Positions 1 through 64,000 of a DNA stretch of 64,000 nucleotides are shown here, piece by piece. Within the stretch, counting starts at the first letter, position 1. Each line of letters starts with the position of its first letter. The notes beneath the pieces were generated by a model. That model was not told the DNA's origin and searched no databases. It saw only the letters and a program-made list of their open reading frames with translations. A program made the position numbers and the translations under genes. The stretch lies in assembly GCA_024349765.1 (NCBI GenBank), contig AP026074.1:310001-374000 (forward strand), given 5' to 3'. This stretch comes from Streptomyces nigrescens. GTDB lineage: Bacteria; Actinomycetota; Actinomycetes; Streptomycetales; Streptomycetaceae.

Positions 1-261
1 GGGTGGCTGCTGGCAGGTGTCTGGACCTGGGGAATGGGCCTTCAGAGCGTCCTGGCCGCCTGCTCGACCGAGGGGTATGTGTGTCCGACGACCACGCCGG
101 AGCTGGCCGTCGCCAACGCGGTGACCGGATCCTTCGGCACGGGACCGGTTGCGATGACGGTGGCCCTCATCGTCCTGGCCGCCCCGCTGGCCGCCCGTTT
201 CACCGCACCGCTCACCGGGAGGCCTTCGCGCGCCGCCCGACCGCCGCGGCGCACGCCCTGA
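1..261 (+). CDS. C-terminal end of a membrane protein (partial)
   Basis: The frame is open from the first base and stops at 261, so only the last 86 residues are seen. A hydrophobic run (VAMTVALIVLAAPLAA, about residues 52-67 of the visible part) looks like a final membrane helix, followed by an Arg/Pro-rich basic tail that should lie in the cytoplasm. Two cysteines (ACSTEGYVCP) precede the helix and could form an extracellular disulfide. I do not recognise the family; the start and most of the protein lie outside the window. Confidence 0.5.
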   Translation, partial: GWLLAGVWTWGMGLQSVLAACSTEGYVCPTTTPELAVANAVTGSFGTGPVAMTVALIVLAAPLAARFTAPLTGRPSRAARPPRRTP

Positions 262-327
262 TGGGCGGACCGGCACTTCGTCAGCCGACGTGCCTGGACA
301 GGAGGAGAGGCAGGTCACATTCGGTCG

Positions 328-354
328 TGTCACAGGGGGTCGGGCTACCTCGTC
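328..354 (+). promoter_or_regulatory. ECF41-type promoter of the AhpD-like gene
   Basis: TGTCACA at 328-334 and CGTC at 351-354 are separated by exactly 16 bp. This is the consensus known for ECF41 sigma factors, which typically act on the neighbouring carboxymuconolactone decarboxylase or oxidoreductase gene. The -10 lies about 40 bp before the ATG at 395, leaving room for a short leader with a GAGGAG ribosome site at 383-388. That the ECF41 factor encoded just downstream uses this promoter is inference, but it fits the known pairing well. Confidence 0.75.
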
Positions 355-394
355 TCAGGGGTGTAGTCACTGACGACCACCCGAGGAGCACACC

Positions 395-868
395 ATGGAA
401 GCGCGTCTGAACTTCTTCGCCAGCCCGATCGCCGGCAAGGCCCTCAAGCACGTCATGTCGGCGGGCAAGATGCTCAAGGAATCGCCGCTGCCGGCCGCGA
501 CGCAGGAACTGGTGGCGCTGCGCGTGAGCCAGATCAACGGCTGTGCCGTCTGCATCGACATGCACACCAAGGAGGCCGCCGCTGCCGGCGAGACCTCGGT
601 GCGCCTGCACCTGGTCGCGGCGTGGCGGGAGGCCACGGTCTTCACCGAGGCCGAGCGTGCCGCGCTGGAGCTGGCGGAGGAGGGAACCCGGGTTGCGGAC
701 GCGGCCGGTGGGGTCAGCGACGAGGTGTGGGCGAACGCCGCCAAGCACTACGACGAGGAGCAGCTCACCGCCCTGGTCCTCACCATCTCCTTCATGAACA
801 TGGCGAACCGGCTGAACGTCATCTCCCAGCAGCCGGCCGGCGACTACGAGGCCGGGCAGTTCCACTGA
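395..868 (+). CDS. Carboxymuconolactone decarboxylase / AhpD-like alkylhydroperoxidase
   Basis: 157 residues, the normal size for the AhpD-like branch. The signature CAVCIDMH (about residues 51-58) carries the redox CxxC followed by His, as in AhpD-type peroxide-reducing proteins, where the cysteines act with a distal histidine. It is probably a cytoplasmic thiol-dependent peroxidase, although the substrate cannot be read from the sequence. The start is set by GAGGAG seven bases before the ATG. It lies directly behind an ECF41-type promoter and before the ECF41 sigma factor gene, the standard arrangement for this family, so it is the likely target of that sigma factor. Confidence 0.9.
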   Translation: MEARLNFFASPIAGKALKHVMSAGKMLKESPLPAATQELVALRVSQINGCAVCIDMHTKEAAAAGETSVRLHLVAAWREATVFTEAERAALELAEEGTRVADAAGGVSDEVWANAAKHYDEEQLTALVLTISFMNMANRLNVISQQPAGDYEAGQFH

Positions 869-883
869 ACGGCATCAGCAACT

Positions 884-912
884 GGCTCGGGGCCCGGGCC
901 GGGTCCCGAGCC
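884..912 (+). terminator. GC-rich hairpin after the AhpD-like gene
   Basis: Arms at 884-892 and 904-912 (GGCTCGGGG with TCCCGAGCC, one G-T pair) can form a 9-bp stem 15 bp after the stop codon. There is no T-tract, as is common in streptomycetes. It may reduce read-through into the sigma factor gene, which starts 130 bp further on. Confidence 0.4.
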
Positions 913-1041
913 CGGCTGCGGGCTCCGGGCCCACCCGGCCCGGAGGGCGCTACTCTGGCCCACCCGCGGTCCGGATGATCACCAGAAGATGTCTGCGTCG
1001 GCGAGTACGGCCGGGCGGGGTTCAGGGGGAGGGGATTCGGC

Positions 1042-1968
1042 GTGAGCAAGGTCGAGGAGTTCGAGGAGCTGCGGCCGCTGCTGTTCTCGATCGCGTATCG
1101 GGTTCTGGGCAGCGTGGGGGAGGCCGAGGACGCGGTGCAGGAGACGTGGCTGCGCTTCGACGGCTCGACGACCCGGCCCACGTCGACCAAGGCCTACCTG
1201 TCGGCCACGGTGACCCGGATCTCGATCGATGTGCTGCGTTCCGCGCGGGTGCGGCGGGAGGAGTACGTGGGCCCGTGGTTCCCCGAGCCGCTGCTGAGCG
1301 ATCCGTACCAGGATCCGGCGCGGTCGGTGGAGTTGGCCGACTCGGTGTCGATGGCGGCGCTGATGCTGCTGGAGCGGCTCAGCCCGCTGGAGCGGGCGGT
1401 GTTCGTGCTGCGGGAGGTGTTCGGCTTCGGGTTCGACGAGGTTGCGGCAACAGTGGAGCGGTCGGAGGCGGCGTGCCGGCAGCTGCTGGTGCGGGCGCGC
1501 CGGCATATGGAAGCCGGGCGGCCGCGCTTCGAAGCGGTCCGCAGAGAGCGGGAGGAGCTGGCGTCGCGGTTCTTCGACGCCCTTCGTGAAGGCGACGTCG
1601 GCGGCCTGCAGGAACTGCTCGCCGCCGACGTGTCGATGGTCGGCGACGGCGGCGGCAAGGCCCCGCAGCTGGCCAGGGCCGTCATCGGCGCCGAGAACGT
1701 GGCCCGGCTGCTTGCCTCCGTCTTCCCGTGGATGGCCCTGATCGACGTGACGTTCGCGCCGCACGAGATCAACGGCCAGCCGGGCGCGGTCTTCCGCGAC
1801 CGGGACGGCAAGGTGCTCAACACCCTGGCGCTCGACGTGCTCGACGGGCAGATCCAGACCATCCGCTCGGTGAGCAACCCCGACAAGCTCGGCCACATCG
1901 GGCCGGTCGCCGACGCCTGGGCCATCGACCGCGAGGTGAAGCAGGAACGCCGGCGGCAGCGGAACTGA
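1042..1968 (+). CDS. sigJ: ECF41-family RNA polymerase sigma factor (SigJ-like)
   Basis: 308 residues: an N-terminal sigma-2/sigma-4 core (about 1-165) and a SnoaL-like C-terminal extension (about 180-300). Region 2 is seen in LLFSIAYRVLGSVGEAEDAV and region 4 around LERAVFVLREVFGFGFDEVA. The three marks of ECF41 are present: WFPEP in the linker (usually WLPEP), DGGGK in the extension and NPDKL near the end. In this family the C-terminal domain controls activity in place of a separate anti-sigma factor. The GTG start follows a strong GGGGGAGGGG site. The promoter at 328-354 suggests that it directs transcription of the adjacent AhpD-like gene. The symbol follows common usage for SnoaL-tailed factors. 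Confidence 0.9.
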   Translation: MSKVEEFEELRPLLFSIAYRVLGSVGEAEDAVQETWLRFDGSTTRPTSTKAYLSATVTRISIDVLRSARVRREEYVGPWFPEPLLSDPYQDPARSVELADSVSMAALMLLERLSPLERAVFVLREVFGFGFDEVAATVERSEAACRQLLVRARRHMEAGRPRFEAVRREREELASRFFDALREGDVGGLQELLAADVSMVGDGGGKAPQLARAVIGAENVARLLASVFPWMALIDVTFAPHEINGQPGAVFRDRDGKVLNTLALDVLDGQIQTIRSVSNPDKLGHIGPVADAWAIDREVKQERRRQRN

Positions 1969-2042
1969 CTCGGGAAGCGGGGATCGAGCTCCCGTCGGTC
2001 GAGATCGACGGTCGCGAACTTGCTTGGTTTTCCCGTGTCCAG

Positions 2043-2070
2043 TGTGACGGGCGTTGCGTGAGCCTAGTAT
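2043..2070 (+). promoter_or_regulatory. Possible promoter of the dienelactone hydrolase gene
   Basis: TAGTAT at 2065-2070 resembles a vegetative -10 box. TGTGAC at 2043-2048 is a weak -35 candidate with a 16-bp spacer. The box lies 37 bp before the ATG at 2107. Confidence 0.3.
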
Positions 2071-2106
2071 TGCGGCGACATTCAGCGATCTGGACACGGG
2101 GGACCG

Positions 2107-2841
2107 ATGACTGGTCAGTGGGAAAGACTCGGCGAAGACGGTGGCATCGAGGCGTATGTGCACCGCCCGACGGGCGAGGTGCGGGGCGCGGTGGTGGTCT
2201 GCTCCGAGCTGTACGGAGTGAACGCCTATGTCCGCGACACCTGCGCGGAGTTGGCGTCGGCCGGCTACGTGGCGCTGGCGCCCGACTACTACTGGCGCAA
2301 TGCCCGTCGCACCGCGCTCGGGTACTCGGCCGAGGAGCGCGAGGAAGGTCTGGTGCTGATGCGCGCGCTGGACCGGGACGAACTGGTGGCTGACGCCTCG
2401 GCGGCACTGACGGCGGCGCGCGCGGCAGCCGGGGAGCGGGGCGTGGCCTTCCTCGGGTTGAGCATGGGCGGGCACATCGCGCTGCGGGCCGCGACCGAGC
2501 TGAGCTTCGAGCTGGCCGCCGTCTTCTACCCGGGGTGGCTGCTGAACAGCGGCTTCCCGCTGGTGGGGCCGGTGCCTCCGCTGGAGACCAGCGAGCGGAT
2601 CGCCGCGGGCGGCGCCTTCCTGCTGGGCTTCCGCGGCGAGTTGGACCACATCATCCCGGCCGAGGAGTGGGAGCAGGCCGAGCAGCGGCTCACCGCGGCC
2701 AAGGTGCCGCACGAGCTGGTGACATACCCGGGAGCCCGGCACGGCTTCGCCTGCGCGGACCGCCCTGAAGACTACGAGCCGAAGGCCGGCGCCGATGCCT
2801 GGCGGAAGGTCTACGCCGCCCTGGAATCGCACCTTCAGTGA
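2107..2841 (+). CDS. Dienelactone hydrolase family alpha/beta hydrolase
   Basis: 244 residues, the usual length. The order of motifs is that of the family: an early strand with VVVCSELYGVN, a nucleophile elbow GLSMGG (about residues 117-122) and the histidine in PGARHGF near the end. The classical dienelactone hydrolase has Cys at the nucleophile position; here it is Ser, as in many actinobacterial paralogues, so activity on true dienelactone is doubtful and a general ester hydrolase role is more likely. It has no signal peptide and stands alone, convergent with the Lrp-type regulator gene. Confidence 0.85.
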   Translation: MTGQWERLGEDGGIEAYVHRPTGEVRGAVVVCSELYGVNAYVRDTCAELASAGYVALAPDYYWRNARRTALGYSAEEREEGLVLMRALDRDELVADASAALTAARAAAGERGVAFLGLSMGGHIALRAATELSFELAAVFYPGWLLNSGFPLVGPVPPLETSERIAAGGAFLLGFRGELDHIIPAEEWEQAEQRLTAAKVPHELVTYPGARHGFACADRPEDYEPKAGADAWRKVYAALESHLQ

Positions 2842-2884
2842 TCTGAGTCAGACGTCCCGTCCACTCCGCACGGGATACGTGACG

Positions 2885-2917
2885 GCCGCCGCAGGATGCG
2901 ATCCGGAGCGCGGCGGC
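2885..2917. terminator. Hairpin between convergent genes
   Basis: GCCGCCGC at 2885-2892 pairs perfectly with GCGGCGGC at 2910-2917. It lies between two convergent stop codons and could serve both strands. There is no T-tract. Confidence 0.4.
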
Positions 2918-2955
2918 AACTCACGTAAGTGGTCGGTTCCTCGCGCCGTGGTCGC

Positions 2956-3408
2956 TTACTCGGGCAGTGGTCGGTCGTCGACCACGTGCTTCATCACGAG
3001 GGTGGAGGTCAGCCGCTGGACGCCCGGCAGCTTGGCCAGCTGCTGGTCGTAGAGCTGCTGGTAGGCGGCCAGGTCGGTGGTGGCGACGCGCAGGAGGTAG
3101 TCGGGTTCGCCGAAGAGGCGCTGGGCCTGGAGGACGTGCGGGATGGCGGTCACGGCCTCTTCGAAGGCGGTGACGGTGTCGCGGTCCTCCCAGCGCAGGG
3201 TGGCGAAGACGAGGGCCTCGAAGTTCAGGCCGATGGCGGCCGGGTCGACGACGGCTCGGTAGCCGCGGATGGCGCCCTCGCGTTCGAGGTCGCGCAGGCG
3301 GCGGTGGCAGGGCGAGACGCTCAGCTGCACGCGGGCGGCCAGCTCGGTGATGGTCAGACGGCCGTCCTGCTGTAGCTCGGTAAGAATCTTCCGGTCAAGG
3401 GCATCCAT
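2956..3408 (-). CDS. Lrp/AsnC family transcriptional regulator
   Basis: 150 residues from the ATG at 3408. That start is preferred because MDALDRKILTELQQDGR is the usual N-terminus of the family; an upstream in-frame start would add 17 atypical residues. The helix-turn-helix is at about 5-55 (ITELAARVQLSVSPCHRRLRD), followed by the ligand-binding RAM domain (about 65-145). Such proteins sense amino acids or related small molecules. It is divergent from a LysE-type exporter gene with 115 bp between the start codons, a common regulator-transporter pairing, so control of that exporter by an amino acid is the likely role. Confidence 0.93.
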   Translation of the reverse strand: MDALDRKILTELQQDGRLTITELAARVQLSVSPCHRRLRDLEREGAIRGYRAVVDPAAIGLNFEALVFATLRWEDRDTVTAFEEAVTAIPHVLQAQRLFGEPDYLLRVATTDLAAYQQLYDQQLAKLPGVQRLTSTLVMKHVVDDRPLPE

Positions 3409-3523
3409 GGAGAAGATTCTCCCCCACCGGCCGCGATCATGGGGAAAGAACGGAAACACTTTCGGGCATGTCCGACCTAGCCTTCCCTCTCAGAACAAGG
3501 AACGTGAGAGGGAAGACCGATCG

Positions 3524-4156
3524 ATGCACACGACGACGGTGGCGGCATTTCTGGCGGTGGATCTGCTGCTGGTGTTCACTCCGGGCGCGGACTGGGCCTA
3601 TGCGATCTCGGCGGGGCTGCGGGACCGGTCGGTCGTGCCCGCGGTCGCCGGGCTGATAGCCGGATACGCGGGATACACGCTGCTCGCCGTGGCCGGACTG
3701 GTGGTGATCGTGGCGAGCTCGGCCACCGTGCTCACCGCACTGACCGTCGCCGGTGCCGCTTACCTGATCTGGCTGGGCTGGGGCGTACTGTCGCGGCCGG
3801 CAGCCCTGGCCACGGCTACGGAGACGACCGCCTCCCCGGCGTCGGTCGCCTCGCGCGGGCGGATCATGCTCAAGGGTGTCGGGACCAGCGGCCTGAACCC
3901 CAAGGCACTGTTGCTGTACTTCTCGCTGTTCCCGCAGTTCATCAACCCCGCGGGCGGCTGGCCCGTCGCCGCGCAGACCGGGCTGCTCGGCGCGCTGCAC
4001 ATGACCGCCTGCGCCCTCGTCTACCTCACCGTCGGCGTCCTGGCCCGCACCGTCCTGACGACCCGTCCTTCGGCGGCCCGCGCGGTCACCCGGGTCTCCG
4101 GTGCCATGATGATCGTCATCGGTGGGCTCCTGCTGGTGGAACGCCTCGCCGGCTGA
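3524..4156 (+). CDS. LysE/RhtB family amino-acid exporter
   Basis: 210 residues with six probable membrane helices. The opening LLLVFTPGADWAYAISAG is the typical LysE/RhtB N-terminus, with Pro-Gly in the first helix. Further matches are GLNPKALLLYFSLFPQF, a hallmark of the family, and the final helix GAMMIVIGGLLLVE. These proteins export amino acids or their derivatives using the proton gradient. The start at 3524 has GAGAGGGA 8 bases upstream. The divergent Lrp/AsnC gene is the likely regulator. The substrate cannot be deduced. Confidence 0.92.
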   Translation: MHTTTVAAFLAVDLLLVFTPGADWAYAISAGLRDRSVVPAVAGLIAGYAGYTLLAVAGLVVIVASSATVLTALTVAGAAYLIWLGWGVLSRPAALATATETTASPASVASRGRIMLKGVGTSGLNPKALLLYFSLFPQFINPAGGWPVAAQTGLLGALHMTACALVYLTVGVLARTVLTTRPSAARAVTRVSGAMMIVIGGLLLVERLAG

Positions 4157-4186
4157 GGCATCCGCCCCACCCTCGTACGCACACCG

Positions 4187-4250
4187 TGATGTCCGTGGAA
4201 CCGCAGTGATGTGTCGCGACGCCCTGATGTCCGTCGCGACGCCGTGATGT
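4187..4250 (+). repeat. Four short direct repeats (TGATGT, about 20-bp period)
   Basis: TGATGT occurs at 4187, 4207, 4225 and 4245, so the steps are 20, 18 and 20 bp. Around three of the copies the sequence extends to TGATGTCCGT. The repeats fill the gap between the LysE-type gene and the thioesterase gene and end just before its ribosome site. The purpose is unknown; a regulator site array or simple slippage are both possible. Confidence 0.5.
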
Positions 4251-4267
4251 CCGTCGAAGGAGAACAC

Positions 4268-4723
4268 GTGGAAGAGCAGACGCAGCTGGAAGAGGCCACT
4301 CCCGAGGTGCAGAAGCGCATCCAGGACAGCTTCGACCGCCAGGGGCTGATGAGCCACCTCGGTGCACGGATAGCGCATATCGGCCCCGGTCGCGTGCACA
4401 TCGTGCTCCCGAGCCGCCCCGAAGTGACCCAGCAGCACGGCTACTTCCACGCCGGAGCCACCAGCGCCATCGCGGACAGCGCCGGCGGCTACGCGGCCTT
4501 CACACTGTTCCCCGAGGACACCGACGTGCTCACCGTCGAGTACAAGATCAACCTCTTGTCGCCCGCCGTCGGCGACCACATCGAGGCGGTCGGGACGGTC
4601 CTGAAGTCCGGACGCACCCTGACCGTGTGCCGGCTGGAGGTGTTCGGCGTCCAGGACGACCGACGGAATCTCGTCGCCAACGGGCAGCAGACGCTGATCC
4701 GAGTGAACCGGACCGAGCGGTGA
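4268..4723 (+). CDS. PaaI-family hotdog-fold thioesterase
   Basis: 151 residues from the GTG at 4268, chosen because GAAGGAG lies five bases before it; an earlier GTG at 4211 would run through the direct repeats. The hotdog core contains HGYFHAGATSAIADSAGGYAA (about residues 57-77, the 4HBT/PaaI pattern, with the helix carrying the catalytic Asp) and ends in the strand QTLIRV. The enzyme should hydrolyse acyl- or aryl-CoA thioesters in the cytoplasm. Its last bases overlap the GTG of the next gene, so the two are co-translated. Confidence 0.88.
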   Translation: MEEQTQLEEATPEVQKRIQDSFDRQGLMSHLGARIAHIGPGRVHIVLPSRPEVTQQHGYFHAGATSAIADSAGGYAAFTLFPEDTDVLTVEYKINLLSPAVGDHIEAVGTVLKSGRTLTVCRLEVFGVQDDRRNLVANGQQTLIRVNRTER

Positions 4724-5697
4724 GCCCGCAGCCGTCGTTGCCGTCCTGGGTGATATGGCGGCAGAGGCCGTTCCCGGACGCCAACCTGCTGCTGCTCCCG
4801 GGGCGCCAACCGGCCCTGGTCGACAGCGGGTTCGTGGCGCATGCCGAAGAGACGGCCGCCTGGGCCCGCGCACACGCCGGGGAGGTCGCCATGGTGGTCA
4901 ACACCCACTGGCACTGCGACCACGTCGGCGGCAACGCCCTCCTCCGGACGAGGGGCGCCGCCGTCGCGGCCGGGAAGCCCGAGGCGGAGGCGATCTCCCG
5001 CCGGGACCCGGGCTGCTGCGCGGCGGAATACCTCGACCAGCCCGTCGCCCCGTACACCGTCGACATCTCGCTCGACGACGGGCAGGTCCTCCAGCTCGGC
5101 GACACCGACTGGGAAGTGGTCCGCACCCCCGGGCACACCCCCGGTCACCTCGCCCTGTGGCAGCCGGACGAGCGGCTCCTCGTGGCCGGGGACGCGCTGT
5201 CGGACTACGACGTCGGCTGGGTGAACCTCGCGCTCGACGGGCCCGACGCGGCCATGACGGCGCTCGCCTCCCTCCAGCGGATGGCCGACCTGGCACCCCG
5301 GGTGATCCTTCCCTCGCACGGCCCGATCCCCGCCGACCCCGCTGCCGCGTTCGGCGCCGCGCTGCGCCGCGCCCAGCGCCTCGTCGACGACCCGGACGGG
5401 GCGGTCTGGTATGGCGCCCGGCGCATCCTCGCCTTCGCCCTGATGATCCGTGGCGGTATCCCGGCCGACGAGGTCGAGCCCTATCTGTACGGACGGGCGT
5501 GGCTGACCGACGCGGCACGGCTCCTGGACCGCACGCCCGAGGCGCTCGCCACCGAGCTGGTCGGCACGATGCTCCGCAGCGGTGCCGTCGTCCTGCGCGA
5601 AGGACGCCTCCACGCCGCCGCCGACCACACCCCGGTGGCGGCCACGTCGCTGCGCGTGCCGTACCCGCGTGCCTGGCCGGCAAGCGAGCTGCGCTGA
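4720..5697 (+). CDS. MBL-fold metallo-hydrolase
   Basis: 325 residues from GTG 4720, which overlaps the stop of the thioesterase gene (GTGA). The metal site is complete: HWHCDH (about residues 63-68), the next His in GHTPGHLAL and the Asp in GDALSDYD, followed by a late His in LPSHG. This is the glyoxalase II/lactonase type of metallo-beta-lactamase fold with two metal ions, and no signal peptide. Translational coupling to a thioesterase suggests a shared pathway handling acyl thioesters, but the substrate is unknown. Confidence 0.88.
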   Translation: MSPQPSLPSWVIWRQRPFPDANLLLLPGRQPALVDSGFVAHAEETAAWARAHAGEVAMVVNTHWHCDHVGGNALLRTRGAAVAAGKPEAEAISRRDPGCCAAEYLDQPVAPYTVDISLDDGQVLQLGDTDWEVVRTPGHTPGHLALWQPDERLLVAGDALSDYDVGWVNLALDGPDAAMTALASLQRMADLAPRVILPSHGPIPADPAAAFGAALRRAQRLVDDPDGAVWYGARRILAFALMIRGGIPADEVEPYLYGRAWLTDAARLLDRTPEALATELVGTMLRSGAVVLREGRLHAAADHTPVAATSLRVPYPRAWPASELR

Positions 5698-5824
5698 TTC
5701 GCGGCCCGAAGGGCACGATCGGTCAGAGCGTTGGTGTTCTTCGCGCCGGCACCCCCCGGCACCCCCCGGCCCCTTCCGGCACCCTCCGGCACCTTGCGTC
5801 CTGCGCGGTGCCGGGCGACCGGGT

Positions 5825-6592
5825 TCAGACGGCGGTGCGGCCGCCGTCCACGGGCAGCACCGCGCCGTGGATGAAGCTCGCCGCGTCGCTGGCCAGGTAG
5901 GCGATCGCCTCCGCGACCTCCTCCGGTGCTGCCGTGCGGCCGGCGGGGGCCTGAGCGGCCAGGGCGGCGAGGTCCCCGCCCATGTCGGCGGTACCCTCCG
6001 TGCGGGTCGGACCGGGCCGGACGCAATTGACCCGCACACCGCGCGGGCCGTACTCGGCCGCCCATGCCTTGGTCATCAGCTCTACGGCTGCCTTGCTCGA
6101 CCCGTACAACGCCGCCCCTGCGGCCCCGTACTCGGCCACCATCGTGCTCAGGTTGACGATCACCCCGCCACCCCGCTCGGCCATCCCGGGCGCGAGTGCC
6201 GCCACCAGGTAGAACGGGGCCTTCACGTTCAGGTCGTAGACGGCGTCCACGTCACTCTGCTGCGCCTGCTCCGTCGGCCCCAAGGGGTAGATGCCCGCAT
6301 TGTTGACCAGGATGTCCACCCGTTCGCCGCCCAACTCCGCGGCGTCCCGGGCAAGTTGCCGCACCGACTCAGGCCGGCTCAGGTCGGCGGCGACGAAGTC
6401 GGCCGTGCCGTTGCGGTCACGGATGGCGGTGACCAGACGCTCGCCGCGGGCCCGGTCCCGGCCTGCGACCACCACGCGCGCACCCCGCTCGGCCAGCAGC
6501 GCCGCGGTGGCGGACCCGATGCCACTGGTCGCGCCGGTCACCAGAGCCACACGTCCGTCCAGATCAAATCCGCTCGGATGAAGAGAACCCAT
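5825..6592 (-). CDS. Short-chain dehydrogenase/reductase (SDR)
   Basis: 255 residues, the classical SDR length. The cofactor motif TGATSGIGSA is at about 19-28, NNAG at about 95-98, the catalytic Ser in NLSTM and YGSSK (Tyr-x-x-x-Lys) at about 161-165. An Arg follows the second strand (VVAGRDR), which favours NADPH. The substrate is unknown. The gene is convergent with the MBL hydrolase gene; the 127-bp gap holds a reiterated GGCACCCCCC/GGCACCCTCC sequence on the + strand. Confidence 0.92.
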   Translation of the reverse strand: MGSLHPSGFDLDGRVALVTGATSGIGSATAALLAERGARVVVAGRDRARGERLVTAIRDRNGTADFVAADLSRPESVRQLARDAAELGGERVDILVNNAGIYPLGPTEQAQQSDVDAVYDLNVKAPFYLVAALAPGMAERGGGVIVNLSTMVAEYGAAGAALYGSSKAAVELMTKAWAAEYGPRGVRVNCVRPGPTRTEGTADMGGDLAALAAQAPAGRTAAPEEVAEAIAYLASDAASFIHGAVLPVDGGRTAV

Positions 6593-6733
6593 CAGTCCGT
6601 CCTTCGCATCGCAAGGTTGAGAGTGCCGACCGGCCTGCGGCCCCGCTTGCCGTGTCGTTCCGGTCCGGCCCGGAACGTTGTCCTTGTCAGTCGCCCGTGT
6701 CAGTTGTCCCTGTCATCGGTGATTCCTCCGGCG

Positions 6734-6765
6734 GCCATGAATGCATGGCCGCCATGAATGCATGG
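6734..6765 (+). repeat. Two direct copies of GCCATGAATGCATGG
   Basis: The 15-mer occurs at 6734-6748 and 6751-6765 with two bases between. Each copy contains the palindrome ATGCAT. They lie about 140 bp upstream of the SDR gene start and before the racemase remnant. They could be an operator pair, but no partner regulator is evident. Confidence 0.45.
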
Positions 6766-6924
6766 GGCCGTTTCCCTAGAGTGATCATGGATCGTCGGCG
6801 TCGTGCCCGTCGTGCCCGCCAGGTCTGTCCCTCGGGCGGTTGGCCTCCACCGGTTACGGAGGTCCCGCGCGACACGAGGTGGTGCGGGGAGGAGGCGGGT
6901 GCGTCCCGCTCCGCGGCGTTGTTG

Positions 6925-7146
6925 GGCGAGGGGCCCTCGCCGGTGCCGGCGCTGGTCGAGGGCGCCCGCTGGCTGCCGAGGGCCGGGGCCGGCTGCGCCG
7001 CCGTTCCGTGCAACACCGCGCACGCCCATGTCGACCAGCTGGCGAAAGCCGCGGGAGTCGAGGTGCTGGACATGATCGAGGCGCTGGTCGACACGGCGCT
7101 TTCGCGGCTGTGGCGAGCCGATCCGTTCGATCGACCAGGTTCGTGA
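6925..7146 (+). pseudogene. Remnant of an aspartate/glutamate racemase family gene
   Basis: About 70 residues read SPVPALVEGARWL, then AAVPCNTAHAHVDQL and EVLDMIEALVDTAL. This is the first part of the C-terminal lobe of Asp/Glu/hydantoin racemases, including the catalytic Cys in PCNTAH. The N-terminal domain with the first catalytic Cys is not found upstream in any frame, and the frame stops soon after. It looks like a decayed fragment. Upstream bases 6593-6924 contain nothing recognisable beyond the direct repeat at 6734-6765. Confidence 0.5.
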
Positions 7147-7238
7147 TCATCCGCGTTCGTTCCCTGATACGGACCTCCTCCCTTATCCTCGTCCGCACGC
7201 ACCAAGCCGGGGGCCGGCAACGGCCCTAACCTGCGGAG

Positions 7239-8936
7239 ATGATCAGGCACATGTCGACGCGCCCCGCCCGAGGCTTGAGCCGGGTGCTCGAGGACCTCGG
7301 CTCCACTCTTCTGGACCTGGTGCACGGCGACGCCGGGGCGGCCGGGGAGATCGGCGGCGTCGGCATCCACGATCCGCATGACGAGCAGCACTATCCGCAG
7401 CGTGCCATCGTGCTCGGCGTCGGTGTCCATGGCGCCGAGCAGACGTCCCGGCTCCTGCGGGACCTCGCCGACCATCGGGCCGCGGCCCTGGTCGTCCGGG
7501 GCCCGGTCGAGGGCGCGGAGGAGCTCGAACAGGTCGTGGCCGAGACGGGTGTGGCGCTGCTGGCCCTGACCCGCGGAGCGTCCTGGGCCCAGCTGGCGGC
7601 GATGCTGCGCACGCTGCTGTCCGAAGGGGACGTCGGCGAAGCGGGGGCGCACACGCTCGGCGGCGTGCCGTCCGGTGACCTCTTCGCCCTGGCGAACGCG
7701 ATCGCCACCCTGCTCGACGCCCCGATCACCATCGAGGACCGCCGCTCGCGGATCCTGGCCTTCTCCGGTCGGCAGGACGAGGCGGATACCGCCCGAGTCG
7801 AGAGCATCCTGGCCCGGCAGGTGCCCGAGCGCTACCTCCGCGTCCATGAGGAGGCCGGCATCTTCAAGGAGCTGTACCGCAGCGAGGGCCCGGTGCATGT
7901 TCCTCCGCCGACCATCGGTGACGAGGTCGCGCTGCCGCGTGTGGCGATCGCGGTGCGTGCGGGGGACGAGATCCTGGGGTCGGTGTGGGCGGCGCTGCGG
8001 AAACCGCTCACCCCCGAGCGCGACCAGGCGTTCCGGGAGGCGGCCAAGCTCGCCGCGCTCCACATCCTCCGGTTCCGCGCGGGCACCGACGCCGAGAACC
8101 GGCTGCGCGCCGACCTCGTCACCACCGCTCTGGAGGGCGGGGGAGGGGCGGTCAACGCGCTCGGCCGGCTGGGCCTGGTGACCGAACCCACCCTGGTCAT
8201 GGCGATGGGGCTGGCCCGCGGCGCCGGTGAGGACCACGCCCACCTCGCCGCCGAGCGCCAGCGCCTCACCAGCGCCCTGGCCGTCCACCTCACGGCCGTC
8301 CGGCCCCGTTCCGCGGTGGCGCTGTTGGGAGACGTGGCGTACGCGCTCTTCCCGGTGAGCGGGGATTCGGCGCACGCCCGGGAACGCGCCGTGCAGGTGG
8401 CGACGAACTTCCTGGAGCGCACCGGTGACCGGGCCGGGGTCGTCATCGGGATCGGCTCGGTCGCCCAGGAGCCCGCCGCCCTCCCGCGCTCGCGGGCCAA
8501 TGCCGACCGGGCGCTCCGCGTGCTGCTCAGCGGCGAGAGCGCCCAGCGCGTCGCCGCGATCGCCGACGTGTACGTCGACGCCCTCCTCCTCGAGATGCGG
8601 GACCTAGCGATCGCCAACCGCGACGAGCTCTCCGGTCCGCTCGCCCGGCTGGCGGCCTACGACGCCAAGCACAACGCCCACCTCGTCGAAACGCTGCGGG
8701 CGTGGCTGGACGCCTTCGGGGACGTCATCGCCGCCTCTGCGAGCGTGTTCGTCCATCCCAACACGTTCCGCTACCGCATCCGCCGGGTGGCCGAGGTGGG
8801 GCAGCTGGACCTGCAGGACCCGTCCGCCCGGTTCGCCGCGATGCTGCAACTCCGCCTGATGGGCCCCGGGGACGGCGGAGGGGCACGCGCCGGAGGCACG
8901 GACCCCACTCCGACCGGATCGGCCCCCACCGCGTAG
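7239..8936 (+). CDS. PucR-type transcriptional regulator
   Basis: 565 residues. The N-terminal half contains a purine-catabolism-type/GAF-like sensor region (for example LGVGVHGAEQTSRLLRDLADH at about 50-70). A GGDEF-like middle segment follows (about 320-440, SRANADRALRVLLSGE). The C-terminal helix-turn-helix is clear: NTFRYRIRRVAEVGQLDL (about 505-522), the PucR HTH_30 pattern. Such proteins usually control nitrogen compound catabolism or transport. The ATG at 7239 is used; an ATG four codons later is equally possible. No obvious target lies next to it apart from the racemase remnant upstream. Confidence 0.85.
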   Translation: MIRHMSTRPARGLSRVLEDLGSTLLDLVHGDAGAAGEIGGVGIHDPHDEQHYPQRAIVLGVGVHGAEQTSRLLRDLADHRAAALVVRGPVEGAEELEQVVAETGVALLALTRGASWAQLAAMLRTLLSEGDVGEAGAHTLGGVPSGDLFALANAIATLLDAPITIEDRRSRILAFSGRQDEADTARVESILARQVPERYLRVHEEAGIFKELYRSEGPVHVPPPTIGDEVALPRVAIAVRAGDEILGSVWAALRKPLTPERDQAFREAAKLAALHILRFRAGTDAENRLRADLVTTALEGGGGAVNALGRLGLVTEPTLVMAMGLARGAGEDHAHLAAERQRLTSALAVHLTAVRPRSAVALLGDVAYALFPVSGDSAHARERAVQVATNFLERTGDRAGVVIGIGSVAQEPAALPRSRANADRALRVLLSGESAQRVAAIADVYVDALLLEMRDLAIANRDELSGPLARLAAYDAKHNAHLVETLRAWLDAFGDVIAASASVFVHPNTFRYRIRRVAEVGQLDLQDPSARFAAMLQLRLMGPGDGGGARAGGTDPTPTGSAPTA

Positions 8937-9238
8937 ACGGAATGACTGCGGATGCCGGGGACAGGGCGTCAGAGCCTACGCCCGGCTCGGCTACGGCGCC
9001 GACTCGTGGGTCGTCCTGGCCTCCGTTTTCAGGATTCCCATCGCGCTGGAGTACGCCCGCTTCCTGCGCACCCCGTCCCCGGCAGACCGACAGCCCCTCG
9101 AACCGTGCGATCGGCCGGTCCGCCAGGGCTGCCGTCGACCATCTGCGATCATCCTGATGGGCACCTAACTGCCTTATTCGGCACGAGAGTTGATGCCGGT
9201 CCGACGATGGCCCCTAAGCCCCGGTGCCGAGCTATGGA
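8937..9238 (+). other. Gene-free stretch with a possible protein remnant
   Basis: No start codon, ribosome site or complete gene is seen. One frame from 8971 to 9168 reads AYARLGYGADSWVVLASVFR and IPIALEYARFLRTP before losing protein character, and could be the last part of a decayed gene. I do not recognise the family. Confidence 0.25.
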
Positions 9239-10033
9239 TCAGCGGCCACGGACCATCGACATCACAAGTTGATGGGTTTCGCGGTCGGCGGCCACGACCA
9301 GGCCGCGGCCGGTCTGCCCGACCGGGGTGCCGTCGATCGCGGTGACCACGCAGCCGGCGGCCCGGCACAGGGCGATGCCGGCGGCGAAATGCACACTCCC
9401 CGACAGGTCGCCGCCGTCGGTCACGTATGCCGCGCGCTTGCCGGCGGCGACCCAGGCCAGCGCCAGCGTCGAGGAGGCGACGCGGGGCCGGAACCGTTCG
9501 ATGAACCCCGGGTGGGCCAGCAGGTCCACGGCCCGGAAACCGGGCGCACTGGGAAACGGCGGGTCCAGATTGACGTCCACGAGTTGACTGGCGGGCGTCG
9601 GTGCCAGCTGGGCATCGGCACCGTCGTTGCGCACCCAGGCGGTCTCACCGTCGGTGCAGAAGACCTCGCCACCGAACGGGTCGGCCACCGCGGCCGCCCC
9701 GTCGTGCAGCGCCACGTTGACGGCCACCAGCATGGTGCCGACGGCGTAGTTCAGCGTGCCGCACAAGGGATCCACCAGCCACTGGCGCGCGGACTCCGTG
9801 GCACCCTGCTGCCCGCCCTCTTCGCCGAGGACGGCGTCGTCGGGCCGGGCAGCACGGATGACCTCGAGGATCGCCTTCTCGGCCGCCACATCGGCGGCGG
9901 TCGCGAAGTCCCCGGCGCCCTTGTCGATGCGGATGAGCCGCTGGCCGTACATGCTGCGCACGACGTCCGCGCCGGCACGGGCCGCTGCTGTCGCGACCCC
10001 CACGTCGTCAAGGCCTGCATACGAGTTGACCAT
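9239..10033 (-). CDS. Inositol monophosphatase family protein with altered metal site
   Basis: 264 residues from the ATG at 10033. The fold is recognisable from DFATAADVAAEKAI, LGEEGG and DPLCGTLNYAVG. In active enzymes the last motif is DP(I/L)DGTxN, where both Asp residues bind metal; here the second is Cys. The C-terminal WDxAAG motif is also changed, to SVHFAAG, and so lacks its Asp. Two of the usual metal ligands are therefore missing and classical phosphatase activity is doubtful. It is divergent from the M20 peptidase operon, with 231 bp between the starts, and may belong to it functionally. Confidence 0.8.
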   Translation of the reverse strand: MVNSYAGLDDVGVATAAARAGADVVRSMYGQRLIRIDKGAGDFATAADVAAEKAILEVIRAARPDDAVLGEEGGQQGATESARQWLVDPLCGTLNYAVGTMLVAVNVALHDGAAAVADPFGGEVFCTDGETAWVRNDGADAQLAPTPASQLVDVNLDPPFPSAPGFRAVDLLAHPGFIERFRPRVASSTLALAWVAAGKRAAYVTDGGDLSGSVHFAAGIALCRAAGCVVTAIDGTPVGQTGRGLVVAADRETHQLVMSMVRGR

Positions 10034-10264
10034 GTCACGCAGGATATCGGCGGCACCCGGCGCACCTCCCGGAATGGTGCCGACGGCCGGTGGCCACCCC
10101 AGGCAGGCGGCCGCTCCCGCGGGCCGTCCGACCCGCCGGGCACCGCCGTTCCCCACGACTTCGGTTCCGGGCACGAACCGGCTGCTCAGTTTGTCACCGG
10201 GCTACCAACCCGGCCCTGGCCGGCGTGCCTAGCGTGGCGGTCATCCCACCCCTGGAGGACTCAC

Positions 10265-11407
10265 GTGCCGGTTGACCCTGCATCCCTCTCCGCGCCGGCG
10301 GAGCACCCGGCGGGCCTCGACGCCATGCTCGCCGACCTCGAAGAACTCGTGACCTGCGAGTCCTACTCCGCCGACCACGCGGCCTTGGCCCGCAGCGTCC
10401 AGGTCGTCGCCGCGCAGGGCAGCCGACTGCTCGGTGCCCCCGCGCGGACGATGGTGATCGACGGTGTCACCCACGTCCAGTGGACCTTCGGCACGCCGCG
10501 CCTGCTGCTCCTGGGCCACCACGACACCGTCTGGCCGATCGGCTCCCTCAAGACCCACCCCTGGTCGGTCGAGCAGGGCATCGCCCGCGGCCCCGGCGTC
10601 TTCGACATGAAGGCCGGCCTGGTGCAGATGTTCCACGCCCTGGCCTCGCTCCCGTCCCTCGACGGCCTCTGCGTACTGGTCACCGGCGACGAGGAGGTCG
10701 GCTCGGGCACCTCCCGCCCGCTCATCGAGGACCTCGCGCGTCAGTGCGCCGCCACCCTCGTCCTCGAACCCTCGGCCCCCGGGGGCGAGTTGAAGACCAG
10801 CCGCAAGGGCGTCTCCGCCTACGACATCACGGTGCACGGCCGGGCCGCCCACTCCGGACTGGAACCCGAGAAGGGCGTGAACGCGGCCACCGAACTCGCC
10901 CACCAGCTCCTCGCCCTGCAACACCTCGCCGACAGCGTCACCGCGCGCACCGGGCCCGGGACCACCCTCACCCCGACCCTGATGTCGGCCGGCACCGCGA
11001 GCAACACCGTGCCCGCCCGGGCCGAGTTGCACCTGGACGTCCGCGTTCCCACCGCCGCGGCACAGGAAGCCGTCGACCAGCTCATCCGGACCCTGCAACC
11101 CCAGCTCAGCGGCACCCGTCTGCAGATCGACGGCGGCCCCAACCGTCCGCCCCTGGACGCCGACGCCTCCCGGGACCTGTTCGCCCTGGCCACCGAACAG
11201 GCCGCACAGCTCGGCCTCGGCCCGCTGCGGCAAGCGGCCGTCGGCGGAGCATCCGACGGCAACTACACCGCCGGAGTCGGCTGCCCCACCCTCGACGGAC
11301 TCGGCGCCGTCGGCGACGGCGCGCACGCCGACCACGAACACGTCATCACCGCCACCATGCCGGTCCGCGCCCGGCTCCTGGCCCGCCTCGTCGGAGCACT
11401 GCGATGA
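10265..11407 (+). CDS. M20 family peptidase, probable N-succinyl/N-acyl amino acid hydrolase
   Basis: 380 residues from the GTG at 10265 (GGAGG six bases upstream). The metal ligands are in GHHDTVWP, DMKAG and TGDEEVGS, with the general-base Glu in the last, and a lid/dimerisation domain follows at about 175-285 (KTSRKGVSAYDITVHGRAAHSG). M20 enzymes of this branch remove carboxypeptidase-type or N-acyl groups. The stop codon overlaps the ATG of a GNAT gene, and an NSAR/OSBS-type enolase gene follows. This trio matches the known pathway in which D-amino acids are N-succinylated, racemised and desuccinylated, so this would be the desuccinylase. Confidence 0.85.
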   Translation: MPVDPASLSAPAEHPAGLDAMLADLEELVTCESYSADHAALARSVQVVAAQGSRLLGAPARTMVIDGVTHVQWTFGTPRLLLLGHHDTVWPIGSLKTHPWSVEQGIARGPGVFDMKAGLVQMFHALASLPSLDGLCVLVTGDEEVGSGTSRPLIEDLARQCAATLVLEPSAPGGELKTSRKGVSAYDITVHGRAAHSGLEPEKGVNAATELAHQLLALQHLADSVTARTGPGTTLTPTLMSAGTASNTVPARAELHLDVRVPTAAAQEAVDQLIRTLQPQLSGTRLQIDGGPNRPPLDADASRDLFALATEQAAQLGLGPLRQAAVGGASDGNYTAGVGCPTLDGLGAVGDGAHADHEHVITATMPVRARLLARLVGALR

Positions 11408-12186
11408 ACGGACCCGAGATCCGCGAACTCCACGCCATGGAGGAGTTCGCCACCGCCAGCCGCCTCTACGCCCGCATCTGGGGCCGGGACACCACCAGCC
11501 CACCCGTCTCCGCGGAGGTCATGCGCGCCCTGTCGCACGCCGGCAACTACGTGGCCGGAGCGTACGAGGACGGCCGGCTGATCGGCGCTTCCGTCGCCTT
11601 CTTCGGCGACCCCATAGCCACCACCCTGCACTCCCACATCACCGGAGCCGCCATGGGCCGCGGCATCGGCCTGGCCCTCAAACTGCACCAGCGCCAGTGG
11701 GCGCTCGCCCGCGGACTGAAGCGCATCACCTGGACCTACGACCCGCTCATCCGCCGCAACGCCCACTTCAACCTCGTCAAACTCGGCGCCCGCCCCGAGG
11801 AGTACCTGACCTCCTTCTACGGCGCCATGGAAGACGCCATCAACGGCGGAGACGAGTCCGACCGCGTCCTGACCGCCTGGGACCTGACCGCACCCACCGA
11901 GACCCTGACCCCGGGCTACGCATCCGTAGGGCTCGCCGCCGCGGCGCACGCCCTACGGAACCACGGCGGCCGCCCCGAAACCGGCCCGGCCGACGCCGCC
12001 ACCGTCCTCGTGGACCTACCCGACGACATCGAGGCCCTCCGGCGTCAGGACGCCGGCGCCGCCCGCGCCTGGCGCCTGGCCGTCCGGCACACCCTGGGCG
12101 GCCTGCTCGCCGAAGGCGCCCGCGTCATCGGCTTCCACGACCGCCGCAGCTACGTCGTCCACCGCACCCCCACCTCCGCCGCCTGA
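11404..12186 (+). CDS. GNAT family acyltransferase, probable amino acid N-succinyltransferase
   Basis: 260 residues. The ATG overlaps the TGA of the M20 gene (ATGA), so the two are translationally coupled. A GNAT core is visible at about 15-150: YVAGAYEDGRLIGASVAFFG, the acyl-CoA loop GAAMGRGIGLALKLHQRQWA (about residues 80-99) and WTYDPLIRRNAHFNLVKLGA. The last motif is typical of a GNAT subgroup found next to enolase-superfamily N-acylamino acid racemases. The role as a succinyl-CoA:D-amino acid N-succinyltransferase is inferred from this context. The C-terminal 80 residues are unassigned. Confidence 0.82.
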   Translation: MNGPEIRELHAMEEFATASRLYARIWGRDTTSPPVSAEVMRALSHAGNYVAGAYEDGRLIGASVAFFGDPIATTLHSHITGAAMGRGIGLALKLHQRQWALARGLKRITWTYDPLIRRNAHFNLVKLGARPEEYLTSFYGAMEDAINGGDESDRVLTAWDLTAPTETLTPGYASVGLAAAAHALRNHGGRPETGPADAATVLVDLPDDIEALRRQDAGAARAWRLAVRHTLGGLLAEGARVIGFHDRRSYVVHRTPTSAA

Positions 12187-12251
12187 ACCCCTCAGCCGCT
12201 CGACCGCTCAACACCTCGACGCCTCACCCCCTCAACAGGAGTCACCTGACC

Positions 12252-13362
12252 ATGAAGACGAAGATCTCCGGCATCGAACTGCGCCGGATCGCGATGCCGC
12301 TCGTCGCCCCGTTCCGCACGTCCTTCGGCGTCGAGACCCGCCGCGACGTACTGCTGGTCCGTGTCGTCACCTCCGACGGCGAGGGCTGGGCCGAGTGCGC
12401 GGCCATGTCCGAGCCCCGCTACTGCTCCGAGTACGTCGACGGCGCACAGGACGTCCTGCGCAAGTTCCTCATCCCCGCCCTGCCGAAGGACGGCGTGGAC
12501 GCTGCCGCGGTGGGACGGACACTGGAGCCCTTCACCGGCCACCACATGGCGAAGTCCGCGCTGGAGACCGCGGTCCTTGACGCTCAACTCCGCCTCGCCG
12601 GCGAGTCGTTCGGCTCCTACCTGGGCGCCGCCCGGGACCGTGTGCCCTGCGGCGTCTCCGTCGGCATCATGAACTCCGTCCCGGAACTGCTCGACGCCGT
12701 CGACCGCTACGTCGCCGAGGGCTACGTCCGCATCAAGCTGAAGATCGAACCCGGCTGGGACGTCGAACCGGTCCGTGCCGTCCGCGAACGCTTCGGCGAC
12801 GACCTCCTGCTCCAGGTCGACGCCAACGCCGCCTACACCCTCGTGGACGCGCAGCAGCTCGCCAAACTCGACGCCTTCGACCTGCTGCTGATCGAACAGC
12901 CCCTCGCCAACAACGACATGGTCCAGCACGCCCAGCTCGCCAAAATCCTGCGCACCCCGATCTGCCTGGACGAATCCATCGAGTCCGCCGCCGACGCCGC
13001 GGCGGCGATCTCCCTCGGCGCCTGCTCCGTCATCAACATCAAACCGGCCCGGGTCGGCGGCTACCTGGAGGCCCGCCGCATCCACGACCTCGCCCGCGCC
13101 CACGGCATCCCCGTCTGGTGCGGCGGCATGCTCGAAACCGGCATCGGCCGCGCCGCCAACATCGCCCTCGCCGCCCTGCCCGGCTTCACCCTCCCCGGCG
13201 ACACCTCCGGCTCCCACCGCTACTTCGCCACCGACATCACGCCCCCCCTTCGTCCTCACCGACGGCCACCTCGACGTCCCCACCGGCCCGGGCCTCGGCA
13301 CCGAGCCGCTCCCCGAGATCCTCGACGAGGTCACGACCGCGAAGGAATGGATAGCCCTCTGA
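12252..13362 (+). pseudogene. OSBS/NSAR-type enolase superfamily gene with a C7-tract frameshift
   Basis: The frame from ATG 12252 encodes an o-succinylbenzoate synthase/N-succinylamino acid racemase type enolase. The catalytic set is complete: IKLKIEP (KxK), QVDANAAY, LLIEQPL, LDESI and INIKPARVGG. At about 13242-13248 a run of seven C shifts the frame. With six C the protein would continue FVLTDGHLDVPTGPGLGTEP and stop at 13362 with 369 residues; as read, the true C-terminus is lost and a basic nonsense tail runs on. This is either a recent mutation, a phase-variable tract or a base-call error. Neighbours suggest NSAR rather than OSBS function. Confidence 0.8.
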
Positions 13363-13376
13363 CGTCCGTCCCGAAC

Positions 13377-13409
13377 GCGACGGCTCGACCCGGGACACGA
13401 TCCCGTCGC
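13377..13409 (+). terminator. Hairpin after the enolase gene
   Basis: GCGACGG at 13377-13383 pairs with CCGTCGC at 13403-13409, and the loop contains further complementary bases. It lies 15 bp after the corrected stop of the enolase gene and probably ends the M20-GNAT-enolase operon. Confidence 0.45.
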
Positions 13410-13601
13410 CTGCGTCTGTCAACCTTCCGCCCACAAGGCAGAGTTGACCTCGCGCAGTCTGCCTGTCTGCCGCTCACGTCCAGCCGGATCGCCACCGGAA
13501 GCGGCAGGCAGGCCCATCCCTCCCGGGTGGCGCTCGACCCTCGACAGGCCCCGCGCCGAGGGTTTCGCCGCCGTGGGCGACATGCTCACAGGCGGGCCGT
13601 A

Positions 13602-14432
13602 ATGTACGGGCCCGTGTCCGACATCATCGCTATCGCGCCGGCTGAGATCGCGCTCGTCCTCGACAGCGTCCGCAGTTCCGCCGCACGCCTCGGCACCACC
13701 CTCGACGCGCTGACCGACCCGCAGGCGCGCGAACCATCGGCGCTGCCCGACTGGAGTCGCGGCCACGTCGTCACCCACCTCGCCCGCAGCGCCGACGCCT
13801 ACCGGTGGCTGCTGACGCTCGCCCGCACCGGCTCCGAGCCCGGACCACGGGCCGACGCCGCCACGCTGGACCGCGCGCTGCGCGAAGGCGCCGGGCGCGC
13901 CGCCACCCACCTCGTCGCCGATCTGAACCGCAGCCTGGACCTCCTCTTCGACGAGGCGGCAGCCATGCCCGTCGACCGCTGGACCACGCCGGTCACCGCA
14001 CTGGCAGGCTGGCACCACCCGGCGTGGTTCACCCTGCACCGCTGCCGACGCGAACTCGAAACCCACCACGTCGATCTCAACCTCGGCTACACCACTGCCG
14101 ACTGGCCCGCCGACTACGTCACCTGGGCACTGAACGACACCCTCGCCGCACTGGCGGCCCAGCACTTCCCCCTCGCCCGGATCGAGGCCGTAGACCTTGA
14201 CCGGACCTGGAACCTCTCCTCGACCGGCGCCACCGTTTCCGGCCCCGGCCACGCCCTGCTCGCCTGGCTCGGCGGACGCGGCACAGACCCGCAACTCCGC
14301 TCGGACCTGCCGCTACCGACCCCACCGCGGTGGCCGCTCCCACCCGCTCCTGGAGTCATGGCAACCTCCAAGCTGTTGCTTGGGTATGACACAGCAAACC
14401 CCGGGATTGACTTGGGTTTCGGTCAGGCTTGA
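13602..14432 (+). CDS. Maleylpyruvate isomerase family mycothiol-dependent protein
   Basis: 276 residues. The DinB-like N-terminal domain shows the family signature WSRGHVVTHLARSADAY (about residues 47-63), and the metal triad continues with Glu and His in ELETHHVDLNLGY (about 150-162). Mycothiol-dependent members of this family use a metal-bound mycothiol thiolate for isomerase or transferase reactions, consistent with an actinomycete host. The C-terminal region after about 240 (RWPLPPAPGV) looks atypical and may not be conserved. The start is ATG 13602; a GTG four codons later is an alternative. No clear partner gene. Confidence 0.8.
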   Translation: MYGPVSDIIAIAPAEIALVLDSVRSSAARLGTTLDALTDPQAREPSALPDWSRGHVVTHLARSADAYRWLLTLARTGSEPGPRADAATLDRALREGAGRAATHLVADLNRSLDLLFDEAAAMPVDRWTTPVTALAGWHHPAWFTLHRCRRELETHHVDLNLGYTTADWPADYVTWALNDTLAALAAQHFPLARIEAVDLDRTWNLSSTGATVSGPGHALLAWLGGRGTDPQLRSDLPLPTPPRWPLPPAPGVMATSKLLLGYDTANPGIDLGFGQA

Positions 14433-14562
14433 TCATCGTTGCAGGGCCCAGGGCGGCAACCCGCCCGCTGCTTCCCATGCGATCCGGACGCGCGGGAGTA
14501 CGGCGGGTGCCGACCCGCAGCGCGCCGACCCCGAGCCGCCGTCGCCAACTGGAGGAGCACAC

Positions 14563-15477
14563 ATGAGCACAAGCAACCCAAGGGTGGCCGTCCTCGGACC
14601 CGGCGGCGTCGGCGGTCTGATCGGCGCCCTGCTCGCCCGTGCCGGACACCGCGTCCGTTGCCTGGCCGGCGAGCGGACCGCGGCCACCCTGCGCCGCGAC
14701 GGCCTGCGCGTCGAGAGCACCCAGTACGGCCACTTCACCGCAGCGGTGGAAGCCGACACGTGTCTGCGCGAGCCGGTGGACGCCGTCTTCGTCACGGTCA
14801 AGCAGACCGCCCTGGACGAGGCACTTGGGCGGGTCCCCGCCGACATCCTCGGCGACGCGCTGGTGGTCCCGTTGCTCAACGGCCTCGACCACCTCCCGGT
14901 ACTCCGCCGGCGCTATCCCGCGGCCAGGGTCGTCGCAGGGACGATCAAGGTTGAGGCCACCCGCACGGCACCTGGCCACATCGTCCACACCAGCCCCTTC
15001 GCCCGCCTCGAACTCGCCGCACCGCCCGCCGGTTTCGCGGCACCGCTCGACCGGCTCGCGGACTGTCTGCGGCAGGCCGGTCTTGGGGTGACGCTGCGCA
15101 CCGACGAGACCGCGATGATCTGGGACAAGCTTGCCTTCCTCGCCCCGTTCGCCCTGCTGACCACCCGCTACCGAGCCGACCTCGGAGCCGTCCGTAGCGA
15201 GCGGAGGCCGGAACTGGTCGCCGTGCTGGACGAGATCACCGCCGTGGCGCGGGCCGCAGGCGCGCCGATGACTGTCGACACCCTGCTGTCGTTCTTCGAC
15301 GGTGCCCCGCAGACGATGAAGTCCTCGATGCAGCGCGATGCCGAGGCCGGACGCCCGCTCGAACTCGATGCCATCGGCGGAGCCGTGCTGCGGGCCGGAG
15401 CCGCCCACGGCGTCGAGACCCCGACCCTGGCCCGCCTGGTGGCAGAGGTGGCCCGCACGGCAATCGAGGCGGCGTAA
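14563..15477 (+). CDS. panE: 2-dehydropantoate 2-reductase (ketopantoate reductase) family protein
   Basis: 304 residues from ATG 14563, preceded by GGAGGAG. The N-terminal Rossmann motif is VLGPGGVGGLIGALLARAGH. The Asn in PLLNGLDHLP, the Lys in GTIKVEAT and the C-terminal helix containing SSMQRDAEAGRPLELDAIGG are typical of PanE/ApbA. The family reduces ketopantoate to pantoate with NADPH in pantothenate synthesis, but actinomycetes often carry several paralogues, so the substrate is not certain. Its TAA overlaps the ATG of the next gene by one base. Confidence 0.85.
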   Translation: MSTSNPRVAVLGPGGVGGLIGALLARAGHRVRCLAGERTAATLRRDGLRVESTQYGHFTAAVEADTCLREPVDAVFVTVKQTALDEALGRVPADILGDALVVPLLNGLDHLPVLRRRYPAARVVAGTIKVEATRTAPGHIVHTSPFARLELAAPPAGFAAPLDRLADCLRQAGLGVTLRTDETAMIWDKLAFLAPFALLTTRYRADLGAVRSERRPELVAVLDEITAVARAAGAPMTVDTLLSFFDGAPQTMKSSMQRDAEAGRPLELDAIGGAVLRAGAAHGVETPTLARLVAEVARTAIEAA

Positions 15478-16085
15478 TGCAGCGCATCGACCCGTTGGAC
15501 GACGGCCCTTCGGCCGGCGGCCCGGGGCGTGCGACGGCGTGGCCGGAGATCGAGGACTTCCTGCGCGCCCGGGGTGCCGACCGAATGCCCCACCCCGGTG
15601 GAACGCTCCTGCACCACCTGAGGCGCGTCGCGCAACTACTGGGTGACTGGGGCGCCGACCCGACCGTACAGATCGCGGGGCTGTGCCACGCGGCGTACGG
15701 GACGGACGGGTTCGCCCCAACCCTGCTGGACGTCACCGAGCGCCCAACCTTGTCCCAACTGATCGGCGAACGGGCAGAAGCGCTGGTTTACCTGTACGCC
15801 AGTTGCGACCGAGGCGTCGTCTATCCACGGTTCGGGAGTGATCGCCCGGTGCTCTTCCGCGACCGCTGCACAGGACAGGAACACACCCCGCCGGAACCGG
15901 ACCTGCGTGCCTTCCTGGAGATCACCGCCGCCAACGAACTCGACGTGCTGACGCACCACACCGACCTGGCCCGGCGCCACGGCCCGTCTCTCTACCGGCT
16001 GTTCACCCGCTCGTACGACCTGCTGTCCACCGCGGCCCAGGAGGCCTGCGAGCACCACCTCGGCCGGTACGCGGACGGGGCGTAG
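15477..16085 (+). CDS. DUF6817-type HD-like protein
   Basis: 202 residues; the ATG shares one base with the stop of the panE-like gene, so the two are coupled. The region HPGGTLLHHLRRVAQLLGDW (about residues 41-60) and GLCHAAYGTDGF (about 69-80) are those of a conserved actinobacterial family called DUF6817. The pattern of His residues and His-Ala resembles degenerate HD phosphohydrolases. A later conserved block is FLEITAANELDVL. The function is unknown; the HD relation is an inference from the His-rich helices. Confidence 0.75.
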   Translation: MQRIDPLDDGPSAGGPGRATAWPEIEDFLRARGADRMPHPGGTLLHHLRRVAQLLGDWGADPTVQIAGLCHAAYGTDGFAPTLLDVTERPTLSQLIGERAEALVYLYASCDRGVVYPRFGSDRPVLFRDRCTGQEHTPPEPDLRAFLEITAANELDVLTHHTDLARRHGPSLYRLFTRSYDLLSTAAQEACEHHLGRYADGA

Positions 16086-16200
16086 GCATGCGCCTCGCGG
16101 GCCTGGACCTCCTGGAACGGAAAAGCCCGATCGAGGGCATCGCCCTGCAACTACCCTTCACCGAATCACAACTGACGGTCTGAAGGGAAAGGACCTCGGC

Positions 16201-16971
16201 ATATCAACGAAGCTGACCACGGTCGTCGTCGAGGCGTCGGACCCACGGCGCCTGGCCCGCTTCTGGGCACAGGCCCTGGAATGGGAACCGACCGCCGGTG
16301 GCTCGATCGCCGAGGGCTCGATCGCTGACGGTACGAGCGTCCGCCCACGCGGCGCGGGCGATGTCGGCCTGCTGTTCGTCCGCTCGCTGCGGCCGAAGAC
16401 CGCGAAGAACCGGGTACACCTGGATCTCGCGGGCGACGCGGACGAAGTGCGGCGCCTGCTCGCCCTGGGCGCCACCCGCCTGGACATCGGCCAGGGCGCG
16501 GTGCCGTGGGAGGTGCTCGCTGATCCGGAGGGCAACGAATTCTGTGTCCTGCCCAGGGCGGGTTCGCACGGTCGGCTTGCCCAGATATGCCAGGACGCCG
16601 CCGATCCGGGCAGCCAGGGCCGGTTCTGGGCGGAGGCGAGCGGCTGGTCCATCGTGGACGAGGGTGACTGGGGTATCAGTCTCACCTCGGCAGCCGGCGA
16701 CGGACCCACGCTGGTCATGGGCCCACCAGTGGCTCCCAAGGAGGGCCCGAACCGCCTTCAGTCGGCCCTCATGGCCAGCGCCGGCAGCGATCCCTCGGCC
16801 GAGGCGAAGCGCCTGCTGACCGCCGGTGCCTCACCCGTGGACATGAACAGGGCGGACATCGAAAGGACGGACATCGCCACGGGCGAGTCACGCCGACAGC
16901 TGCTTGCCGACCCCGAAGGGAACGAGTTCCTCATCCTGGGACGCTCGCAAGCCGAGCCGTCGGGCGCTTGA
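16201..16971 (+). CDS. VOC (glyoxalase-like) protein, two repeats, apparently without a normal start codon
   Basis: The coding frame begins where ATGTCAACGAAG would be expected but reads ATATCAACGAAG at 16201. A good ribosome site (AAGGGAAAGGA, 16183-16193) stands in the right place and no ATG, GTG or TTG occurs in frame until about 16447. The protein then starts STKLTTVVVEASDPRRLARF, the usual N-terminus of the family, and contains two VOC modules, each ending in LADPEGNEF. This is either rare ATA initiation, a start-codon mutation, or initiation at 16447 that removes half of the first module. Members of this group bind metals and small substrates; the function is unknown. Confidence 0.7.
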   Translation: MSTKLTTVVVEASDPRRLARFWAQALEWEPTAGGSIAEGSIADGTSVRPRGAGDVGLLFVRSLRPKTAKNRVHLDLAGDADEVRRLLALGATRLDIGQGAVPWEVLADPEGNEFCVLPRAGSHGRLAQICQDAADPGSQGRFWAEASGWSIVDEGDWGISLTSAAGDGPTLVMGPPVAPKEGPNRLQSALMASAGSDPSAEAKRLLTAGASPVDMNRADIERTDIATGESRRQLLADPEGNEFLILGRSQAEPSGA

Positions 16972-16984
16972 CGCACGAGCGGGT

Positions 16985-17311
16985 CTATCCGTCCTCCCGG
17001 CCGGGCAGCGGCGCCCCCCGGAGAAAGGCCCGGTAAGCGTCTGCGGCATCGTCCTCTATGGTCGGCCCGTCCGGTCCGTAGCGCGTGTCGCTCCGGTCGC
17101 GCTTCGGTCCTGAGACCCAGAAGTCCTCATGGGTTTCGACGTCGTAGAAGTTCGCGTCGGACAGGCCGAGGCCGGTGGCCCGCCGCAGGGTCCGCCCCTG
17201 GAAATAGGCCGTTTTCCACGTCTTGGAGAAGTCCACCCACCCGATCCACGAGGGTCCGCGATCGGTGTCATAGCCCGTTTTGAGCTGCACGAACATGATT
17301 CTGCGAGGCAT
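16985..17311 (-). CDS. Conserved hypothetical protein
   Basis: 108 residues. The sequence MFVQLKTGYDTDRGPSWIGW followed by SKTWKTAYFQGRTL and DANFYDV looks like a conserved small actinobacterial protein of unknown function. It is rich in Trp, Tyr and Asp and has no signal peptide, membrane segment or known catalytic motif. It lies tail to tail with the VOC gene. Confidence 0.7.
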   Translation of the reverse strand: MPRRIMFVQLKTGYDTDRGPSWIGWVDFSKTWKTAYFQGRTLRRATGLGLSDANFYDVETHEDFWVSGPKRDRSDTRYGPDGPTIEDDAADAYRAFLRGAPLPGREDG

Positions 17312-17436
17312 GGTCCCAGCTTGGCCGATCGTGCTGCTCCGGCAAACCGATTTCGTGGACCGACCGATGGCCCGAAGGAGGGGCTCGCCGGAAATGGAGG
17401 TGAGCGAGCGAAAGCGCCGGTCCTACGCTCACCTGC

Positions 17437-18483
17437 ATGAGCTCACCCACATATCCGCCCAAGCCCGCGCCCGGCGACCGCATAGCGATCATCTCGCCGT
17501 CCTCCGGCCTGCCGGGAGTCCTGCCGCTTCCCTACGAGTTGGGGCTCAAGCGGCTGCGCGAGGACTTCGGTCTGGAACCGGTGGAATACCCTGCCACGCG
17601 GAAGATGGGTGCCACGCCCCAGGAACGTGCCGACGACATCCATGCCGCGTTTGCCGATCCGACCATCAAGGCGGTGATGGCCACCATCGGAGGTGACGAC
17701 CAGATCACCGTGCTCCCACTGCTCGACCGGGAGTTGATCCGCGCCCACCCCAAGCCGTTCTTCGGCTACAGCGACAACACCAACCTGCTGATCGCTCTGC
17801 GCAATCTGGGCATCGTCGGCTACCACGGGGCCGCTGTGATGACCGAGCTCGGTCGCCCCTACGCCCTCCACCCGACCACCGCCGACTCGGTGCGGGCGGC
17901 ACTCTTCACCTCCGGTCCGTACGAACTCCGTCCCGTACAGCGCTACGGCGACACCTCCCGTGACTGGGCGGATCCGGCTACCTTCGACGTGGAGCCGGAT
18001 GCGCAGCCCGCCGAGGGCTGGGTCTGGCATCAGCCCGAGCGGGTCGTCGAGGGGCGGTCCTGGGGCGGCAACGTGGAGATCCTGTCCTGGCTGTTGATGG
18101 CGGACCGCGAGATCGAACGTGACTGTGCCGCCTATGAAGGCAGTGTGCTCTTCCTGGAGACCTCCGAGGAGTTGCCCAGCGGGGAAGAGGTCTTCCGGAT
18201 CTTGCGCAACATGGGCGAACGTGGCCTCCTGGCCCGCTTTCCCGCTCTGCTGATGGCCCGCGCCAAAGCCTGGTCCTTCGAGCAGCCGAACAATGCGGAG
18301 AGCAAGCGGCGTTACGCCGTTGAACAGCGCGAGGCGGTGCTGCGCGCGCTGGCTACGTACGCCCCGCACAGCATGGCGGTCTTCGACGTGGACTTCGGGC
18401 ACACCGACCCGCAACTGGTGATCCCGTACGGCGGCCTGGTGCGCGTGGACGGCCCGGCGCGGCGGATCACCGTGACGTACTGA
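17437..18483 (+). CDS. S66 family LD-carboxypeptidase-like protein (MccF type)
   Basis: 348 residues. The S66 catalytic set is visible: Ser in FFGYSDNTNL (about residues 105-114), Glu in VLFLETSEE (about 238-246) and His in DFGHTDPQ (about 308-315). The N-terminal PKPAPGDRIAIISPSSG is also typical. The branch with ETSEE resembles MccF, which cleaves acyl-sulfamoyl-adenylates such as processed microcin C and gives self-immunity; other S66 enzymes trim the peptidoglycan tetrapeptide. There is no signal peptide, so it acts in the cytoplasm. It may detoxify aminoacyl nucleotide antibiotics or recycle muropeptides. Confidence 0.85.
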   Translation: MSSPTYPPKPAPGDRIAIISPSSGLPGVLPLPYELGLKRLREDFGLEPVEYPATRKMGATPQERADDIHAAFADPTIKAVMATIGGDDQITVLPLLDRELIRAHPKPFFGYSDNTNLLIALRNLGIVGYHGAAVMTELGRPYALHPTTADSVRAALFTSGPYELRPVQRYGDTSRDWADPATFDVEPDAQPAEGWVWHQPERVVEGRSWGGNVEILSWLLMADREIERDCAAYEGSVLFLETSEELPSGEEVFRILRNMGERGLLARFPALLMARAKAWSFEQPNNAESKRRYAVEQREAVLRALATYAPHSMAVFDVDFGHTDPQLVIPYGGLVRVDGPARRITVTY

Positions 18484-18500
18484 CGACTCCGGGGGTTGGT

Positions 18501-18534
18501 GGGCTGGTGGCCGGCACGCGGTGGCCACCAGCCC
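18501..18534. terminator. Perfect 12-bp hairpin between convergent genes
   Basis: GGGCTGGTGGCC at 18501-18512 and GGCCACCAGCCC at 18523-18534 are perfectly complementary with a 10-nt loop. It lies 17 bp after the S66 gene and just past the stop of the convergent GNAT gene, and can end transcription from both sides. Confidence 0.7.
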
Positions 18535-18539
18535 TCGGC

Positions 18540-19064
18540 TCAGCGGAGTTCGCTCGCCAGCAGGCCCATCGTGAACATGTCGTACCACTTGCCGTCCCGG
18601 CGGAAGACCTGACGAAGACGGCCCTCCTCGACGAAGCCGACCTTCTCGTAGACCCTGCGCGCGGCATGGTTCTCCGTGACCACGGTCAGCGTCACCTTGT
18701 GCAGACGCATGTCCTCGAAGCCGTAGCGGCAGATCGTCCGCATCGCATCGGTGGCGTAACCCTTGCCCCAGTACGACTTCTCGCCCAGGTAGATGTCGAG
18801 TTTCGCGATGCCTTTCTCCGGCTCGGCGTCCTGCAGCATGACCAGGCCGATGAGCGTGCCGTCGGCGAGAGCCTCGATGCCGAGGAGCAAGTCGCCGTAG
18901 GCGTTGCGGGGGCGTTCCGCTTGCCACTTGCGGACCTGTTCGACCGAGTGCGGATAGGTGTCGTCCATCCACCGCATGACCTCGGGGTCGTGATTCCAGC
19001 GCCACAGCGCGTCGGCATCCGCCGGGCCCATCGCCCGCAGTGTGACCAGTTCTCCGAGTGGCAC
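18540..19064 (-). CDS. GNAT family N-acetyltransferase (RimJ/RimL-like)
   Basis: 174 residues, a single GNAT domain. The opening LVTLRAMGPADADALWRW and the acetyl-CoA loop in GEKSYWGKGYATDAMRTIC (about residues 93-111), then VVTENHAARRVYEKVGFVEEG, are typical of the RimJ/RimL-like subgroup, which acetylates protein N-termini or small amines. The substrate is unknown. It has its own short upstream region. A hairpin with perfect TCGCCCAC/GTGGGCGA arms lies at 19129-19159 upstream. Confidence 0.88.
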   Translation of the reverse strand: MPLGELVTLRAMGPADADALWRWNHDPEVMRWMDDTYPHSVEQVRKWQAERPRNAYGDLLLGIEALADGTLIGLVMLQDAEPEKGIAKLDIYLGEKSYWGKGYATDAMRTICRYGFEDMRLHKVTLTVVTENHAARRVYEKVGFVEEGRLRQVFRRDGKWYDMFTMGLLASELR

Positions 19065-19298
19065 GCCGCCGACCCCTTACGTATCCCGTGACCATGTGAG
19101 GAACCACGAAGTGATACCACGCTCAAGATCGCCCACTCAATGGGTTTCCGGGTGGGCGAAACAGTGGCCAGGGCGAGCGGCGCTCACTCTTGGGAGTGCT
19201 CGAACGTCTCCACAGCCCATCATCTTGTCGCCGGGGCTTCCCACCTCCGGTCCCACCCGCATGCGGGGCGACGGCGCCGTGCTCGACGAAGGCGCCCC

Positions 19299-19337
19299 GC
19301 CTGCCTGGCAGGTGTGTGACGTGCCTGCCTGGCAGGT
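19299..19337. repeat. Two copies of a 15-bp inverted-repeat unit
   Basis: GCCTGCCTGGCAGGT occurs at 19299-19313 and 19323-19337, a 24-bp step or about two helical turns. Each copy contains the perfect inverted repeat CCTGCC-T-GGCAGG. They end 8 bp from the stop codon of the Lys/Ala-rich gene. They may be a double terminator stem or paired binding sites. Confidence 0.5.
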
Positions 19338-19345
19338 AGGTGAGG

Positions 19346-20140
19346 TCAGACTGCCGCGTACGTGCCCCGCCCCGGACGCGTCACCAGCTTCTGCTGCTTC
19401 GCGACCCGATCGAGGGTGTTGCGAACGGATTCGATCTGGCCCGGGGTGGCCTCCCGTCCCAGCGCCGCGTTGATCTCACGCGCACGCATCGGCGCGCCGG
19501 AATTCTTGAGCACGGCGAGCGCGGCATCGATGAGCTTGCCCGCGCCCTCGTCAGCCGGCTGGGCGGTGGCGGCCCGCTTGGAAGCCGCCTTCTTCGCCTT
19601 CGGCGTTGCGGGCGCGGCGGTCTTCTTCGTCGCCTTGTTCGGCGTCGCCTTCTTTGCCGCCGTCTTCTTGGTGGCGCGCTTCTTGTCGGTGCTGGCCTTG
19701 GTGGCGCTGGGCTTGGTGGCGCTGGGCTTGGTGGCGCTGGACTTGGCGGTGTTGGACTTGGCGCGCGAAGACGCTGCGGCACGTGGCTGTGGCACGACGG
19801 ACGCCGCTCGCTCCGGCTCGCCGGCCGACTCAGGCGCGACAGTCACGTTCGGCTCGGGCGAGTCCTCGCCGGCGTCGCCTGCCGGTTCGACCGCGGCCGG
19901 CTCCTCGGGCGTAAGCCCCGGCGAGGCAGTGGCGGGCGCAGACTGGCCGACCGGGGCAGCGGCGCCGGTCAGGACGCGCAGGTGCTCCAGGGCCTCGCGG
20001 GTGGAGCTGGCCCGTTGGACCACGCCTTCGAGTTGCTCGCGCAACAGCCTTTCCTGCTCCTCAAGTCCCGGCAGGGTGCTTTTGAGGTTTTCGATGGTCT
20101 GGAGGAGAACGGAGTCAGTCATGGGAACGGAGTCAGTCAT
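19346..20140 (-). CDS. Lys/Ala-rich protein with N-terminal coiled coil and C-terminal winged helix
   Basis: 264 residues from the ATG at 20140; an internal ATG six codons on follows a duplicated MTDSV. Three parts are visible. Residues about 8-55 form a probable coiled coil (TIENLKSTLPGLEEQERLLR). Residues about 60-195 are low-complexity, first acidic and then histone-like and Lys/Ala/Thr-rich with repeated SATKP units. Residues about 200-264 form a winged-helix-like domain (REINAALGREATPGQIESV, then RNTLDRVAKQQKLVTRPGRG). The basic tail suggests binding to DNA and a nucleoid-associated or gene-silencing role, by analogy with actinobacterial proteins that join histone-H1-like tails to DNA-binding domains. 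No named family is assigned. Confidence 0.8.
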   Translation of the reverse strand: MTDSVPMTDSVLLQTIENLKSTLPGLEEQERLLREQLEGVVQRASSTREALEHLRVLTGAAAPVGQSAPATASPGLTPEEPAAVEPAGDAGEDSPEPNVTVAPESAGEPERAASVVPQPRAAASSRAKSNTAKSSATKPSATKPSATKASTDKKRATKKTAAKKATPNKATKKTAAPATPKAKKAASKRAATAQPADEGAGKLIDAALAVLKNSGAPMRAREINAALGREATPGQIESVRNTLDRVAKQQKLVTRPGRGTYAAV

Positions 20141-20575
20141 GTGTGTCCTAACTTCGCAGCGATGAGCGCGATCGCAAGTCACCGTACCTCCCCAACAGTC
20201 ACAAGGCACGAGGTGAGGCGCGGTCTTTCGAGTGGGCAGTGTGGTGAGCGCTGTCGGCAGGATCTCCGACTACGAGCGGTTTCCCCGGTATTTTGCGGTC
20301 AATCACCGACCTTGCTCGCCACCGTGTCAGGACTGGTATTGACGGTGCCGGCCCTCACACGGGCGACCTGATCAGTGCGAACGCGCACGGGGACAGGAGG
20401 CGATCAATGGGAATTGCGGCCCTACGATCACCCGCACGAGGTCACCCGAGTCTTGGTCCAATAGGTCGTGATGACTGCAGAGCTGTTCACGACTGGCCGA
20501 GTTTCCGGCCTTGTCCCTCTGCGCCGAGTGCGGCAACTCACTTAAAGCCGACCATTGGCCACCGGTCGATACGGC
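20141..20575. other. Intergenic stretch between two leftward genes
   Basis: It should contain the promoter of the Lys/Ala-rich gene and the end of the helR transcript. On the + strand a perfect AGGAGG precedes an ATG at 20407 with a 60-codon frame, but the predicted peptide has no protein-like character. No convincing terminator or repeat is seen. Confidence 0.3.
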
Positions 20576-22750
20576 TCAGTGCCTCGTGAGGATGATGAGT
20601 TGCTGGGTCGCTCGGGTCATCGCCACATAGCGGTCCACCGCTCCTTCGATGCCCTCGCCGAATTCCTCCGGATCGACGAGGACGACCAGGTCGAACTCGA
20701 GCCCCTTCGACAGCTCCGGAGTCAGCGACCGGACGCGGGAGGTCGTCGGGAACGTGGGATCGCCGATGACGCAGGCGATTCCGTCGGGGTGTGCGGCGAG
20801 CCAGGTGGTGAGGAGGGAGTCCAGGTCGGAGGCGGATCCGTGGGTGACGGGGATGCCGTTGCTGCGGATGGAGGTCGGCACATTGGCGTCCGGGAGCACG
20901 GCCCGGATGACCGGCTCGGCTTCCGTCATGACTTCTTCCGGCGTGCGGTAGTTGATGCTCAGGGAGGCCAGGTTGATCCGGTCGAGACCGATCCGTTCGA
21001 GCCGTTCCTGCCAGGTCTCTGTGAACCCGTGCCTGGCCTGGGCGCGGTCCCCGACGATGGTGAAGCTCCGGGACGGGCAGCGCAGCAGCAGCATCTGCCA
21101 TTCGGCGTCGGTCAGTTCCTGGGCCTCGTCCACGACGATGTGCGCGAAGGGACCGGCGAGCCGGTCCAGGTCGGCGGTGGGCAGTTCGGACTCGTCGACC
21201 AGGCTGACCTGGGCGTCCGCGCCGCGCAGCATCGTCACCAGACCTTCGCCGTCGTCACCGTCGGCCCCGGAGCTGGCTGCGGCCTCGATGAGGTTGTCGA
21301 CGACCTGCGTCATGCGCTCGCGCTGGGCGGCGAGGACGGCCTCGTGCCGGCGCTTGCGCCGGGCGGCCTCCGGGTCGCCGAGCCGCTGCCGTGCCGCGTC
21401 CAGGAGCGGCAGGTCGGACACCGTCCAGGCCTGGGGGGCTTCCTTGCGCTGCAGTGTGCGGATCTCGTCGCGGCTGAGCCAGGGAGCGCACAGCCGCAGG
21501 TAGGCGGGTACCGACCACAGGTCGCCGACGAGGTCGGCGGCTTCGAGCAGCGGCCATGCGCGGTTGAGGGTGGTGACCAGCTCTTCGTCGTGCGCCAGCG
21601 ACCTCCGGAAGAGGTCGGGCGAGACGTCGGCGTTGAGCTTGTCCAGCAGGATCGCGACCAGTTCGTCCCAGACCTGCTCGCGCCCCTCGTTGTGCGGAGT
21701 GCCTGGCTCTGGTGCGTCGAACGCCTCGGCCCAGTCGTCGGCGCTCAGCCAGATGTCGGCCCAGTCGGTCGTGACCGTCATCCCCTCGGCGGGCGGCTCC
21801 TCGTAGAACCTCACGGCCGTCTCGATCGCCCTCACCATGCCTGCGGACGACTTCAGGCGGGCCACGTCCGGATCGGCTTCCGTGGCTGCTGTGGCTCCCT
21901 CGTCGACAAGGTCCCGGAGGGTGGCCGTCTGCACCCCCTCCTCTCCGAGGCTGGGCAGGACGTCGGCGACGTAGGCCAGGTAGGGCCGGTGCGGTCCGAC
22001 GAACAGCACACCGCCCCGGCGGTGGTGACTGAGGCGAGGGTCGGAGTAGAGGAGGTAGGCGGAGCGGTGCAGGGCGACGACGGTCTTGCCCGTACCCGGA
22101 CCGCCGTCGACGACGAGAGCGCCGCGGGATCCCGCACGGATGATGGCGTCCTGGTCGGCCTGGATGGTGCCGAGCACGTCTCGCATCCGTGCCGAGCGGT
22201 TGCCGCCCAGGCTGGCGATGAAGGCCGACTGGTCGTCCAGCGCGGCGTGCCGTTCAAGCCCGTCGGCGGTGAACACCTCGTCCCAGTAGTCGCTGATCCG
22301 GCCACCGGTCCAGCGGTACCTGCGGCGGCTTGCCAGTCCCATCGGGTTGGCGTGGGTGGCTCCGAAGAACGGTTCGGCGGCGGGGGAGCGCCAGTCGACC
22401 AGCAGCCGACGCCCCGCGCTGTCGGTGAGGCCGAGTCGTCCTATGTACACGGGCTCGGGGTTGTCCGCGCTGACCATGCGCCCGAGGCACAGGTCCAGAC
22501 CGAAGCGACGCAGTGCGCGCAGGCGGGCGGTGAGCCGGTGGATCTCCGCGTCCCGGTCCATCGCCTGCCGGCCCATGCCGCCGGGCGCCTTGCGCTCGGC
22601 GTCGAGGCGGTCCGACAGTTCGGCGATGGTCTGCTGGAGGCTCTCCGCGATGGCCGCGAAGTGCTGCTCGTCGCCGGCGATCAGCGACGGGTCGGCCTTG
22701 GGGGAGAGGTGGTCGGGAAGGTCAAACACGCTGGTGGTCAGCGGGTTCAC
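20576..22750 (-). CDS. helR: HelR, RNA polymerase-displacing ATPase giving rifamycin resistance
   Basis: 724 residues from GTG 22750 (GGAG eight bases upstream). It is a UvrD/HelD-like superfamily I ATPase: Walker A GGPGTGKT (about 233-240), VVDEAQELTDAEW as motif II (about 555), SINYRTPEEV as motif IV and VAMTRATQQLIILTRH as motif VI at the very end. The N-terminal coiled coil (about 20-75) corresponds to the arm that HelD-like proteins push into the RNA polymerase channel. HelR is known from Streptomyces to dislodge rifamycins from RNA polymerase. The identification is supported by a rifamycin-associated element about 190 bp upstream, which matches the one before rph in this window. Confidence 0.9.
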   Translation of the reverse strand: MNPLTTSVFDLPDHLSPKADPSLIAGDEQHFAAIAESLQQTIAELSDRLDAERKAPGGMGRQAMDRDAEIHRLTARLRALRRFGLDLCLGRMVSADNPEPVYIGRLGLTDSAGRRLLVDWRSPAAEPFFGATHANPMGLASRRRYRWTGGRISDYWDEVFTADGLERHAALDDQSAFIASLGGNRSARMRDVLGTIQADQDAIIRAGSRGALVVDGGPGTGKTVVALHRSAYLLYSDPRLSHHRRGGVLFVGPHRPYLAYVADVLPSLGEEGVQTATLRDLVDEGATAATEADPDVARLKSSAGMVRAIETAVRFYEEPPAEGMTVTTDWADIWLSADDWAEAFDAPEPGTPHNEGREQVWDELVAILLDKLNADVSPDLFRRSLAHDEELVTTLNRAWPLLEAADLVGDLWSVPAYLRLCAPWLSRDEIRTLQRKEAPQAWTVSDLPLLDAARQRLGDPEAARRKRRHEAVLAAQRERMTQVVDNLIEAAASSGADGDDGEGLVTMLRGADAQVSLVDESELPTADLDRLAGPFAHIVVDEAQELTDAEWQMLLLRCPSRSFTIVGDRAQARHGFTETWQERLERIGLDRINLASLSINYRTPEEVMTEAEPVIRAVLPDANVPTSIRSNGIPVTHGSASDLDSLLTTWLAAHPDGIACVIGDPTFPTTSRVRSLTPELSKGLEFDLVVLVDPEEFGEGIEGAVDRYVAMTRATQQLIILTRH

Positions 22751-22938
22751 GGCATTGGCTCCGATCTGAGGTCGCCGGCTCGCGACCCTTGCGCGCGGCA
22801 ATGTGTCTGGAACGTGTCTGGAACTGGTGTGACGAACCCGGTGGCCTCGACCGCCCCATACGTCGACGACAACACCCGCACTGTGCGACACCCGTTGTTG
22901 CTAGGTGTGGGCTTCGGCCGGTGATTGTGCGGCACGAA

Positions 22939-22961
22939 GGGGGCCTTGCCGCAAGGCCCCC
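22939..22961 (-). promoter_or_regulatory. Rifamycin-associated element (RAE) of helR
   Basis: A perfect 23-bp inverted repeat with 11-bp arms around one central base. The inner part, CCTTGC-C-GCAAGG on the + strand, is the core of the RAE known upstream of rifamycin resistance genes in actinomycetes. It lies between the TATA-like box and the helR start, so if transcription begins at that box it would be copied into RNA as a strong hairpin. Confidence 0.85.
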
Positions 22962-23007
22962 TATGCGCTATATGTTGAGAGTGGCAAGGAGTGGATAACT
23001 CCTTGCC
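22962..23007 (-). promoter_or_regulatory. Conserved promoter block and upstream inverted repeat of helR
   Basis: Read on the minus strand, an inverted repeat (GGCAAGGAG, 7-nt spacer, CTCCTTGCC; 22983-23007) is followed by ACTCTCAACATATAGCGC (22965-22982) and then the RAE. The same 18-mer and the same inverted repeat arms stand before rph at 53036-53077, so the block is a shared control element. The TATA-like part is the likely -10 region; a -35 box is not obvious, which suggests activator or alternative control. Confidence 0.75.
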
Positions 23008-23112
23008 TTTGTCTTTGCCTCCTTTCGTCCGCTACGCACGGACCGCGTCCGCGACGAACGGACAGCGTCATGCCGATGGGGTGGCCCCGCCCACGGGTGG
23101 CCCGGCCCCGGC

Positions 23113-23502
23113 CTAGGCTTCGGTGCGCTTCTCCAGGCGGCTGCCCCGCGGCAGGGTGACGGACAGGATGTCGCTGGGGGCGTCCAGTGCCATGCGGTGC
23201 CATCGTCCGCGCGGCACGATGGCTGCGGTGCCAGCCGTCAGCTTGATCTCCTCTTCCTTGTCTCCCGGCTGATCCGGGCGGAGGACGAGGCGTATTCCCC
23301 CGGTGAGGCAGGACACGAGTTCGTCCGCGTCGGAGTGGACTTCCCAGTGGTCGGCGTGCACCTCGGCGTCGGTCTGCACACGGAAGGCCATCAACTGCCA
23401 GCCCTCCCGCTCGGCGTCGAACACAGGCTGCTCAGCGCGCACCTGGCCGTCTTGGCGAAGGTGGATGAAGGAGGAGAAGAGATCGATGGGGGTGAGAGTC
23501 AT
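23113..23502 (-). CDS. Cupin-domain protein
   Basis: 129 residues. The cupin motifs are HADHWEVHSDADELVSCLTGG (about residues 49-69) and PRGRWHRMAL (about 97-106), but with fewer metal-binding His than canonical enzymes. It is more likely a sugar- or small-molecule-binding cupin than a dioxygenase. It lies 52 bp after the serine hydrolase gene on the same strand and is probably in its operon. Confidence 0.85.
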   Translation of the reverse strand: MTLTPIDLFSSFIHLRQDGQVRAEQPVFDAEREGWQLMAFRVQTDAEVHADHWEVHSDADELVSCLTGGIRLVLRPDQPGDKEEEIKLTAGTAAIVPRGRWHRMALDAPSDILSVTLPRGSRLEKRTEA

Positions 23503-23554
23503 GCCGGGAGGTCCTTCCTGCGGTGTTCTTTCATCGGATGGTGGAAAGGGCAGG

Positions 23555-24826
23555 TCACGTCGGCTGCCCGGGCTCGGCCTGGTGGGTTCCGTCGCCGCAC
23601 ACCGCTCGCCGGTACAGGGTCGACAGCGCGTCGTCGATGGGGTGGTGTTGCGGCTTCCCCGAAGAGTCGATCTTGTTCCACCTCGCGAGGTTCATCGCGA
23701 GGGACATCTGCCGCTTTCCGTCTGCGCTGGTCAGGGAGAGCGTGGAGGCGCCCCAGACGGTGCCGTCGTGGCCCCAGAAGGTGCCGCAACCCGGGAACGT
23801 GACCTTGTGCAGGCCGAGGCCGTAGTTGATCATCGTCCCGTCCAGGGCGCGGACCGGCACGGTGCGCTGCATCTGCGTCAGCGATGAATGGTTGACGATC
23901 TCGCCGTTGAGCAGTTGGCCGTAGAAGTCGTTGAGGTCCTCCATGGTCGATACCAGCGCGGCTCCGGTGCTCACCCAGGAGGCGTCGTAGACGCTGTAGT
24001 CGCGTGGCGGGTCGATCAGGCCGAACAGCGACTCGTACATCCGCGAGTGCGGTCCCTCGATGTGCGGGCCGGTGGGGAATTCGGTGTGGTGGAGCCCGGC
24101 GGGCTCGATGATCTTCCGGGTGATGTACTCCTCCGCCGGGGCGCCGGTGACCTGCTGCAGGAGTTGGCCGAGGAGCAGGTAGTTGGTGTTGGAGTATGTC
24201 CCGGTCGGGCTTCCGGGCTCGCCGACGGGAGGCGCCGTGAGCCCCATTTCGATCAGTTCGGTCGGGTGGAACGTCCGGAACCGGTTGTCGTCCAGGCTCT
24301 CGGGTGAGACGTCGGACAGTGAAGGGAAGCCGCGGAAGGACGGGAAGGCGGAGGGGAGGTAATCGGGGATGCCGCTGGTGTTGTTGAGCAGCATCCGGAC
24401 CGTGATGCTTTCGCCGCGCTCTCCCGGTACCAGCCGCCGCAGATAGTGGCCGATCGGCGCATCGAGCTCGATCCGGCCCTCTTCGACCTGCTGCAGGATC
24501 GCGGCGGCGGTGAAGGTCTTGGTGACGCTGCCGACGCGGTGGCGCATGTCGGGTGTGACGGGGCGACCGGTATCGACGTCGGCGACGCCGGACGCGCCGC
24601 GCCATACCTGGCCGGAGTCACGTACCTCGGCGTAGATGCCCGGCATCCCCGCACGGTGGATGCCGTCCAGGGCGGACTGCAGCTCCGCGGGATCGAAGCC
24701 GGTGGACGGGCTCGTGCTGCCGGCCGGCACGGCTCCCGTCTCGTCGGGCGCGGGGGCCGCCGCGACCGTGCCTGCACCCACGCTCGGCGCGCCCACGTCT
24801 CCGTTTGCGGCCAGTCGGTTCTTCAC
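23555..24826 (-). CDS. Serine hydrolase of the beta-lactamase / D-alanyl-D-alanine carboxypeptidase family
   Basis: 423 residues from the GTG at 24826, which has GAGAGGA upstream. The three catalytic motifs are SVTK (about residue 103), YSN (about 218) and the HDG of FWGHDGTVWG (about 360), as in class C beta-lactamase-like esterases and peptidases. The N-terminus (about 1-45) is Ala/Pro-rich without a convincing signal peptide, so the location is uncertain. The length fits the family. Downstream and probably cotranscribed is the cupin gene. The substrate is unknown. Confidence 0.87.
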   Translation of the reverse strand: MKNRLAANGDVGAPSVGAGTVAAAPAPDETGAVPAGSTSPSTGFDPAELQSALDGIHRAGMPGIYAEVRDSGQVWRGASGVADVDTGRPVTPDMRHRVGSVTKTFTAAAILQQVEEGRIELDAPIGHYLRRLVPGERGESITVRMLLNNTSGIPDYLPSAFPSFRGFPSLSDVSPESLDDNRFRTFHPTELIEMGLTAPPVGEPGSPTGTYSNTNYLLLGQLLQQVTGAPAEEYITRKIIEPAGLHHTEFPTGPHIEGPHSRMYESLFGLIDPPRDYSVYDASWVSTGAALVSTMEDLNDFYGQLLNGEIVNHSSLTQMQRTVPVRALDGTMINYGLGLHKVTFPGCGTFWGHDGTVWGASTLSLTSADGKRQMSLAMNLARWNKIDSSGKPQHHPIDDALSTLYRRAVCGDGTHQAEPGQPT

Positions 24827-25027
24827 GACACTCGTCCTCTCATGGTTCTTGGGCGCACCGGGGACTCTCCCGGTGCGTTCGACAATCAGGGCCCAGGCAG
24901 AGCGCACATACGGATCAGACAGAGCTCAGCCAGGGCTCGGCCGGGGTCCAGCCCGCTCGGTCAGGGCTCGTCCACGGCGCACTCGATCAGGGCGCGACCG
25001 CCCCGGTCGGTCAGGAGTGTTTGAGCC

Positions 25028-25924
25028 TCACTCGGCCACGCCGCGGCGCAGGGCGGCGGCGAGTTCGGCGATCTGCCGCTGCGAGATCTCGGCGGACAGG
25101 ATCGCCTGCGAGCCGTGGAAGGTGCCGGGCCACTGGTGCAGCTCGACCGAGACGCCGGCCTGGAGCAGGCGCAGCGCGTAGGCGATGTCCTCGTCGCGGT
25201 TCGGGCAGAGTTCCGCGGTGGCCATGTAGGTGGGTGGCAGACCGGACAGGTCGGCGGCCCGTGCCGGGGCCGCGTACGGCGTGGCGGACTGGGAGCCCAG
25301 GTAGTGCCGCCACGACGCGGTGACCTTGGCGCGATTCATCCAGGGCGTTTCGGTGAAGTGCCGCGCCGACCAGGATTCCTGCCGGTCGTCGAGCTCGGGC
25401 TGGTTGAGCAGTTGGAAGCGGATCGGCGGCCCCTGCCGGTCGCGGGCCCGCAAGGCCAGCGCGGCCGCGAGCCCTCCGCCGGCGCTGTGCCCTCCGACCG
25501 CGATCCGCTCGGGGTCGATACCGAGCTCGGCCGCGTGTTCGGCCGTCCAGATCAGTACGGCGTAGGCGTCGTCCAGGGCGGCCGGGAACCGGTGCTCGGG
25601 AGCCAGCCGGTAGCCGACCGAGATCACCGTTGCCCCGGATTCCTCTGCGATCCGGGTGGCCCACGGATGCTCGGTGTTGAGGTCCCCGTAGACGTATCCA
25701 CCGCCGTGCAGCCACACGAGGGCACCCTGTGCCTGGTGCGGGCGGTAGATCCGTACCGGCACGTCCGGTTCGGCGGGGACCGTGCGGTCCTCGATCTCCA
25801 TTCCCGCGGTGTCCGGTGGCGGCAGTTTGGCCGCCAGGTCGGCGAAGTTCTTGCGCTCGGTGACCGGGTCGATCAGGTTGACGTCGGGGAACAACGGTAT
25901 GAAGGCTTCGAGTTCGGGATCCAT
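25028..25924 (-). CDS. Alpha/beta hydrolase of the hormone-sensitive-lipase type
   Basis: 298 residues from ATG 25924. The oxyanion motif HGGG (in WLHGGGYVYGDL, about 82-93) and the nucleophile elbow GHSAGG (about 153-158) define the HSL/type IV esterase group. The acid residue is probably in PNRDEDIAYALRL and the catalytic His in TFHGS near the end. Such enzymes hydrolyse short-chain esters or acyl groups in the cytoplasm. It is divergent from the HTH regulator gene at 26041, with 116 bp between, which may control it. Confidence 0.9.
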   Translation of the reverse strand: MDPELEAFIPLFPDVNLIDPVTERKNFADLAAKLPPPDTAGMEIEDRTVPAEPDVPVRIYRPHQAQGALVWLHGGGYVYGDLNTEHPWATRIAEESGATVISVGYRLAPEHRFPAALDDAYAVLIWTAEHAAELGIDPERIAVGGHSAGGGLAAALALRARDRQGPPIRFQLLNQPELDDRQESWSARHFTETPWMNRAKVTASWRHYLGSQSATPYAAPARAADLSGLPPTYMATAELCPNRDEDIAYALRLLQAGVSVELHQWPGTFHGSQAILSAEISQRQIAELAAALRRGVAE

Positions 25925-26040
25925 GCCGACCATCCTCGCGGGAGCGATCCCCGAGATCACCCGCCAACTGTCGGGCATACCCGCCCGATCGCGCGCCGAT
26001 CGGCGCCTCCCTCCCCGCCGCGGAGCCCTATCCTCCTGTC

Positions 26041-27090
26041 ATGGAGGCACTGGCCGTACGGCTGTCAGGAATGGATTCGTACGTCGAGGGCGCGATCCGC
26101 GTCGTCGCGTTCTACGACACGCTGATGCGCCGACGCGTGGACCTCCCGGCGCTCGCCCGGGCCTCGGCGGGCCTGGCCGAGTGTGTGGTGGGGATCCAAC
26201 TCCACAGCACGGGGCGGGTGATCCGCATGGCACCCGACGGCAGGCAGGCGGCCGCCCCGCCGGCCCCCGCGTCCACCTCGGCGCCGGTCACGCTCGATGA
26301 GGAGGAGATCGGCACGGTGTGGCTGGAACGTCCTGGCCCGCCCGCCTCGCCTGCCTCACTCGATCTCGACGAGCTGCTGCTGGACCGGCTCGCCATCGCC
26401 GTGGCGGCCGTCGCCGAGCGGTACGGCCCGGCCCGGACCACCATGGCCGACCCGGCCCTCGTCGAACTGGCCATCAGCGCCGACAGCGACGAGGCGGCCC
26501 GTGCCCGGGCACTACGACTCCTGGGCTTCGCCGCCGACCTGCCGGTACGCGTCGTCGCCGTACGGTCCCAGCTCCCGCTCGACCGGATCGGCAGTCTCCT
26601 CTGCCCGGGCCGCCCGGTGAAGGCGGCCCCCGTCGCCCAGGTGGGCGTCATCCTGGCCACCACCGTCGATCCGACCCGCCTGCCGGCAGACGTGCGCGCG
26701 GGCCTCGGCGCCGCCGGAACCCCGGACCGGTCCTGGAGGGAAGCCCGCACCGCCCTGCGCTTCACCACCCCACGCCAGCCGGTCGTCCACTACGCCGACC
26801 TGGGCGCGCTGGCGCTGCTCGCCGAGGTACCTCAGGACGCCGCACGCAACAACGCCGACGTGGTCGCCCTCGCCCGCCTGGCCGACCACCCGGAAGATCT
26901 GGAAACCCTGGAAACCTACTGCGCCACCGGCTCCCTGCGCCGGGCCGCGGACCTCCTCCACCTGCACCACAGCAGCGTCGCCCGCCGACTCGAACAGCTC
27001 GGCAGGACACTGGGCATCGAACTCACCGAACCCACCGGCCTGATGCGCGTCAGGCTCGCGCTCACCGCATGGCGGCTGCTCAACGACTGA
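26041..27090 (+). CDS. PucR/CdaR-like helix-turn-helix regulator
   Basis: 349 residues. The C-terminal end has the PucR-type DNA-binding domain: YCATGSLRRAADLLHLHHSS followed by VARRLEQLGRTLGIEL. The segment before it (RSWREARTALRFT, about 230) is the GGDEF-like middle part often found in this family. The N-terminal 130 residues probably sense a ligand but are not assignable. Divergent placement next to the HSL-type esterase gene suggests control of that gene. Confidence 0.82.
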   Translation: MEALAVRLSGMDSYVEGAIRVVAFYDTLMRRRVDLPALARASAGLAECVVGIQLHSTGRVIRMAPDGRQAAAPPAPASTSAPVTLDEEEIGTVWLERPGPPASPASLDLDELLLDRLAIAVAAVAERYGPARTTMADPALVELAISADSDEAARARALRLLGFAADLPVRVVAVRSQLPLDRIGSLLCPGRPVKAAPVAQVGVILATTVDPTRLPADVRAGLGAAGTPDRSWREARTALRFTTPRQPVVHYADLGALALLAEVPQDAARNNADVVALARLADHPEDLETLETYCATGSLRRAADLLHLHHSSVARRLEQLGRTLGIELTEPTGLMRVRLALTAWRLLND

Positions 27091-27205
27091 GGAAGACCAG
27101 CCTCCCGCTTCGTGACCGCTCACGCTCCTTCCTCTGACGTGCGGATGCCCCCGCGGCGGCTCTTGCGGATGCCCTTGCGAAGGGCATCCCCGTATCCCCT
27201 ATCCT

Positions 27206-27218
27206 CGTACAGTGTACG
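27206..27218. promoter_or_regulatory. Perfect palindrome CGTACAGTGTACG, probable operator
   Basis: Six-base arms around one central base, 20 bp before the ATG of the CocE/NonD gene. A weak promoter, TTGCGA at 27175 with TATCCT at 27200, would place the start site at or in the palindrome. TetR-type repressors bind sites of this kind, but no TetR gene is present within the window. Confidence 0.45.
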
Positions 27219-27237
27219 TAATAGAGGAGGGGGAACC

Positions 27238-28920
27238 ATGTCATCACGCATGCCCGGAACCAAGGCCAGGCCGTCCTGGGTACCGCCAACTGCGAAGCCG
27301 CCACTGTCCTCACGGATGATGAGGGCGACGTGGCGCCGTCTCCCGGCCAAGCTGCATGACGCCGGGTGGGAGCCGGGACTGGTGGTGCCGGCCGCCGACG
27401 GCAGTCCGCTGATCACCGATCACTACTTCCCGCGTGCCGAGGGCGACTTCCCCACCCTCCTGGTGCGCTCGCCGTACGGCAGGGGCCTGCCGTGGTCCCC
27501 CATGTACGGCATGCTCTTCGCCGAACAGGGTTTCCACGTGGTCCTGCAGAGCTGCCGCGGCACCGGCGGATCAGGCGGTGCGCTCGATCCGTGGCGCAAC
27601 GAGGCCGCTGACGGCCGGGCCACCGTGTCCTGGCTGCGCGAACAACCCTGGTTCAACGGAACACTGGGGACGGTCGGCCCCAGCTACCTGGGATACGTGC
27701 AGTGGGCCCTGGCCGCGGACCCGCCACCGGAGCTGAAGGCGATGGTGGTGCAGATGGGGTTGCACGACCCATGCGCCCTCTTCTACACGGACGGTGTGCT
27801 CCACCTGGAGACCGCCCTGGCCGTCGGCGCAGGCATGACGTATCAGCACCAAGGGGCGGTACCGCTGCTGAAGGCGGGCCTGCGTCTGCACCGGCGCCTG
27901 CGCGACATCACCACCGGGCAGCCGCTGCGCCGCTCCTACGTGGCCGCCCTCGGTGACATTCCCTGGCTGGACGACGTGATGACGCATCCGGACGCCAACG
28001 ACGCGTTCTGGCGCGGTACTTCGGTGGCCGAGGCGTTGGATCGGCTGAAGGTGCCCACAAGTCTGGTCGGCGGGTGGCACGACGTACTGCTCGACCAGAC
28101 CCTCGACCAGTACGACCGACTGCGCCGGGCCGGATGCGAGACCGCCCTGCTCGTCGGCCCCTGGACGCATACCTCCGCGGTGCAACAGGGCTGGCCCGAG
28201 GTGTTCGCCGAGAGCCTCGCCTGGCTGCGCGCGCACCTGAACGGCGATCCTTCCGGCCTCCGTTCCACACGGGTGCGCGTACACGTCGGCGGCGACGACG
28301 GTTGGCGGGACATCGATGACTGGCCGCCGGCCCCGGCCGTCACGCCGTGGTTCCCCACCGCGCAGGGGCATCTCACCGAGCAGGCTCCCACGGACTCCGC
28401 ACCACTGACGTCCTTCCGCTACGACCCGGGCGACCCCACCCCGTCCATCGGCGGCCCGCTGCTCTCCCGCACCGCCGGCGCTCGCGACAACCGCACCTTG
28501 GAGGCGCGCGACGACGTACTGACGTTCACCGGCCCCCCGCTCACCGAGCCCGTGGACATCCTCGGCCCGGTCTCCGCACGGCTGACCATCTCCACGGACA
28601 CCGGCCACGCCGACGTCTTCACCCGCCTGTGCGATGTGGACCCACAGGGCCGCTCCGTGAACATCTGTGACGGGCTGGGCCGGCTCCGGACAGCCGAACA
28701 GGTGCCCTCGCAGGTCACCGTGCCGATGAGCGCCACCGCCCACCGCTTCGCCGTCGGACACCGCATACGCTGGCAGATCAGCGGAGGCGCCCATCCGCGC
28801 TACGTCCGCAACCTCGGCACCGGGGAGTCGCCGTTGGACACCACCGCCTCCGCACCGGTGCGCATCACGCTCCACGCGGACTCGGCATTGACGCTTCCCC
28901 GCAGCATCGGGCTCGCCTGA
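27238..28920 (+). CDS. CocE/NonD family hydrolase (X-Pro dipeptidyl-peptidase-like)
   Basis: 560 residues from ATG 27238 (GAGGAGGGGG upstream). The alpha/beta hydrolase core has the Ser elbow GPSYLGYVQWA (about residues 145-155), an acid residue around DVLLDQT (about 281-287) and the His in GPWTHTS (about 308-314). A C-terminal jelly-roll domain (about 400-560, PVDILGPVSARLTISTD) completes the CocE/PepX architecture. Known members hydrolyse esters such as cocaine, glutaryl-7-ACA-like amides or proline dipeptides. No signal peptide. The nearby palindrome suggests repressor control. Confidence 0.9.
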   Translation: MSSRMPGTKARPSWVPPTAKPPLSSRMMRATWRRLPAKLHDAGWEPGLVVPAADGSPLITDHYFPRAEGDFPTLLVRSPYGRGLPWSPMYGMLFAEQGFHVVLQSCRGTGGSGGALDPWRNEAADGRATVSWLREQPWFNGTLGTVGPSYLGYVQWALAADPPPELKAMVVQMGLHDPCALFYTDGVLHLETALAVGAGMTYQHQGAVPLLKAGLRLHRRLRDITTGQPLRRSYVAALGDIPWLDDVMTHPDANDAFWRGTSVAEALDRLKVPTSLVGGWHDVLLDQTLDQYDRLRRAGCETALLVGPWTHTSAVQQGWPEVFAESLAWLRAHLNGDPSGLRSTRVRVHVGGDDGWRDIDDWPPAPAVTPWFPTAQGHLTEQAPTDSAPLTSFRYDPGDPTPSIGGPLLSRTAGARDNRTLEARDDVLTFTGPPLTEPVDILGPVSARLTISTDTGHADVFTRLCDVDPQGRSVNICDGLGRLRTAEQVPSQVTVPMSATAHRFAVGHRIRWQISGGAHPRYVRNLGTGESPLDTTASAPVRITLHADSALTLPRSIGLA

Positions 28921-28947
28921 CTCTCCAGCCCTGCGGGAACGCCTGAC

Positions 28948-28971
28948 GAGCCGGGCCGTCCGGCCCGGCTC
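28948..28971 (+). terminator. Perfect 10-bp hairpin after the CocE/NonD gene
   Basis: GAGCCGGGCC at 28948-28957 pairs with GGCCCGGCTC at 28962-28971 with a 4-nt loop, 28 bp after the stop codon. Confidence 0.75.
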
Positions 28972-29074
28972 ACTTCTCCAGGACGCGGTGACTCCCCGCA
29001 TCCGGCGCCGCGTCATACGTCAAAAAGCGTATCGACAGCCATGACCGGCTCCCCGGATCTGCCGGGGCGTCATC

Positions 29075-29608
29075 ATGGTGGGCGTGATGCCTGATCCGCG
29101 CAGTGCACCGCCCTCCCTCCCGGAGGCGTCCTCGGCCGGCGACACCCCCGAAGTGGTTCGCGAGCCCTCGCTGTCGGTTTTGGAGCTGTACAAGCTGGCC
29201 GTGGAGATGGCCGACCGGGTGTCCGCGCGGCGGGGCCAGGCGAACGCCTTCTTCCTCACCATCCAGACGGCCTTCGTCAGCGTGGTCGGCGTCGCGCTGC
29301 CGAACCTGCGAGCAGAACCGGTGTGGGTTGCGCCGGTCATCGCCCTGGCGGGGGTGGCGATCTCGATGACCTGGTGGCTGCAGCTGCGGAGCTACCGTGA
29401 CCTGAACCGAGCGAAGTTCGCGGTCATCAACGCGATCGAGACGCAGCTGCCGGTCCAGGTCTTCACCGATGAGTGGAGACAGCTGACGCGCACACCCGAG
29501 ATCCCCAGACGGGTGCGCTACGCCGAACTCGGCTTCAGCGAGCGGATGATCCCGTGGATCTTCGTTCTGCTGCATTGCCTGCTGTGCTTGGGGAGACTGC
29601 TCGCATGA
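29075..29608 (+). CDS. RipA-family small octameric membrane protein
   Basis: 177 residues. After an N-terminal soluble stretch come two close membrane helices (FFLTIQTAFVSVVGVAL and PVIALAGVAISMTWWL, about 70-108) and the family block SYRDLNRAKFAVINAIET. The C-terminus (IPWIFVLLHCLLCL) could be a third helix. The pattern is that of RipA-like proteins, first studied in Francisella and described as octameric inner-membrane proteins of unclear function. A hairpin CCCCGG/CCGGGG (29051-29067) sits just before the start codon and no clear ribosome site is seen, so a start four codons later (ATG 29087) is possible. Confidence 0.75.
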   Translation: MVGVMPDPRSAPPSLPEASSAGDTPEVVREPSLSVLELYKLAVEMADRVSARRGQANAFFLTIQTAFVSVVGVALPNLRAEPVWVAPVIALAGVAISMTWWLQLRSYRDLNRAKFAVINAIETQLPVQVFTDEWRQLTRTPEIPRRVRYAELGFSERMIPWIFVLLHCLLCLGRLLA

Positions 29609-29679
29609 CCTACCTGCGTCATGTCGAGGCCAATCGGGCCGCAGCGGGTGCGCGTGCGGCCTGACTGGGGCACCGTGAT

Positions 29680-30366
29680 TCACCCTGCGTGCTGCACGAG
29701 CCGTTGGGTCTGCCACGCGGTGATGCGCCTGATGAGGAGAACCACCAGCACACCGGCGACCGCATCGAGCACCGTGCTCAGGGTGGACAGTTTCGCGGCG
29801 CTCAGCAGACTCTCCTCGGTGATCTCCTCCGACAGGTAGATCTTGGCGACGGCCCGGCCGATGATCGTGCTCACCACGAGCGGCGCCCACCAGGCCATGA
29901 CCAGGCCATTGGGAACCGGCCGCCGGGCTGCGCTGGCCCGCCAGATATCTGACATGACCTGGTACGGAACCCACAGGTTGGCCACCGGCGTGAACCAGCC
30001 GCCCACCACCCAGCCCCGGGAACGACGCTGTGCGGCGGCACCACCCAACAGCTCGGCGTTGACCCGCGCCCGCCACAACCAGACCAGGAACACCACACCG
30101 GCGGAGATCCACACCACGAGCGTCGGGATCGACACCAGCTGCCCGTAGGAATCGGCCGCCTCGAGATCCGCGATCGTCGCCGCCCCGGCCTTGTAGTCGT
30201 GGACGACCGTGTAGTTGCGCCAGTCGGAGGTCGAGCCCAGGACTTCACCCACGAGCACCAGCAAGATCAGTGTCGCCGCGGCGGAAGCCGTGCCGGTCAC
30301 CTTCCTGAACCGCTCCGGATCGGCCGGGCTCGCACTCGTCGGCACAGCCTGCTGTGGACCGTCCAT
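29680..30366 (-). CDS. DUF4328 membrane protein
   Basis: 228 residues from ATG 30366. Four or more membrane helices are visible: AATLILLVLVGEVLG, TLVVWISAGVVFLVWLW, MAWWAPLVVSTIIG and VLDAVAGVLVVLLI. The conserved middle block VVGGWFTPVANLWVPYQVM (about 130-148) followed by SDIWRAS is the DUF4328 signature common in streptomycetes. The function is unknown. It is convergent with the RipA-type gene. Confidence 0.85.
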   Translation of the reverse strand: MDGPQQAVPTSASPADPERFRKVTGTASAAATLILLVLVGEVLGSTSDWRNYTVVHDYKAGAATIADLEAADSYGQLVSIPTLVVWISAGVVFLVWLWRARVNAELLGGAAAQRRSRGWVVGGWFTPVANLWVPYQVMSDIWRASAARRPVPNGLVMAWWAPLVVSTIIGRAVAKIYLSEEITEESLLSAAKLSTLSTVLDAVAGVLVVLLIRRITAWQTQRLVQHAG

Positions 30367-30578
30367 GATTCCCCCGAATCCCGCGCAGCCGCAGAACAAT
30401 CCTTGGACGGGATGCTACTCCGCGGTGTCCTGACACGTCCCCCGTTTCTCCTTTTTCGGGGCGCACCAGGGGGCCTCGGGTGAATCGTGTGAATCGGTGC
30501 CCGAGACGATGCCAGGTGGCACAACCTTGGCTGTGGCGCCGTCAGGGCCCAGTGGGCGTCTGCCAGGGGACGGCGGTG

Positions 30579-32090
30579 TCAGAGAGCGAAGAGCTGCCGT
30601 GCCCGGGACACCAGCCAGGACAGCAGGGCCACGGACACGACCAGTGCGAACCCCTTCCACAATGCCGCCTGCACGGCGAAAACGCCCCGCCAGGCCAACG
30701 TCCGGCGACGCACCCCCACCGACGCCAGAGCGGCCTTCACGGCGCGGACCACTTGGTGCGCGGGCGTGCTCAGGGGGATCATCGGCGACCGGCCGGCTTC
30801 TCGCACGCGGGCCACGAGGGACGCGAGCGCGCCGCGTCGGGCCGTGTCGGACACGGGCCCCACCGGGTGCACCCGGGGCGTCCCATCGGGATCGAAGGCG
30901 ATGACGGCGGAGATCCAGGAGTCGCCCGCGATCACCTCGTCCAGTCGGGCCGGCGTCGGCAGATGCTCGTCCAGCCGGGCAGCCACGTCCGGCAGCCCGG
31001 CGGGCGCCAGCAGGACCAGCTTCCGTGCGGGCTGCGTGGCTCGGGCCTGCTCGACCTCCCACCAGAGCCCCTCGCCCAACCCCAGTCCCAGCACGATGAG
31101 TTGGGACAGTTCCATCAGCCGCAGGACCACCGGCTGCCAGTCGTCCTGCGGCAGATAGAACCGCGCCGCTCCCAGGCGCGGCAGCGGCTCCCCGGGTTTG
31201 CCCACCGCAATGACGGGGCCGAAGGCGCTCAACGCCCCCGCGAGCTGCTCCTCCCGCGAATGGATGTTGACCGGCGCCCCGTCGTCGACCGAGGCCGCGG
31301 TGTCGTCGTCGGCGAAGCTGCGCAGGTAGAGCACGGGCCTACGACCGTCGGCCAGCAACGCCTGGGCCGCACTGCGCGCCGAGCGCGGACGGCAGTAGCG
31401 CAGGATCAGGACACCGGCGCCCAGCGCGGCCAGGCCGCCGAGCAGCAGGAGCACCTGTGTCTCCAGCGGCATGGTGTAGCCCCGCTGTTCCGACGTGGCG
31501 ACGGCGAGGGAGCCCGACGCGAACAGCCCGTATCCGACCCAGCTGGCCATCAGGAACACCGGTCGCCGCCACCACGGTTGGGGCGGGACGAACCGGCTGA
31601 CCACGTCAACGATCTCCGCGGCGCCCGACCGGCGACGGTGCCGCAGCCGGAGCACCGGCACGAGAAGCACCCCGGCGGGGGCCGCGAAATACAGTGCGAG
31701 GTCAGTCGACGAGCTGAGTTCCCGATCGAGCCGTGCCTGATCCTCTTCGATCTCCTCCGCCAGCCCTGAGACCTGCTTGCGGGCCAGGGAAACCCTGCCC
31801 TCCTCGGCGTAGTCGGCGGCGGAGGAGACCGTGGACCGGCTTCCCCGCACGGGGGCGTTCTGGTCGAACCACGCGTCGATCCGGCGGATGTGAGCGCGTG
31901 CGGAACGTTCTCCGTCGGCCTGGCGGTCCAGCGCGGCGAGGAAGGCAGCGGCCTGCGCCGGGGCCTCGTGGAAACGGTCACGGGCCCGCAGGTCCAGGCA
32001 TGCCGTGACCGCCAAGTGCAACGCGACGTAGGCCGTGATGGCCGCGATCGCCGTGACCAGTCGGGCGATCGCCCGTAAGCCGGAGGACAC
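30579..32090 (-). CDS. Polytopic membrane protein with an LRSFxDD cytoplasmic domain
   Basis: 503 residues. Helices are visible at about 10-30, 123-142, 170-195 and 203-225, and again near the C-terminus. Between them lies a soluble domain (about 235-400) that opens with RPVLYLRSFADDD and contains the pattern VIAVGKPGEPLPRLGAARFY, then LGEGLWWEVEQA and KLVLLAPAG. The alternation of strands and the conserved Trp-Trp-Glu suggest a Rossmann or TIR-like fold, which is inference. No function can be assigned. It may form an operon with the DUF4328 gene. Confidence 0.75.
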   Translation of the reverse strand: MSSGLRAIARLVTAIAAITAYVALHLAVTACLDLRARDRFHEAPAQAAAFLAALDRQADGERSARAHIRRIDAWFDQNAPVRGSRSTVSSAADYAEEGRVSLARKQVSGLAEEIEEDQARLDRELSSSTDLALYFAAPAGVLLVPVLRLRHRRRSGAAEIVDVVSRFVPPQPWWRRPVFLMASWVGYGLFASGSLAVATSEQRGYTMPLETQVLLLLGGLAALGAGVLILRYCRPRSARSAAQALLADGRRPVLYLRSFADDDTAASVDDGAPVNIHSREEQLAGALSAFGPVIAVGKPGEPLPRLGAARFYLPQDDWQPVVLRLMELSQLIVLGLGLGEGLWWEVEQARATQPARKLVLLAPAGLPDVAARLDEHLPTPARLDEVIAGDSWISAVIAFDPDGTPRVHPVGPVSDTARRGALASLVARVREAGRSPMIPLSTPAHQVVRAVKAALASVGVRRRTLAWRGVFAVQAALWKGFALVVSVALLSWLVSRARQLFAL

Positions 32091-32320
32091 CTCAACCCCC
32101 TTGTTCCCCTTGGCGGACCACCGCCGTCAGGCGCAGATTGCGTCCAGTGGTACCACCTGGGGGCCACCGAGCGTGGCCGGTTTCCGGTCACAGCCCGGAC
32201 CGAGCGACATGGGAAGCGGCTCCTGCCTGTGGATCGCGCCGGCTCAGAGCCCGCTCACGTCACGCGCCGGGCAACGCAACCTTCGCGCGGGGCCATTCGG
32301 ATGACGCTCCTCCGGAGACA

Positions 32321-32390
32321 TTGCCCGACCCGTCACTCCGGTGGGTTACTTGGTGCGTCCAATCCGGTGAGCCGCCCATCTTCTCCGGGG
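32321..32390 (+). promoter_or_regulatory. Shared promoter-leader element, copy A
   Basis: -35 TTGCCC (32321-32326), 18-bp spacer, -10 region GGGTTACT (32343-32350). Ten bases after the ACT comes the conserved step GCGTCC, then CCGGTGAGCCGCCCATC (32364-32380), a hairpin with GGTG/CCCATC-type arms, and then CTCCGGGGGAG (32383-32393), a second small stem. Copies B, C and D have the same order and spacing. It lies 170 bp before the beta-helix protein gene and probably drives the whole IPT-methyltransferase-glycosyltransferase run. The upstream part of this 470-bp gap, 32091-32320, shows nothing else. Confidence 0.65.
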
Positions 32391-32560
32391 GAGCAAGTGA
32401 CGGCGGTCTCCGTTCGCTTGCCGGTTTGGAGCCCCCGCCCCGCACCGGTCCCACGACGGCGATGCCCTACCGGTTCCCTCGGCAGAGGACCTGCCTCGTC
32501 CACCTGCGCTCCTTGTCAGCAGGGTGGGAGCAGCGGCTCGCATGACCGCCTGGGGGCATC

Positions 32561-33244
32561 ATGCCAACTGCCCGTGTTCTTCGGTCGGCACTCGTGGTCT
32601 GTTCTCTGACCGCGGGCCTGATGGCCGTACCGGCCACCGCCCGTGCCCAGATCCCTGTGCTGTGCAGCGAGAGTGCGTTGGTGGCCGCCGTCAACGCGGC
32701 GAACGCGGCAGGCGGAGACACCCTGGCCCTGACTCCGTTCTGCACGTACTCGCTCACCACTGCTCACGGCAGTGCGTCGGACGGGCCGATCGGGCTGCCG
32801 CCCATCACCACCCCGATCACCATGGCGGGGCTGGGCACGGTCATCGCCCGCGACCCGTCAGCGCCGGCCTTCCGGGTGCTCGAAGTCCAGGGTGCCGCGA
32901 ACGTTCCGGGAACCAACGGCCAGCTCACACTGGCCGCGATCACCGTCCGGGGCGGTAACGCGGTCGCTCCCCATCCTGGGGGCGGCATCACCGACCGAGG
33001 CGGTGCGGTGACCCTGGTGTCCAGTTCGGTCACCGGCAACAACGCCGTGGCCGGCGGCGGCATCTACGTCGACAACGGGGTGGTGTCCCTGACGGCCAGC
33101 AGCGTCACCGGAAACTCCGCCACCGCCGCCGGTGGCGGCATCTACCGCAACTCCGGCGTGGTGAGCCTGCTGGTCAGCGACGTCAGCCGGAACACGCCCA
33201 ACAACTGCGCCCCCGCGGGGAGCGTCGCGGGCTGCACGGACTGA
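32561..33244 (+). CDS. Secreted beta-helix-like repeat protein
   Basis: 227 residues. The signal peptide is VLRSALVVCSLTAGLMAV followed by a PATARAQ cleavage site (about residues 5-29). The mature part has parallel beta-helix character, with repeats VTLVSSSVTGNNAVAGGGIY and VVSLTASSVTGNSATAAGGG (about 145-200). Two Cys pairs (CSESAL with FCTYSL, and NNCAPAG with AGCTD) probably form disulfides. Similar repeats occur in polymorphic outer-membrane-like and pectate-lyase-like surface proteins. No catalytic residues are visible. It is the first gene after leader element A and is followed by IPT-repeat genes on the same strand. Confidence 0.82.
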   Translation: MPTARVLRSALVVCSLTAGLMAVPATARAQIPVLCSESALVAAVNAANAAGGDTLALTPFCTYSLTTAHGSASDGPIGLPPITTPITMAGLGTVIARDPSAPAFRVLEVQGAANVPGTNGQLTLAAITVRGGNAVAPHPGGGITDRGGAVTLVSSSVTGNNAVAGGGIYVDNGVVSLTASSVTGNSATAAGGGIYRNSGVVSLLVSDVSRNTPNNCAPAGSVAGCTD

Positions 33245-33386
33245 CGGCACGGCCGGACGACACCGCCGGACAGTCAGACGACTTCACCGGCTCGGCGTGG
33301 CATCGGGCGCGCACCCCGCAGTGCACAGCAGCTCGCCCGGTCCCGCGGGCCATCCACGCGTCCCTCCATGATGAGAAGAGGCAACC

Positions 33387-34130
33387 ATGCCCATCACCCC
33401 CAACCAAGGCTCCACCGGCGGCGGGACAACCGTCACCATCACCGGTACCAACCTCGGCGGCGCCACCGCCGTCCACTTCGGCACGAAGCTGGCCACGATC
33501 ACGGCCAACACCCCCACCTCGGTCACGGTGATCTCCCCCTCCGGGACCGGCACGGTCAACGTCACGGTGACCACTCCCGGCGGCACCAGCAACCCGCTGC
33601 CGTTCTTCTACGTGGGCGCGCCGTTCAAGTCGAGCCTGAGTCCGGTCTCCGGTCCCACCGCGGGCGGCGACACCGTCACCATTCGCGGCAACGGGCTGTC
33701 CACTGCCACCTCCGTCGCCTTCGGCGCGACCTCCGCCACGCCGACCGTGGTCAACGACAGCCAGCTCACCGTCACCGTGCCCGCCGGGGCGGCGGCCGGG
33801 CCGGTCGGCGTCAGCGTGACCACGGCGGGCGGCACCAACAACGGCCTGTCGTACACCTACGTCGACAGTCCCACCGTGACCTCCCTGGCGCCGACGGCCG
33901 GACCGACCTCCGGTGGGACCGGGGTGACCATCACCGGCACCCAGCTGACCACCACGCAGTCGGTCTCGTTCGGGGGGACCCTGGCACCGTTCGACGTCAT
34001 CAATGACACCACCATTTCGGCCGTCACCCCGCCCGGTGCCGCGGGCGCCGTGGACGTGACGGTGGTCACCACAGGCGGATCGGCAACTGCCGCGGGCGCC
34101 TTCACCTACACCGCAGGGCCCGGTATCTGA
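33387..34130 (+). CDS. IPT/TIG-repeat protein (three repeats)
   Basis: 247 residues made only of three IPT/TIG immunoglobulin-like repeats (about 1-80, 81-160 and 161-245). Each starts near ITPNQGSTGGGTTVTITGTN and ends in a TPGGTSN-like turn. There is no signal peptide, anchor or catalytic domain: the first repeat begins at the initiator Met. Export of such a protein would need a non-classical path, or the true start is missed; GAAGAGG precedes the ATG, which supports the start used. Sister genes follow at 34308 and 39107. The role is unknown, perhaps carbohydrate or surface binding. Confidence 0.82.
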   Translation: MPITPNQGSTGGGTTVTITGTNLGGATAVHFGTKLATITANTPTSVTVISPSGTGTVNVTVTTPGGTSNPLPFFYVGAPFKSSLSPVSGPTAGGDTVTIRGNGLSTATSVAFGATSATPTVVNDSQLTVTVPAGAAAGPVGVSVTTAGGTNNGLSYTYVDSPTVTSLAPTAGPTSGGTGVTITGTQLTTTQSVSFGGTLAPFDVINDTTISAVTPPGAAGAVDVTVVTTGGSATAAGAFTYTAGPGI

Positions 34131-34166
34131 CGTACGGGTCGCTGAGCCTGGTCCCCCCGGCCAGGC

Positions 34167-34219
34167 GCGCGGGGGCCCACCCGGAATCCCCCCAACCCTC
34201 ACCGGGCCGGCCCCCGCGC
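34167..34219 (+). terminator. Long inverted repeat between the first two IPT genes
   Basis: GCGCGGGGGCC at 34167-34177 pairs with GGCCCCCGCGC at 34209-34219 across a 31-nt loop. There is no T-tract. It could attenuate transcription between the two IPT genes and so set their ratio. Confidence 0.4.
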
Positions 34220-34307
34220 ATTCCCCCCGCTACAGACACCGGAGCATCCGTCCTCGCGCCGGGCCAGGCACTGGCACCGATCGTCACGTTCTCGAAGGAG
34301 CGGACCC

Positions 34308-35621
34308 TTGAACGCATCCCGCAACCTGTCGAAGGTGTTCTCCGCCCTGGCCGTGCCCCCGCCCTCGGTGCTCTCCGTCTCACCCGGTTCAGGGTCCGTG
34401 GCGGGAGGCACGAGCGTGACGGTGACCGGCGCGAACTTCACCGGAGCCACCAATGTGCGCTTCGGGGCGAACTCGGCGACGTCCTTCACGGTCAACTCCG
34501 ATACCCGGATCACCGCCGTCGCGCCCGCCGGGACCGGAACGGTTCAGGTGACCGTCACCACCCCCGCGGGCATCAGCTCCCAGTTCGTCACGTACGCGTA
34601 CACGCAGGTGACCGGGCCGGTGCTGAGTTCCGTGACCCCGCCCTCCGGTCCGGCCGCGGGCGGGACGACGGTGACGCTGATGGGATCGGGACTGTCCGGT
34701 ACGACGGCAGTGCGGTTCGGTGCGGTGGTTGCGCCCTCGTTCACGGTGGTCTCCGACGCACAGGTCATGGCGGTGGCCCCGGCGGGTTCGGGGACCGTGC
34801 AGATCACGGTGAGCACGCCCGGTGGGACGAGCAACGGGGTGGCGTACACGTATGCGTCGGTGCCCGTCGTGAGCAGTGTGAGCCCGAATCAGGGCCCGGT
34901 CTCCGGTGGGAACACGGTGATCCTGACCGGCGGCAACTTCTCCGGAGCGGCCGCGGTCACCTTCGGCTCCACACCGGCCACGAGTTTCACGGTCGACTCC
35001 CCGACCCGGATCAGCGCCGTCGTTCCCGCCGGAGCGGCCGGTGCGGTCCAGGTCGTCGTCACCGGTCCCGGCGGAACGAGTGCGCCGGGCGCCACGTACT
35101 TCTACCTCGGCGCTCCGGTCCTCAGCAGCCTCACGCCGGCGTCAGGCACGCTGAGCGGCGGCACCAGCGTGACCTTGACGGGCAGTCAGTTCCTCAACGC
35201 GACGGCGGTGAGGTTCGGAGCTGCGGCAGCTTCCTTCATGGTCGTCTCGGACACCCTGATCACCGCGGTCGCACCGCCGGCCTCCGCTGCCGGCTCCGTC
35301 CAGGTGACCGTCACCACGCCCGGCGGGACCAGCGCAGGTGTCAGCTATGAGTACCTCGCGGCGCCCGTACTGACGGCGCTGAGCCCGACAGCCGGGCCCC
35401 TGTCCGGTGGTGACATCGTCACGCTGACCGGCAGTGGCTTCGCCCGGACGACATCGGTGCACTTCGGCACCGGGACCGCCGCGTTCACCGTGGTCTCCGA
35501 CACCGCGCTCACCGCGGTGGCCCCGCCCGGACCACCAGGGCCGGTCGGCGTCACCGTCACCACCCCAGGCGGTACCAGCACCGCCCTGACCTATTCCCGA
35601 GTACCTCCCCCCACCATCTGA
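34308..35621 (+). CDS. IPT/TIG-repeat protein (five repeats)
   Basis: 437 residues: a short N-terminus (MNASRNLSKVFSALAVPPPS) and five IPT/TIG repeats of about 80 residues. Each has the pattern LSVSPGSGSVAGGTSVTVTG, a middle VRFGA, and a TPGGTS turn at the end. There is no signal peptide. The repeats are closely similar in protein and DNA, suggesting recent internal duplication. A GAAGGAG site lies before the TTG/ATG region at 34308. Downstream, 23 bp away, is the methyltransferase gene. The function is unknown; a structural or adhesive surface protein is the simplest guess. Confidence 0.82.
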   Translation: MNASRNLSKVFSALAVPPPSVLSVSPGSGSVAGGTSVTVTGANFTGATNVRFGANSATSFTVNSDTRITAVAPAGTGTVQVTVTTPAGISSQFVTYAYTQVTGPVLSSVTPPSGPAAGGTTVTLMGSGLSGTTAVRFGAVVAPSFTVVSDAQVMAVAPAGSGTVQITVSTPGGTSNGVAYTYASVPVVSSVSPNQGPVSGGNTVILTGGNFSGAAAVTFGSTPATSFTVDSPTRISAVVPAGAAGAVQVVVTGPGGTSAPGATYFYLGAPVLSSLTPASGTLSGGTSVTLTGSQFLNATAVRFGAAAASFMVVSDTLITAVAPPASAAGSVQVTVTTPGGTSAGVSYEYLAAPVLTALSPTAGPLSGGDIVTLTGSGFARTTSVHFGTGTAAFTVVSDTALTAVAPPGPPGPVGVTVTTPGGTSTALTYSRVPPPTI

Positions 35622-35644
35622 GCCCGTCATGCAAGAGGTGACGC

Positions 35645-36712
35645 ATGAGGAAGACGAACGAGCGAAGCGAGAGGGCCGCCGCCCTCAGAGCCGGCTACCG
35701 CAGCGAGCTGGACCAGGGCCTGGAGCGGTTCTTCGAACCCCGCCGAACCGTGTGCCCCTGGTGCACCTCCGACCGCCTGCGCCGGCGCCTGCGCAGCACC
35801 GATCACCTCCAGCAGAAGCCGGGGACCTTCGTACTCGATCAGTGCGGCAACTGCGGGCACGTCTTCCAGAACCCCAGGCTCAGCGCGGAGGGACTGGAGT
35901 TCTACTACCGTGACTGTTACGACGGCCTGGGGCAGGCGACGATGGCGCGACTGGCCTCCTCGCCCCTCGCGAAGATGCTCTACCGGGCCCGTGCCCGCGC
36001 GGTGCTGCCCCATGGTCGCCCGGCACTGTGGCTGGACGTGGGAACCGGCCAAGGCCACTTCTGCGCGACGGCCCGAAGGGTCCATCCGTACACCGAATTC
36101 CATGGGCTCGACCAGGGCGAGGGCGTGCTGAGCGCCGAACGCGAGGGCCGCATCACACGGGCGTACCGAGGCTCCTTCACCGAACTGAGCCACCGCCTCG
36201 CCGGACGGTACGACGCGGTGAGCATGTACCACTACCTCGAACACACTCCGGCGCCGCGCAGCGAACTGGCTGCGGCGCACCGGGCGCTGCGCGCGGGCGG
36301 CCACCTCCTGATCGAGGTCCCCGACCCCCAGTCCCTCTCCGCCCGTCTGCTCGGCCGCTGGTGGGGTCCGTGGCTGCAGCCGCAGCACCTGCATCTCCTT
36401 CCGCTGGCGAACCTCTGCGAGGCGTTGACCGAGCACGGATTCACGGTGGTGGCCGTCGACCGGCGCGAGCCGCACGTACCCACCGACCTCACCTCCGCGG
36501 CGGCCAACCTCCTCAAGTCCGTTCTGCCGGCCGAGGACCTGCCCTGGAGACCCAGGAGACCGGGCCCGCTCAGCCGCTGGTTCCGCAGGGCGGTGCTGCT
36601 GCAGACCGCACCCAATCTGATCGTCCTCTTCGCAGTGGACCTCCTGCTGGCGCCGCTCATCCGCCGCACTCGGCTGTCCAATGCCTACCGGGTGATCGCA
36701 CGCCGTAACTGA
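35645..36712 (+). CDS. Class I SAM-dependent methyltransferase with zinc-ribbon N-terminus
   Basis: 355 residues. A four-Cys zinc knuckle (CPWCTSDRL at about 37-45 and CGNCGHVFQNP at about 67-77) precedes a class I fold. SAM motif I is LDVGTGQGHF (about 129-138), followed by HGLDQGEG and the post-motif block YHYLEHTPAP (about 197-206). This Cys-plus-methyltransf_23 layout is known among sugar C-methyltransferases and cell-surface polysaccharide methyltransferases. The C-terminus has a hydrophobic stretch (LIVLFAVDLLLAPLI) that may touch the membrane. With the next glycosyltransferase it could decorate a glycan or glycolipid. Confidence 0.85.
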   Translation: MRKTNERSERAAALRAGYRSELDQGLERFFEPRRTVCPWCTSDRLRRRLRSTDHLQQKPGTFVLDQCGNCGHVFQNPRLSAEGLEFYYRDCYDGLGQATMARLASSPLAKMLYRARARAVLPHGRPALWLDVGTGQGHFCATARRVHPYTEFHGLDQGEGVLSAEREGRITRAYRGSFTELSHRLAGRYDAVSMYHYLEHTPAPRSELAAAHRALRAGGHLLIEVPDPQSLSARLLGRWWGPWLQPQHLHLLPLANLCEALTEHGFTVVAVDRREPHVPTDLTSAAANLLKSVLPAEDLPWRPRRPGPLSRWFRRAVLLQTAPNLIVLFAVDLLLAPLIRRTRLSNAYRVIARRN

Positions 36713-36749
36713 TCAGGCTCAACACGCTTGCCAATGAAGGGAGTTGGCC

Positions 36750-37973
36750 ATGCGTGTACTCATCGCTTCCGCGGGTTCGCACGGGGACGTGGCCCCGTAC
36801 ACCGGACTGGGAACGCGTCTTACGGCAGCCGGGCACGAGGTGGTGCTGGCGACGCACGAACGCTCCGCCGCCCTGGTCCGCCGCTGTGGACTCGACTTTC
36901 TTCCCTTGCCGCTCGACCAGGGGGCCACAACCGGCACCGGCACGCGGCACTCATCGGCGAAGGCCGGACTCTCCGTGCTCGAACAGGCCCGATTATTAAG
37001 GGAGTTGGGGCCGGTGATGGCTGATGCACTGGCGGATGCCTGCGAGTCCGGTGCGGAGATCCTGCTGTTCTCCAGTGGTCTGGCCCCCTTGGCGCTGGTG
37101 GCAGCGGCAGGAGTGGGGCTGCCCAGTATGGGAGTCTTCCTGCAGCCGCTGGCCCCCACCCGGGAGTTCCCCCCGGTCGTTTCGGGACTCGCGTCGTTGG
37201 GACCGCTGGGCAACCGGGTCGCGGGCCACTGCGCCCAGTCATTGCTGGTCCGCCTCTACGCACGGGGGGCGCGCCATCTGCGGCGGAGGCTGCACGTGAC
37301 GGCGCACGCCGTCGAGCGGAGGCGGGCGGCATCGCCCATATACCACGGCTTCAGTCCCCGGGTCGTACCGCGGCCTTGCGACTGGCGGCCGGGCATGGAC
37401 GTGGTGGGGTACTGGTGGCCGGCCGAGGACCCTGACTGGACGCCGGATCCCGGACTGTCCGAGTTCCTGCGGTCCGGCCCGCCGCCGGTCTACGTGGGCT
37501 TCGGCAGCATGGAGCTCGGAGACTCCGAGGACCTCGGGCGCCTGGTGGCACGTGCCTTGCGGCTCGCCGGAGTGCGCGGTGTGGTGCAGACCGGCCGGGC
37601 CGGCCTGTCCCTCAACGGGGACGATGTGCTGACGATCGGTGCCGTTCCGCACGCACGGCTGTTTCCGCAGGTGTCCGCGGTGATACACCACGCCGGAGCA
37701 GGTACCACGGCGGCGGGCCTGCGGGCAGGAGTGCCGGCGGTTCCGGTGCCCGTGATGCTGGACCAGCCGTTCTGGGCGTCCCGCCTGAGGGCCCTCGGTG
37801 TGAGTCCCGGTGTGCTGCCGGTGCGTCGACTCTCCGCGGAGAGGCTGGCGGAGGCCGTGCGGCACGCCGTGCGCGATCCGTGGTACCGCGACCGCGCGCA
37901 GCGCCTCTCCGCGCTGATCGCGGCGGAGGACGGCGCCGGCCAGGTCCTGGCAGCCGTCGAGCGCAACTACTGA
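36750..37973 (+). CDS. Macrolide-type glycosyltransferase (GT1, MGT family)
   Basis: 407 residues from ATG 36750 (GAAGGGAG upstream). The GT-B fold starts RVLIASAGSHGDVAPYTGLG, the typical glycine-rich acceptor side. The donor side has PVYVGFGSMELGD (about 250-262), then SAVIHHAGAGTTAAGLRAGV (about 312-331) and DQPFWASRL, which are the nucleotide-sugar-binding motifs of family 1 enzymes that glycosylate polyketides and lipids. It should transfer a sugar from a UDP- or dTDP-sugar to a small or lipid acceptor. The acceptor could be the product of the PKS encoded further on, which is inference. Confidence 0.87.
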   Translation: MRVLIASAGSHGDVAPYTGLGTRLTAAGHEVVLATHERSAALVRRCGLDFLPLPLDQGATTGTGTRHSSAKAGLSVLEQARLLRELGPVMADALADACESGAEILLFSSGLAPLALVAAAGVGLPSMGVFLQPLAPTREFPPVVSGLASLGPLGNRVAGHCAQSLLVRLYARGARHLRRRLHVTAHAVERRRAASPIYHGFSPRVVPRPCDWRPGMDVVGYWWPAEDPDWTPDPGLSEFLRSGPPPVYVGFGSMELGDSEDLGRLVARALRLAGVRGVVQTGRAGLSLNGDDVLTIGAVPHARLFPQVSAVIHHAGAGTTAAGLRAGVPAVPVPVMLDQPFWASRLRALGVSPGVLPVRRLSAERLAEAVRHAVRDPWYRDRAQRLSALIAAEDGAGQVLAAVERNY

Positions 37974-38000
37974 ACACGCGTCGAGCGCAACTACTGAACA
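37955..38000 (+). repeat. Tandem 22-bp repeat at the end of the glycosyltransferase gene
   Basis: The sequence from 37955 to 37976, including the stop codon, is repeated without change at 37979-38000, a 24-bp period. The second copy lies outside the gene. It is a recent tandem duplication. Confidence 0.8.
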
Positions 38001-38082
38001 GGCTTCCTTCTCGCCGGCGTTGAGGCTTAGGCCAAACGGGTGCCTTGAGGTCGGTTCCGTTACCTGGGCCGGTCCACGTTGG

Positions 38083-38129
38083 TTTACTGGCTTCATCCGA
38101 ACCGGTGGGTCGCCCATCCCTTCCCCGGG
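38083..38129 (+). promoter_or_regulatory. Shared promoter-leader element, copy B
   Basis: -10 region TTTACT (38083-38088), then, exactly 10 nt after the ACT, CATCC followed by CCGGTGGGTCGCCCATCC (38102-38119) and a second small stem TTCCCCGGGAA. The -35 is weak (GTTACC, 38059-38064, 18-bp spacer). The gene for a small secreted protein starts 157 bp further on. Confidence 0.6.
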
Positions 38130-38286
38130 AAAGTCGGCGTTCGACACCTGCCCGCTCGCGCTCCCAACAGGCAAGCCCTTGGCGGCCGTTGCCTGCTTTC
38201 CCGCAGTCCCTTGGAAGGGACCCGGTGCTCCTCCGGAACCAACCTCCTCGCCACTCGGCGAGGACGTCATCTGTAGGGAGTTTCCC

Positions 38287-38694
38287 ATGAACCGTGTCCG
38301 TATCGCTGCCGTCACCGGCACGTCCGCCGTCGCGATAGCTCTCGCCCTGGGCGTCGCCCCCATCGCCTCGGCCGCGCCCGCCAAGGCCGCTGTCTCGGCC
38401 TGCGTGACCGACCTCCAGGCCGCCCAGAACTCCAACAACGCGGCCATCGCGGCGGACCAGGCCAACAACACCAACGCTGCCCGCACCCAGAACCTGGCCA
38501 CCACCACCTCGCTGCTCTCGGCAGCGGTCGACTGCCTCGGGCAGCCTTCGACGGTGACGGCCAACGTCCTCACCGCCACGACCAGTAACCTCTCCGCGAC
38601 GGTGTTCAACGTGCTGGGGGCCTCGGCCGCCGCCCTGAACGCGGAGCAGTCGACAGCCGCGGCTCTCACCGCCGCTCTGGCCAACGCGAGCTGA
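38287..38694 (+). CDS. Small secreted Ala/Asn-rich protein
   Basis: 135 residues from ATG 38287 (GTAGGGAG upstream). The signal peptide is clear: basic N-terminus, hydrophobic AVAIALALGVAPIASAA and a SAAPAKA-type cleavage site at about residue 30. The mature part has two Cys (VSACVTD and VDCLGQ), probably one disulfide, and Ala/Thr/Asn-rich helices with the stretch NNTNAARTQNLATTTSLLSA. It has no homology I recognise. It has its own leader element (B) and a strong terminator, so it is a separate transcription unit, probably abundant. Confidence 0.8.
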   Translation: MNRVRIAAVTGTSAVAIALALGVAPIASAAPAKAAVSACVTDLQAAQNSNNAAIAADQANNTNAARTQNLATTTSLLSAAVDCLGQPSTVTANVLTATTSNLSATVFNVLGASAAALNAEQSTAAALTAALANAS

Positions 38695-38708
38695 TCGTTC
38701 CGCACACA

Positions 38709-38743
38709 GGTGGGGGCCCGGGCCGCATGCCCGGGCCCCCACC
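38709..38743 (+). terminator. Perfect 15-bp hairpin after the small secreted protein gene
   Basis: Arms 38709-38723 and 38729-38743 (starting GGTGGGGGCCC) are fully complementary with a 5-nt loop, 14 bp after the stop codon. It ends in GCGTTTC, a weak T-run. Confidence 0.85.
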
Positions 38744-38814
38744 GCGTTTCCCGTCGCGTTGTCATTCCGCGGGAATGCGCGCTGCGCTGAACGAGTGGGT
38801 CGATGTCAAGGACA

Positions 38815-38882
38815 TTGCCCGCTGAAAACCCTTCTGGGTTACTGGGGGATGCCTGGTCGGTGGGCCGTCCATCCCCCTCGGG
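38815..38882 (+). promoter_or_regulatory. Shared promoter-leader element, copy C
   Basis: -35 TTGCCC (38815-38820, within GACATTGCCCG as in copy A), 17-bp spacer, -10 region GGGTTACT (38836-38843). Ten bases after the ACT lies ATGCC, then CGGTGGGCCGTCCATCC (38858-38874) and CCCTCGGG. The start codon of the Q/L-repeat IPT gene is 225 bp further on, giving a long leader. Confidence 0.65.
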
Positions 38883-39106
38883 CTTCAGTGGTCGGCCCAC
38901 CCGCCAGCCCTCTGCACGCAGGGCTGTGAAGGAAGCCCGGCAGCGTGACGGCCCTCGCACCTCGTGAGCGTGAACAGGCCCTCTGCGCGCCGCCGGTGTC
39001 CTCCTCCGGTACGGCCGGCTGCTGCCAGTGCCCGGACTCCGGGCTCGTGCACCGCACCGTCGCGAGCCGAGCCGGGCGACACCCCGCAGACAGCAGGAGG
39101 ACTTCC

Positions 39107-39739
39107 ATGTGCACATGCTCGAACCAACCGAACCCGCAGGCGGCCCAGGCGCAGCTCCAGGCTCTCCAGCTCCCGCAGCTCCCGCAGCTCCAGCTTCCCC
39201 AGCTCCCGCAGCTCGGCCCGGCGCTGATCGCCCTGCTGCCCAACTCGGGGCCCGTCGACGGCGGTAACACCGTGACGCTGTTCGGACTGGGGCTGGCCGG
39301 TACCACCGACGTGCAGTTCGGGGAAGAGTCGGCGACCATCACCGGGCAGGACCCCTTCGGGCTGACCGTCACGGTGCAGGCCCCGCCGCAGGACCCAGGT
39401 GCCGTGCAGGTCACCGCCACGAACGCCGTGGGCACCACCAACCCGGTGACCTACGTCTACGTGGAACCGACCGATCCGCCCGCCCCGGTGGCGGCCGCGA
39501 TCATCCCCAACGCCGGTCCGGCCGGCGGCGGCATCCCGTTCGCCATCGTCGGCTCCGGTCTGCAGAACGCGGACGTGACGTTCGGGGACACTCCCGCGAT
39601 CGTCCTGGGCACCGACCCCGGCGGCTCGTTCCTGTTCGGGCTCGTTCCGGCCGGACCCGCCGGCGGCGGGAACGTTCCGGTCGTGGTGACCACCCCGGGC
39701 GGCAGCGCCACTGTCCCCGGCGGGTTCACCTACCTGTGA
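39107..39739 (+). CDS. IPT/TIG protein with Cys-rich start and Leu-Pro-Gln repeats
   Basis: 210 residues from ATG 39107, which has a perfect AGGAGG six bases upstream; an earlier frame extension exists but lacks this signal. Residues 1-10 are MCTCSNQPNP; residues about 11-40 are a repeat tract of LPQ and LQ units (LPQLPQLQLPQLPQL); residues about 40-210 are two IPT/TIG repeats (NSGPVDGGNTVTLFGLG and NAGPAGGGIPFAIVG). There is no signal peptide. The Cys pair near the N-terminus could bind metal or become modified. Related to the IPT genes at 33387 and 34308, but separately transcribed from leader element C. Confidence 0.82.
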   Translation: MCTCSNQPNPQAAQAQLQALQLPQLPQLQLPQLPQLGPALIALLPNSGPVDGGNTVTLFGLGLAGTTDVQFGEESATITGQDPFGLTVTVQAPPQDPGAVQVTATNAVGTTNPVTYVYVEPTDPPAPVAAAIIPNAGPAGGGIPFAIVGSGLQNADVTFGDTPAIVLGTDPGGSFLFGLVPAGPAGGGNVPVVVTTPGGSATVPGGFTYL

Positions 39740-39762
39740 GGTAGGGGATTTGTGAACCCGTA

Positions 39763-39798
39763 GTCCGGCCCCCGTTCCTTGAGGGACGGGGGCCGGAC
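39763..39798. terminator. Perfect 13-bp bidirectional terminator hairpin
   Basis: GTCCGGCCCCCGT (39763-39775) pairs with ACGGGGGCCGGAC (39786-39798) with a 10-nt loop. It lies between the IPT gene and the convergent recombinase gene. Confidence 0.85.
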
Positions 39799-39823
39799 CT
39801 TCGTCGGTTACCGCGCGGTCGTC

Positions 39824-40786
39824 CTAGCGCACGGGGTCGGCGCTCGGCGGGAGGTAGCGCCGGACCTCGTCCGACGAAGGGCGCCCGGCGACGTCGTACA
39901 GCTCGGACATCGTCATCCCGGCATCCGCCATCCACGTCAGCCCGGTGGGGCGCAGGTCGTTGCGCAGCAGGAACTCGTGCCCCAGTTCCACCACGACATC
40001 GTCCCAATTCGTCGCCTCCCTCAGCAGCGGGGTGGAGAAACGGCCACCGGACGGTTCGGTGAACAGCCGGGTTTTCGGTGCCTCGCGTGCCGCCTGCAAC
40101 CGCCGGGCCAGCAGCATCCGTGCCGCGGGCCGCAGTGGCACCGCTCGCCGGCTCCGGTTGGGGCAGGCGGAATCGGTCAGGCCGTCCGGCACGAAGACGG
40201 TGTACCGGCACACGTTCCAGGTCCAGGTCACCGGGTCGATGTCCTCGGCGCGCAGGGCGGACACCTCACTGAACCGGGTGCCCGTCCATGCCGTGAAGCG
40301 GACGATGTCGCCCCAGCCCTGGTAGCCGTCCGAGGACTGCTGGACGAGCCTGGCCGCCAGGAGGTCGAGCGCAGCCGGGTCCGGAAGCGCCAGCGACCGC
40401 GGCGTGGTGCGTTCCCGCTGGGCACACTGGTATTCCCGCTGCCAGCCGGCGATGCGTGCGGGATTGGCGTCGAGGACCCCGTCGTGCACGGCCTGTTCGA
40501 GGACCCGCACCAGCACCGCCAGGCTGTTCTTCACCGTCGACAGCCCGTACTCGTCCGCGATCCAGCAGTGCAGCGCCCGGTTGACGTCCCGTCGGGTCAT
40601 CTTCCTTACGGGGACGTGCCCGAGGCTCGGGAGGACACGCAGCCGCCATCCGGCCTCGTACGGACACATGGTGAGGGGCTCCAGCCCGTGCATCGCGGCC
40701 GCCCACCGATATCCCCCGTACTCGGCGAGTGACATGGTGCGGCCGTCGACCGCGCGGGAAGACCGCGGCGGGAAAACAATCGTCAT
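39824..40786 (-). CDS. Tyrosine recombinase-like protein with altered catalytic residues
   Basis: 320 residues. An N-terminal SAM-like core-binding domain (about 45-120) precedes a catalytic domain. The first Arg is in TGTRFSEVSALRAEDID (about 172-188). The HxxR box reads LLRNDLRPTGLTWMADAG, so the Arg is kept but the His positions are not. The usual GH before the Tyr reads GRPSSDEVRRYL, with the His again missing and the nucleophile Tyr (VRRYL) present. Two of the usual active-site His residues are therefore lost. It may be inactive as a recombinase, or a regulatory relative. It splits the IPT region from the PKS genes. No att repeats were found. Confidence 0.78.
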   Translation of the reverse strand: MTIVFPPRSSRAVDGRTMSLAEYGGYRWAAAMHGLEPLTMCPYEAGWRLRVLPSLGHVPVRKMTRRDVNRALHCWIADEYGLSTVKNSLAVLVRVLEQAVHDGVLDANPARIAGWQREYQCAQRERTTPRSLALPDPAALDLLAARLVQQSSDGYQGWGDIVRFTAWTGTRFSEVSALRAEDIDPVTWTWNVCRYTVFVPDGLTDSACPNRSRRAVPLRPAARMLLARRLQAAREAPKTRLFTEPSGGRFSTPLLREATNWDDVVVELGHEFLLRNDLRPTGLTWMADAGMTMSELYDVAGRPSSDEVRRYLPPSADPVR

Positions 40787-41653
40787 TCTCCAATTACCCT
40801 TGTCTGATGGGGTGTTGGCGGGCCCGTGCTGGGATGGCGGAAATTATTCGTACGTGGTGAAGGTGACGCCCGGCCGTGGGTACTTCAGAAAGATGTGCTA
40901 TGCCGCGTCACAGGTCGGCGGGCGTACCCACCACCTGGTTAACGTCCTGAGGCAACCGACTTCGTAGTGCCCGGGCTCCCTGAGTACGAATCTGCCGCGG
41001 CGAGTTGGTGGTGGCGCACGTCATCTTTTCGCCGCAGCGCTGGAGGAGGCATGGCGGCGCTACATCGGTCATGAGTGAATTAAAAGCACCCATCAATGCC
41101 GGTGCGCAAGTTGGTCGGTGCGAGTTCGCAGTTTTACGCGCTGCTCCGAATGGGTGGCCTTATCGGTTGGCTATTGTAGCCCGCCCTGAGCGCATGGATA
41201 ACTATTCGCATCCAACCGGTGGGCCGCCCACCCTCTCCGGGGAGCGGCATCCGGCCTACTCGTTGGCCCGGCCCAGTGCCTGGTTACGGGTCAGACCGGC
41301 GCCGTATGGGCGTCCCCGGCGGAGGGTCTTGGATCCGTCAGCCGGCGTCGGATTTTCCGGCGCCGGCTGATCGGCCCCCCACCGCCGAGCGAGGGACACC
41401 ACGCGATCGACTTCCGCATGGTGACCGTCCCCGAGACCCCCACGAGCGCAGCGGCCACCGCTCTCGCCGCTGTCGACCGTCCACTCACCGGCGCAGCCCC
41501 GCCGGTACGACAGGCACGGCCTTCGTCGCCCCTCCGGCAGCTGCCGCCCACGCGGTGACCTCCGCGCAGGTTCCCCCACCGCATCTCTGCATCGCCATCG
41601 GCCGGAATCCGGCTGCGAACCAGAAAACCTGCGAAAGAACCCCGGAGTGGACC
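40787..41653 (+). other. Gene-free stretch before the PKS operon
   Basis: 867 bp without a convincing gene. It holds the leftward promoter region of the recombinase gene (about 40790-40900), leader element D (41174-41244) and about 400 bp of leader before DUF5988. A + strand frame at 41005-41370 crosses element D and does not look like protein. Local GC between 40830 and 41210 is lower than in the flanking genes (for example ATGAGTGAATTAAAAG near 41070), which suggests a regulatory or acquired region. Confidence 0.4.
41174..41244 (+). promoter_or_regulatory. Shared promoter-leader element, copy D
   Basis: -35 TTGTAG (41174-41179), 18-bp spacer, -10 ATAACT (41198-41203). Ten bases after the ACT lies GCATCC, then CCGGTGGGCCGCCCACC (41216-41232), a perfect hairpin GGTGGG-CCG-CCCACC, and CTCCGGGGAG (41235-41244), a second stem. 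It is upstream of DUF5988, the ketosynthase and the PKS. Confidence 0.65.
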
Positions 41654-41860
41654 ATGCCACGGAAAAGCATCGTGATTCTCGTCGACGAGGCCGGGGGAAC
41701 GGCCCTTCCCCAGAACTCTCGTGAAGAAGCCCGGGATCCGGTACGGCTCGTACGCGGCAGCGGCTACGAGCGTTTCGAATTCTACGGTGAATACGCGGAG
41801 TTGGACGGCGAGCAAGTGCCCGTGTACCGCTGGCATTACCGCACGTCCATTGCCGAGTAG
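41654..41860 (+). CDS. DUF5988 family small protein
   Basis: 68 residues. The block PVRLVRGSGYERFEFYGEY and the end YRWHYRTSIAE match the small DUF5988 proteins that sit in actinomycete polyketide and non-ribosomal peptide clusters, usually without known function. Upstream is a CGGAGTGG ribosome site. The gene is 77 bp before the ketosynthase gene on the same strand and is probably its operon partner. A regulatory or assembly role is possible but unproven. Confidence 0.75.
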   Translation: MPRKSIVILVDEAGGTALPQNSREEARDPVRLVRGSGYERFEFYGEYAELDGEQVPVYRWHYRTSIAE

Positions 41861-41937
41861 GCATCGCGCGCCCCGACGAAGAAACCAAGTCACAGAGGAC
41901 GGCACATGACGATCCTCGTGAGGGACGGAGTCCTGCC

Positions 41938-43269
41938 ATGAAACAAGCCGTGTACCCCGAAGACCACGACACCGGCCGCCGGGCCGTGGTGACCGGGGTC
42001 GGGTTCTGTCTGCCCGGCCCGACGAAACCGGTCTTCACGGCCGAAGAGGCATGGGACGTGGCCGCAAACGGCCGGTCGTGCCTTCAGTACGACGAGGTCT
42101 ACTACGGCGCCGTCGGCCTGACCCAGGAAATGTTTGACGAACACTTCCCGGACCTTCCGCCGTTCTTCTCCCGCCACTACACCTCGGCACACCAATACGG
42201 CCTGCTCTCGCTGGCGCACGCCTGCGAGGACGCCGGACTGAATTTCCGGGACGGAGAACTCAGCGATGCCGCGATTCTGGTCGGGCGCGGGGGAGTGGAC
42301 GCCAACATCGACAGTTATCTGTCGGTGCTCCGCGCCGATCCCGCGACCACCAGCGCACCGGAAGCCATGGAGCTGTTCGTCGCGGCCCAACAGGCGGTGA
42401 CCCCCTCGGACGTGGCCCTGGTCCAGTCCGCGCTCGTCCGCTCCAACGGCCCCACCTACACCGTCTCGTGCGGTTGCGCCTCGTCCGCCGTGCAGATCGG
42501 CAACGCCCGGCAGATGATCACCCGGGGTGAGGCAGACATCGCCGTCGTCACCGGCGTCGACGTCTTCAACATGCACCTCATCCAGAACATCCAGCGACTG
42601 CTGCACGGCGCCCAGCAGACCTACGAGTCCGTGCGGACCCCCGGGATGCCGGAGATGGTGCCGTCCTTCCTCTCCCTCATGCGCCCCTACGACCGCCGGG
42701 CGAGCTGCATCAACCACGGCGAGGGCTCGGCCACCGTGATCATCGAGAGCTGGGACCACGCGGTCCGGCGCGGTGCGCACATCTACGGCCAGGTGCTCTC
42801 CACCGCCATGGCCCGCGACGGCCTGGCCAACCCCCTCGCCTGCGACGAGACCGGCGGCGAACTGGTCGCCGCCGTCCACCGCTGCCTCGGCGACCGCTGG
42901 GACCTGGGCAACGTGCCGTACGTCCACGGCGGCAGCGACGGCAACATCGTCGTCACCGCCTTCGAGGCCGCCGCCATCAAGGAGCTGTACGGGACCGACA
43001 ACGCCCCCCTCATGACGTCGCAGGAGGGCTGCTTCGGCCACAACGGAGCCCCGGCGGGCTGCACGGGGGTCGCCCTGACGCTGATGATGTTGGAGCGAGG
43101 GCAGGTCTGCCCCACCGCCAACTGCGAGGAACCCGCCGACGGGCTGACCTTCGACCCGGTCCCCGGCACCCGGCCCCGCCCGCTCGACTTCGACTACGCG
43201 CTGACCTTCAACTACCAGGTCGGCGGGGTCAAGAACGCCATCCTCCTCGGCAGCACCCAGGTCGTGTGA
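41938..43269 (+). CDS. Stand-alone beta-ketoacyl synthase
   Basis: 443 residues, a single thiolase-fold ketosynthase. The active-site Cys is in SCGCASSA (C180), the first His in YVHGGSDGN (H330) and the second in GCFGHNGAPAG (H368). The Lys that normally stands five residues before this His (KSxxGH) is replaced by Glu (SQEGCFGH), and the first His motif is HGGSDGN where HGTGT is usual, so this is a divergent KS. It has no AT or ACP of its own and probably works with the PKS encoded 30 bp downstream, perhaps for starter formation, chain transfer or release. Confidence 0.87.
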   Translation: MKQAVYPEDHDTGRRAVVTGVGFCLPGPTKPVFTAEEAWDVAANGRSCLQYDEVYYGAVGLTQEMFDEHFPDLPPFFSRHYTSAHQYGLLSLAHACEDAGLNFRDGELSDAAILVGRGGVDANIDSYLSVLRADPATTSAPEAMELFVAAQQAVTPSDVALVQSALVRSNGPTYTVSCGCASSAVQIGNARQMITRGEADIAVVTGVDVFNMHLIQNIQRLLHGAQQTYESVRTPGMPEMVPSFLSLMRPYDRRASCINHGEGSATVIIESWDHAVRRGAHIYGQVLSTAMARDGLANPLACDETGGELVAAVHRCLGDRWDLGNVPYVHGGSDGNIVVTAFEAAAIKELYGTDNAPLMTSQEGCFGHNGAPAGCTGVALTLMMLERGQVCPTANCEEPADGLTFDPVPGTRPRPLDFDYALTFNYQVGGVKNAILLGSTQVV

Positions 43270-43299
43270 CCGCGGACCACGCCTACGTACGGAGACCCG

Positions 43300-46200
43300 A
43301 TGAGCAACCACACGCTTCCTCCGGCCGCCGCGCCGCAGACCCCGACCGACACCGAGCGCATCGCCGTGATCGGCATGGGATGCCGGCTCCCCGGCGACAC
43401 CCCCTCGCCCGCAGCCCTGTGGCGGCTGCTGTCCGAGGGCCGGGACGCGGTCGGCGAGCTTCCCCCCGAACGCCGGCGCCTCGTCCAGGGGGACTCGCTC
43501 GGCCGCGGAGATCCCGGAACACCGGCCTTCCAGCCGGGCGGCTACCTGCGCGAGGTGGCGGGCTTCGACGCCGCCTTCTTCGGCGTCGCGGGCGGGGAGG
43601 CCGATGTCCTGGACCCCCAGCACCGCCTGCTGCTGGAAGTCACCTGGGAGGCGCTGGAACACGCCGGCCTCCCGCCGGAACGGGTGCACGGCACCCCGAC
43701 CGCCGTCTTCACCGGCATCAGCTACGGCGACTACATGGACCACCTGACCGGGACGCCCCGGGAACTCGAAGGATCGATCCTCACCAACGGCCACTGCGTG
43801 GCGGCAGGCCGGGTCTCGTACCTCCTGGGAGTGCACGGATCGAGCGTGGCCCTGGACACCGCCTGCTCCTCCTCGCTGGTGGCCGTGCACATGGCGCGCC
43901 AGGCCCTGTGCGCCGGCGAGTGTGACCTGGCGCTGGCCGGCGGCGTCACCCTGACCTTCCAGCCGCGCATCACCCGCTCCTTCGCCAGGATGGGCATGCT
44001 CTCCGCCAGTGGGCGCTGCCGTACCTTCGACGCCGGAGCCGACGGATTCGTCCGCGGCGAAGGCTGTGGCGTGGTCGTGCTCAAACGCCTCGACGACGCC
44101 GTTCGGGACGGTGACCGCGTACTGGCCGTAATCCGCGGGTCCGCGACGAACCAGGACGGTTCGTCCGACGGACTGGCCGCACCGTCGGCCGCCGCCCAGC
44201 GGGCCCTCTACCGGGAAGCCCTCGCGCGCTCCGGGATCGACCCCCAGGACGTGGGGATGGTCGAGACCCACGGCACGGGCACCCCGGTGGGTGACCCCAT
44301 CGAGTTCGCCGGGCTGGCGGACGTCTACGGGGACGGCCCGGGCCGCTGCGCCCTGACCTCGGTGAAGACCAACGTCGGGCATCTGGAGCCGGCCGCCGGC
44401 GTCACCGGGCTGATCAAGGCCGTGCTGTGCCTGCAGCGCGGCGCCATCCCCGCGAACCTGCACTTCCGGCAGTGGAACCCGGCCATCTCGGCGGCCGACA
44501 CCCGCTTCTTCGTGCCGACCGAGCTGACCGCCTGGCCCCTGCCGACACCGACCCGGCTGGCGGCGGTGTCCTCCTTCGGCTTCTCGGGCACCAACGCCCA
44601 CGTACTGTTGGAGCAGGCCCCGCACACTTCGGCGCCCCGCCGTCACGAAGAGCCGGCCCCCTCCGCACCCGATGTCTTCCTCGTCCCGGCCGGCTCCCCG
44701 GACGTACTGCCCGCCGCGGCCGGAAGACTCGCGGAGTGGGTGTCCGGTGAGGGCGCGAACGTACCGCTGCGGGACCTCGCGCACACCCTCGCCCTGCGGC
44801 GCTGCGCCGGCCGCGGCCGGCTGGGCGTCGTGGCCTCGGGGCGCCGCGAACTCCTCGGCGCCCTCCGCGCGTTCGCCGACGGCCAGCGCCACCCCGCGGT
44901 GGTGACCGGGGCGGCGGTGGGCGCGGCGGTGGCGCGGCAACCGGTCTGGGTGTTCTCCGGCCACGGATCCCAGTGGCCCGGAATGGGACGCGGCCTGCTG
45001 AAGACCGAACCGGCCTTCCGGGAGGCGTTGAGCGAGGTCGGCGAACTCATCCGGGCACAGAGCAAGGTCTCCGTGGTCGACGTCATCCGGAAGGGCAAGC
45101 CCGTCAAGGGCTGTGGCGAGGTGCAGCCGGTGCTGTTCGCGCTGCAGATCGCGCTCGCCGCGACCTGGCGCTCGTACGGCGTCGAACCCGCCGCGGTCAT
45201 CGGCCACTCCATGGGCGAGGTCGCGGCGGCGGTGGTGGCCGGTGCCCTGACGCTCGCCGACGGGGTCCGGGTGATCTGCCGCCGCTCCGGCCTGCTCAGT
45301 GACATCGCGGGCACCGGCGGCATGGTGAGCGTGGGACTGAGCGCCGATGCGGTCCGCGAGGAACTCGCGGACGGCGCGGCCGAGACCGTGTCGGTCGCCG
45401 TGCTGTCCGCGCCGGACACGACCGTGGTGGCCGGACGCACCGCGGAGGTGAGCCGGCTGGCCGCCGCCTGGGAGGCCCGGGGGGTCCCGGTCTTCCCGAT
45501 CGCCGTGGACGTCGCCTCCCACTGCCCGCTGGTAGACCCGGTCCTCCCCGCACTGCGCTCGGCGCTGGCCGGGCTGACGCCGCGGCCGCCCACGGTGCGG
45601 TTCTACTCGACCGTGGTGGAGGCAGGCGCCACCCCGTCCTTCGACGCCGACTACTGGTGCGACAACCTGCGCCGCCCCGTGCGGTTCGCCGAGGCGGTGG
45701 CCGCCGCGGCGGCCGACCGGCACCAGGTCTACGTCGAGCTCTCACCCCATCCCGTCGTCACCCACTCCGTCGAGCGGAGCCTGTCCGGGCTGGTCACCTC
45801 CCCGGCCGTGCTGCCCACGCTCCGCCGCGAGGAGGACGAACCGACCACGCTGCGGACCCAGCTCGCCGCACTGCACTGCGCCGGAGTCCCGGTGAACTGG
45901 CGGCGCCTGTACGACGGTGGAGCCCTCGTCGACGCTCCCACCCTCACCTTCGACCGGCGCCACCACTGGGCCGAGGCCGCACACCGCTCCGCACCGGCCG
46001 GCCCGGTCGACTCCCCCCTGCCCGGCCGGCACTCCGAAGTGCCGGGCGAACCCGTGCGGCACTGCTGGCGCGCCGACACCGGCACCGACGCACTGCCCTG
46101 GCTCGCCGATCACCAAGTCCACGGCTCCCCGGTCATGCCCGGCGCGGCCCACTGCAGCATCGCGCTCGCGGCGGCCGCCGAGGCCTTCGGGACCGCGCCG

Positions 46201-49200
46201 CACCAAGTCGACATCACCGACGTCCACTTCGAGCAACTGCTGCGACTGGACCGGCAGACCGACCTCAGCACCGTCGTGACGATGGCCGCGCCCGACCGGG
46301 CGCACTGCGAGATCCTCGCGCGCGGCGAGGACGGCGACTGGGAGCGGCAGGCCGACGCGGTGCTGCACCGGCTGACCGTACGACCGGACACCCGGCCGCG
46401 GCCCATCGAGGCCCTCACGGTGCGCCATCCGGTCCGGTTGGACCCGGGCGACCTGTACCGCAATCTGCGCCGGCGCGGCCTGGAACACGGTCCGGCCTTC
46501 ACCGGCATCACCGAACTGCGCACCGAACGCCATCACGGCAGCTATCTCGCCAAGGTCACCCTCCCAGCCCGGGCGAAGGACCCCGCACCCGGTCTCGCGG
46601 TCCATCCCGTCCTGCTCGACGTATGCGCCCAGCTCGCGGTGGCACCGCTGATGCACGAGGACGACAGCGCACCGGTGCTGCCCGTGGCCGTGCAGGCGGT
46701 GCGCGTCCTGGGCGATGCCGCGCAGGCCGAGTACTGCCACGCGCACATCAGCGAGAACGCGCCGGACAGCGTGGTCGCCGACGTCCGGCTCCTGGACGGC
46801 AACGGTGCGGTCGTGCTCGCCGTCAACGGCCTGCGCTTCACACGGCGGGCCGCACACAGCGCGCCGGCGGCCGACGACTGGCTGCTGGAAATCGGCTGGC
46901 ACTCCGCGCCCCGGACCACGACCGATGCCGGCCAGGCGCCGGGAAGCTGGTTCCTCGTGGGGGAGGCGGACGGCTCGGCCCGCGTCCTGGCCGCCGCACT
47001 GCGTACCCGCTGCGCCCGTACCAGCGTCTGGGACCGTCCGCTGGACGACACGCCCCTCGACACCCTCCGCAACTCCCTCAGCGAACGCCTGGCCGCCGGA
47101 CTCCAACCGCCGCGCGGCGTGGTGCTGGTGTGCGGCCGGCAGAGCGGTGCCGAGCCGACCGAGGATTCGTTGCGGCGCACCCGCAGACTGCTCGCCGTCC
47201 TGCAGGCCGTCGCCGCGAGCGCGTCGTCTCCGCGGCTGTACGTCCTCACCCAGGGGGCCCGGGACGTACTGCCGGACGACACCGTCGACGTCGGGCAGAG
47301 CAGCCTCCGGGGACTGGTGCGGGTCGGTGCCCTGGAGCACCCGGAACTGCGCCCGACCCTGGTGGACGCCGACTCCCGGAACGCCGACCCCGCGGACGTG
47401 GCGGAGGAGTTGCTGGCCGACGCCGGCGACGACGAGGTCGCGCTGCGCGCCGGCGACCGGTGGGTGGCCCGGCTGCGGCGCGCCCCGGCCGAGCAGGAAC
47501 GTCCGCTGACCCCGTGCGCCGTGCAGTACGGCGTCGACGGGTTCCGGCTGCGCGCGGCCCGGCTGGGCGATCTGTCGAGCCTGGAGTACGCCGTGATCCG
47601 GCGGCGCCCGCCGCAGCGCGGTGAGGTCGAGGTGCGGGTCACCGCGGCCGGCCTGAATTTCCGGGACGTGCTGACCGCGTTGGGTCTGCTCCCCGGCGAC
47701 GAGGACGTCCGCTACCGCATCGGGTTCGAATGCTCCGGTGTCGTCAGCGCGGTGGGCGCCGGGGTGGACCATGTGCAGGTCGGGGACGAGGTGGTCGCCA
47801 TCGACCTGCGGGGCGGGGCGTTCGGCTCGTTCCTGACCGTCCCGGCCGAGGGGGTGGCGCCGATCCCCGCCGGCCTCGGGCCGGTCACCGCGGCGGGTCT
47901 GCCGGTCGCCTTCGTGACGGCCTGGTACGCCCTGCGGCATGTCGCCCGCCTCGCGGCCGGGGAGCGGGTGCTGATCCACTCGGCCACCGGCGGGACCGGG
48001 CTGGCGGCGATCGCGGTGGCCCGGGCACTGGGGGCCGACGTACTGGCCACGGCCGGCAGCACGGACAAACGCCGCTACCTCCGCGGCATGGGCATCCGGC
48101 ACGTCATGGACTCCCGCTCCCTGGAGTTCGGGGAGCGCGTCCGTGAGGCGACCGGCGACGGCGTCGACGTCGTGCTCAACTCGCTCTCCGGCGCGGCGAT
48201 CCGCACCGGACTGGAGACGCTCCGTCCGTTCGGCCGGTTCGTGGAGCTCGGGGTGCGCGACATCCTCTCCGACGCACCGCTGGGGATGCTGCCCCTGCGC
48301 CACAACGTCACCCTGCGCACCGTGGACCTGATCGAGCTGTGCCGTCACCGTCCCAACGCGTTCGCCCGGGTGTGGCAGGAGGTCCTCGACGAGTTCACGG
48401 CCGGCCGGCTCACACCACTGCACTGCACCGAATACCCGCTGTCCGAAGCCACGACGGCCTTCCGCACGATGGCCGCCGCCGACCACATCGGCAAGATCGT
48501 GCTGGCCGTGCCGCACGCCGGCCAGGCCCGCGCCGCGCTGCCCGAGATGGGGCTGCCGGTCCGGAAGGGCAGCGCCTACATCGTCACCGGCGGACTGCGC
48601 GGTCTGGGACTGGCCACCGCACGCTGGCTCGCCGCGAACGGGGCCGGTCACCTCGTCCTCAACGGGCGTTCCGCCCCCTCCCCGGACGCCGCACGGCAGA
48701 TCGCCGACCTGGGCAAGGACACCACCAAGGTGTCGGTGGTACTCGGCGACATCGCCGAACCGGGCACCGCCGAGCGGCTGGTGACGACCGCGGCGACCGG
48801 GGGCTTCCCCCTGCACGGGGTGGTGCATTGCGCCATGGTCCTGGACGACGCGGCCCTCACCAACGTCACCGACGAACAGTTGGAACGGATCTGGCTGCCG
48901 AAGGCCGCCGGTGCCTGGCGGCTGCACCACGCCACGGAAGGGTGCCCGCTGGACTGGTTCGCGGCGTTCTCCTCGATGGCCTCCCTGCTCGGCAACGCCG
49001 GCCAGGGTGCCTACGCCGCGGCGAACTCCTGGCTCGACGGCTTCGCGGCCTGGCGCTCCGCCCGCGGCCTGCCCACCCTGGCGGTGAACTGGGGCCCGTG
49101 GGGCCAGACCGGTGTCGCCACCGACTTCGGCCGGCGCGGCTACCACACCATCCCCACCGATCAGGGCATGGCCGCACTGCAGGCCCTGCTGTCCCGGCGG

Positions 49201-49629
49201 CGCGTGCAGACCGGTGTGCTCCCCGGGCCGTCGGAGACCTGGCTCCCGCCCACGGGCCGCCATCTCCCCTTCTTCAGCGCGGTCTCGACCGAACGGCCCG
49301 CCAAGGCTGCCGAAGTCCCCGACGACACCGGGGAGTTGCGGGACTGGCTCAGCGCTCTGCCCACCGGCCTGGCGCGCAGGGCAGCACTGGAGGAGCGTCT
49401 GGCGGACCACGTCCGGGCGGTGCTGCGCCTGGGCGACGGCACCGTCGACCCGCAGATCCCGCTGAAGTCCCTGGGGTTCGACTCGCTTCTGGCCATGGAG
49501 CTGCGGGTGCGCATCGAGCGGACCTTCGCCGTCTCGGTGTCACGGAACTTCGTGTGGCAGCACCCCACCTTGGCCGATCTCGCCGTGGGCGTCGCGGACC
49601 TTCTGGGACTGGAACTGACCGCCACGTAA
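43300..49629 (+). CDS. Highly reducing type I polyketide synthase (KS-AT-DH-ER-KR-ACP)
   Basis: 2109 residues, one complete module. KS: Cys189 in DTACSSS, His324 in THGTGT, His361 in NVGHLEP. AT: Ser637 in GHSMGE, with VASH at 738-741 in place of HAFH (malonyl) or YASH (methylmalonyl), as in mycobacterial mycocerosic-acid-type synthases. DH: His938 in [10 protein letters not shown] and Asp1107 in LLDVCAQ. ER: about 1420-1735 with [12 protein letters not shown]: from about 1755 with [10 protein letters not shown] and the YAAAN motif. ACP: Ser2062 in LGFDSLL. There is no thioesterase or methyltransferase, so iterative use and release by another enzyme are likely. The product should be a fully reduced, perhaps methyl-branched chain. 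Confidence 0.93.
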
Positions 49630-49652
49630 CGCGGCCCGGAACGCTCTCTCCC

Positions 49653-49685
49653 GTTCGGCGGACACCTCGAAGGTGTCCGCCGAAC
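49653..49685 (+). terminator. Perfect 15-bp hairpin after the PKS gene
   Basis: GTTCGGCGGACACCT (49653-49667) pairs with AGGTGTCCGCCGAAC (49671-49685) with a 3-nt loop, 24 bp after the stop. It closes the DUF5988-KS-PKS unit. Confidence 0.85.
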
Positions 49686-49952
49686 GCGGTGCTGTCCGGC
49701 GGCGATTATTCAGTTACGGCACCAATTGCTCTCCATTACCGCCATTCCCGCACAACGTTTTCTTGCGGTGATAGTATTTCGCCTCCCCATGTCTCCGCAC
49801 CCCTTTTCGCGCTTCACGATGCGCCTTCCGTAATGCCCGTGGTGCTGTTTCAATGAATGTGGAAAAGCAGCTGAGGAATCCCGGGCGTTATTCCGCCTGA
49901 GGGTTCTCCCATGGGTACGGGGGTCCGAAAGGAACCTAGGAAAGGGGTAGTC
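49686..49952 (+). other. Intergenic region upstream of the RsbW-like gene
   Basis: This stretch is AT-richer than its surroundings. TAGTAT at 49772-49777 resembles a -10 box, but the sequence 17 bp upstream (CGCACA) is a poor -35. The leader would be about 170 nt. No other structure is seen. Confidence 0.3.
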
Positions 49953-50480
49953 ATGTTACCCATCATCGAAGAGGCCGACATTGAACTGACGGCCCACCAG
50001 GTCGAGAACTGGCCCGACGCGAAGGCCACGGTCATGTCGCCCGAACACTGGCGTGCCGGCAAGCAGACCGCATTCAGCCTGCCGGCACTGGAGCGCTCGG
50101 TGCCGGTCTGCCGCGCCCTGGCCCGCGCCTGGCTCGACGGGCAGCGGATCCAGGGTGACGACACCCGCTACCTCATCCTGCTCACCCTGTCCGAACTCGT
50201 CACCAACGCGATCCAGCACTCCGGCGCCCTCCGCATCACGTGCCGACTGCGCCGGTCCGCGGGCCAGGTACACATCGAGGTCCACGACGGCGGCGGGACC
50301 CCGTGGGTGACGCGCCGACGGTACCCGGACCACGGCCAGGAAAGCGGCCGCGGTCTGGAACTGGTCGCCAAGTCCTGCCTGCAGTGGGGCCGCCGGACGG
50401 AGACCGGCGACGGCTGCACGGTCTGGGCGACGGTGCCACTGTCCACGTGCGCACCCGTCGGCCGCCTCCCACAGCCGTGA
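49953..50480 (+). CDS. RsbW-like ATP-binding protein (HATPase fold)
   Basis: 175 residues. The GHKL boxes are visible: LTLSELVTNAIQHSGAL (N box, about residues 75-91), VHDGGGTPWVTR (G1 box, about 110-121) and GRGLELVAKSCLQWG (G2 box, about 133-147). There is no sensor or membrane part, as in anti-sigma or switch kinases of streptomycetes. Such proteins often pair with anti-anti-sigma or XRE-type regulators; an XRE/TPR regulator gene lies convergent just downstream. The start at ATG 49953 follows GGAAAGGGG. The target is unknown. Confidence 0.85.
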   Translation: MLPIIEEADIELTAHQVENWPDAKATVMSPEHWRAGKQTAFSLPALERSVPVCRALARAWLDGQRIQGDDTRYLILLTLSELVTNAIQHSGALRITCRLRRSAGQVHIEVHDGGGTPWVTRRRYPDHGQESGRGLELVAKSCLQWGRRTETGDGCTVWATVPLSTCAPVGRLPQP

Positions 50481-50634
50481 CCGCACATGACCAGCGCCTC
50501 CCGCTGCCCGCTCCCCGTACTCCGCGCACCGGCCGCGGCAGCCTCGACGGTCGACGGCCAGACAGGTTCGCTTCCCTCTCTCCCCTCCGAAGCGGGACGA
50601 TCTGCCTGGCTGCCGGCGCCACTTCCGGCGCCCG

Positions 50635-52048
50635 TCAGTCGCTGGACGCACGCTGCGGGGGCAGATGTGCCTCGCACTCCTGCACCAGCACGGCGAACTC
50701 ACTGGCGGGTCTGGTATCTCGGTAGGGGCGGAGCCCCGCGAGGAACTGCTCCAGATACTTCCTGCCCAGTGCCGACCGCAGTTGCCGCAGCAGACCCACG
50801 GCCTCTTCGGCCACCCGGCACGCCTCCTCCACCTCACCGGCCTGCACCTGTGCCGACGCCAGCAGCAGCAGATCGATCGTCCGGCGGCGCACCCGCGTCC
50901 TCGGGTGCCGGGCGAGCGCCTCGGCGGCCCGGCGAGCAGCCTGCCGGGGCTGCTGCAGATCCCGGTGGCAGTGCGCCAACTCGTCGGCCAGATAGGCCCG
51001 GTCGAAGTGCGCCAGCCATTCCGGCGCGTCAACCGGATCCGCATGTGCCATCGCCTCCAGGGCCTTGTCCCTGAGCATCCCGCACGTCCGCGAATCGCCG
51101 AGCTGAGCGTATCCGCGGGCCTCGGCCACGTAGAACAGCGCCTGCGCGGCCGGTGGCGCCTGCCCCCGCGTCCCTTCCTGGGCGGCCCGCGCGAGCTGCA
51201 CCGCTTCCCGGGCACAGCCCGCGTCCACGGCGAGCCGGCTCAGCCCGGCCGCCAGCACATAGCCGCCGTAGCACCTCTCGTCCGCCGCCTGCGCGAGCCG
51301 CAGCGCCTGGATGTAGTACCGCTGCGCCAGGCCGGGCCGGCCGGTGTCCATCGCGGTGTACCCGGCGAGCTCGGTCAACCGGGCCGCAACAGCGAACAGC
51401 TGGCGTCCGGTGGTCTCGCTGTAGCTCCCGGCGAACAGCCCCGACAGCACGCTGTTCAGACACGACACCACCACCGGCCGCACATAGCCGCCCCCCCACC
51501 CTGTGGTCGAGTTCCGCCAGCCCCCGGGTCGTCATCCGCACCATCTCGACCTCGTCCAACCCCGCGCGCGGCCCCAGCCGGCGGCTCTGCGCCACTTCCG
51601 GGTCGACGGCACTGATCAGCCAGTCCCGCGTGGGTTCGACCAACGCCGCGGTGCCCATGGTCGTACCGGACAACGCCTCACTCGACTCCGCGTCCATCTG
51701 CCACAACTCGCGCACCTGTCCCAGCGCGTCCTTCACATCGGAGGCGAAATGCAACCCGACCCCGCAGGTCACGCTGTTACCGTTGGCCATTCCGATCTGG
51801 TCGGTGGAGACTGTCCGTCCGAGCCTGCTGCTCAGCGCTTCGGCGATGATGGCAGGGACGCGGCCGCGCGGCTGCTGACCCCTCAACCACCGGCTGACAG
51901 ACGTCTTGTCGTACCGGAGGTCGAGCCCCTGCTCGCGTCCCAGCACGTTCACCTGGCGGGCGAGAGCGGAGTTGGACACCGCGGCCTCCTGGATGAGCGA
52001 CCGCAGCCGCTGATTGCTCTGACGCGCGAACACAGGTCGAGCGGCCAT
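50635..52048 (-). pseudogene. XRE/TPR-type transcriptional regulator with a G7-tract frameshift
   Basis: The N-terminal 180 residues (from ATG 52048) contain a helix-turn-helix-like region (SNSALARQVNVLGREQGLDL, RYDKTSVSRWLRGQQPRG). At about 51491-51497 a run of seven C on the + strand (G on the coding strand) shifts the frame. With six, the text continues GGGYVRPVVVSCLNSVLSGL and then a TPR-rich C-terminal part (for example AYTAMDTGRPGLAQRYYIQA-like repeats) ends at 50635 with about 470 residues. The family is that of NsdA-like regulators of antibiotic production and development. As read, the gene is broken; slippage, phase switching or a base-call error are all possible. Confidence 0.78.
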
Positions 52049-52832
52049 GGTGTGCCTCCAAGCACATGCGGAAGACGCTTTACGTTGGCATATCCAGTGT
52101 TATGGGACTGCAAAGGTCATTACCCAACAACCGGGAATGATCCGTCATGACTCCAGTCAAGTCACCACCACAGCATCGCGCACAGTAGTGCGGGCGCAGG
52201 ACTGAGCGCCGGGAGCCGCCGGGTGACGTTCCTCCACCCCTTCGCACCCGCCGGACGCCCCGCGCCGGTCAAACACACCCGCGCAACCGCCAACGCCCCT
52301 TTCCACGACCGTTCCCCTGCCGCCCCGGCCCCGACCGGCCCACTCGGCAGTGGCCCCCCGGCCGTGCGACGCCTCGCCCCAGCGGGACCGACGAAGCCTG
52401 CCTCGTCCATGACTGCGCCCCCGAACAGACGCACCAGCGCGCGTCCGGCGCGTGCACCGTGTTCGTCACTACGGGGAGAGATGCGGCCCACTCCACGGAG
52501 GGTTGGCGCGGGTAAGCGGTTCGCCAACTGCAGGCCAAGGAAGCGGCGTGTGTGCTTCTTTCTGGTCATCTCTGCTTATGGATACGGTGGCCCATAGGTC
52601 AACCCCGCAGCCCTCATCGGCTTCCCTCACCACGCCCTTGCCGATTCATCGGTACCCGTCGCAGAATTGCCCGCGCCCCATGCTGCGAGCATTTCCCTCA
52701 GGACGGCAATCCGTTGCCCAGTCGGCGTTCCGCCCGTTGGAATACGCGCAGGCGCACGGAGATCGGATTCCCCGGGGACGGCGGTGCCCACCATCAAAAC
52801 CACCATTTCCGGTGGCGAGAGCAGGAGACCCT
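52049..52832. other. Gene-free stretch before rph
   Basis: No gene with supported coding character is seen. Frames on both strands (for example minus 52162-52569, which begins with a basic MTRKKHTRRF) lack ribosome sites and conserved motifs. The promoter of the XRE/TPR gene should be near 52060-52110. Confidence 0.3.
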
Positions 52833-52976
52833 ACGGATCGCGGCCAGGGCTTTGGGCCCGGCTGCGGCCAGCGTGTCGATCAGGCGCGGGACCGTCGGAT
52901 CAGAGGCCACCGGTGCCAACGCATCCGGCTCTGCCCGCAGTAGACCGACATCGGCCAGGCAGTCTCCGCCGAGAGC
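52833..52976 (-). mobile_element. Remnant of an IS1380-family transposase
   Basis: On the minus strand the frame reads ALGGDCLADVGLLRAEPDAL followed by VASDPTVPRLIDTLAAAGPK and ALAAIR. This is the N-terminal part of IS1380-type transposases. No further part of the transposase or terminal inverted repeats were found, so only a fragment is left. It lies just upstream of the rph control region and suggests past insertion or rearrangement there. Confidence 0.7.
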
Positions 52977-53035
52977 GGTTCGCCTGGGCGCCGGCCCCGG
53001 TGGGACATCTACCTGGGCCAACGGCAAAAGACAAA

Positions 53036-53077
53036 GGCAAGGAGAGCTCTCTCCTTGCCACTCTCAACATATAGCGC
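53036..53077 (+). promoter_or_regulatory. Conserved promoter block and upstream inverted repeat of rph
   Basis: A perfect inverted repeat with 11-bp arms and a 2-nt centre (GGCAAGGAGAG / CTCTCCTTGCC, 53036-53059) is followed by ACTCTCAACATATAGCGC (53060-53077). The same sequence is found before helR in inverted orientation. Further upstream both loci also have GGCAAAGACAAA-type sequence (53023 region here). The TATA-like part is probably the -10. Confidence 0.78.
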
Positions 53078-53082
53078 GTTGG

Positions 53083-53101
53083 GGGGCTTGCCGCAAGACC
53101 C
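53083..53101 (+). promoter_or_regulatory. Rifamycin-associated element (RAE) of rph
   Basis: GGGGCTTGCCGCAAGACCC, a 19-bp inverted repeat with one mismatch, is the RAE known to make rph and similar genes respond to rifamycins. It lies 90 bp before the rph start codon and downstream of the TATA-like box. Confidence 0.85.
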
Positions 53102-53191
53102 GGGTCACGGCGCAGAATCATCGCCCGATGCCACAACCTGCGGAAATGGGGGGGCAGCACGACGTGCATGTGTTGAGGGAAGGCAGTTGAG

Positions 53192-55789
53192 ATGACTGAG
53201 CAGTACGTGTGCCATCTTCACGAGGTTGACGAGACGCAGGTCGCGGTCGTCGGCGGCAAGGGCGCGCACCTGGGCGGGCTGTCGCGGATCGACGGCATCC
53301 GCGTGCCGGCCGGTTTTTGCGTGACGACGGACGCCTTCCGGCGGATCATGGCGGAAGCGCCGTCGATCGACGAGCGGCTCGATCAGCTGTCGCGCTTGAA
53401 CCCGGACGACCGGGAGGCGATCCGCACGCTCAGCGCGCAGATCCGCCGGACCATCGAAGCGATCGCCCTCCCGGACGACCTCGCGGCGGCGATCACCCGC
53501 GCGCTCGCCCAGCTCGGCGAGCAGGACGCCTACGCGGTCCGATCCAGCGCGACGGCAGAGGACCTGCCGACCGCCTCCTTCGCCGGCCAGCAGGACACGT
53601 ATCTGAACATCGTGGGTCCGACGGCGATCCTCCAGCACGTCAGCCGGTGCTGGGCCTCGCTGTTCACCGAGCGGGCCGTGACCTACCGCCAGCGGAACGG
53701 CATCGACCACCGTACGGTCCACATGGCCGTGGTCGTGCAGCAGATGGTGTTCCCGCATGCGGCCGGCATCCTGTTCACGGCCGACCCCGTCACAGGCAAC
53801 CGCAAGGTCGCCACCGTGGACGCCGGCTTCGGCCTCGGCGAGGCCCTGGTCTCCGGCCTGGTGAACCCGGACGTCTTCAAGGTGCGGGACGGCGAAGTCG
53901 TCGCCAGGACGATCGCCGCCAAACAGCGTGCCCTTCACGCCCTGCCGGCCGGCGGCACGCGGGAAGTGGCGATCGACCCGCAGCAGCAGGGGCAGCCGGC
54001 GCTGACGGACGCGCAGGTCCTGGAGCTCGTGCGGCTCGGACGGCGGATCGAAGCGCACTTCGGCCGCCCGCAGGACATCGAGTGGTGCCTGGTCGATGAG
54101 GGCTTCCGGATCGTTCAGAGCCGGCCGATCACCACGCTGTTCCCCATTCCCGAGATCGGCGACCAGGAGAAGCACGTCTACCTCTCCGTCGGCCATCAGC
54201 AGATGATGACCGACCCCATGAAGCCCCTGGGGATCTCCATGTGGCAGCTGACGGCCATGACGCCGATGCACGAGGCCGGCGGGAGGCTGTTCGTCGACGC
54301 CACCGCGCGCCTCGTCTCGCCCGTGGGCCGCGCCGGCCTCCTGGACCTCTTGGGGAAATCCGATCCGCTGTTCAGGGATGCGCTGGAGACCGTCCTGGAC
54401 CGCGACGACTTCGTCCCGTTGCTCCCGGACACGGGCCCTGCCGAGCCGCCGGCCGGCGGTGCGCCCGCCCCCATCGAGACCGATCCGAGCATCGTCACCG
54501 AGCTGATCGAGCGCAGCCAGGCATCCATCGCCACCCTGCAGCGCGACATCCGCACGAAGTCCGGACCGGCGCTTTTCGACTTCCTGTTGGAGGCCTTCGA
54601 GGAGCACAAGCGCGTCCTCAGTGATCCGCTGAACTTCCAGGCGATCATGGCGGGCATGGAGGCCACATGGTGGCTCAACGACAAGCTGCAGGAATGGCTC
54701 GGCGAGAAGAACGCGGCTGACACGCTCACGCTGTCCGCCCCCGACAACGTCACGTCGGAGATGGGACTGGCGCTGCTCGACGTCGCAGACGTGATCCGCC
54801 CGCATGCTGAGGTGGTGGCCTTCCTGCAGGGCGTCGAGGACGACAACTTCCTCGACGAGCTGGCGAAGCTCCCGGGTGGGACCGAAGCACGCGATGCCAT
54901 CGAGGCCTACCTCGACCGGTACGGCATGCGCTGCGTCGGCGAGATCGACATCACGAGGCCGCGCTGGCGCGAGCGCCCGACCACGCTGGTGCCCGTGATC
55001 CTCGACAACGTGAGGATCTTCGAGGCGGGCGCCGCCGGGCGGCGCTTCGAGCAAGGGCGCCAGGAGGCGCAGCAGAAGGAACAGGACGTGCTGTCACGCC
55101 TGCGGGCCCTGCCGGACGGGGAGCAGAAGGCCGTCGAGACCAAGCGGATGATCGACCGGGTCCGGACCTTCATCGGGTACCGGGAGTACCCGAAGTACGG
55201 CATCGTCAGCCGCTACTTCGTCTACAAGCAGGCCCTGCTGGAGGAGGCCGAGCGCCTCGTGCAGGCCGACGTGCTTGCTGAGCAGGAGGACGTCTTCTAC
55301 CTCACGTTCCAGGAGTTCCACGACGTCGTGCGCTCGCACCAGGTGGACGACCGGCTCATCCAGCAGCGCAAGGACGCGTTCCGGTCGTACCACGCGCTCA
55401 CACCGCCCCGGGTGCTGACATCGGACGGCGAGGGTGTCAGCGGGGCGTACCGGCGCGACGACGTGCCGGCCGGTGCCCTGATCGGCCTACCGGTTTCCGC
55501 CGGGACCATCGAGGGCAGGGCCCGCGTCATCCTCGACATGACGCAAGCCGATCTCGAAGCGGGCGACATCCTGGTCACGACCTTCACGGACCCCAGCTGG
55601 TCGCCGCTGTTCGTCGGAATCGCGGGCCTGGTGACGGAGGTGGGCGGCATGATGACCCATGGCGCGGTGATCGCCCGGGAGTACGGCCTGCCGGCCGTCG
55701 TGGGCGTGGAGCAGGCCACCCGGCTGATCCGGGACGGGCAGCGGATCCGCGTACACGGCACCGACGGGTACGTCGAGATCCTGTCTTGA
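53192..55789 (+). CDS. rph: Rifamycin-inactivating phosphotransferase
   Basis: 865 residues, the size of known Rph enzymes. The N-terminal ATP-binding domain has VGGKGAHLGGLSRI and VRSSATAEDLPTASFAGQQD. The middle region is the rifamycin-binding part, and the C-terminal swivelling His domain holds GGMMTHGAVIAREYGLPA, with the catalytic His at 823. This three-domain PPDK-like plan transfers the beta-phosphate of ATP through the His to the C21 hydroxyl of rifamycins, inactivating them. The ATG is preceded by GAGGGAAGG (53174-53182). The RAE just upstream indicates induction by rifamycins, together with helR. Confidence 0.95.
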   Translation: MTEQYVCHLHEVDETQVAVVGGKGAHLGGLSRIDGIRVPAGFCVTTDAFRRIMAEAPSIDERLDQLSRLNPDDREAIRTLSAQIRRTIEAIALPDDLAAAITRALAQLGEQDAYAVRSSATAEDLPTASFAGQQDTYLNIVGPTAILQHVSRCWASLFTERAVTYRQRNGIDHRTVHMAVVVQQMVFPHAAGILFTADPVTGNRKVATVDAGFGLGEALVSGLVNPDVFKVRDGEVVARTIAAKQRALHALPAGGTREVAIDPQQQGQPALTDAQVLELVRLGRRIEAHFGRPQDIEWCLVDEGFRIVQSRPITTLFPIPEIGDQEKHVYLSVGHQQMMTDPMKPLGISMWQLTAMTPMHEAGGRLFVDATARLVSPVGRAGLLDLLGKSDPLFRDALETVLDRDDFVPLLPDTGPAEPPAGGAPAPIETDPSIVTELIERSQASIATLQRDIRTKSGPALFDFLLEAFEEHKRVLSDPLNFQAIMAGMEATWWLNDKLQEWLGEKNAADTLTLSAPDNVTSEMGLALLDVADVIRPHAEVVAFLQGVEDDNFLDELAKLPGGTEARDAIEAYLDRYGMRCVGEIDITRPRWRERPTTLVPVILDNVRIFEAGAAGRRFEQGRQEAQQKEQDVLSRLRALPDGEQKAVETKRMIDRVRTFIGYREYPKYGIVSRYFVYKQALLEEAERLVQADVLAEQEDVFYLTFQEFHDVVRSHQVDDRLIQQRKDAFRSYHALTPPRVLTSDGEGVSGAYRRDDVPAGALIGLPVSAGTIEGRARVILDMTQADLEAGDILVTTFTDPSWSPLFVGIAGLVTEVGGMMTHGAVIAREYGLPAVVGVEQATRLIRDGQRIRVHGTDGYVEILS

Positions 55790-55860
55790 CCGACCGGACC
55801 GAGTAGCCCCATGTCCCCATCAGGACCACCCGCCAAGCGGCCGTTCAATGAAGGGGGCGA

Positions 55861-58800
55861 CTACCACGGCAGATCTGGATACGGCGGCAGGCCGCCGCTG
55901 TTGACCCAGTTCCGGACGCGTTCGACCGTACTGGCGTCGTGCGCGTCCGTCAGCGTCGCGGCTCGGGTCAGTGGGGCCTGCGCGGCGGTGAGGCGGCCGA
56001 GTCGGGCGTGGGCGAGGGCTACGCACACCAGGGCCCGGGCTTCCTGAACTCGGTCGTCGAGCGCGCCCCAGAGCCGCGCGGCGGTGTCGTAGGCGGCGGC
56101 GCTGGCATCGTGGCGGCCGTCGGCTTCGCGGTGGAGCCGACCGAGGTACATCAGCGTGGTGGCCTGCAGTTCCTGTTCGCCGGCAGCGCGGAAGTGGTCG
56201 CGCGCTCGGGCGAAGTGCCGGGCGGCCGGACCGGTGTGGCCCTGGCTGGACTCGATGCCGCCGAGCTGCATCAGCGCGCGCCCGAGCAGGCCGGGGTCGG
56301 GTGCGCTCGCGCTGCGTGCCGTGCGCACCGCGTCTTCCAGGTGGTCTTGGGCGCGGCGCCACTCGCCGCGGTCGCGGTGGGCGAGGCCGAGGTCGATGAG
56401 GACTCCGGCGGTGAGCGATGCGTCGTGTGCCTGCCGGGCGGAGCGGACGGCCGCGTGGAGCGTGGAGAGGGCACCGGACGCGTCACCCGAGCGGGCATGG
56501 GCCCGGGCGAGGGCGTGGAGCGCGCGGGCCCGGCCCGCGGCGTCCGCGGTGCGTCGGCAGCTGTCGTGAGCCTGCTGCAGCAACCGGACCGCGCCCCTGG
56601 TGTCGCCCTCGGCGAGCAGGATCTCGCCGAGGTTGAGTTGTGCCCCGCTCTCCACATCCGCCGCACCCGCCCTGCGGGCGCGGCGGATACCGTCCCGTAG
56701 CGCGGCGACGGCCTCTTCGGTGCGGCCCGTGCGGTAGAGGCTGATTGCCTGGTTGCAGTTCAGTCGGCACTCGTCGGCGGGCTGTCGCAGCACGCGGTAC
56801 AGCTCCTGGCTGCGCCGATAGGCGGTGACGGCCCGGGCGGAGTCGCCCGCGGCGTCGTGGGTGATGCCGGACTGTTCCAGCACGGTGGCGTGACCGGCCC
56901 GGTCCCCGTCGTCCTGGTAGCGCTGCGCCGCCTCGGCAAAGGCGGCGTGGGCGTCGTCGTAACGCCGCAGCGCCCGGTGGGCGGTGCCGAGCCGGACCAG
57001 AATGTGCGCGGCGCGGTCGCCGTCGAGGGCCGCGGTGTAGTGCGCGGCGGCGCGGTCGTGCTGGGCCCGTGCGGTGGCGATGTCGCCCAGTTCGATGAGG
57101 CAGGTGCGCTCATGAGGACCACAGGTGGCCTGGCCGGCCGGGCCGCGGTGCAGCCGGTGCGCCTCGGCTGCGGCACGGTGGGCTGCTTCCAGTTCCCCCA
57201 ACTGCCGCAGGACCCGGGCGAGTCGGTACAGCGCCTGCGCGAGCGGAAGATGCCCACCGGTGGACCGCAGTTGGCGTACGGCGCGGGTGAGCAGGGTCCT
57301 GGCGCGGGCGTATTCGCCACGCGCCTCGTGCAGCCGGCCCGTGTTTGCCAGGGCCATGGCGTGGGCGGTGCCGTCTGCGGCGGCCGCCGCGGCGGAGGCC
57401 GCGTGCTGCGCGGTGGCCTGCCAGGCAGCCAGCTCCTCCTGCTCCTCCAGGTGCGGCGCGAGGGCGAAGGCGAGCCGCCAGGCATACGGGCGAAGCGGGG
57501 CCGGCAGCCCGGCGGCCTGTTCCACCAGGGCGAGCAGGTTCTCCAGCTGCTGATCCAGCCAGCCGGACCGCCGGGGCGCGCCCGCGGTCAACTGCTCCTC
57601 GTACCACTCCAGGACCCGCCCGAGGGCAGACCGGCGCACGCTGTCGTCGTCCTGCTCGGCCGAGCGCTCGTGGGCGAAGAGACGCAGCAGGTCATGGAAG
57701 TGGATCTGGCCGGGTCCCGCGGCGTCCGACTCCACCAGATGGAGCCGGATCAGCCGGTCCAGGGCGGCCCTGGCCTCCGGCAGCGGCACCCCCACCGTGC
57801 GGGCGGCGGCCTCGTACGGGAGATCGACGGTGTGCGCGACGGCAGCGAGCCGGAAGAGCCGTTGCTCGGTGTCGGTCAGTTCGCGGTAGCTGAGCTGGAA
57901 GCTGGCGCGTACGTCGAGATGGCCGGAGGCCAGGGTGGCCAGCCGCTGGCGTTCGTCGGCAAGCCGGGCGGAAAGGTCACGCATGGTCCAGCCCGGGCTG
58001 TGCTTGAGCCGGGAGCCCGCGATCCGCAGAGCGAGCGGCAGCCGCCCGCAGAACCTCACGACGTCATCCGTGCTCTGCCGGTCGGCGTTGACCGCGTCGA
58101 CGCCGACGATGCGGGTCAGCAGCTCGACCGCTTCGGCATCGGTGAAGACGTTGAGGGTGAGGGAGTGCGTCGCCTCCAACCCGGCCAGCCGGGAGCGGCT
58201 TGTGATCACTACGGTGCACGAGGCGCTGCCGGGCAGCAACGGCCGCACCTGTGCCTCACTGGAGGCGTTGTCCAGCAGGATCAACGCTCGCTTGCCCGCG
58301 AGCAGGGTCCGGTAGCGCGCGGCGGCGGCCTCCACGGTGCGTGGGACGCGGCGCTCGCCGAGGCTGTGCAGGAACTGCTCCAGCACCGCCAGCGGCTCCG
58401 CGGGCTCCGGATCGTCGTCCGCGCCCCGGAGGTTGGCGTACAACCGGGCGTCCGGGAACCGCCCCACCACACGGTGCGCGAGATGGATCTGCAGGGTGGA
58501 CTTGCCCACGCCGGGTGTGCCGTCGATGGCGGAGATCAGCAGCGTTCGCGAGCCGGCCTTGATCAGCCGCTGGAGCTCCAGCAACTCCTCCTCACGGCCG
58601 GTGAAGTCGCCCACGTCCCGCGGGAGTTCGTCAGGTGCTGCGGTCGCGCCCGGTTCGCCCGTCGTGGAGGCACGGACCTGCAAGGTGACGGCCAGCGCCA
58701 GCAGGGCGCCCTCCACCGCCCAGGGCGCCCACCCGCTACCGCCGACCCAGTCCTTGACCGTGTCGGTGGCCACGCCCTGCACGATCGCCAGCAGGCTCGC

Positions 58801-58866
58801 CGCGGCGGCGGGCAGCGCGGCAGGCAGGTACCGGCGGTGGCGCATGCGACGGCTCGTCCCCGCCAC
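55861..58866 (-). CDS. STAND NTPase: membrane-anchored NB-ARC with TPR repeats
   Basis: 1001 residues from GTG 58866. Two N-terminal hydrophobic helices (about 13-28 and 46-64) are followed by an NB-ARC core: P-loop GTPGVGKST (about 116-124), Walker B RALILLDNAS (about 193-202), GRLPLAL (about 277-283) and a winged helix. A long C-terminal TPR superhelix (about 420-980, for example AHAAFAEAAQRYQDDGDRAG) completes it. There is no N-terminal DNA-binding domain, unlike AfsR. STAND proteins act as signal switches or in phage defence. The start overlaps the stop of the upstream secreted protein gene by one base, so they are an operon. Confidence 0.85.
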   Translation of the reverse strand: MAGTSRRMRHRRYLPAALPAAAASLLAIVQGVATDTVKDWVGGSGWAPWAVEGALLALAVTLQVRASTTGEPGATAAPDELPRDVGDFTGREEELLELQRLIKAGSRTLLISAIDGTPGVGKSTLQIHLAHRVVGRFPDARLYANLRGADDDPEPAEPLAVLEQFLHSLGERRVPRTVEAAAARYRTLLAGKRALILLDNASSEAQVRPLLPGSASCTVVITSRSRLAGLEATHSLTLNVFTDAEAVELLTRIVGVDAVNADRQSTDDVVRFCGRLPLALRIAGSRLKHSPGWTMRDLSARLADERQRLATLASGHLDVRASFQLSYRELTDTEQRLFRLAAVAHTVDLPYEAAARTVGVPLPEARAALDRLIRLHLVESDAAGPGQIHFHDLLRLFAHERSAEQDDDSVRRSALGRVLEWYEEQLTAGAPRRSGWLDQQLENLLALVEQAAGLPAPLRPYAWRLAFALAPHLEEQEELAAWQATAQHAASAAAAAADGTAHAMALANTGRLHEARGEYARARTLLTRAVRQLRSTGGHLPLAQALYRLARVLRQLGELEAAHRAAAEAHRLHRGPAGQATCGPHERTCLIELGDIATARAQHDRAAAHYTAALDGDRAAHILVRLGTAHRALRRYDDAHAAFAEAAQRYQDDGDRAGHATVLEQSGITHDAAGDSARAVTAYRRSQELYRVLRQPADECRLNCNQAISLYRTGRTEEAVAALRDGIRRARRAGAADVESGAQLNLGEILLAEGDTRGAVRLLQQAHDSCRRTADAAGRARALHALARAHARSGDASGALSTLHAAVRSARQAHDASLTAGVLIDLGLAHRDRGEWRRAQDHLEDAVRTARSASAPDPGLLGRALMQLGGIESSQGHTGPAARHFARARDHFRAAGEQELQATTLMYLGRLHREADGRHDASAAAYDTAARLWGALDDRVQEARALVCVALAHARLGRLTAAQAPLTRAATLTDAHDASTVERVRNWVNSGGLPPYPDLPW

Positions 58867-59507
58867 TACGGAATGATGGGCACCCGCGGGGCCGGCGGGG
58901 CCACCGGCGCGAGGTGCGGGACCTCAACCCGCGGCGGATCGATCGGCACCGACTTCCTGCCGGACGAGCCGGGACCCTCCTGGACGCGGCCCTGCCCGGC
59001 GCCCGACCAGCCCGGATAGTTGACCGAGCCCTGCGTGGGGAGAACGCCGGGATAGCGGCCGCCGAAGCCGGGGGTCGGGTAGCCGTTGGAGCCGTAGCCG
59101 AATCCGTACCCGCAGGTGTTGTAGGCGGGGAGACGGACCTCCTCGTACCACACCTTCAGCTTCTTCAGCCCGTGCGCGCCCTTGCCGACCCCGTAGAGGT
59201 GGGGGAGCTTCAGCGTCTTGCCCACGTGCAAGCACGGCCCACCGGAGTCCAGCGCGGACTCCGCCGCTGTCCCCGACTCCTCAGCCCCGCTCGTCGAGGC
59301 GTGGGGCGTGGGAGTGGAAGTGGGCGTGGGCGTCGATGACGGTTCCTCCGGGCTCACGGAGGCTGCCGGCGGGCGCGCCGTGCGGTGGGCTTGTACCTGC
59401 CGGTCGGCCCCGCCGCTCACACCGGCGTAGAGCCCGGCGGCCATCCCGAAGAGCACCACTCCCGAGAGCGCGGCCCCCGGTGTCACACCACGCCTCGGAG
59501 TGCGCAT
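58866..59507 (-). CDS. Secreted or membrane-tethered hypothetical protein
   Basis: 213 residues. One hydrophobic helix near the N-terminus (LSGVVLFGMAAGLYAGV, about 15-31) serves as signal or anchor. A Pro/Thr/Ser-rich linker (about 43-70) leads to an extracellular part with two Cys (GGPCLHVG and YNTCGYGFG), a Gly/Tyr/Pro-rich segment (about 130-165) and a Pro-rich tail. It is coupled by a one-base overlap to the STAND gene, suggesting that it is the external partner or sensor of that protein. A hairpin covers its ribosome site. Confidence 0.72.
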   Translation of the reverse strand: MRTPRRGVTPGAALSGVVLFGMAAGLYAGVSGGADRQVQAHRTARPPAASVSPEEPSSTPTPTSTPTPHASTSGAEESGTAAESALDSGGPCLHVGKTLKLPHLYGVGKGAHGLKKLKVWYEEVRLPAYNTCGYGFGYGSNGYPTPGFGGRYPGVLPTQGSVNYPGWSGAGQGRVQEGPGSSGRKSVPIDPPRVEVPHLAPVAPPAPRVPIIP

Positions 59508-59518
59508 GGACGTTCACC

Positions 59519-59549
59519 CCCCTCTCCCGCTCACGGTAGGGGAGAGGGG
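59519..59549 (-). promoter_or_regulatory. Hairpin over the ribosome site of the STAND operon
   Basis: CCCCTCTCCC (59519-59528) pairs with GGGAGAGGGG (59540-59549). On the minus strand the purine-rich arm next to the start codon is the only ribosome-site-like sequence before the ATG at 59507, so the stem could limit translation. A second stem with 8-bp arms (CCCGCCCT/AGGGCGGG) lies near 59670-59695 in the same 308-bp gap. Confidence 0.4.
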
Positions 59550-59815
59550 CCCCACCATGACGGGATTCCATTGGAAAAGGCTGACTTTCGGCCACCGACC
59601 GTCGTCGCCGCCTCGCACACGGTCGCGTCCGCGGTGGCTTCATCACGCCGGCGTGAATCGTGGGCTCAGCCCGCCCTGTCCGGGGGAGGGCGGGAAGGCA
59701 CGGATCACGCCAATCTCCCACGCTCCAAAGGAAGTTGCGCCGATCCGTTGACCGTCGGATCGGCGCCGCTCAACGATGTGGGGTCGCATCCCCCACCCCT
59801 GCCCCAGGAGGCAGC

Positions 59816-60376
59816 ATGCAACGCTCCCGAGCGGTAGCCGTCGGCACTCTCATCCTGCTCACCTGCACCGCCGCAGGCGCACACGCCGCGGAGCCGAAGG
59901 GCAAAGCGCCCACTGCCGTGTCCTGGTGCGAGCAGCAGGGTGGCACCGCGCAGAAGGAAGTGCCCTACTACACCAAGACCGGTACGCAGATGGTCCAGCT
60001 GGGCGGTGAGCGGGAGATGTGTACGTTCAGCGCCAAGGACGGCTCCCGGATCATGATCGCGGCCGACTCGCTGGCCGCCGACAAGCCCACCCTGGCCGCC
60101 CTCGCCTACCTTCATGCACCGAAGGATCCCGGTGGCAAGCCGGGCAATCCGTCCATCGCCTACTGCCAGACCCTCAACGGCACGGCGATGTACGGCCCGA
60201 GGCCGACCGACGGCGGCGGCTGGGCGCCGCCCGGCGAAACCCGTCCGGACAAGGCCGTCACCGCCTGCATGTTCGGCGACGGATCGCTGATCGATGCCTG
60301 GGGACTCAAGTACAAGGAAGGTGGTGTCATACGGGGTGCCGACCTCACCAAGAAATTCCGCGCCGCCATCCCCTGA
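59816..60376 (+). CDS. Secreted DUF333-like protein
   Basis: 186 residues from ATG 59816 (CAGGAGG upstream). The signal peptide is VAVGTLILLTCTAAGAHAAE. The mature part has two copies of a Cys motif: WCEQQGGTAQ with MCTFSAKDGS (about 37-76), and YCQTLNGTAM with ACMFGDGSLIDAWGLKY (about 122-165). This resembles the DUF333 pattern of small secreted proteins and suggests two disulfides. The function is unknown. It is divergent from the STAND operon. Confidence 0.78.
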   Translation: MQRSRAVAVGTLILLTCTAAGAHAAEPKGKAPTAVSWCEQQGGTAQKEVPYYTKTGTQMVQLGGEREMCTFSAKDGSRIMIAADSLAADKPTLAALAYLHAPKDPGGKPGNPSIAYCQTLNGTAMYGPRPTDGGGWAPPGETRPDKAVTACMFGDGSLIDAWGLKYKEGGVIRGADLTKKFRAAIP

Positions 60377-60512
60377 GCCCGTGACGTGGCCCGGGCCACG
60401 TCGGTCCACGGTGGAGCGACAGCAGGGCGGCAGCGCTCGCCCATGTGCCTGAGCCGGAGTGCAGGACGGGCCCGGAGCTCCATGCCCCCACCCGGCCGGG
60501 CCGCCCCGAACC

Positions 60513-61349
60513 TCACCTCTCCAGCAGCCGCCGCACGGACGGCACTGCCGCCAGGCCGTCCTCGTACCCGAGCACGGCCGCCACGCCCCGTACGTCCGGG
60601 TCGAAAGGATCGGCGCCGAAGCCTGCGCGTGCTCGTTCGGACGGCTCGATGACCACCGCCCGGTCGAGGACCTCCTGGCGTTCCTCGCTCGCGTAGGCCG
60701 GCAGCTCCGGCATCGGCCGGAGCACGATCACGCGGTCGGCGTCCTGGGCGAGTTCGGCGTTGGTGGCGGAGAAGGTCGCACCGTCGATGTAGTTCTCCTC
60801 TCCGATGGCGACCACCGGCCACAGTCCGGGGACGGCGCAGCTGGCGGTGAGGGCGTCGACGAGGCCGACCCCCGATGTGCTGGTGAAGACACTTCTGCTG
60901 CCGTCGCCGCGCACCGCGGTGACGCTGAAGCGGTCGCTGGGCCAGGAGTCTTCCGCCACCCGCTGGGCGACGGCGTCACGACGTCGGGACGGTTCGGTTC
61001 CGGAGCGCTCGTGGGACAGTTGCATGAACCGTCGGGTCTTCGCCGCCAGGGAATCCTCACTGCCGTGGACGGCGAGGATCTCCGGCATCACGTCGGTGAG
61101 GGCCACTGCCGGGGCGAGTTCGTCATTGCGGCGCCACTTGCGCACCACTCTGTCGTACTCGACGCGCGCCGCCCCGGCCTGGAGCACGGCGGCCGCGACG
61201 GCGGCACCGGCGGACGTTCCGATCACGTGGTCGACGGTGTCCAGGCGGAGGGACCCGGATTCTTCGAGTGCCGCGAGCGCGCCGATGGTCCAGCCGATCC
61301 CGGCGAGCCCGCCGCCTCCGAGCACCAGTGCCGTCGAATCGTGCGACAT
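60513..61349 (-). CDS. Patatin-like phospholipase family protein
   Basis: 278 residues from ATG 61349; the AGGGGG six bases upstream favours this over an ATG two codons earlier. The oxyanion hole LGGGGLAGIG (about 8-17), the Ser elbow GTSAGAA (about 43-49) and the Asp in YIDGAT (about 186-191) give the complete patatin dyad. Such enzymes hydrolyse phospholipid or other acyl esters in the cytoplasm. The rest is typical (DRVIVLRPMPELPA). No signal peptide. Confidence 0.88.
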   Translation of the reverse strand: MSHDSTALVLGGGGLAGIGWTIGALAALEESGSLRLDTVDHVIGTSAGAAVAAAVLQAGAARVEYDRVVRKWRRNDELAPAVALTDVMPEILAVHGSEDSLAAKTRRFMQLSHERSGTEPSRRRDAVAQRVAEDSWPSDRFSVTAVRGDGSRSVFTSTSGVGLVDALTASCAVPGLWPVVAIGEENYIDGATFSATNAELAQDADRVIVLRPMPELPAYASEERQEVLDRAVVIEPSERARAGFGADPFDPDVRGVAAVLGYEDGLAAVPSVRRLLER

Positions 61350-61861
61350 GCGCATCCCCCTCGCGTGGTCGGGCCGGTCGGCCGCTGTGCCGTGTCCGCT
61401 GTTCAGCCCGATCTTGAAGCGATCTATTCCGAGCGCTCGTCCCGCAATCCCCACCCGCCGGGGTGGGGCGGGGGAGCGACAACGACCCCTGGCCATCCGG
61501 CCGTTGTGATGAGCCCCGAGTTGGGGGCCGGTCCTGGTCCGGTCGAGGAGCTCGTCGACGCGCCTCCGGCGGAGGACGTCTGCCCCCGCCCGGTGGTGGC
61601 GTCGACCCCTCGCTCGCTGGAGATCGACGACTACACCGAGAGGAGCGTGCGCATGGCCGGACAGGCAGCGGTGCGCCGGAGGGTGCCCGCCCCGCACCCT
61701 GCGACGTGCTCCAGCGGTACGTGGACCGGCAACCCCACGACCTGCACGACTCCGACTGAAGCGGGGGCGGGCGGGTAAACGGCCAGCGTTGATCGAACGG
61801 CCCGGCCCGCTGTTGGGCATCCGTCGCGATGCGGGGCCGTCGCCCTACTTCTCGGGAGCTG
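61350..61861. other. Intergenic region between the patatin and glutamate synthase-like genes
   Basis: 512 bp. A + strand frame at 61508-61778 begins MSPELGAGPGPVEELVDAPP and contains EIDDYTERSVRMAGQAA, but its end turns into Pro/Thr-rich nonsense, while another frame near the end reads DVLQRYVDRQPHDLHDSD. This may be a small frameshifted gene. I do not recognise it and do not call it. Confidence 0.3.
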
Positions 61862-63532
61862 ATGGTGACCACCAACGCTGGCGTCAGCGTTTCGCGGACC
61901 GGCTCCGGCGGCCGGCCGGGCGGCGCGCGGATGCGTCCCTTCGCCCATCTGTTCCGGTGGCTTTCGGTGGCGGCGCTGCTCGTGGCCGCCGCCGGACTCG
62001 TGACGGCGGCGGTACTGGCGTCGCCCTGGTGGTGGCCGCCGGCCCTGCTCTTCCTGGCCCTCGGCGGGGTCGGCACCGCGGACCTGGTGCAGCGTCGGCA
62101 CTCGGTGCTGCGCAACTACCCGGTCATCGGTCATCTGCGGTTCGCGCTGGAGGCGATCAGGCCGGAGCTGCAGCAGTACTTCGTCGAGCGCAACTTCGAC
62201 GGCCGGCCCTTCGACCGTGATGTGCGCAGCATCGTCTACGAGCGGGCCAAGGGGACCGAGGCGGAGGAGCCGTTCGGCACCGAGCGCGACGTCTATGCCG
62301 CCGGCTACGAGTTCATGGTGCCGTCGATGGCCCCCAAACCGGTTCCCGACCGGCAGCCGACGGTCCGGCTCGGCGGCCCGGACTGCACCCGGCCGTACGA
62401 CATGGCGCTGCTGAACGTCTCGGCGATGAGTTTCGGTTCGCTGTCCGCCAACGCGGTCCTCGCCCTGAACCGCGGTGCCGCCCTCGGCGGGTTCGCCCAC
62501 GACACCGGGGAGGGCGGTCTGTCCGAGTACCACCTGCGGCACGGTGGCGATCTCGTCTGGGAGATCGGGACCGGGTACTTCGGCTGCCGGACCGCGAAGG
62601 GCGACTTCTCGCCGTCGGAGTTCGCCGACAAGGCGGCGCACGACAGCATCAAGTGCGTCTCGCTGAAGCTGTCCCAAGGCGCGAAGCCGGGCATCGGCGG
62701 GGTACTGCCCGGCGACAAGGTGAGCGCGGAGATCGCCCGGGTCCGGGAGGTGCCGGAAGGACGGACGGTGACCTCCCCGCCCTACCACCGGACCTTCTCC
62801 ACCCCGCGCGAACTGGTCCGCTTCCTCGCGCGGATGCGCGCACTGGCGGGCGGCAAACCCACCGGCTTCAAGCTCTGCGTCGGCTCCCGGAGGCAGTTCC
62901 TCGCGGTCTGCAAGGCCATGCTCCAGGAGGGCGTCACCCCGGACTTCATCATCGTCGACGGCGCCGAGGGCGGCACCGGGGCCGCTCCCCTGGAATTCGC
63001 CGACCACCTGGGCGCTCCGCTGACCGAGGGCCTGATCACCGTGCACAACGCCCTGGTCGGCTGCGGGCTGCGGGACCGGATCAAGATCGGCGCGAGCGGC
63101 AAGGTGGCCACCGGCGCGGACATGGTCAAGCGCATGATCCAGGGTGCCGACTTCACCAACGCGGCACGCGCCATGATGATGGCCGTCGGCTGCATACAGG
63201 CCCAGCGGTGCCACACCAACACCTGTCCGGTCGGGGTGGCCACCCAGGACCCGCACCGGGCCCGGGCGCTGGACGTGGCGGACAAGTCCGCGCGGGTACA
63301 CCGGTTCCAGAAGGCGACGGTGGACAGCGCCCTGCAGATCATGGGCTCGATGGGTGTCCAGCACCCCGGCGAACTCCGCCCCCACATGCTGCGTCGCCGC
63401 CTCGACCCGCTCACCGTCCGCTCGTACGAGGAGCTGTACGAGTGGCTCTCCCCGGGCGAGTTGCTGGCCGTTGCGCCGGAGGAGTGGGCCGCGGACTGGG
63501 CGGCGGCCGACCCCGACTGCTTCGCCGTCTGA
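61862..63532 (+). CDS. FMN-binding glutamate synthase family protein
   Basis: 556 residues from ATG 61862 (GGGAG upstream); an internal ATG at codon 24 is an alternative. Two hydrophobic helices are at about 30-75 (SVAALLVAAAGLVTAAVLA). The catalytic part is that of the GltB synthase domain: LNVSAMSFGSLSANAV, HDTGEGGLSEYHL, GADFTNAARAMMMAVGCIQA and CHTNTCPVGVATQ, the FMN/Fe-S-binding region. The glutaminase domain of real glutamate synthase is missing. Proteins of this type are membrane-linked oxidoreductases of unknown substrate. A free-standing sigma factor gene follows. Confidence 0.88.
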   Translation: MVTTNAGVSVSRTGSGGRPGGARMRPFAHLFRWLSVAALLVAAAGLVTAAVLASPWWWPPALLFLALGGVGTADLVQRRHSVLRNYPVIGHLRFALEAIRPELQQYFVERNFDGRPFDRDVRSIVYERAKGTEAEEPFGTERDVYAAGYEFMVPSMAPKPVPDRQPTVRLGGPDCTRPYDMALLNVSAMSFGSLSANAVLALNRGAALGGFAHDTGEGGLSEYHLRHGGDLVWEIGTGYFGCRTAKGDFSPSEFADKAAHDSIKCVSLKLSQGAKPGIGGVLPGDKVSAEIARVREVPEGRTVTSPPYHRTFSTPRELVRFLARMRALAGGKPTGFKLCVGSRRQFLAVCKAMLQEGVTPDFIIVDGAEGGTGAAPLEFADHLGAPLTEGLITVHNALVGCGLRDRIKIGASGKVATGADMVKRMIQGADFTNAARAMMMAVGCIQAQRCHTNTCPVGVATQDPHRARALDVADKSARVHRFQKATVDSALQIMGSMGVQHPGELRPHMLRRRLDPLTVRSYEELYEWLSPGELLAVAPEEWAADWAAADPDCFAV

Positions 63533-63644
63533 CCCCGAAGGGACCGCACATGGCTCGCCCTTCAGGTCCGGCATGGTGTGTGCATGCTCTTCGGCGGGGC
63601 AGGAGTTCCGTTGACCGGGCCTTACGAAGGGGAAGGAGCCACTC

Positions 63645-64000
63645 ATGAGTGTCAGCAGCGCCAGGGCCGAGACCACTCAGGACGTCGGTGTCGTCGACGG
63701 GCCGACCGCGGTACCCGCTCCGCCCACCGAGCTGCCCCTGATCGAGTCGCCCGAGAACCTCGCCCCCGGAGACGCCCGGGAACTGACCCACCTGTTCTTC
63801 GAGCGGTTGGAAAAGCTGGAGGAGGGCACGCCCGAGTACCAGTACGCGCGCAATACGCTCATCGAGATGAACCTCTCGCTGGTGCGTTATGCCGCCCGGC
63901 GCTTCCGCAATCGCGGCGATGATTTCGAGGACATCGTGCAGGTCGGCACGATCGGCCTGATCAAGGCCATCGACCGCTACGACCTGGCGCGCAACGTGGA
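63645..64000 (+). CDS. SigB/SigF-type RNA polymerase sigma factor (partial)
   Basis: Only the first 118 residues are in the window. A variable acidic N-terminus (about 1-45) is followed by region 1.2/2: YARNTLIEMNLSLVRYAARR, FRNRGDDFEDIVQVGTIGLI and KAIDRYDLARNVE. These are the hallmarks of the SigB/SigF/SigG group of stress- and development-related factors. The ATG at 63645 follows GGGGAAGGAG. The anti-sigma partner is not seen on this side and may lie beyond the window. Confidence 0.88.
   Translation, partial: MSVSSARAETTQDVGVVDGPTAVPAPPTELPLIESPENLAPGDARELTHLFFERLEKLEEGTPEYQYARNTLIEMNLSLVRYAARRFRNRGDDFEDIVQVGTIGLIKAIDRYDLARNV

Follow-up and report, generated by a model that had tools for sequence, protein, structure and literature searches.

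A promoter-plus-leader cassette with a BldM-WhiI-like box and a covarying leader RNA upstream of repeat-protein and PKS genes in Streptomyces

Four elements of Streptomyces nigrescens, here called copies A to D and all lying in the 64,000-nucleotide stretch of DNA that was analysed (the window), represent a single promoter-plus-leader cassette, which is found in many other Streptomyces as well. The explanation that we favour, and hold to be reasonably probable, is that of a composite cassette, which combines a late-sporulation promoter with a new leader RNA that acts in cis. A sigma70-spaced promoter would be activated from an upstream box of the BldM-WhiI type (Group II, late sporulation), and a structured leader RNA would open the transcript a few nucleotides after its start. 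In the complete form, represented by copy D, the 5' AUCCAA is predicted to pair with UUGGAU, closing a junction that encloses the local hairpin and a long arm; P4, a strong hairpin, would come next, and an alternative helix, P1, would compete with the junction fold. At the spore stage the cassette would drive the neighbouring PKS unit and repeat-rich proteins that are probably located at the surface, and its RNA would most likely act in cis after initiation, either by shielding the 5' end from decay or as a fold switch that gates the mRNA.

The four copies that the sequence-only reading had described were all found, on the + strand, with palindromes starting at 32366, 38104, 38859 and 41218, and these are the only four places in the window with TWACT, an 8-nt gap and then CC. 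As had been noted, A and C have the -35 block GACATTGCCCG in common. The constant 10-nt step to YCC holds for A-D but not for the wider family, where the spacing varies, and of the leaders, put earlier at about 155-400 nt, those of A (about 205 nt), B (about 190 nt) and C (about 255 nt) lie within this range, whereas that of D (about 445 nt) exceeds the 400 limit, all lengths being taken from the inferred transcription start to the start codon. The conserved unit is larger than first described, with about 30-55 nt more on its upstream side and, in D, another 140 nt or so on its downstream side; D holds the only complete RNA among the window copies, A-C retaining only its 5' part (Table 1). A long pattern, searched in the whole genome with up to three mismatches, matched A, B, C and one unrelated site with 3 mismatches, D being absent because it is one base shorter. 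The model R1, built from A-D and matching them by construction, ranked these four on top in their own genome, the E-value of the next match being about 7000-fold weaker. R2, the longer family model, found there A-D and three further places, namely C2:820521, which ranks second, ahead of B, C and D, C2:833946, and the weaker C1:5065016 (E 5.2e-6), and the leader of copy D is the best of 3 R3 matches in the same genome (E 1.8e-18).

Table 1. Coordinates of the four copies and of the genes downstream (transcription starts and RNA folds are predicted)
Feature	Position	Strand	Remarks
Copy A, BldM-WhiI-like box GGGGCCATTCGGATGA	32289..32304	+	3 mismatches of 12
Copy A, promoter: TTGCCC, then GTTACT with TGG before	32321..32350	+	start inferred at about 32357
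Copy A, palindrome, 5' part of leader RNA (3' part diverged)	32366..32380	+	weak R3 match, 16.0 bits
Possibly beta-helix-like protein, first gene after A	32561..33244	+	no Pfam match above cut-off
IPT/TIG repeat gene after A	33387-34130	+	PF01833, E 1.7e-44
IPT/TIG repeat gene after A	34308-35621	+	PF01833, E 4.8e-68
Copy B, BldM-WhiI-like box TAGGCCAAACGGGTGC	38028..38043	+	3 mismatches
Copy B, promoter: TTACCT, then TTTACT	38060..38088	+	
Copy B, conserved palindrome	38104..38118	+	weak R3 match, 17.3 bits
Small Ala-rich protein, after B	38287..38694	+	no Pfam match above cut-off
Copy C, BldM-WhiI-like box TGCGCTGAACGAGTGG	38783..38798	+	3 mismatches
Copy C, promoter: TTGCCC, then GTTACT	38815..38843	+	
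Copy C, 5' part of leader, palindrome 38859-38873	38853..38907	+	weak R3 match, 15.4 bits
Copy C, helix P1: left arm CTGG..GGTGGGCCG with CGGCCCACC..CCAG	within 38853..38907	+	MFE folds
Q/L-repeat IPT/TIG protein, after C	39107..39739	+	PF01833, E 2.3e-11, scanned as 38945-39736
Copy D, BldM-WhiI-like box TGCTCCGAATGGGTGG	41142..41157	+	2 mismatches
Copy D, promoter: TTGTAG, then ATAACT with TGG before	41174..41203	+	start inferred at about 41210
Copy D, complete class I leader RNA	41207..41382	+	R3 110.4 bits, E 2.9e-21 in 15 kb
Copy D, three-way junction	41210..41334	+	MFE fold
Copy D, junction helix P0	41210-41217 with 41325-41334	+	MFE fold
Copy D, junction local hairpin	41218-41232	+	MFE fold
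Copy D, junction long arm	41233-41248 with 41301-41324	+	MFE fold
Copy D, 3' hairpin P4	41337..41371	+	
DUF5988, ketosynthase, type I PKS (KS-AT-DH-ER-KR-ACP), after D	41654..49629	+	
HATPase gene	49953..50480	+	relatives elsewhere carry their own copy of the element

The search for further copies in other genomes, which the sequence-only reading had proposed as a check, was successful: at E <=1e-4 the element is present in 56 of the 392 genomes of the genus, its own included, with as many as 10 matches per genome; S. lydicus and S. murinus are among the carriers. In a sample of the phylum (396 genomes), 12 genomes outside the genus gave a match at E <=0.01, several of them partial and the best with E 2.9e-5, and occurrence outside the order is unproven. 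A phage origin was considered and dropped, as the 10 viral contigs that fit a short pattern did not hold the element and no phage match was obtained; two pattern matches in MAGs (L244 and L261) were likewise discarded since R2 did not confirm them. For the comparisons below, 141 R1 matches were reduced to 82 once the 13 weakest, any with N in the vicinity and any of >80% identity had been removed, and 258 aligned R2 matches (150 of 153 from one set and 108 from another) were reduced to 148 by removing truncated ones and those of >75% identity; 147, 146 or 144 of these 148 elements had enough flank, depending on the test.

About 76 nt upstream of the conserved palindrome, the family carries a box resembling TGnnCCGnnCGGGTGA, the 16-bp Group II BldM-WhiI site as given in the available text of PMC4125116. 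With at most 2 of 12 mismatches it is found in 87/147 elements, against 5/147 control windows at -230..-186 and 2/147 on the opposite strand, and the published CCG is frequently CCA in this family. At the level of single copies chance matches are common, the + strand of the 64 kb holding 67 other sites with 3 mismatches and 9 others with 2. The homodimer palindrome of BldM Group I, TCACcCgnncGgGTGA, with its left half TCACCC, fell short as a candidate (12/147 at <=2 mismatches, control 1/147). Downstream of the box lies a putative sigma70-spaced promoter. The main sigma70-type hexamers reported for S. avermitilis in the available text of PMC8780764 are TANNNT and BTGACN; by eye, TTG and the 17-18 nt spacer of the alignment match this type, and the -10 TGGRTTACT does not begin with TA. 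The element contains a predicted BldM-WhiI site, at which the regulators would bind and which would time expression to the spore stage. The Group II promoters in the available text of PMC4125116 share with it the box TGnnCCGnnCGGGTGA, its single orientation and the half-site CGGGTGA nearest the promoter; unlike here, a conserved structured leader is described for none of them in that text, and their targets differ from the accessory repeat proteins and PKS found here. An operator for one regulator had been suggested earlier, and a regulator site is indeed indicated, although in this upstream box and not in the palindrome.

The start of the transcript is a predicted structured RNA of about 165-190 nt. 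A search with 4227 Rfam models gave 2 matches at E <=5 in window positions 30000-45000, none of them on an element, and 1 match at E <=1 in 8 loci, again off the element. The stem GGTGGG/CCCACC, described in the sequence-only reading, which had proposed among other things that the 5' end forms an RNA structure, is perfect in D only, as A has an A-C mismatch and B and C have G-U pairs, and across the family GGTGGG/CCCAYC was rejected as a covarying structure (94.5% paired against 94.6% in shuffled sets, z 0.5); the local hairpin nonetheless appears when copy D is folded in full. CATCC/GGGGGA, taken as a simple local stem P2, was also rejected (z -0.8). An absence of covariation is what a protein site would be expected to show, and the palindrome GRYGGGCNGCCCRYC, at about +8..+22, could serve as the DNA operator of a repressor or of a second activator, with the RNA fold around it being secondary; its core is almost invariant and palindromic, and the half-sites change independently (C-A in 16/82). 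We consider this reading unlikely, given that it leaves unexplained the covariation of P1, P3 and P4 and the conserved 3' half. Covariation was indeed found, through two long-range helices and the 3' hairpin instead of the local stem, and it suggests a structured leader RNA that would act in cis.

The complete class I form is present in 41/144 leaders (42 by pattern, with the misaligned L231 removed to give alignment A8). For structure A, 87 cells changed on both sides in these 41 leaders, against 32.8 after shuffling (0/500), the covariation score of P3 was matched by 1/500 shuffles, and P4 is 98.5% paired with compensatory double changes in 11 of its 13 pairs. Among the 103 leaders outside class I, 22 have a 9-bp hairpin at +100..190, close to the control rate of 21/143. 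Helix P1, whose left and right arms join the conserved AACCGGYGGGCNGCC to a segment about 35-55 nt downstream, gave permutation z values of 9.2 with 146 elements and 6.5 with 96 clusters, and of 3.2 in 49 elements from named genomes with near-duplicates removed; the signal weakens with coarser clustering (z 2.6 at 13 clusters), and significance is lost at 2 clusters, as it was in a previous grouping into 5. By position, 0/2000 shuffles reached the observed value at +6, +7 and -4, p is 0.055 at +2, and -1 and -2 give no signal. L2-R2 covaries with z 7.6 in 96 clusters (6.0 within class I and 6.6 within class II), and is weak in a fixed alignment, where 12/500 shuffles (cells paired) and 312/500 (pair types) compare with it and a slide of +1 does nearly as well.

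P1 is incompatible with the local hairpin and, together with the long arm, would produce a pseudoknot. In 35/41 leaders the competing structure B is more stable than structure A; the mean energies are -79 (A) and -92 kcal/mol (B), and the free fold, at -100 kcal/mol, is on average more stable than either. Mean pair probabilities are low in all helices except P4, and folding in short windows gave modest z-scores. The covariation of two mutually exclusive folds would also suit an attenuator with an intrinsic terminator, read by a protein or a ligand, and 20 elements have a GCCGGTT right arm, 13 having at least 4 T after GCCGG; but U-runs occur in a minority of elements and a ligand-related gene theme is not seen, so that an attenuator appears quite improbable.

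The first genes downstream were taken from the 115 of 148 elements that had one by a simple codon-based caller, and after removal of 5 duplicates 110 were scanned. The gap from element to start codon is long (median 299 nt), which, together with a compact RNA carrying a strong 3' hairpin in 40/41 class I copies and a U-run at +45..80 in 18/146 elements (3/146 controls), would fit a small RNA gene that ends with P4, the neighbouring gene having its own promoter. It is set against this that the same kinds of genes follow in the same orientation, 67/110 first products having TIG, that four consecutive T occur in the 14 nt behind P4 in just 2/41 class I leaders, and that most elements lack the early U-run; a separate small RNA gene is thus decidedly improbable. 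With the composite cassette, the favoured reading, the downstream genes would be its targets, and TIG genes are present in 51/56 genomes with the element as against 61/336 without it. The repeat-rich products are probably located at the surface, and the product of the first gene after A may be beta-helix-like, as both we and the sequence-only reading judged in the absence of a database match.

Stabilising stem-loops at the 5' terminus of an mRNA exist, for example in E. coli ompA. The leader resembles this type in having a strong structure at the mRNA 5' terminus, and differs from it in being conserved beyond pairing and in having two competing folds. The dauA, livJ, pntA and asfR motifs, as presented in the available text of PMC11109978, are similar in being structured RNAs upstream of a gene and mainly or only in Streptomyces; they precede different genes, whereas the RNA here is tied to a developmental-type promoter, and the words IPT, TIG and Kitasatospora are absent from the main text of that paper. 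A description of the leader was not found in the open literature searched, nor in the available text of PMC4125116, PMC8780764, PMC2864571 and PMC11109978.

The cassette would combine an activator site of the sporulation type with a structured RNA without a match in Rfam 15, and it provides a testable regulon for many little-studied proteins of Streptomyces (IPT/TIG, beta-propeller and beta-helix-like) and for a PKS. Being naturally repeated, it offers a way to study what mRNA leaders do while spores form. As a tentative extension, which we see as possible though doubtful, the cassette could be a new and mobile developmental module, in which a BldM-WhiI promoter and a two-state leader RNA (P1 fold versus junction plus P4) would time the translation or degradation of stored mRNAs for spore-surface repeat proteins and a dedicated polyketide, moving between the chromosomes and linear plasmids of Streptomycetaceae.

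A shared neighbouring regulator was sought among the 30 most shared neighbour families, and none is conserved; the sole regulator-like family noticed there occurs in 3 genomes, and each of the HATPase families is present in 4. The widest of these 30 families are the IPT/TIG, PKS and beta-helix-like ones; in the fetched loci, the family of the beta-helix-like gene after A (family 2) comprises 21 genes in 15 genomes, and that of the small Ala-rich protein (family 8) comprises 7 genes in 7 genomes.

The element is a widespread composite, a BldM-WhiI-type box followed by a structured, covarying leader, and is tied to one gene set. The four copies at window positions 32321 (A), 38083 (B), 38815 (C) and 41174 (D), described by the sequence-only reading, were confirmed there, and TWACT-N8-CC has four matches in the window, all of them these copies; besides a single unrelated site, a longer pattern allowing up to three mismatches recovered copies A, B and C from the 9.3 Mb genome. 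A sequence model trained on A-D (R1) ranks them first by construction (E 6.5e-13 to 9.5e-12), followed by C2:820522 (E 6.5e-8) and C2:833996 (E 8.8e-4) in the same genome. A longer family model (R2), trained on 82 non-redundant sequences out of 141 R1 hits gathered from 91 sources (80 regions were fetched), gives seven matches with E <1e-5 in this genome, in the order A, C2:820521, B, D, C, C2:833946 and C1:5065016. The window's contig (1.07 Mb) is distinct from the genome's 8.25 Mb contig.

Features of the element and its surroundings (C1 and C2, contigs of the same genome; other positions in the window)
Feature	Position	Strand	Basis or remark
Extra element match	C2:820521-820626	-	R2, own genome
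Extra element match	C2:833946-834051	+	R2; propeller-like repeat protein downstream
Extra element match, weaker	C1:5065016-5065114	+	R2, E 5.2e-6
Promoter block 1, box CCATTCGGGTGA			family alignment
Promoter block 2, TTG(C/T)C			family alignment
Promoter block 3, TGGRTTACT/GGGTCACT/GGATAACT			family alignment
Copy D junction closing helix	41210-41217 with 41325-41334	+	free fold
Copy D local hairpin	41218-41232	+	free fold
Copy D long arm	41233-41248 with 41301-41324	+	free fold
Copy D P4, 3' of junction	41337-41371	+	free fold
Integrase-like gene between C and D	39824-40693	-	Phage_integrase 24.0 bits, cut-off 27.1

Further copies were found in other streptomycetes. Strong, clustered R1 matches occur in a few dozen of 392 genus genomes (chance matches dominate the tally at E <=1), and R2 matches 56 of the 392 at E <=1e-4, a count that includes the own genome and many genomes that contributed training sequences. 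R2 also matches 19/147 genomes of the order sample at E <=1e-3, including four that belong to a different family, and 14/396 of the phylum set at E <=0.01, namely the own genome, one weak match in the genus and 12 weak ones elsewhere (best 2.9e-5). An exact-pattern scan of named genomes returned 71 stretches, and R2 confirms all 69 from Streptomyces, Kitasatospora, Wenjunlia and Streptantibioticus; it confirms neither of the other two, which come from MAGs. Because pattern and models derive from Streptomyces copies, this distribution covers only close relatives of those copies. The copy D region has partial matches (14-67%) in ten Streptomyces plasmid records and zero in the phage records searched. 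All four plasmids viewed (L286-L289) carry IPT/TIG genes close to the element, two an ATP-binding protein and one DUF5988, and on three of these four linear plasmids phage/plasmid primase genes adjoin this neighbourhood.

The family alignment contains three promoter blocks that the sequence-only reading had missed or seen only in part. Taken as 16 bp, the box resembles the Group II site of the BldM-WhiI heterodimer, given as TGnnCCGnnCGGGTGA in PMC4125116, where Group II genes are described as late and bldM-, whiI- and whiG-dependent. At most two of 12 defined positions are mismatched to this site in 87/147 elements, against 5/147 windows further upstream and 2/147 on the opposite strand, while the Group I palindrome fits 12/147 elements versus 1/147 control. 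The box lies 76-77 nt upstream of the palindrome in all of A-D; the Group II assignment rests on the family, since the window boxes are weaker (three mismatches in A, B and C, two in D) and 67 other plus-strand window sites also have three.

The sequence-only reading had proposed either an RNA structure at the 5' end, with a local GGTGGG/CCCACC hairpin, or an operator for one regulator. The stem of that hairpin, GGTGGG/CCCAYC in the family, does not covary: across 82 sequences 94.5% of cells are paired versus 94.6% after shuffling, its third pair is C-A in 16, and it enters the minimum-energy fold of only 9/82 short segments. The 5' structure itself was borne out as a larger RNA with covarying helices P1, L2-R2, P3 and P4. 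In an alignment-free permutation, pairing of an arm with its own segment was compared with pairing to segments of other elements. P1, the left arm with +24..+72, reaches z 9.2 in 146 elements and 3.2 in the 49 retained from named genomes; reduction to 96 and 13 clusters gives 6.5 and 2.6 (a level of two clusters is too small for any statement); an earlier run on 82 elements gave z 6.1, 2.4 and 0.8 at 61, 26 and 5 clusters. With the register set without the tested base, Watson-Crick pairing exceeds all 2000 shuffles at +6, +7 and -4, with p 0.001 at -3 and 0.055 at +2, and shows no excess at -1 and -2. The second helix, L2-R2 (+9..+30 with +80..+128), emerged from an intended control pairing, with z 9.5, 7.6 and 2.1 at 146 elements, 96 and 13 clusters; four other control pairings stay below 1.5 at 96 clusters, and +9..+30 with +32..+80 gives -3.1. 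Both helices hold in classes I and II analysed separately.

The complete class I architecture is common to 41/144 leaders of sufficient length and runs AUCCAA-CCGGYGGGCNGCCCAUCC...CCGGGGGA...GCCGC-GAUGGGC-CCCC...-UUGGAUCC, then a hairpin CAGCCGGUGCCG...CGGCACCGGCUG. Structure A, composed of P0, L2-R2, P3 and P4, has double changes in 20/38 pairs versus 12.3 shuffled and 87 doubly changed cells versus 32.8, which 0/500 shuffles reach. P4 alone is 98.5% paired, with 11/13 pairs doubly changed, P3 alone has support on 4/5 measures, at 1 to 5 of 500 shuffles, and L2-R2 alone is only weakly supported in the fixed class I alignment. A competing arrangement B (GCCCAU/AUGGGC) scores well too, but is based on nearly invariant pairs. 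B is more stable than A in 35/41 leaders, and on average the free fold is more stable than either. Copy D folds freely as a three-way junction that includes the local hairpin, whereas a 69-nt stretch with the 5' part only folds as P1. Unless they form a pseudoknot, the two folds are mutually exclusive, an arrangement that points to a possible switch during transcription. A covariance model of class I leaders (R3) finds copy D at 110 bits, D being outside its training set but with close relatives of the same gene context inside; A-C, with diverged 3' halves, score 15-17 bits.

No Rfam match overlaps the leader RNA. The favoured reading is that the leader would act in cis, protecting or gating late-sporulation mRNAs; its late-sporulation promoter part is firmer than the part on RNA function. 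A TIG domain occurs in 67/110 first downstream products; further matches are to beta-propeller models (about 10), Big_3_5 (5), ketosynthase (3) and HATPase (3); beta-helix-like and small Ala-rich proteins are further families. TIG genes (E <=1e-8) occur in 51/56 element-bearing genomes versus 61/336 element-free ones. The downstream proteins are presumably located on the spore surface, several lacking an obvious signal peptide.

Many first-gene IPT/TIG proteins begin directly with MPISPNQGSTGGG, with no obvious signal peptide. At three loci from other genomes (L053, L054, L058), relatives of the window's HATPase gene (49953-50480) each come with a separate element copy, divergent from another copy. 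Counting the window, 8 loci from 8 genomes contain relatives of the integrase-like gene. At seven loci (L088, L102, L108, L109, L110, L113, L116) a single IPT gene is preceded by tandem elements with a spacing of about 280-440 nt, and the downstream element is without the upstream box, as its R2 match begins at model position 17 or later.
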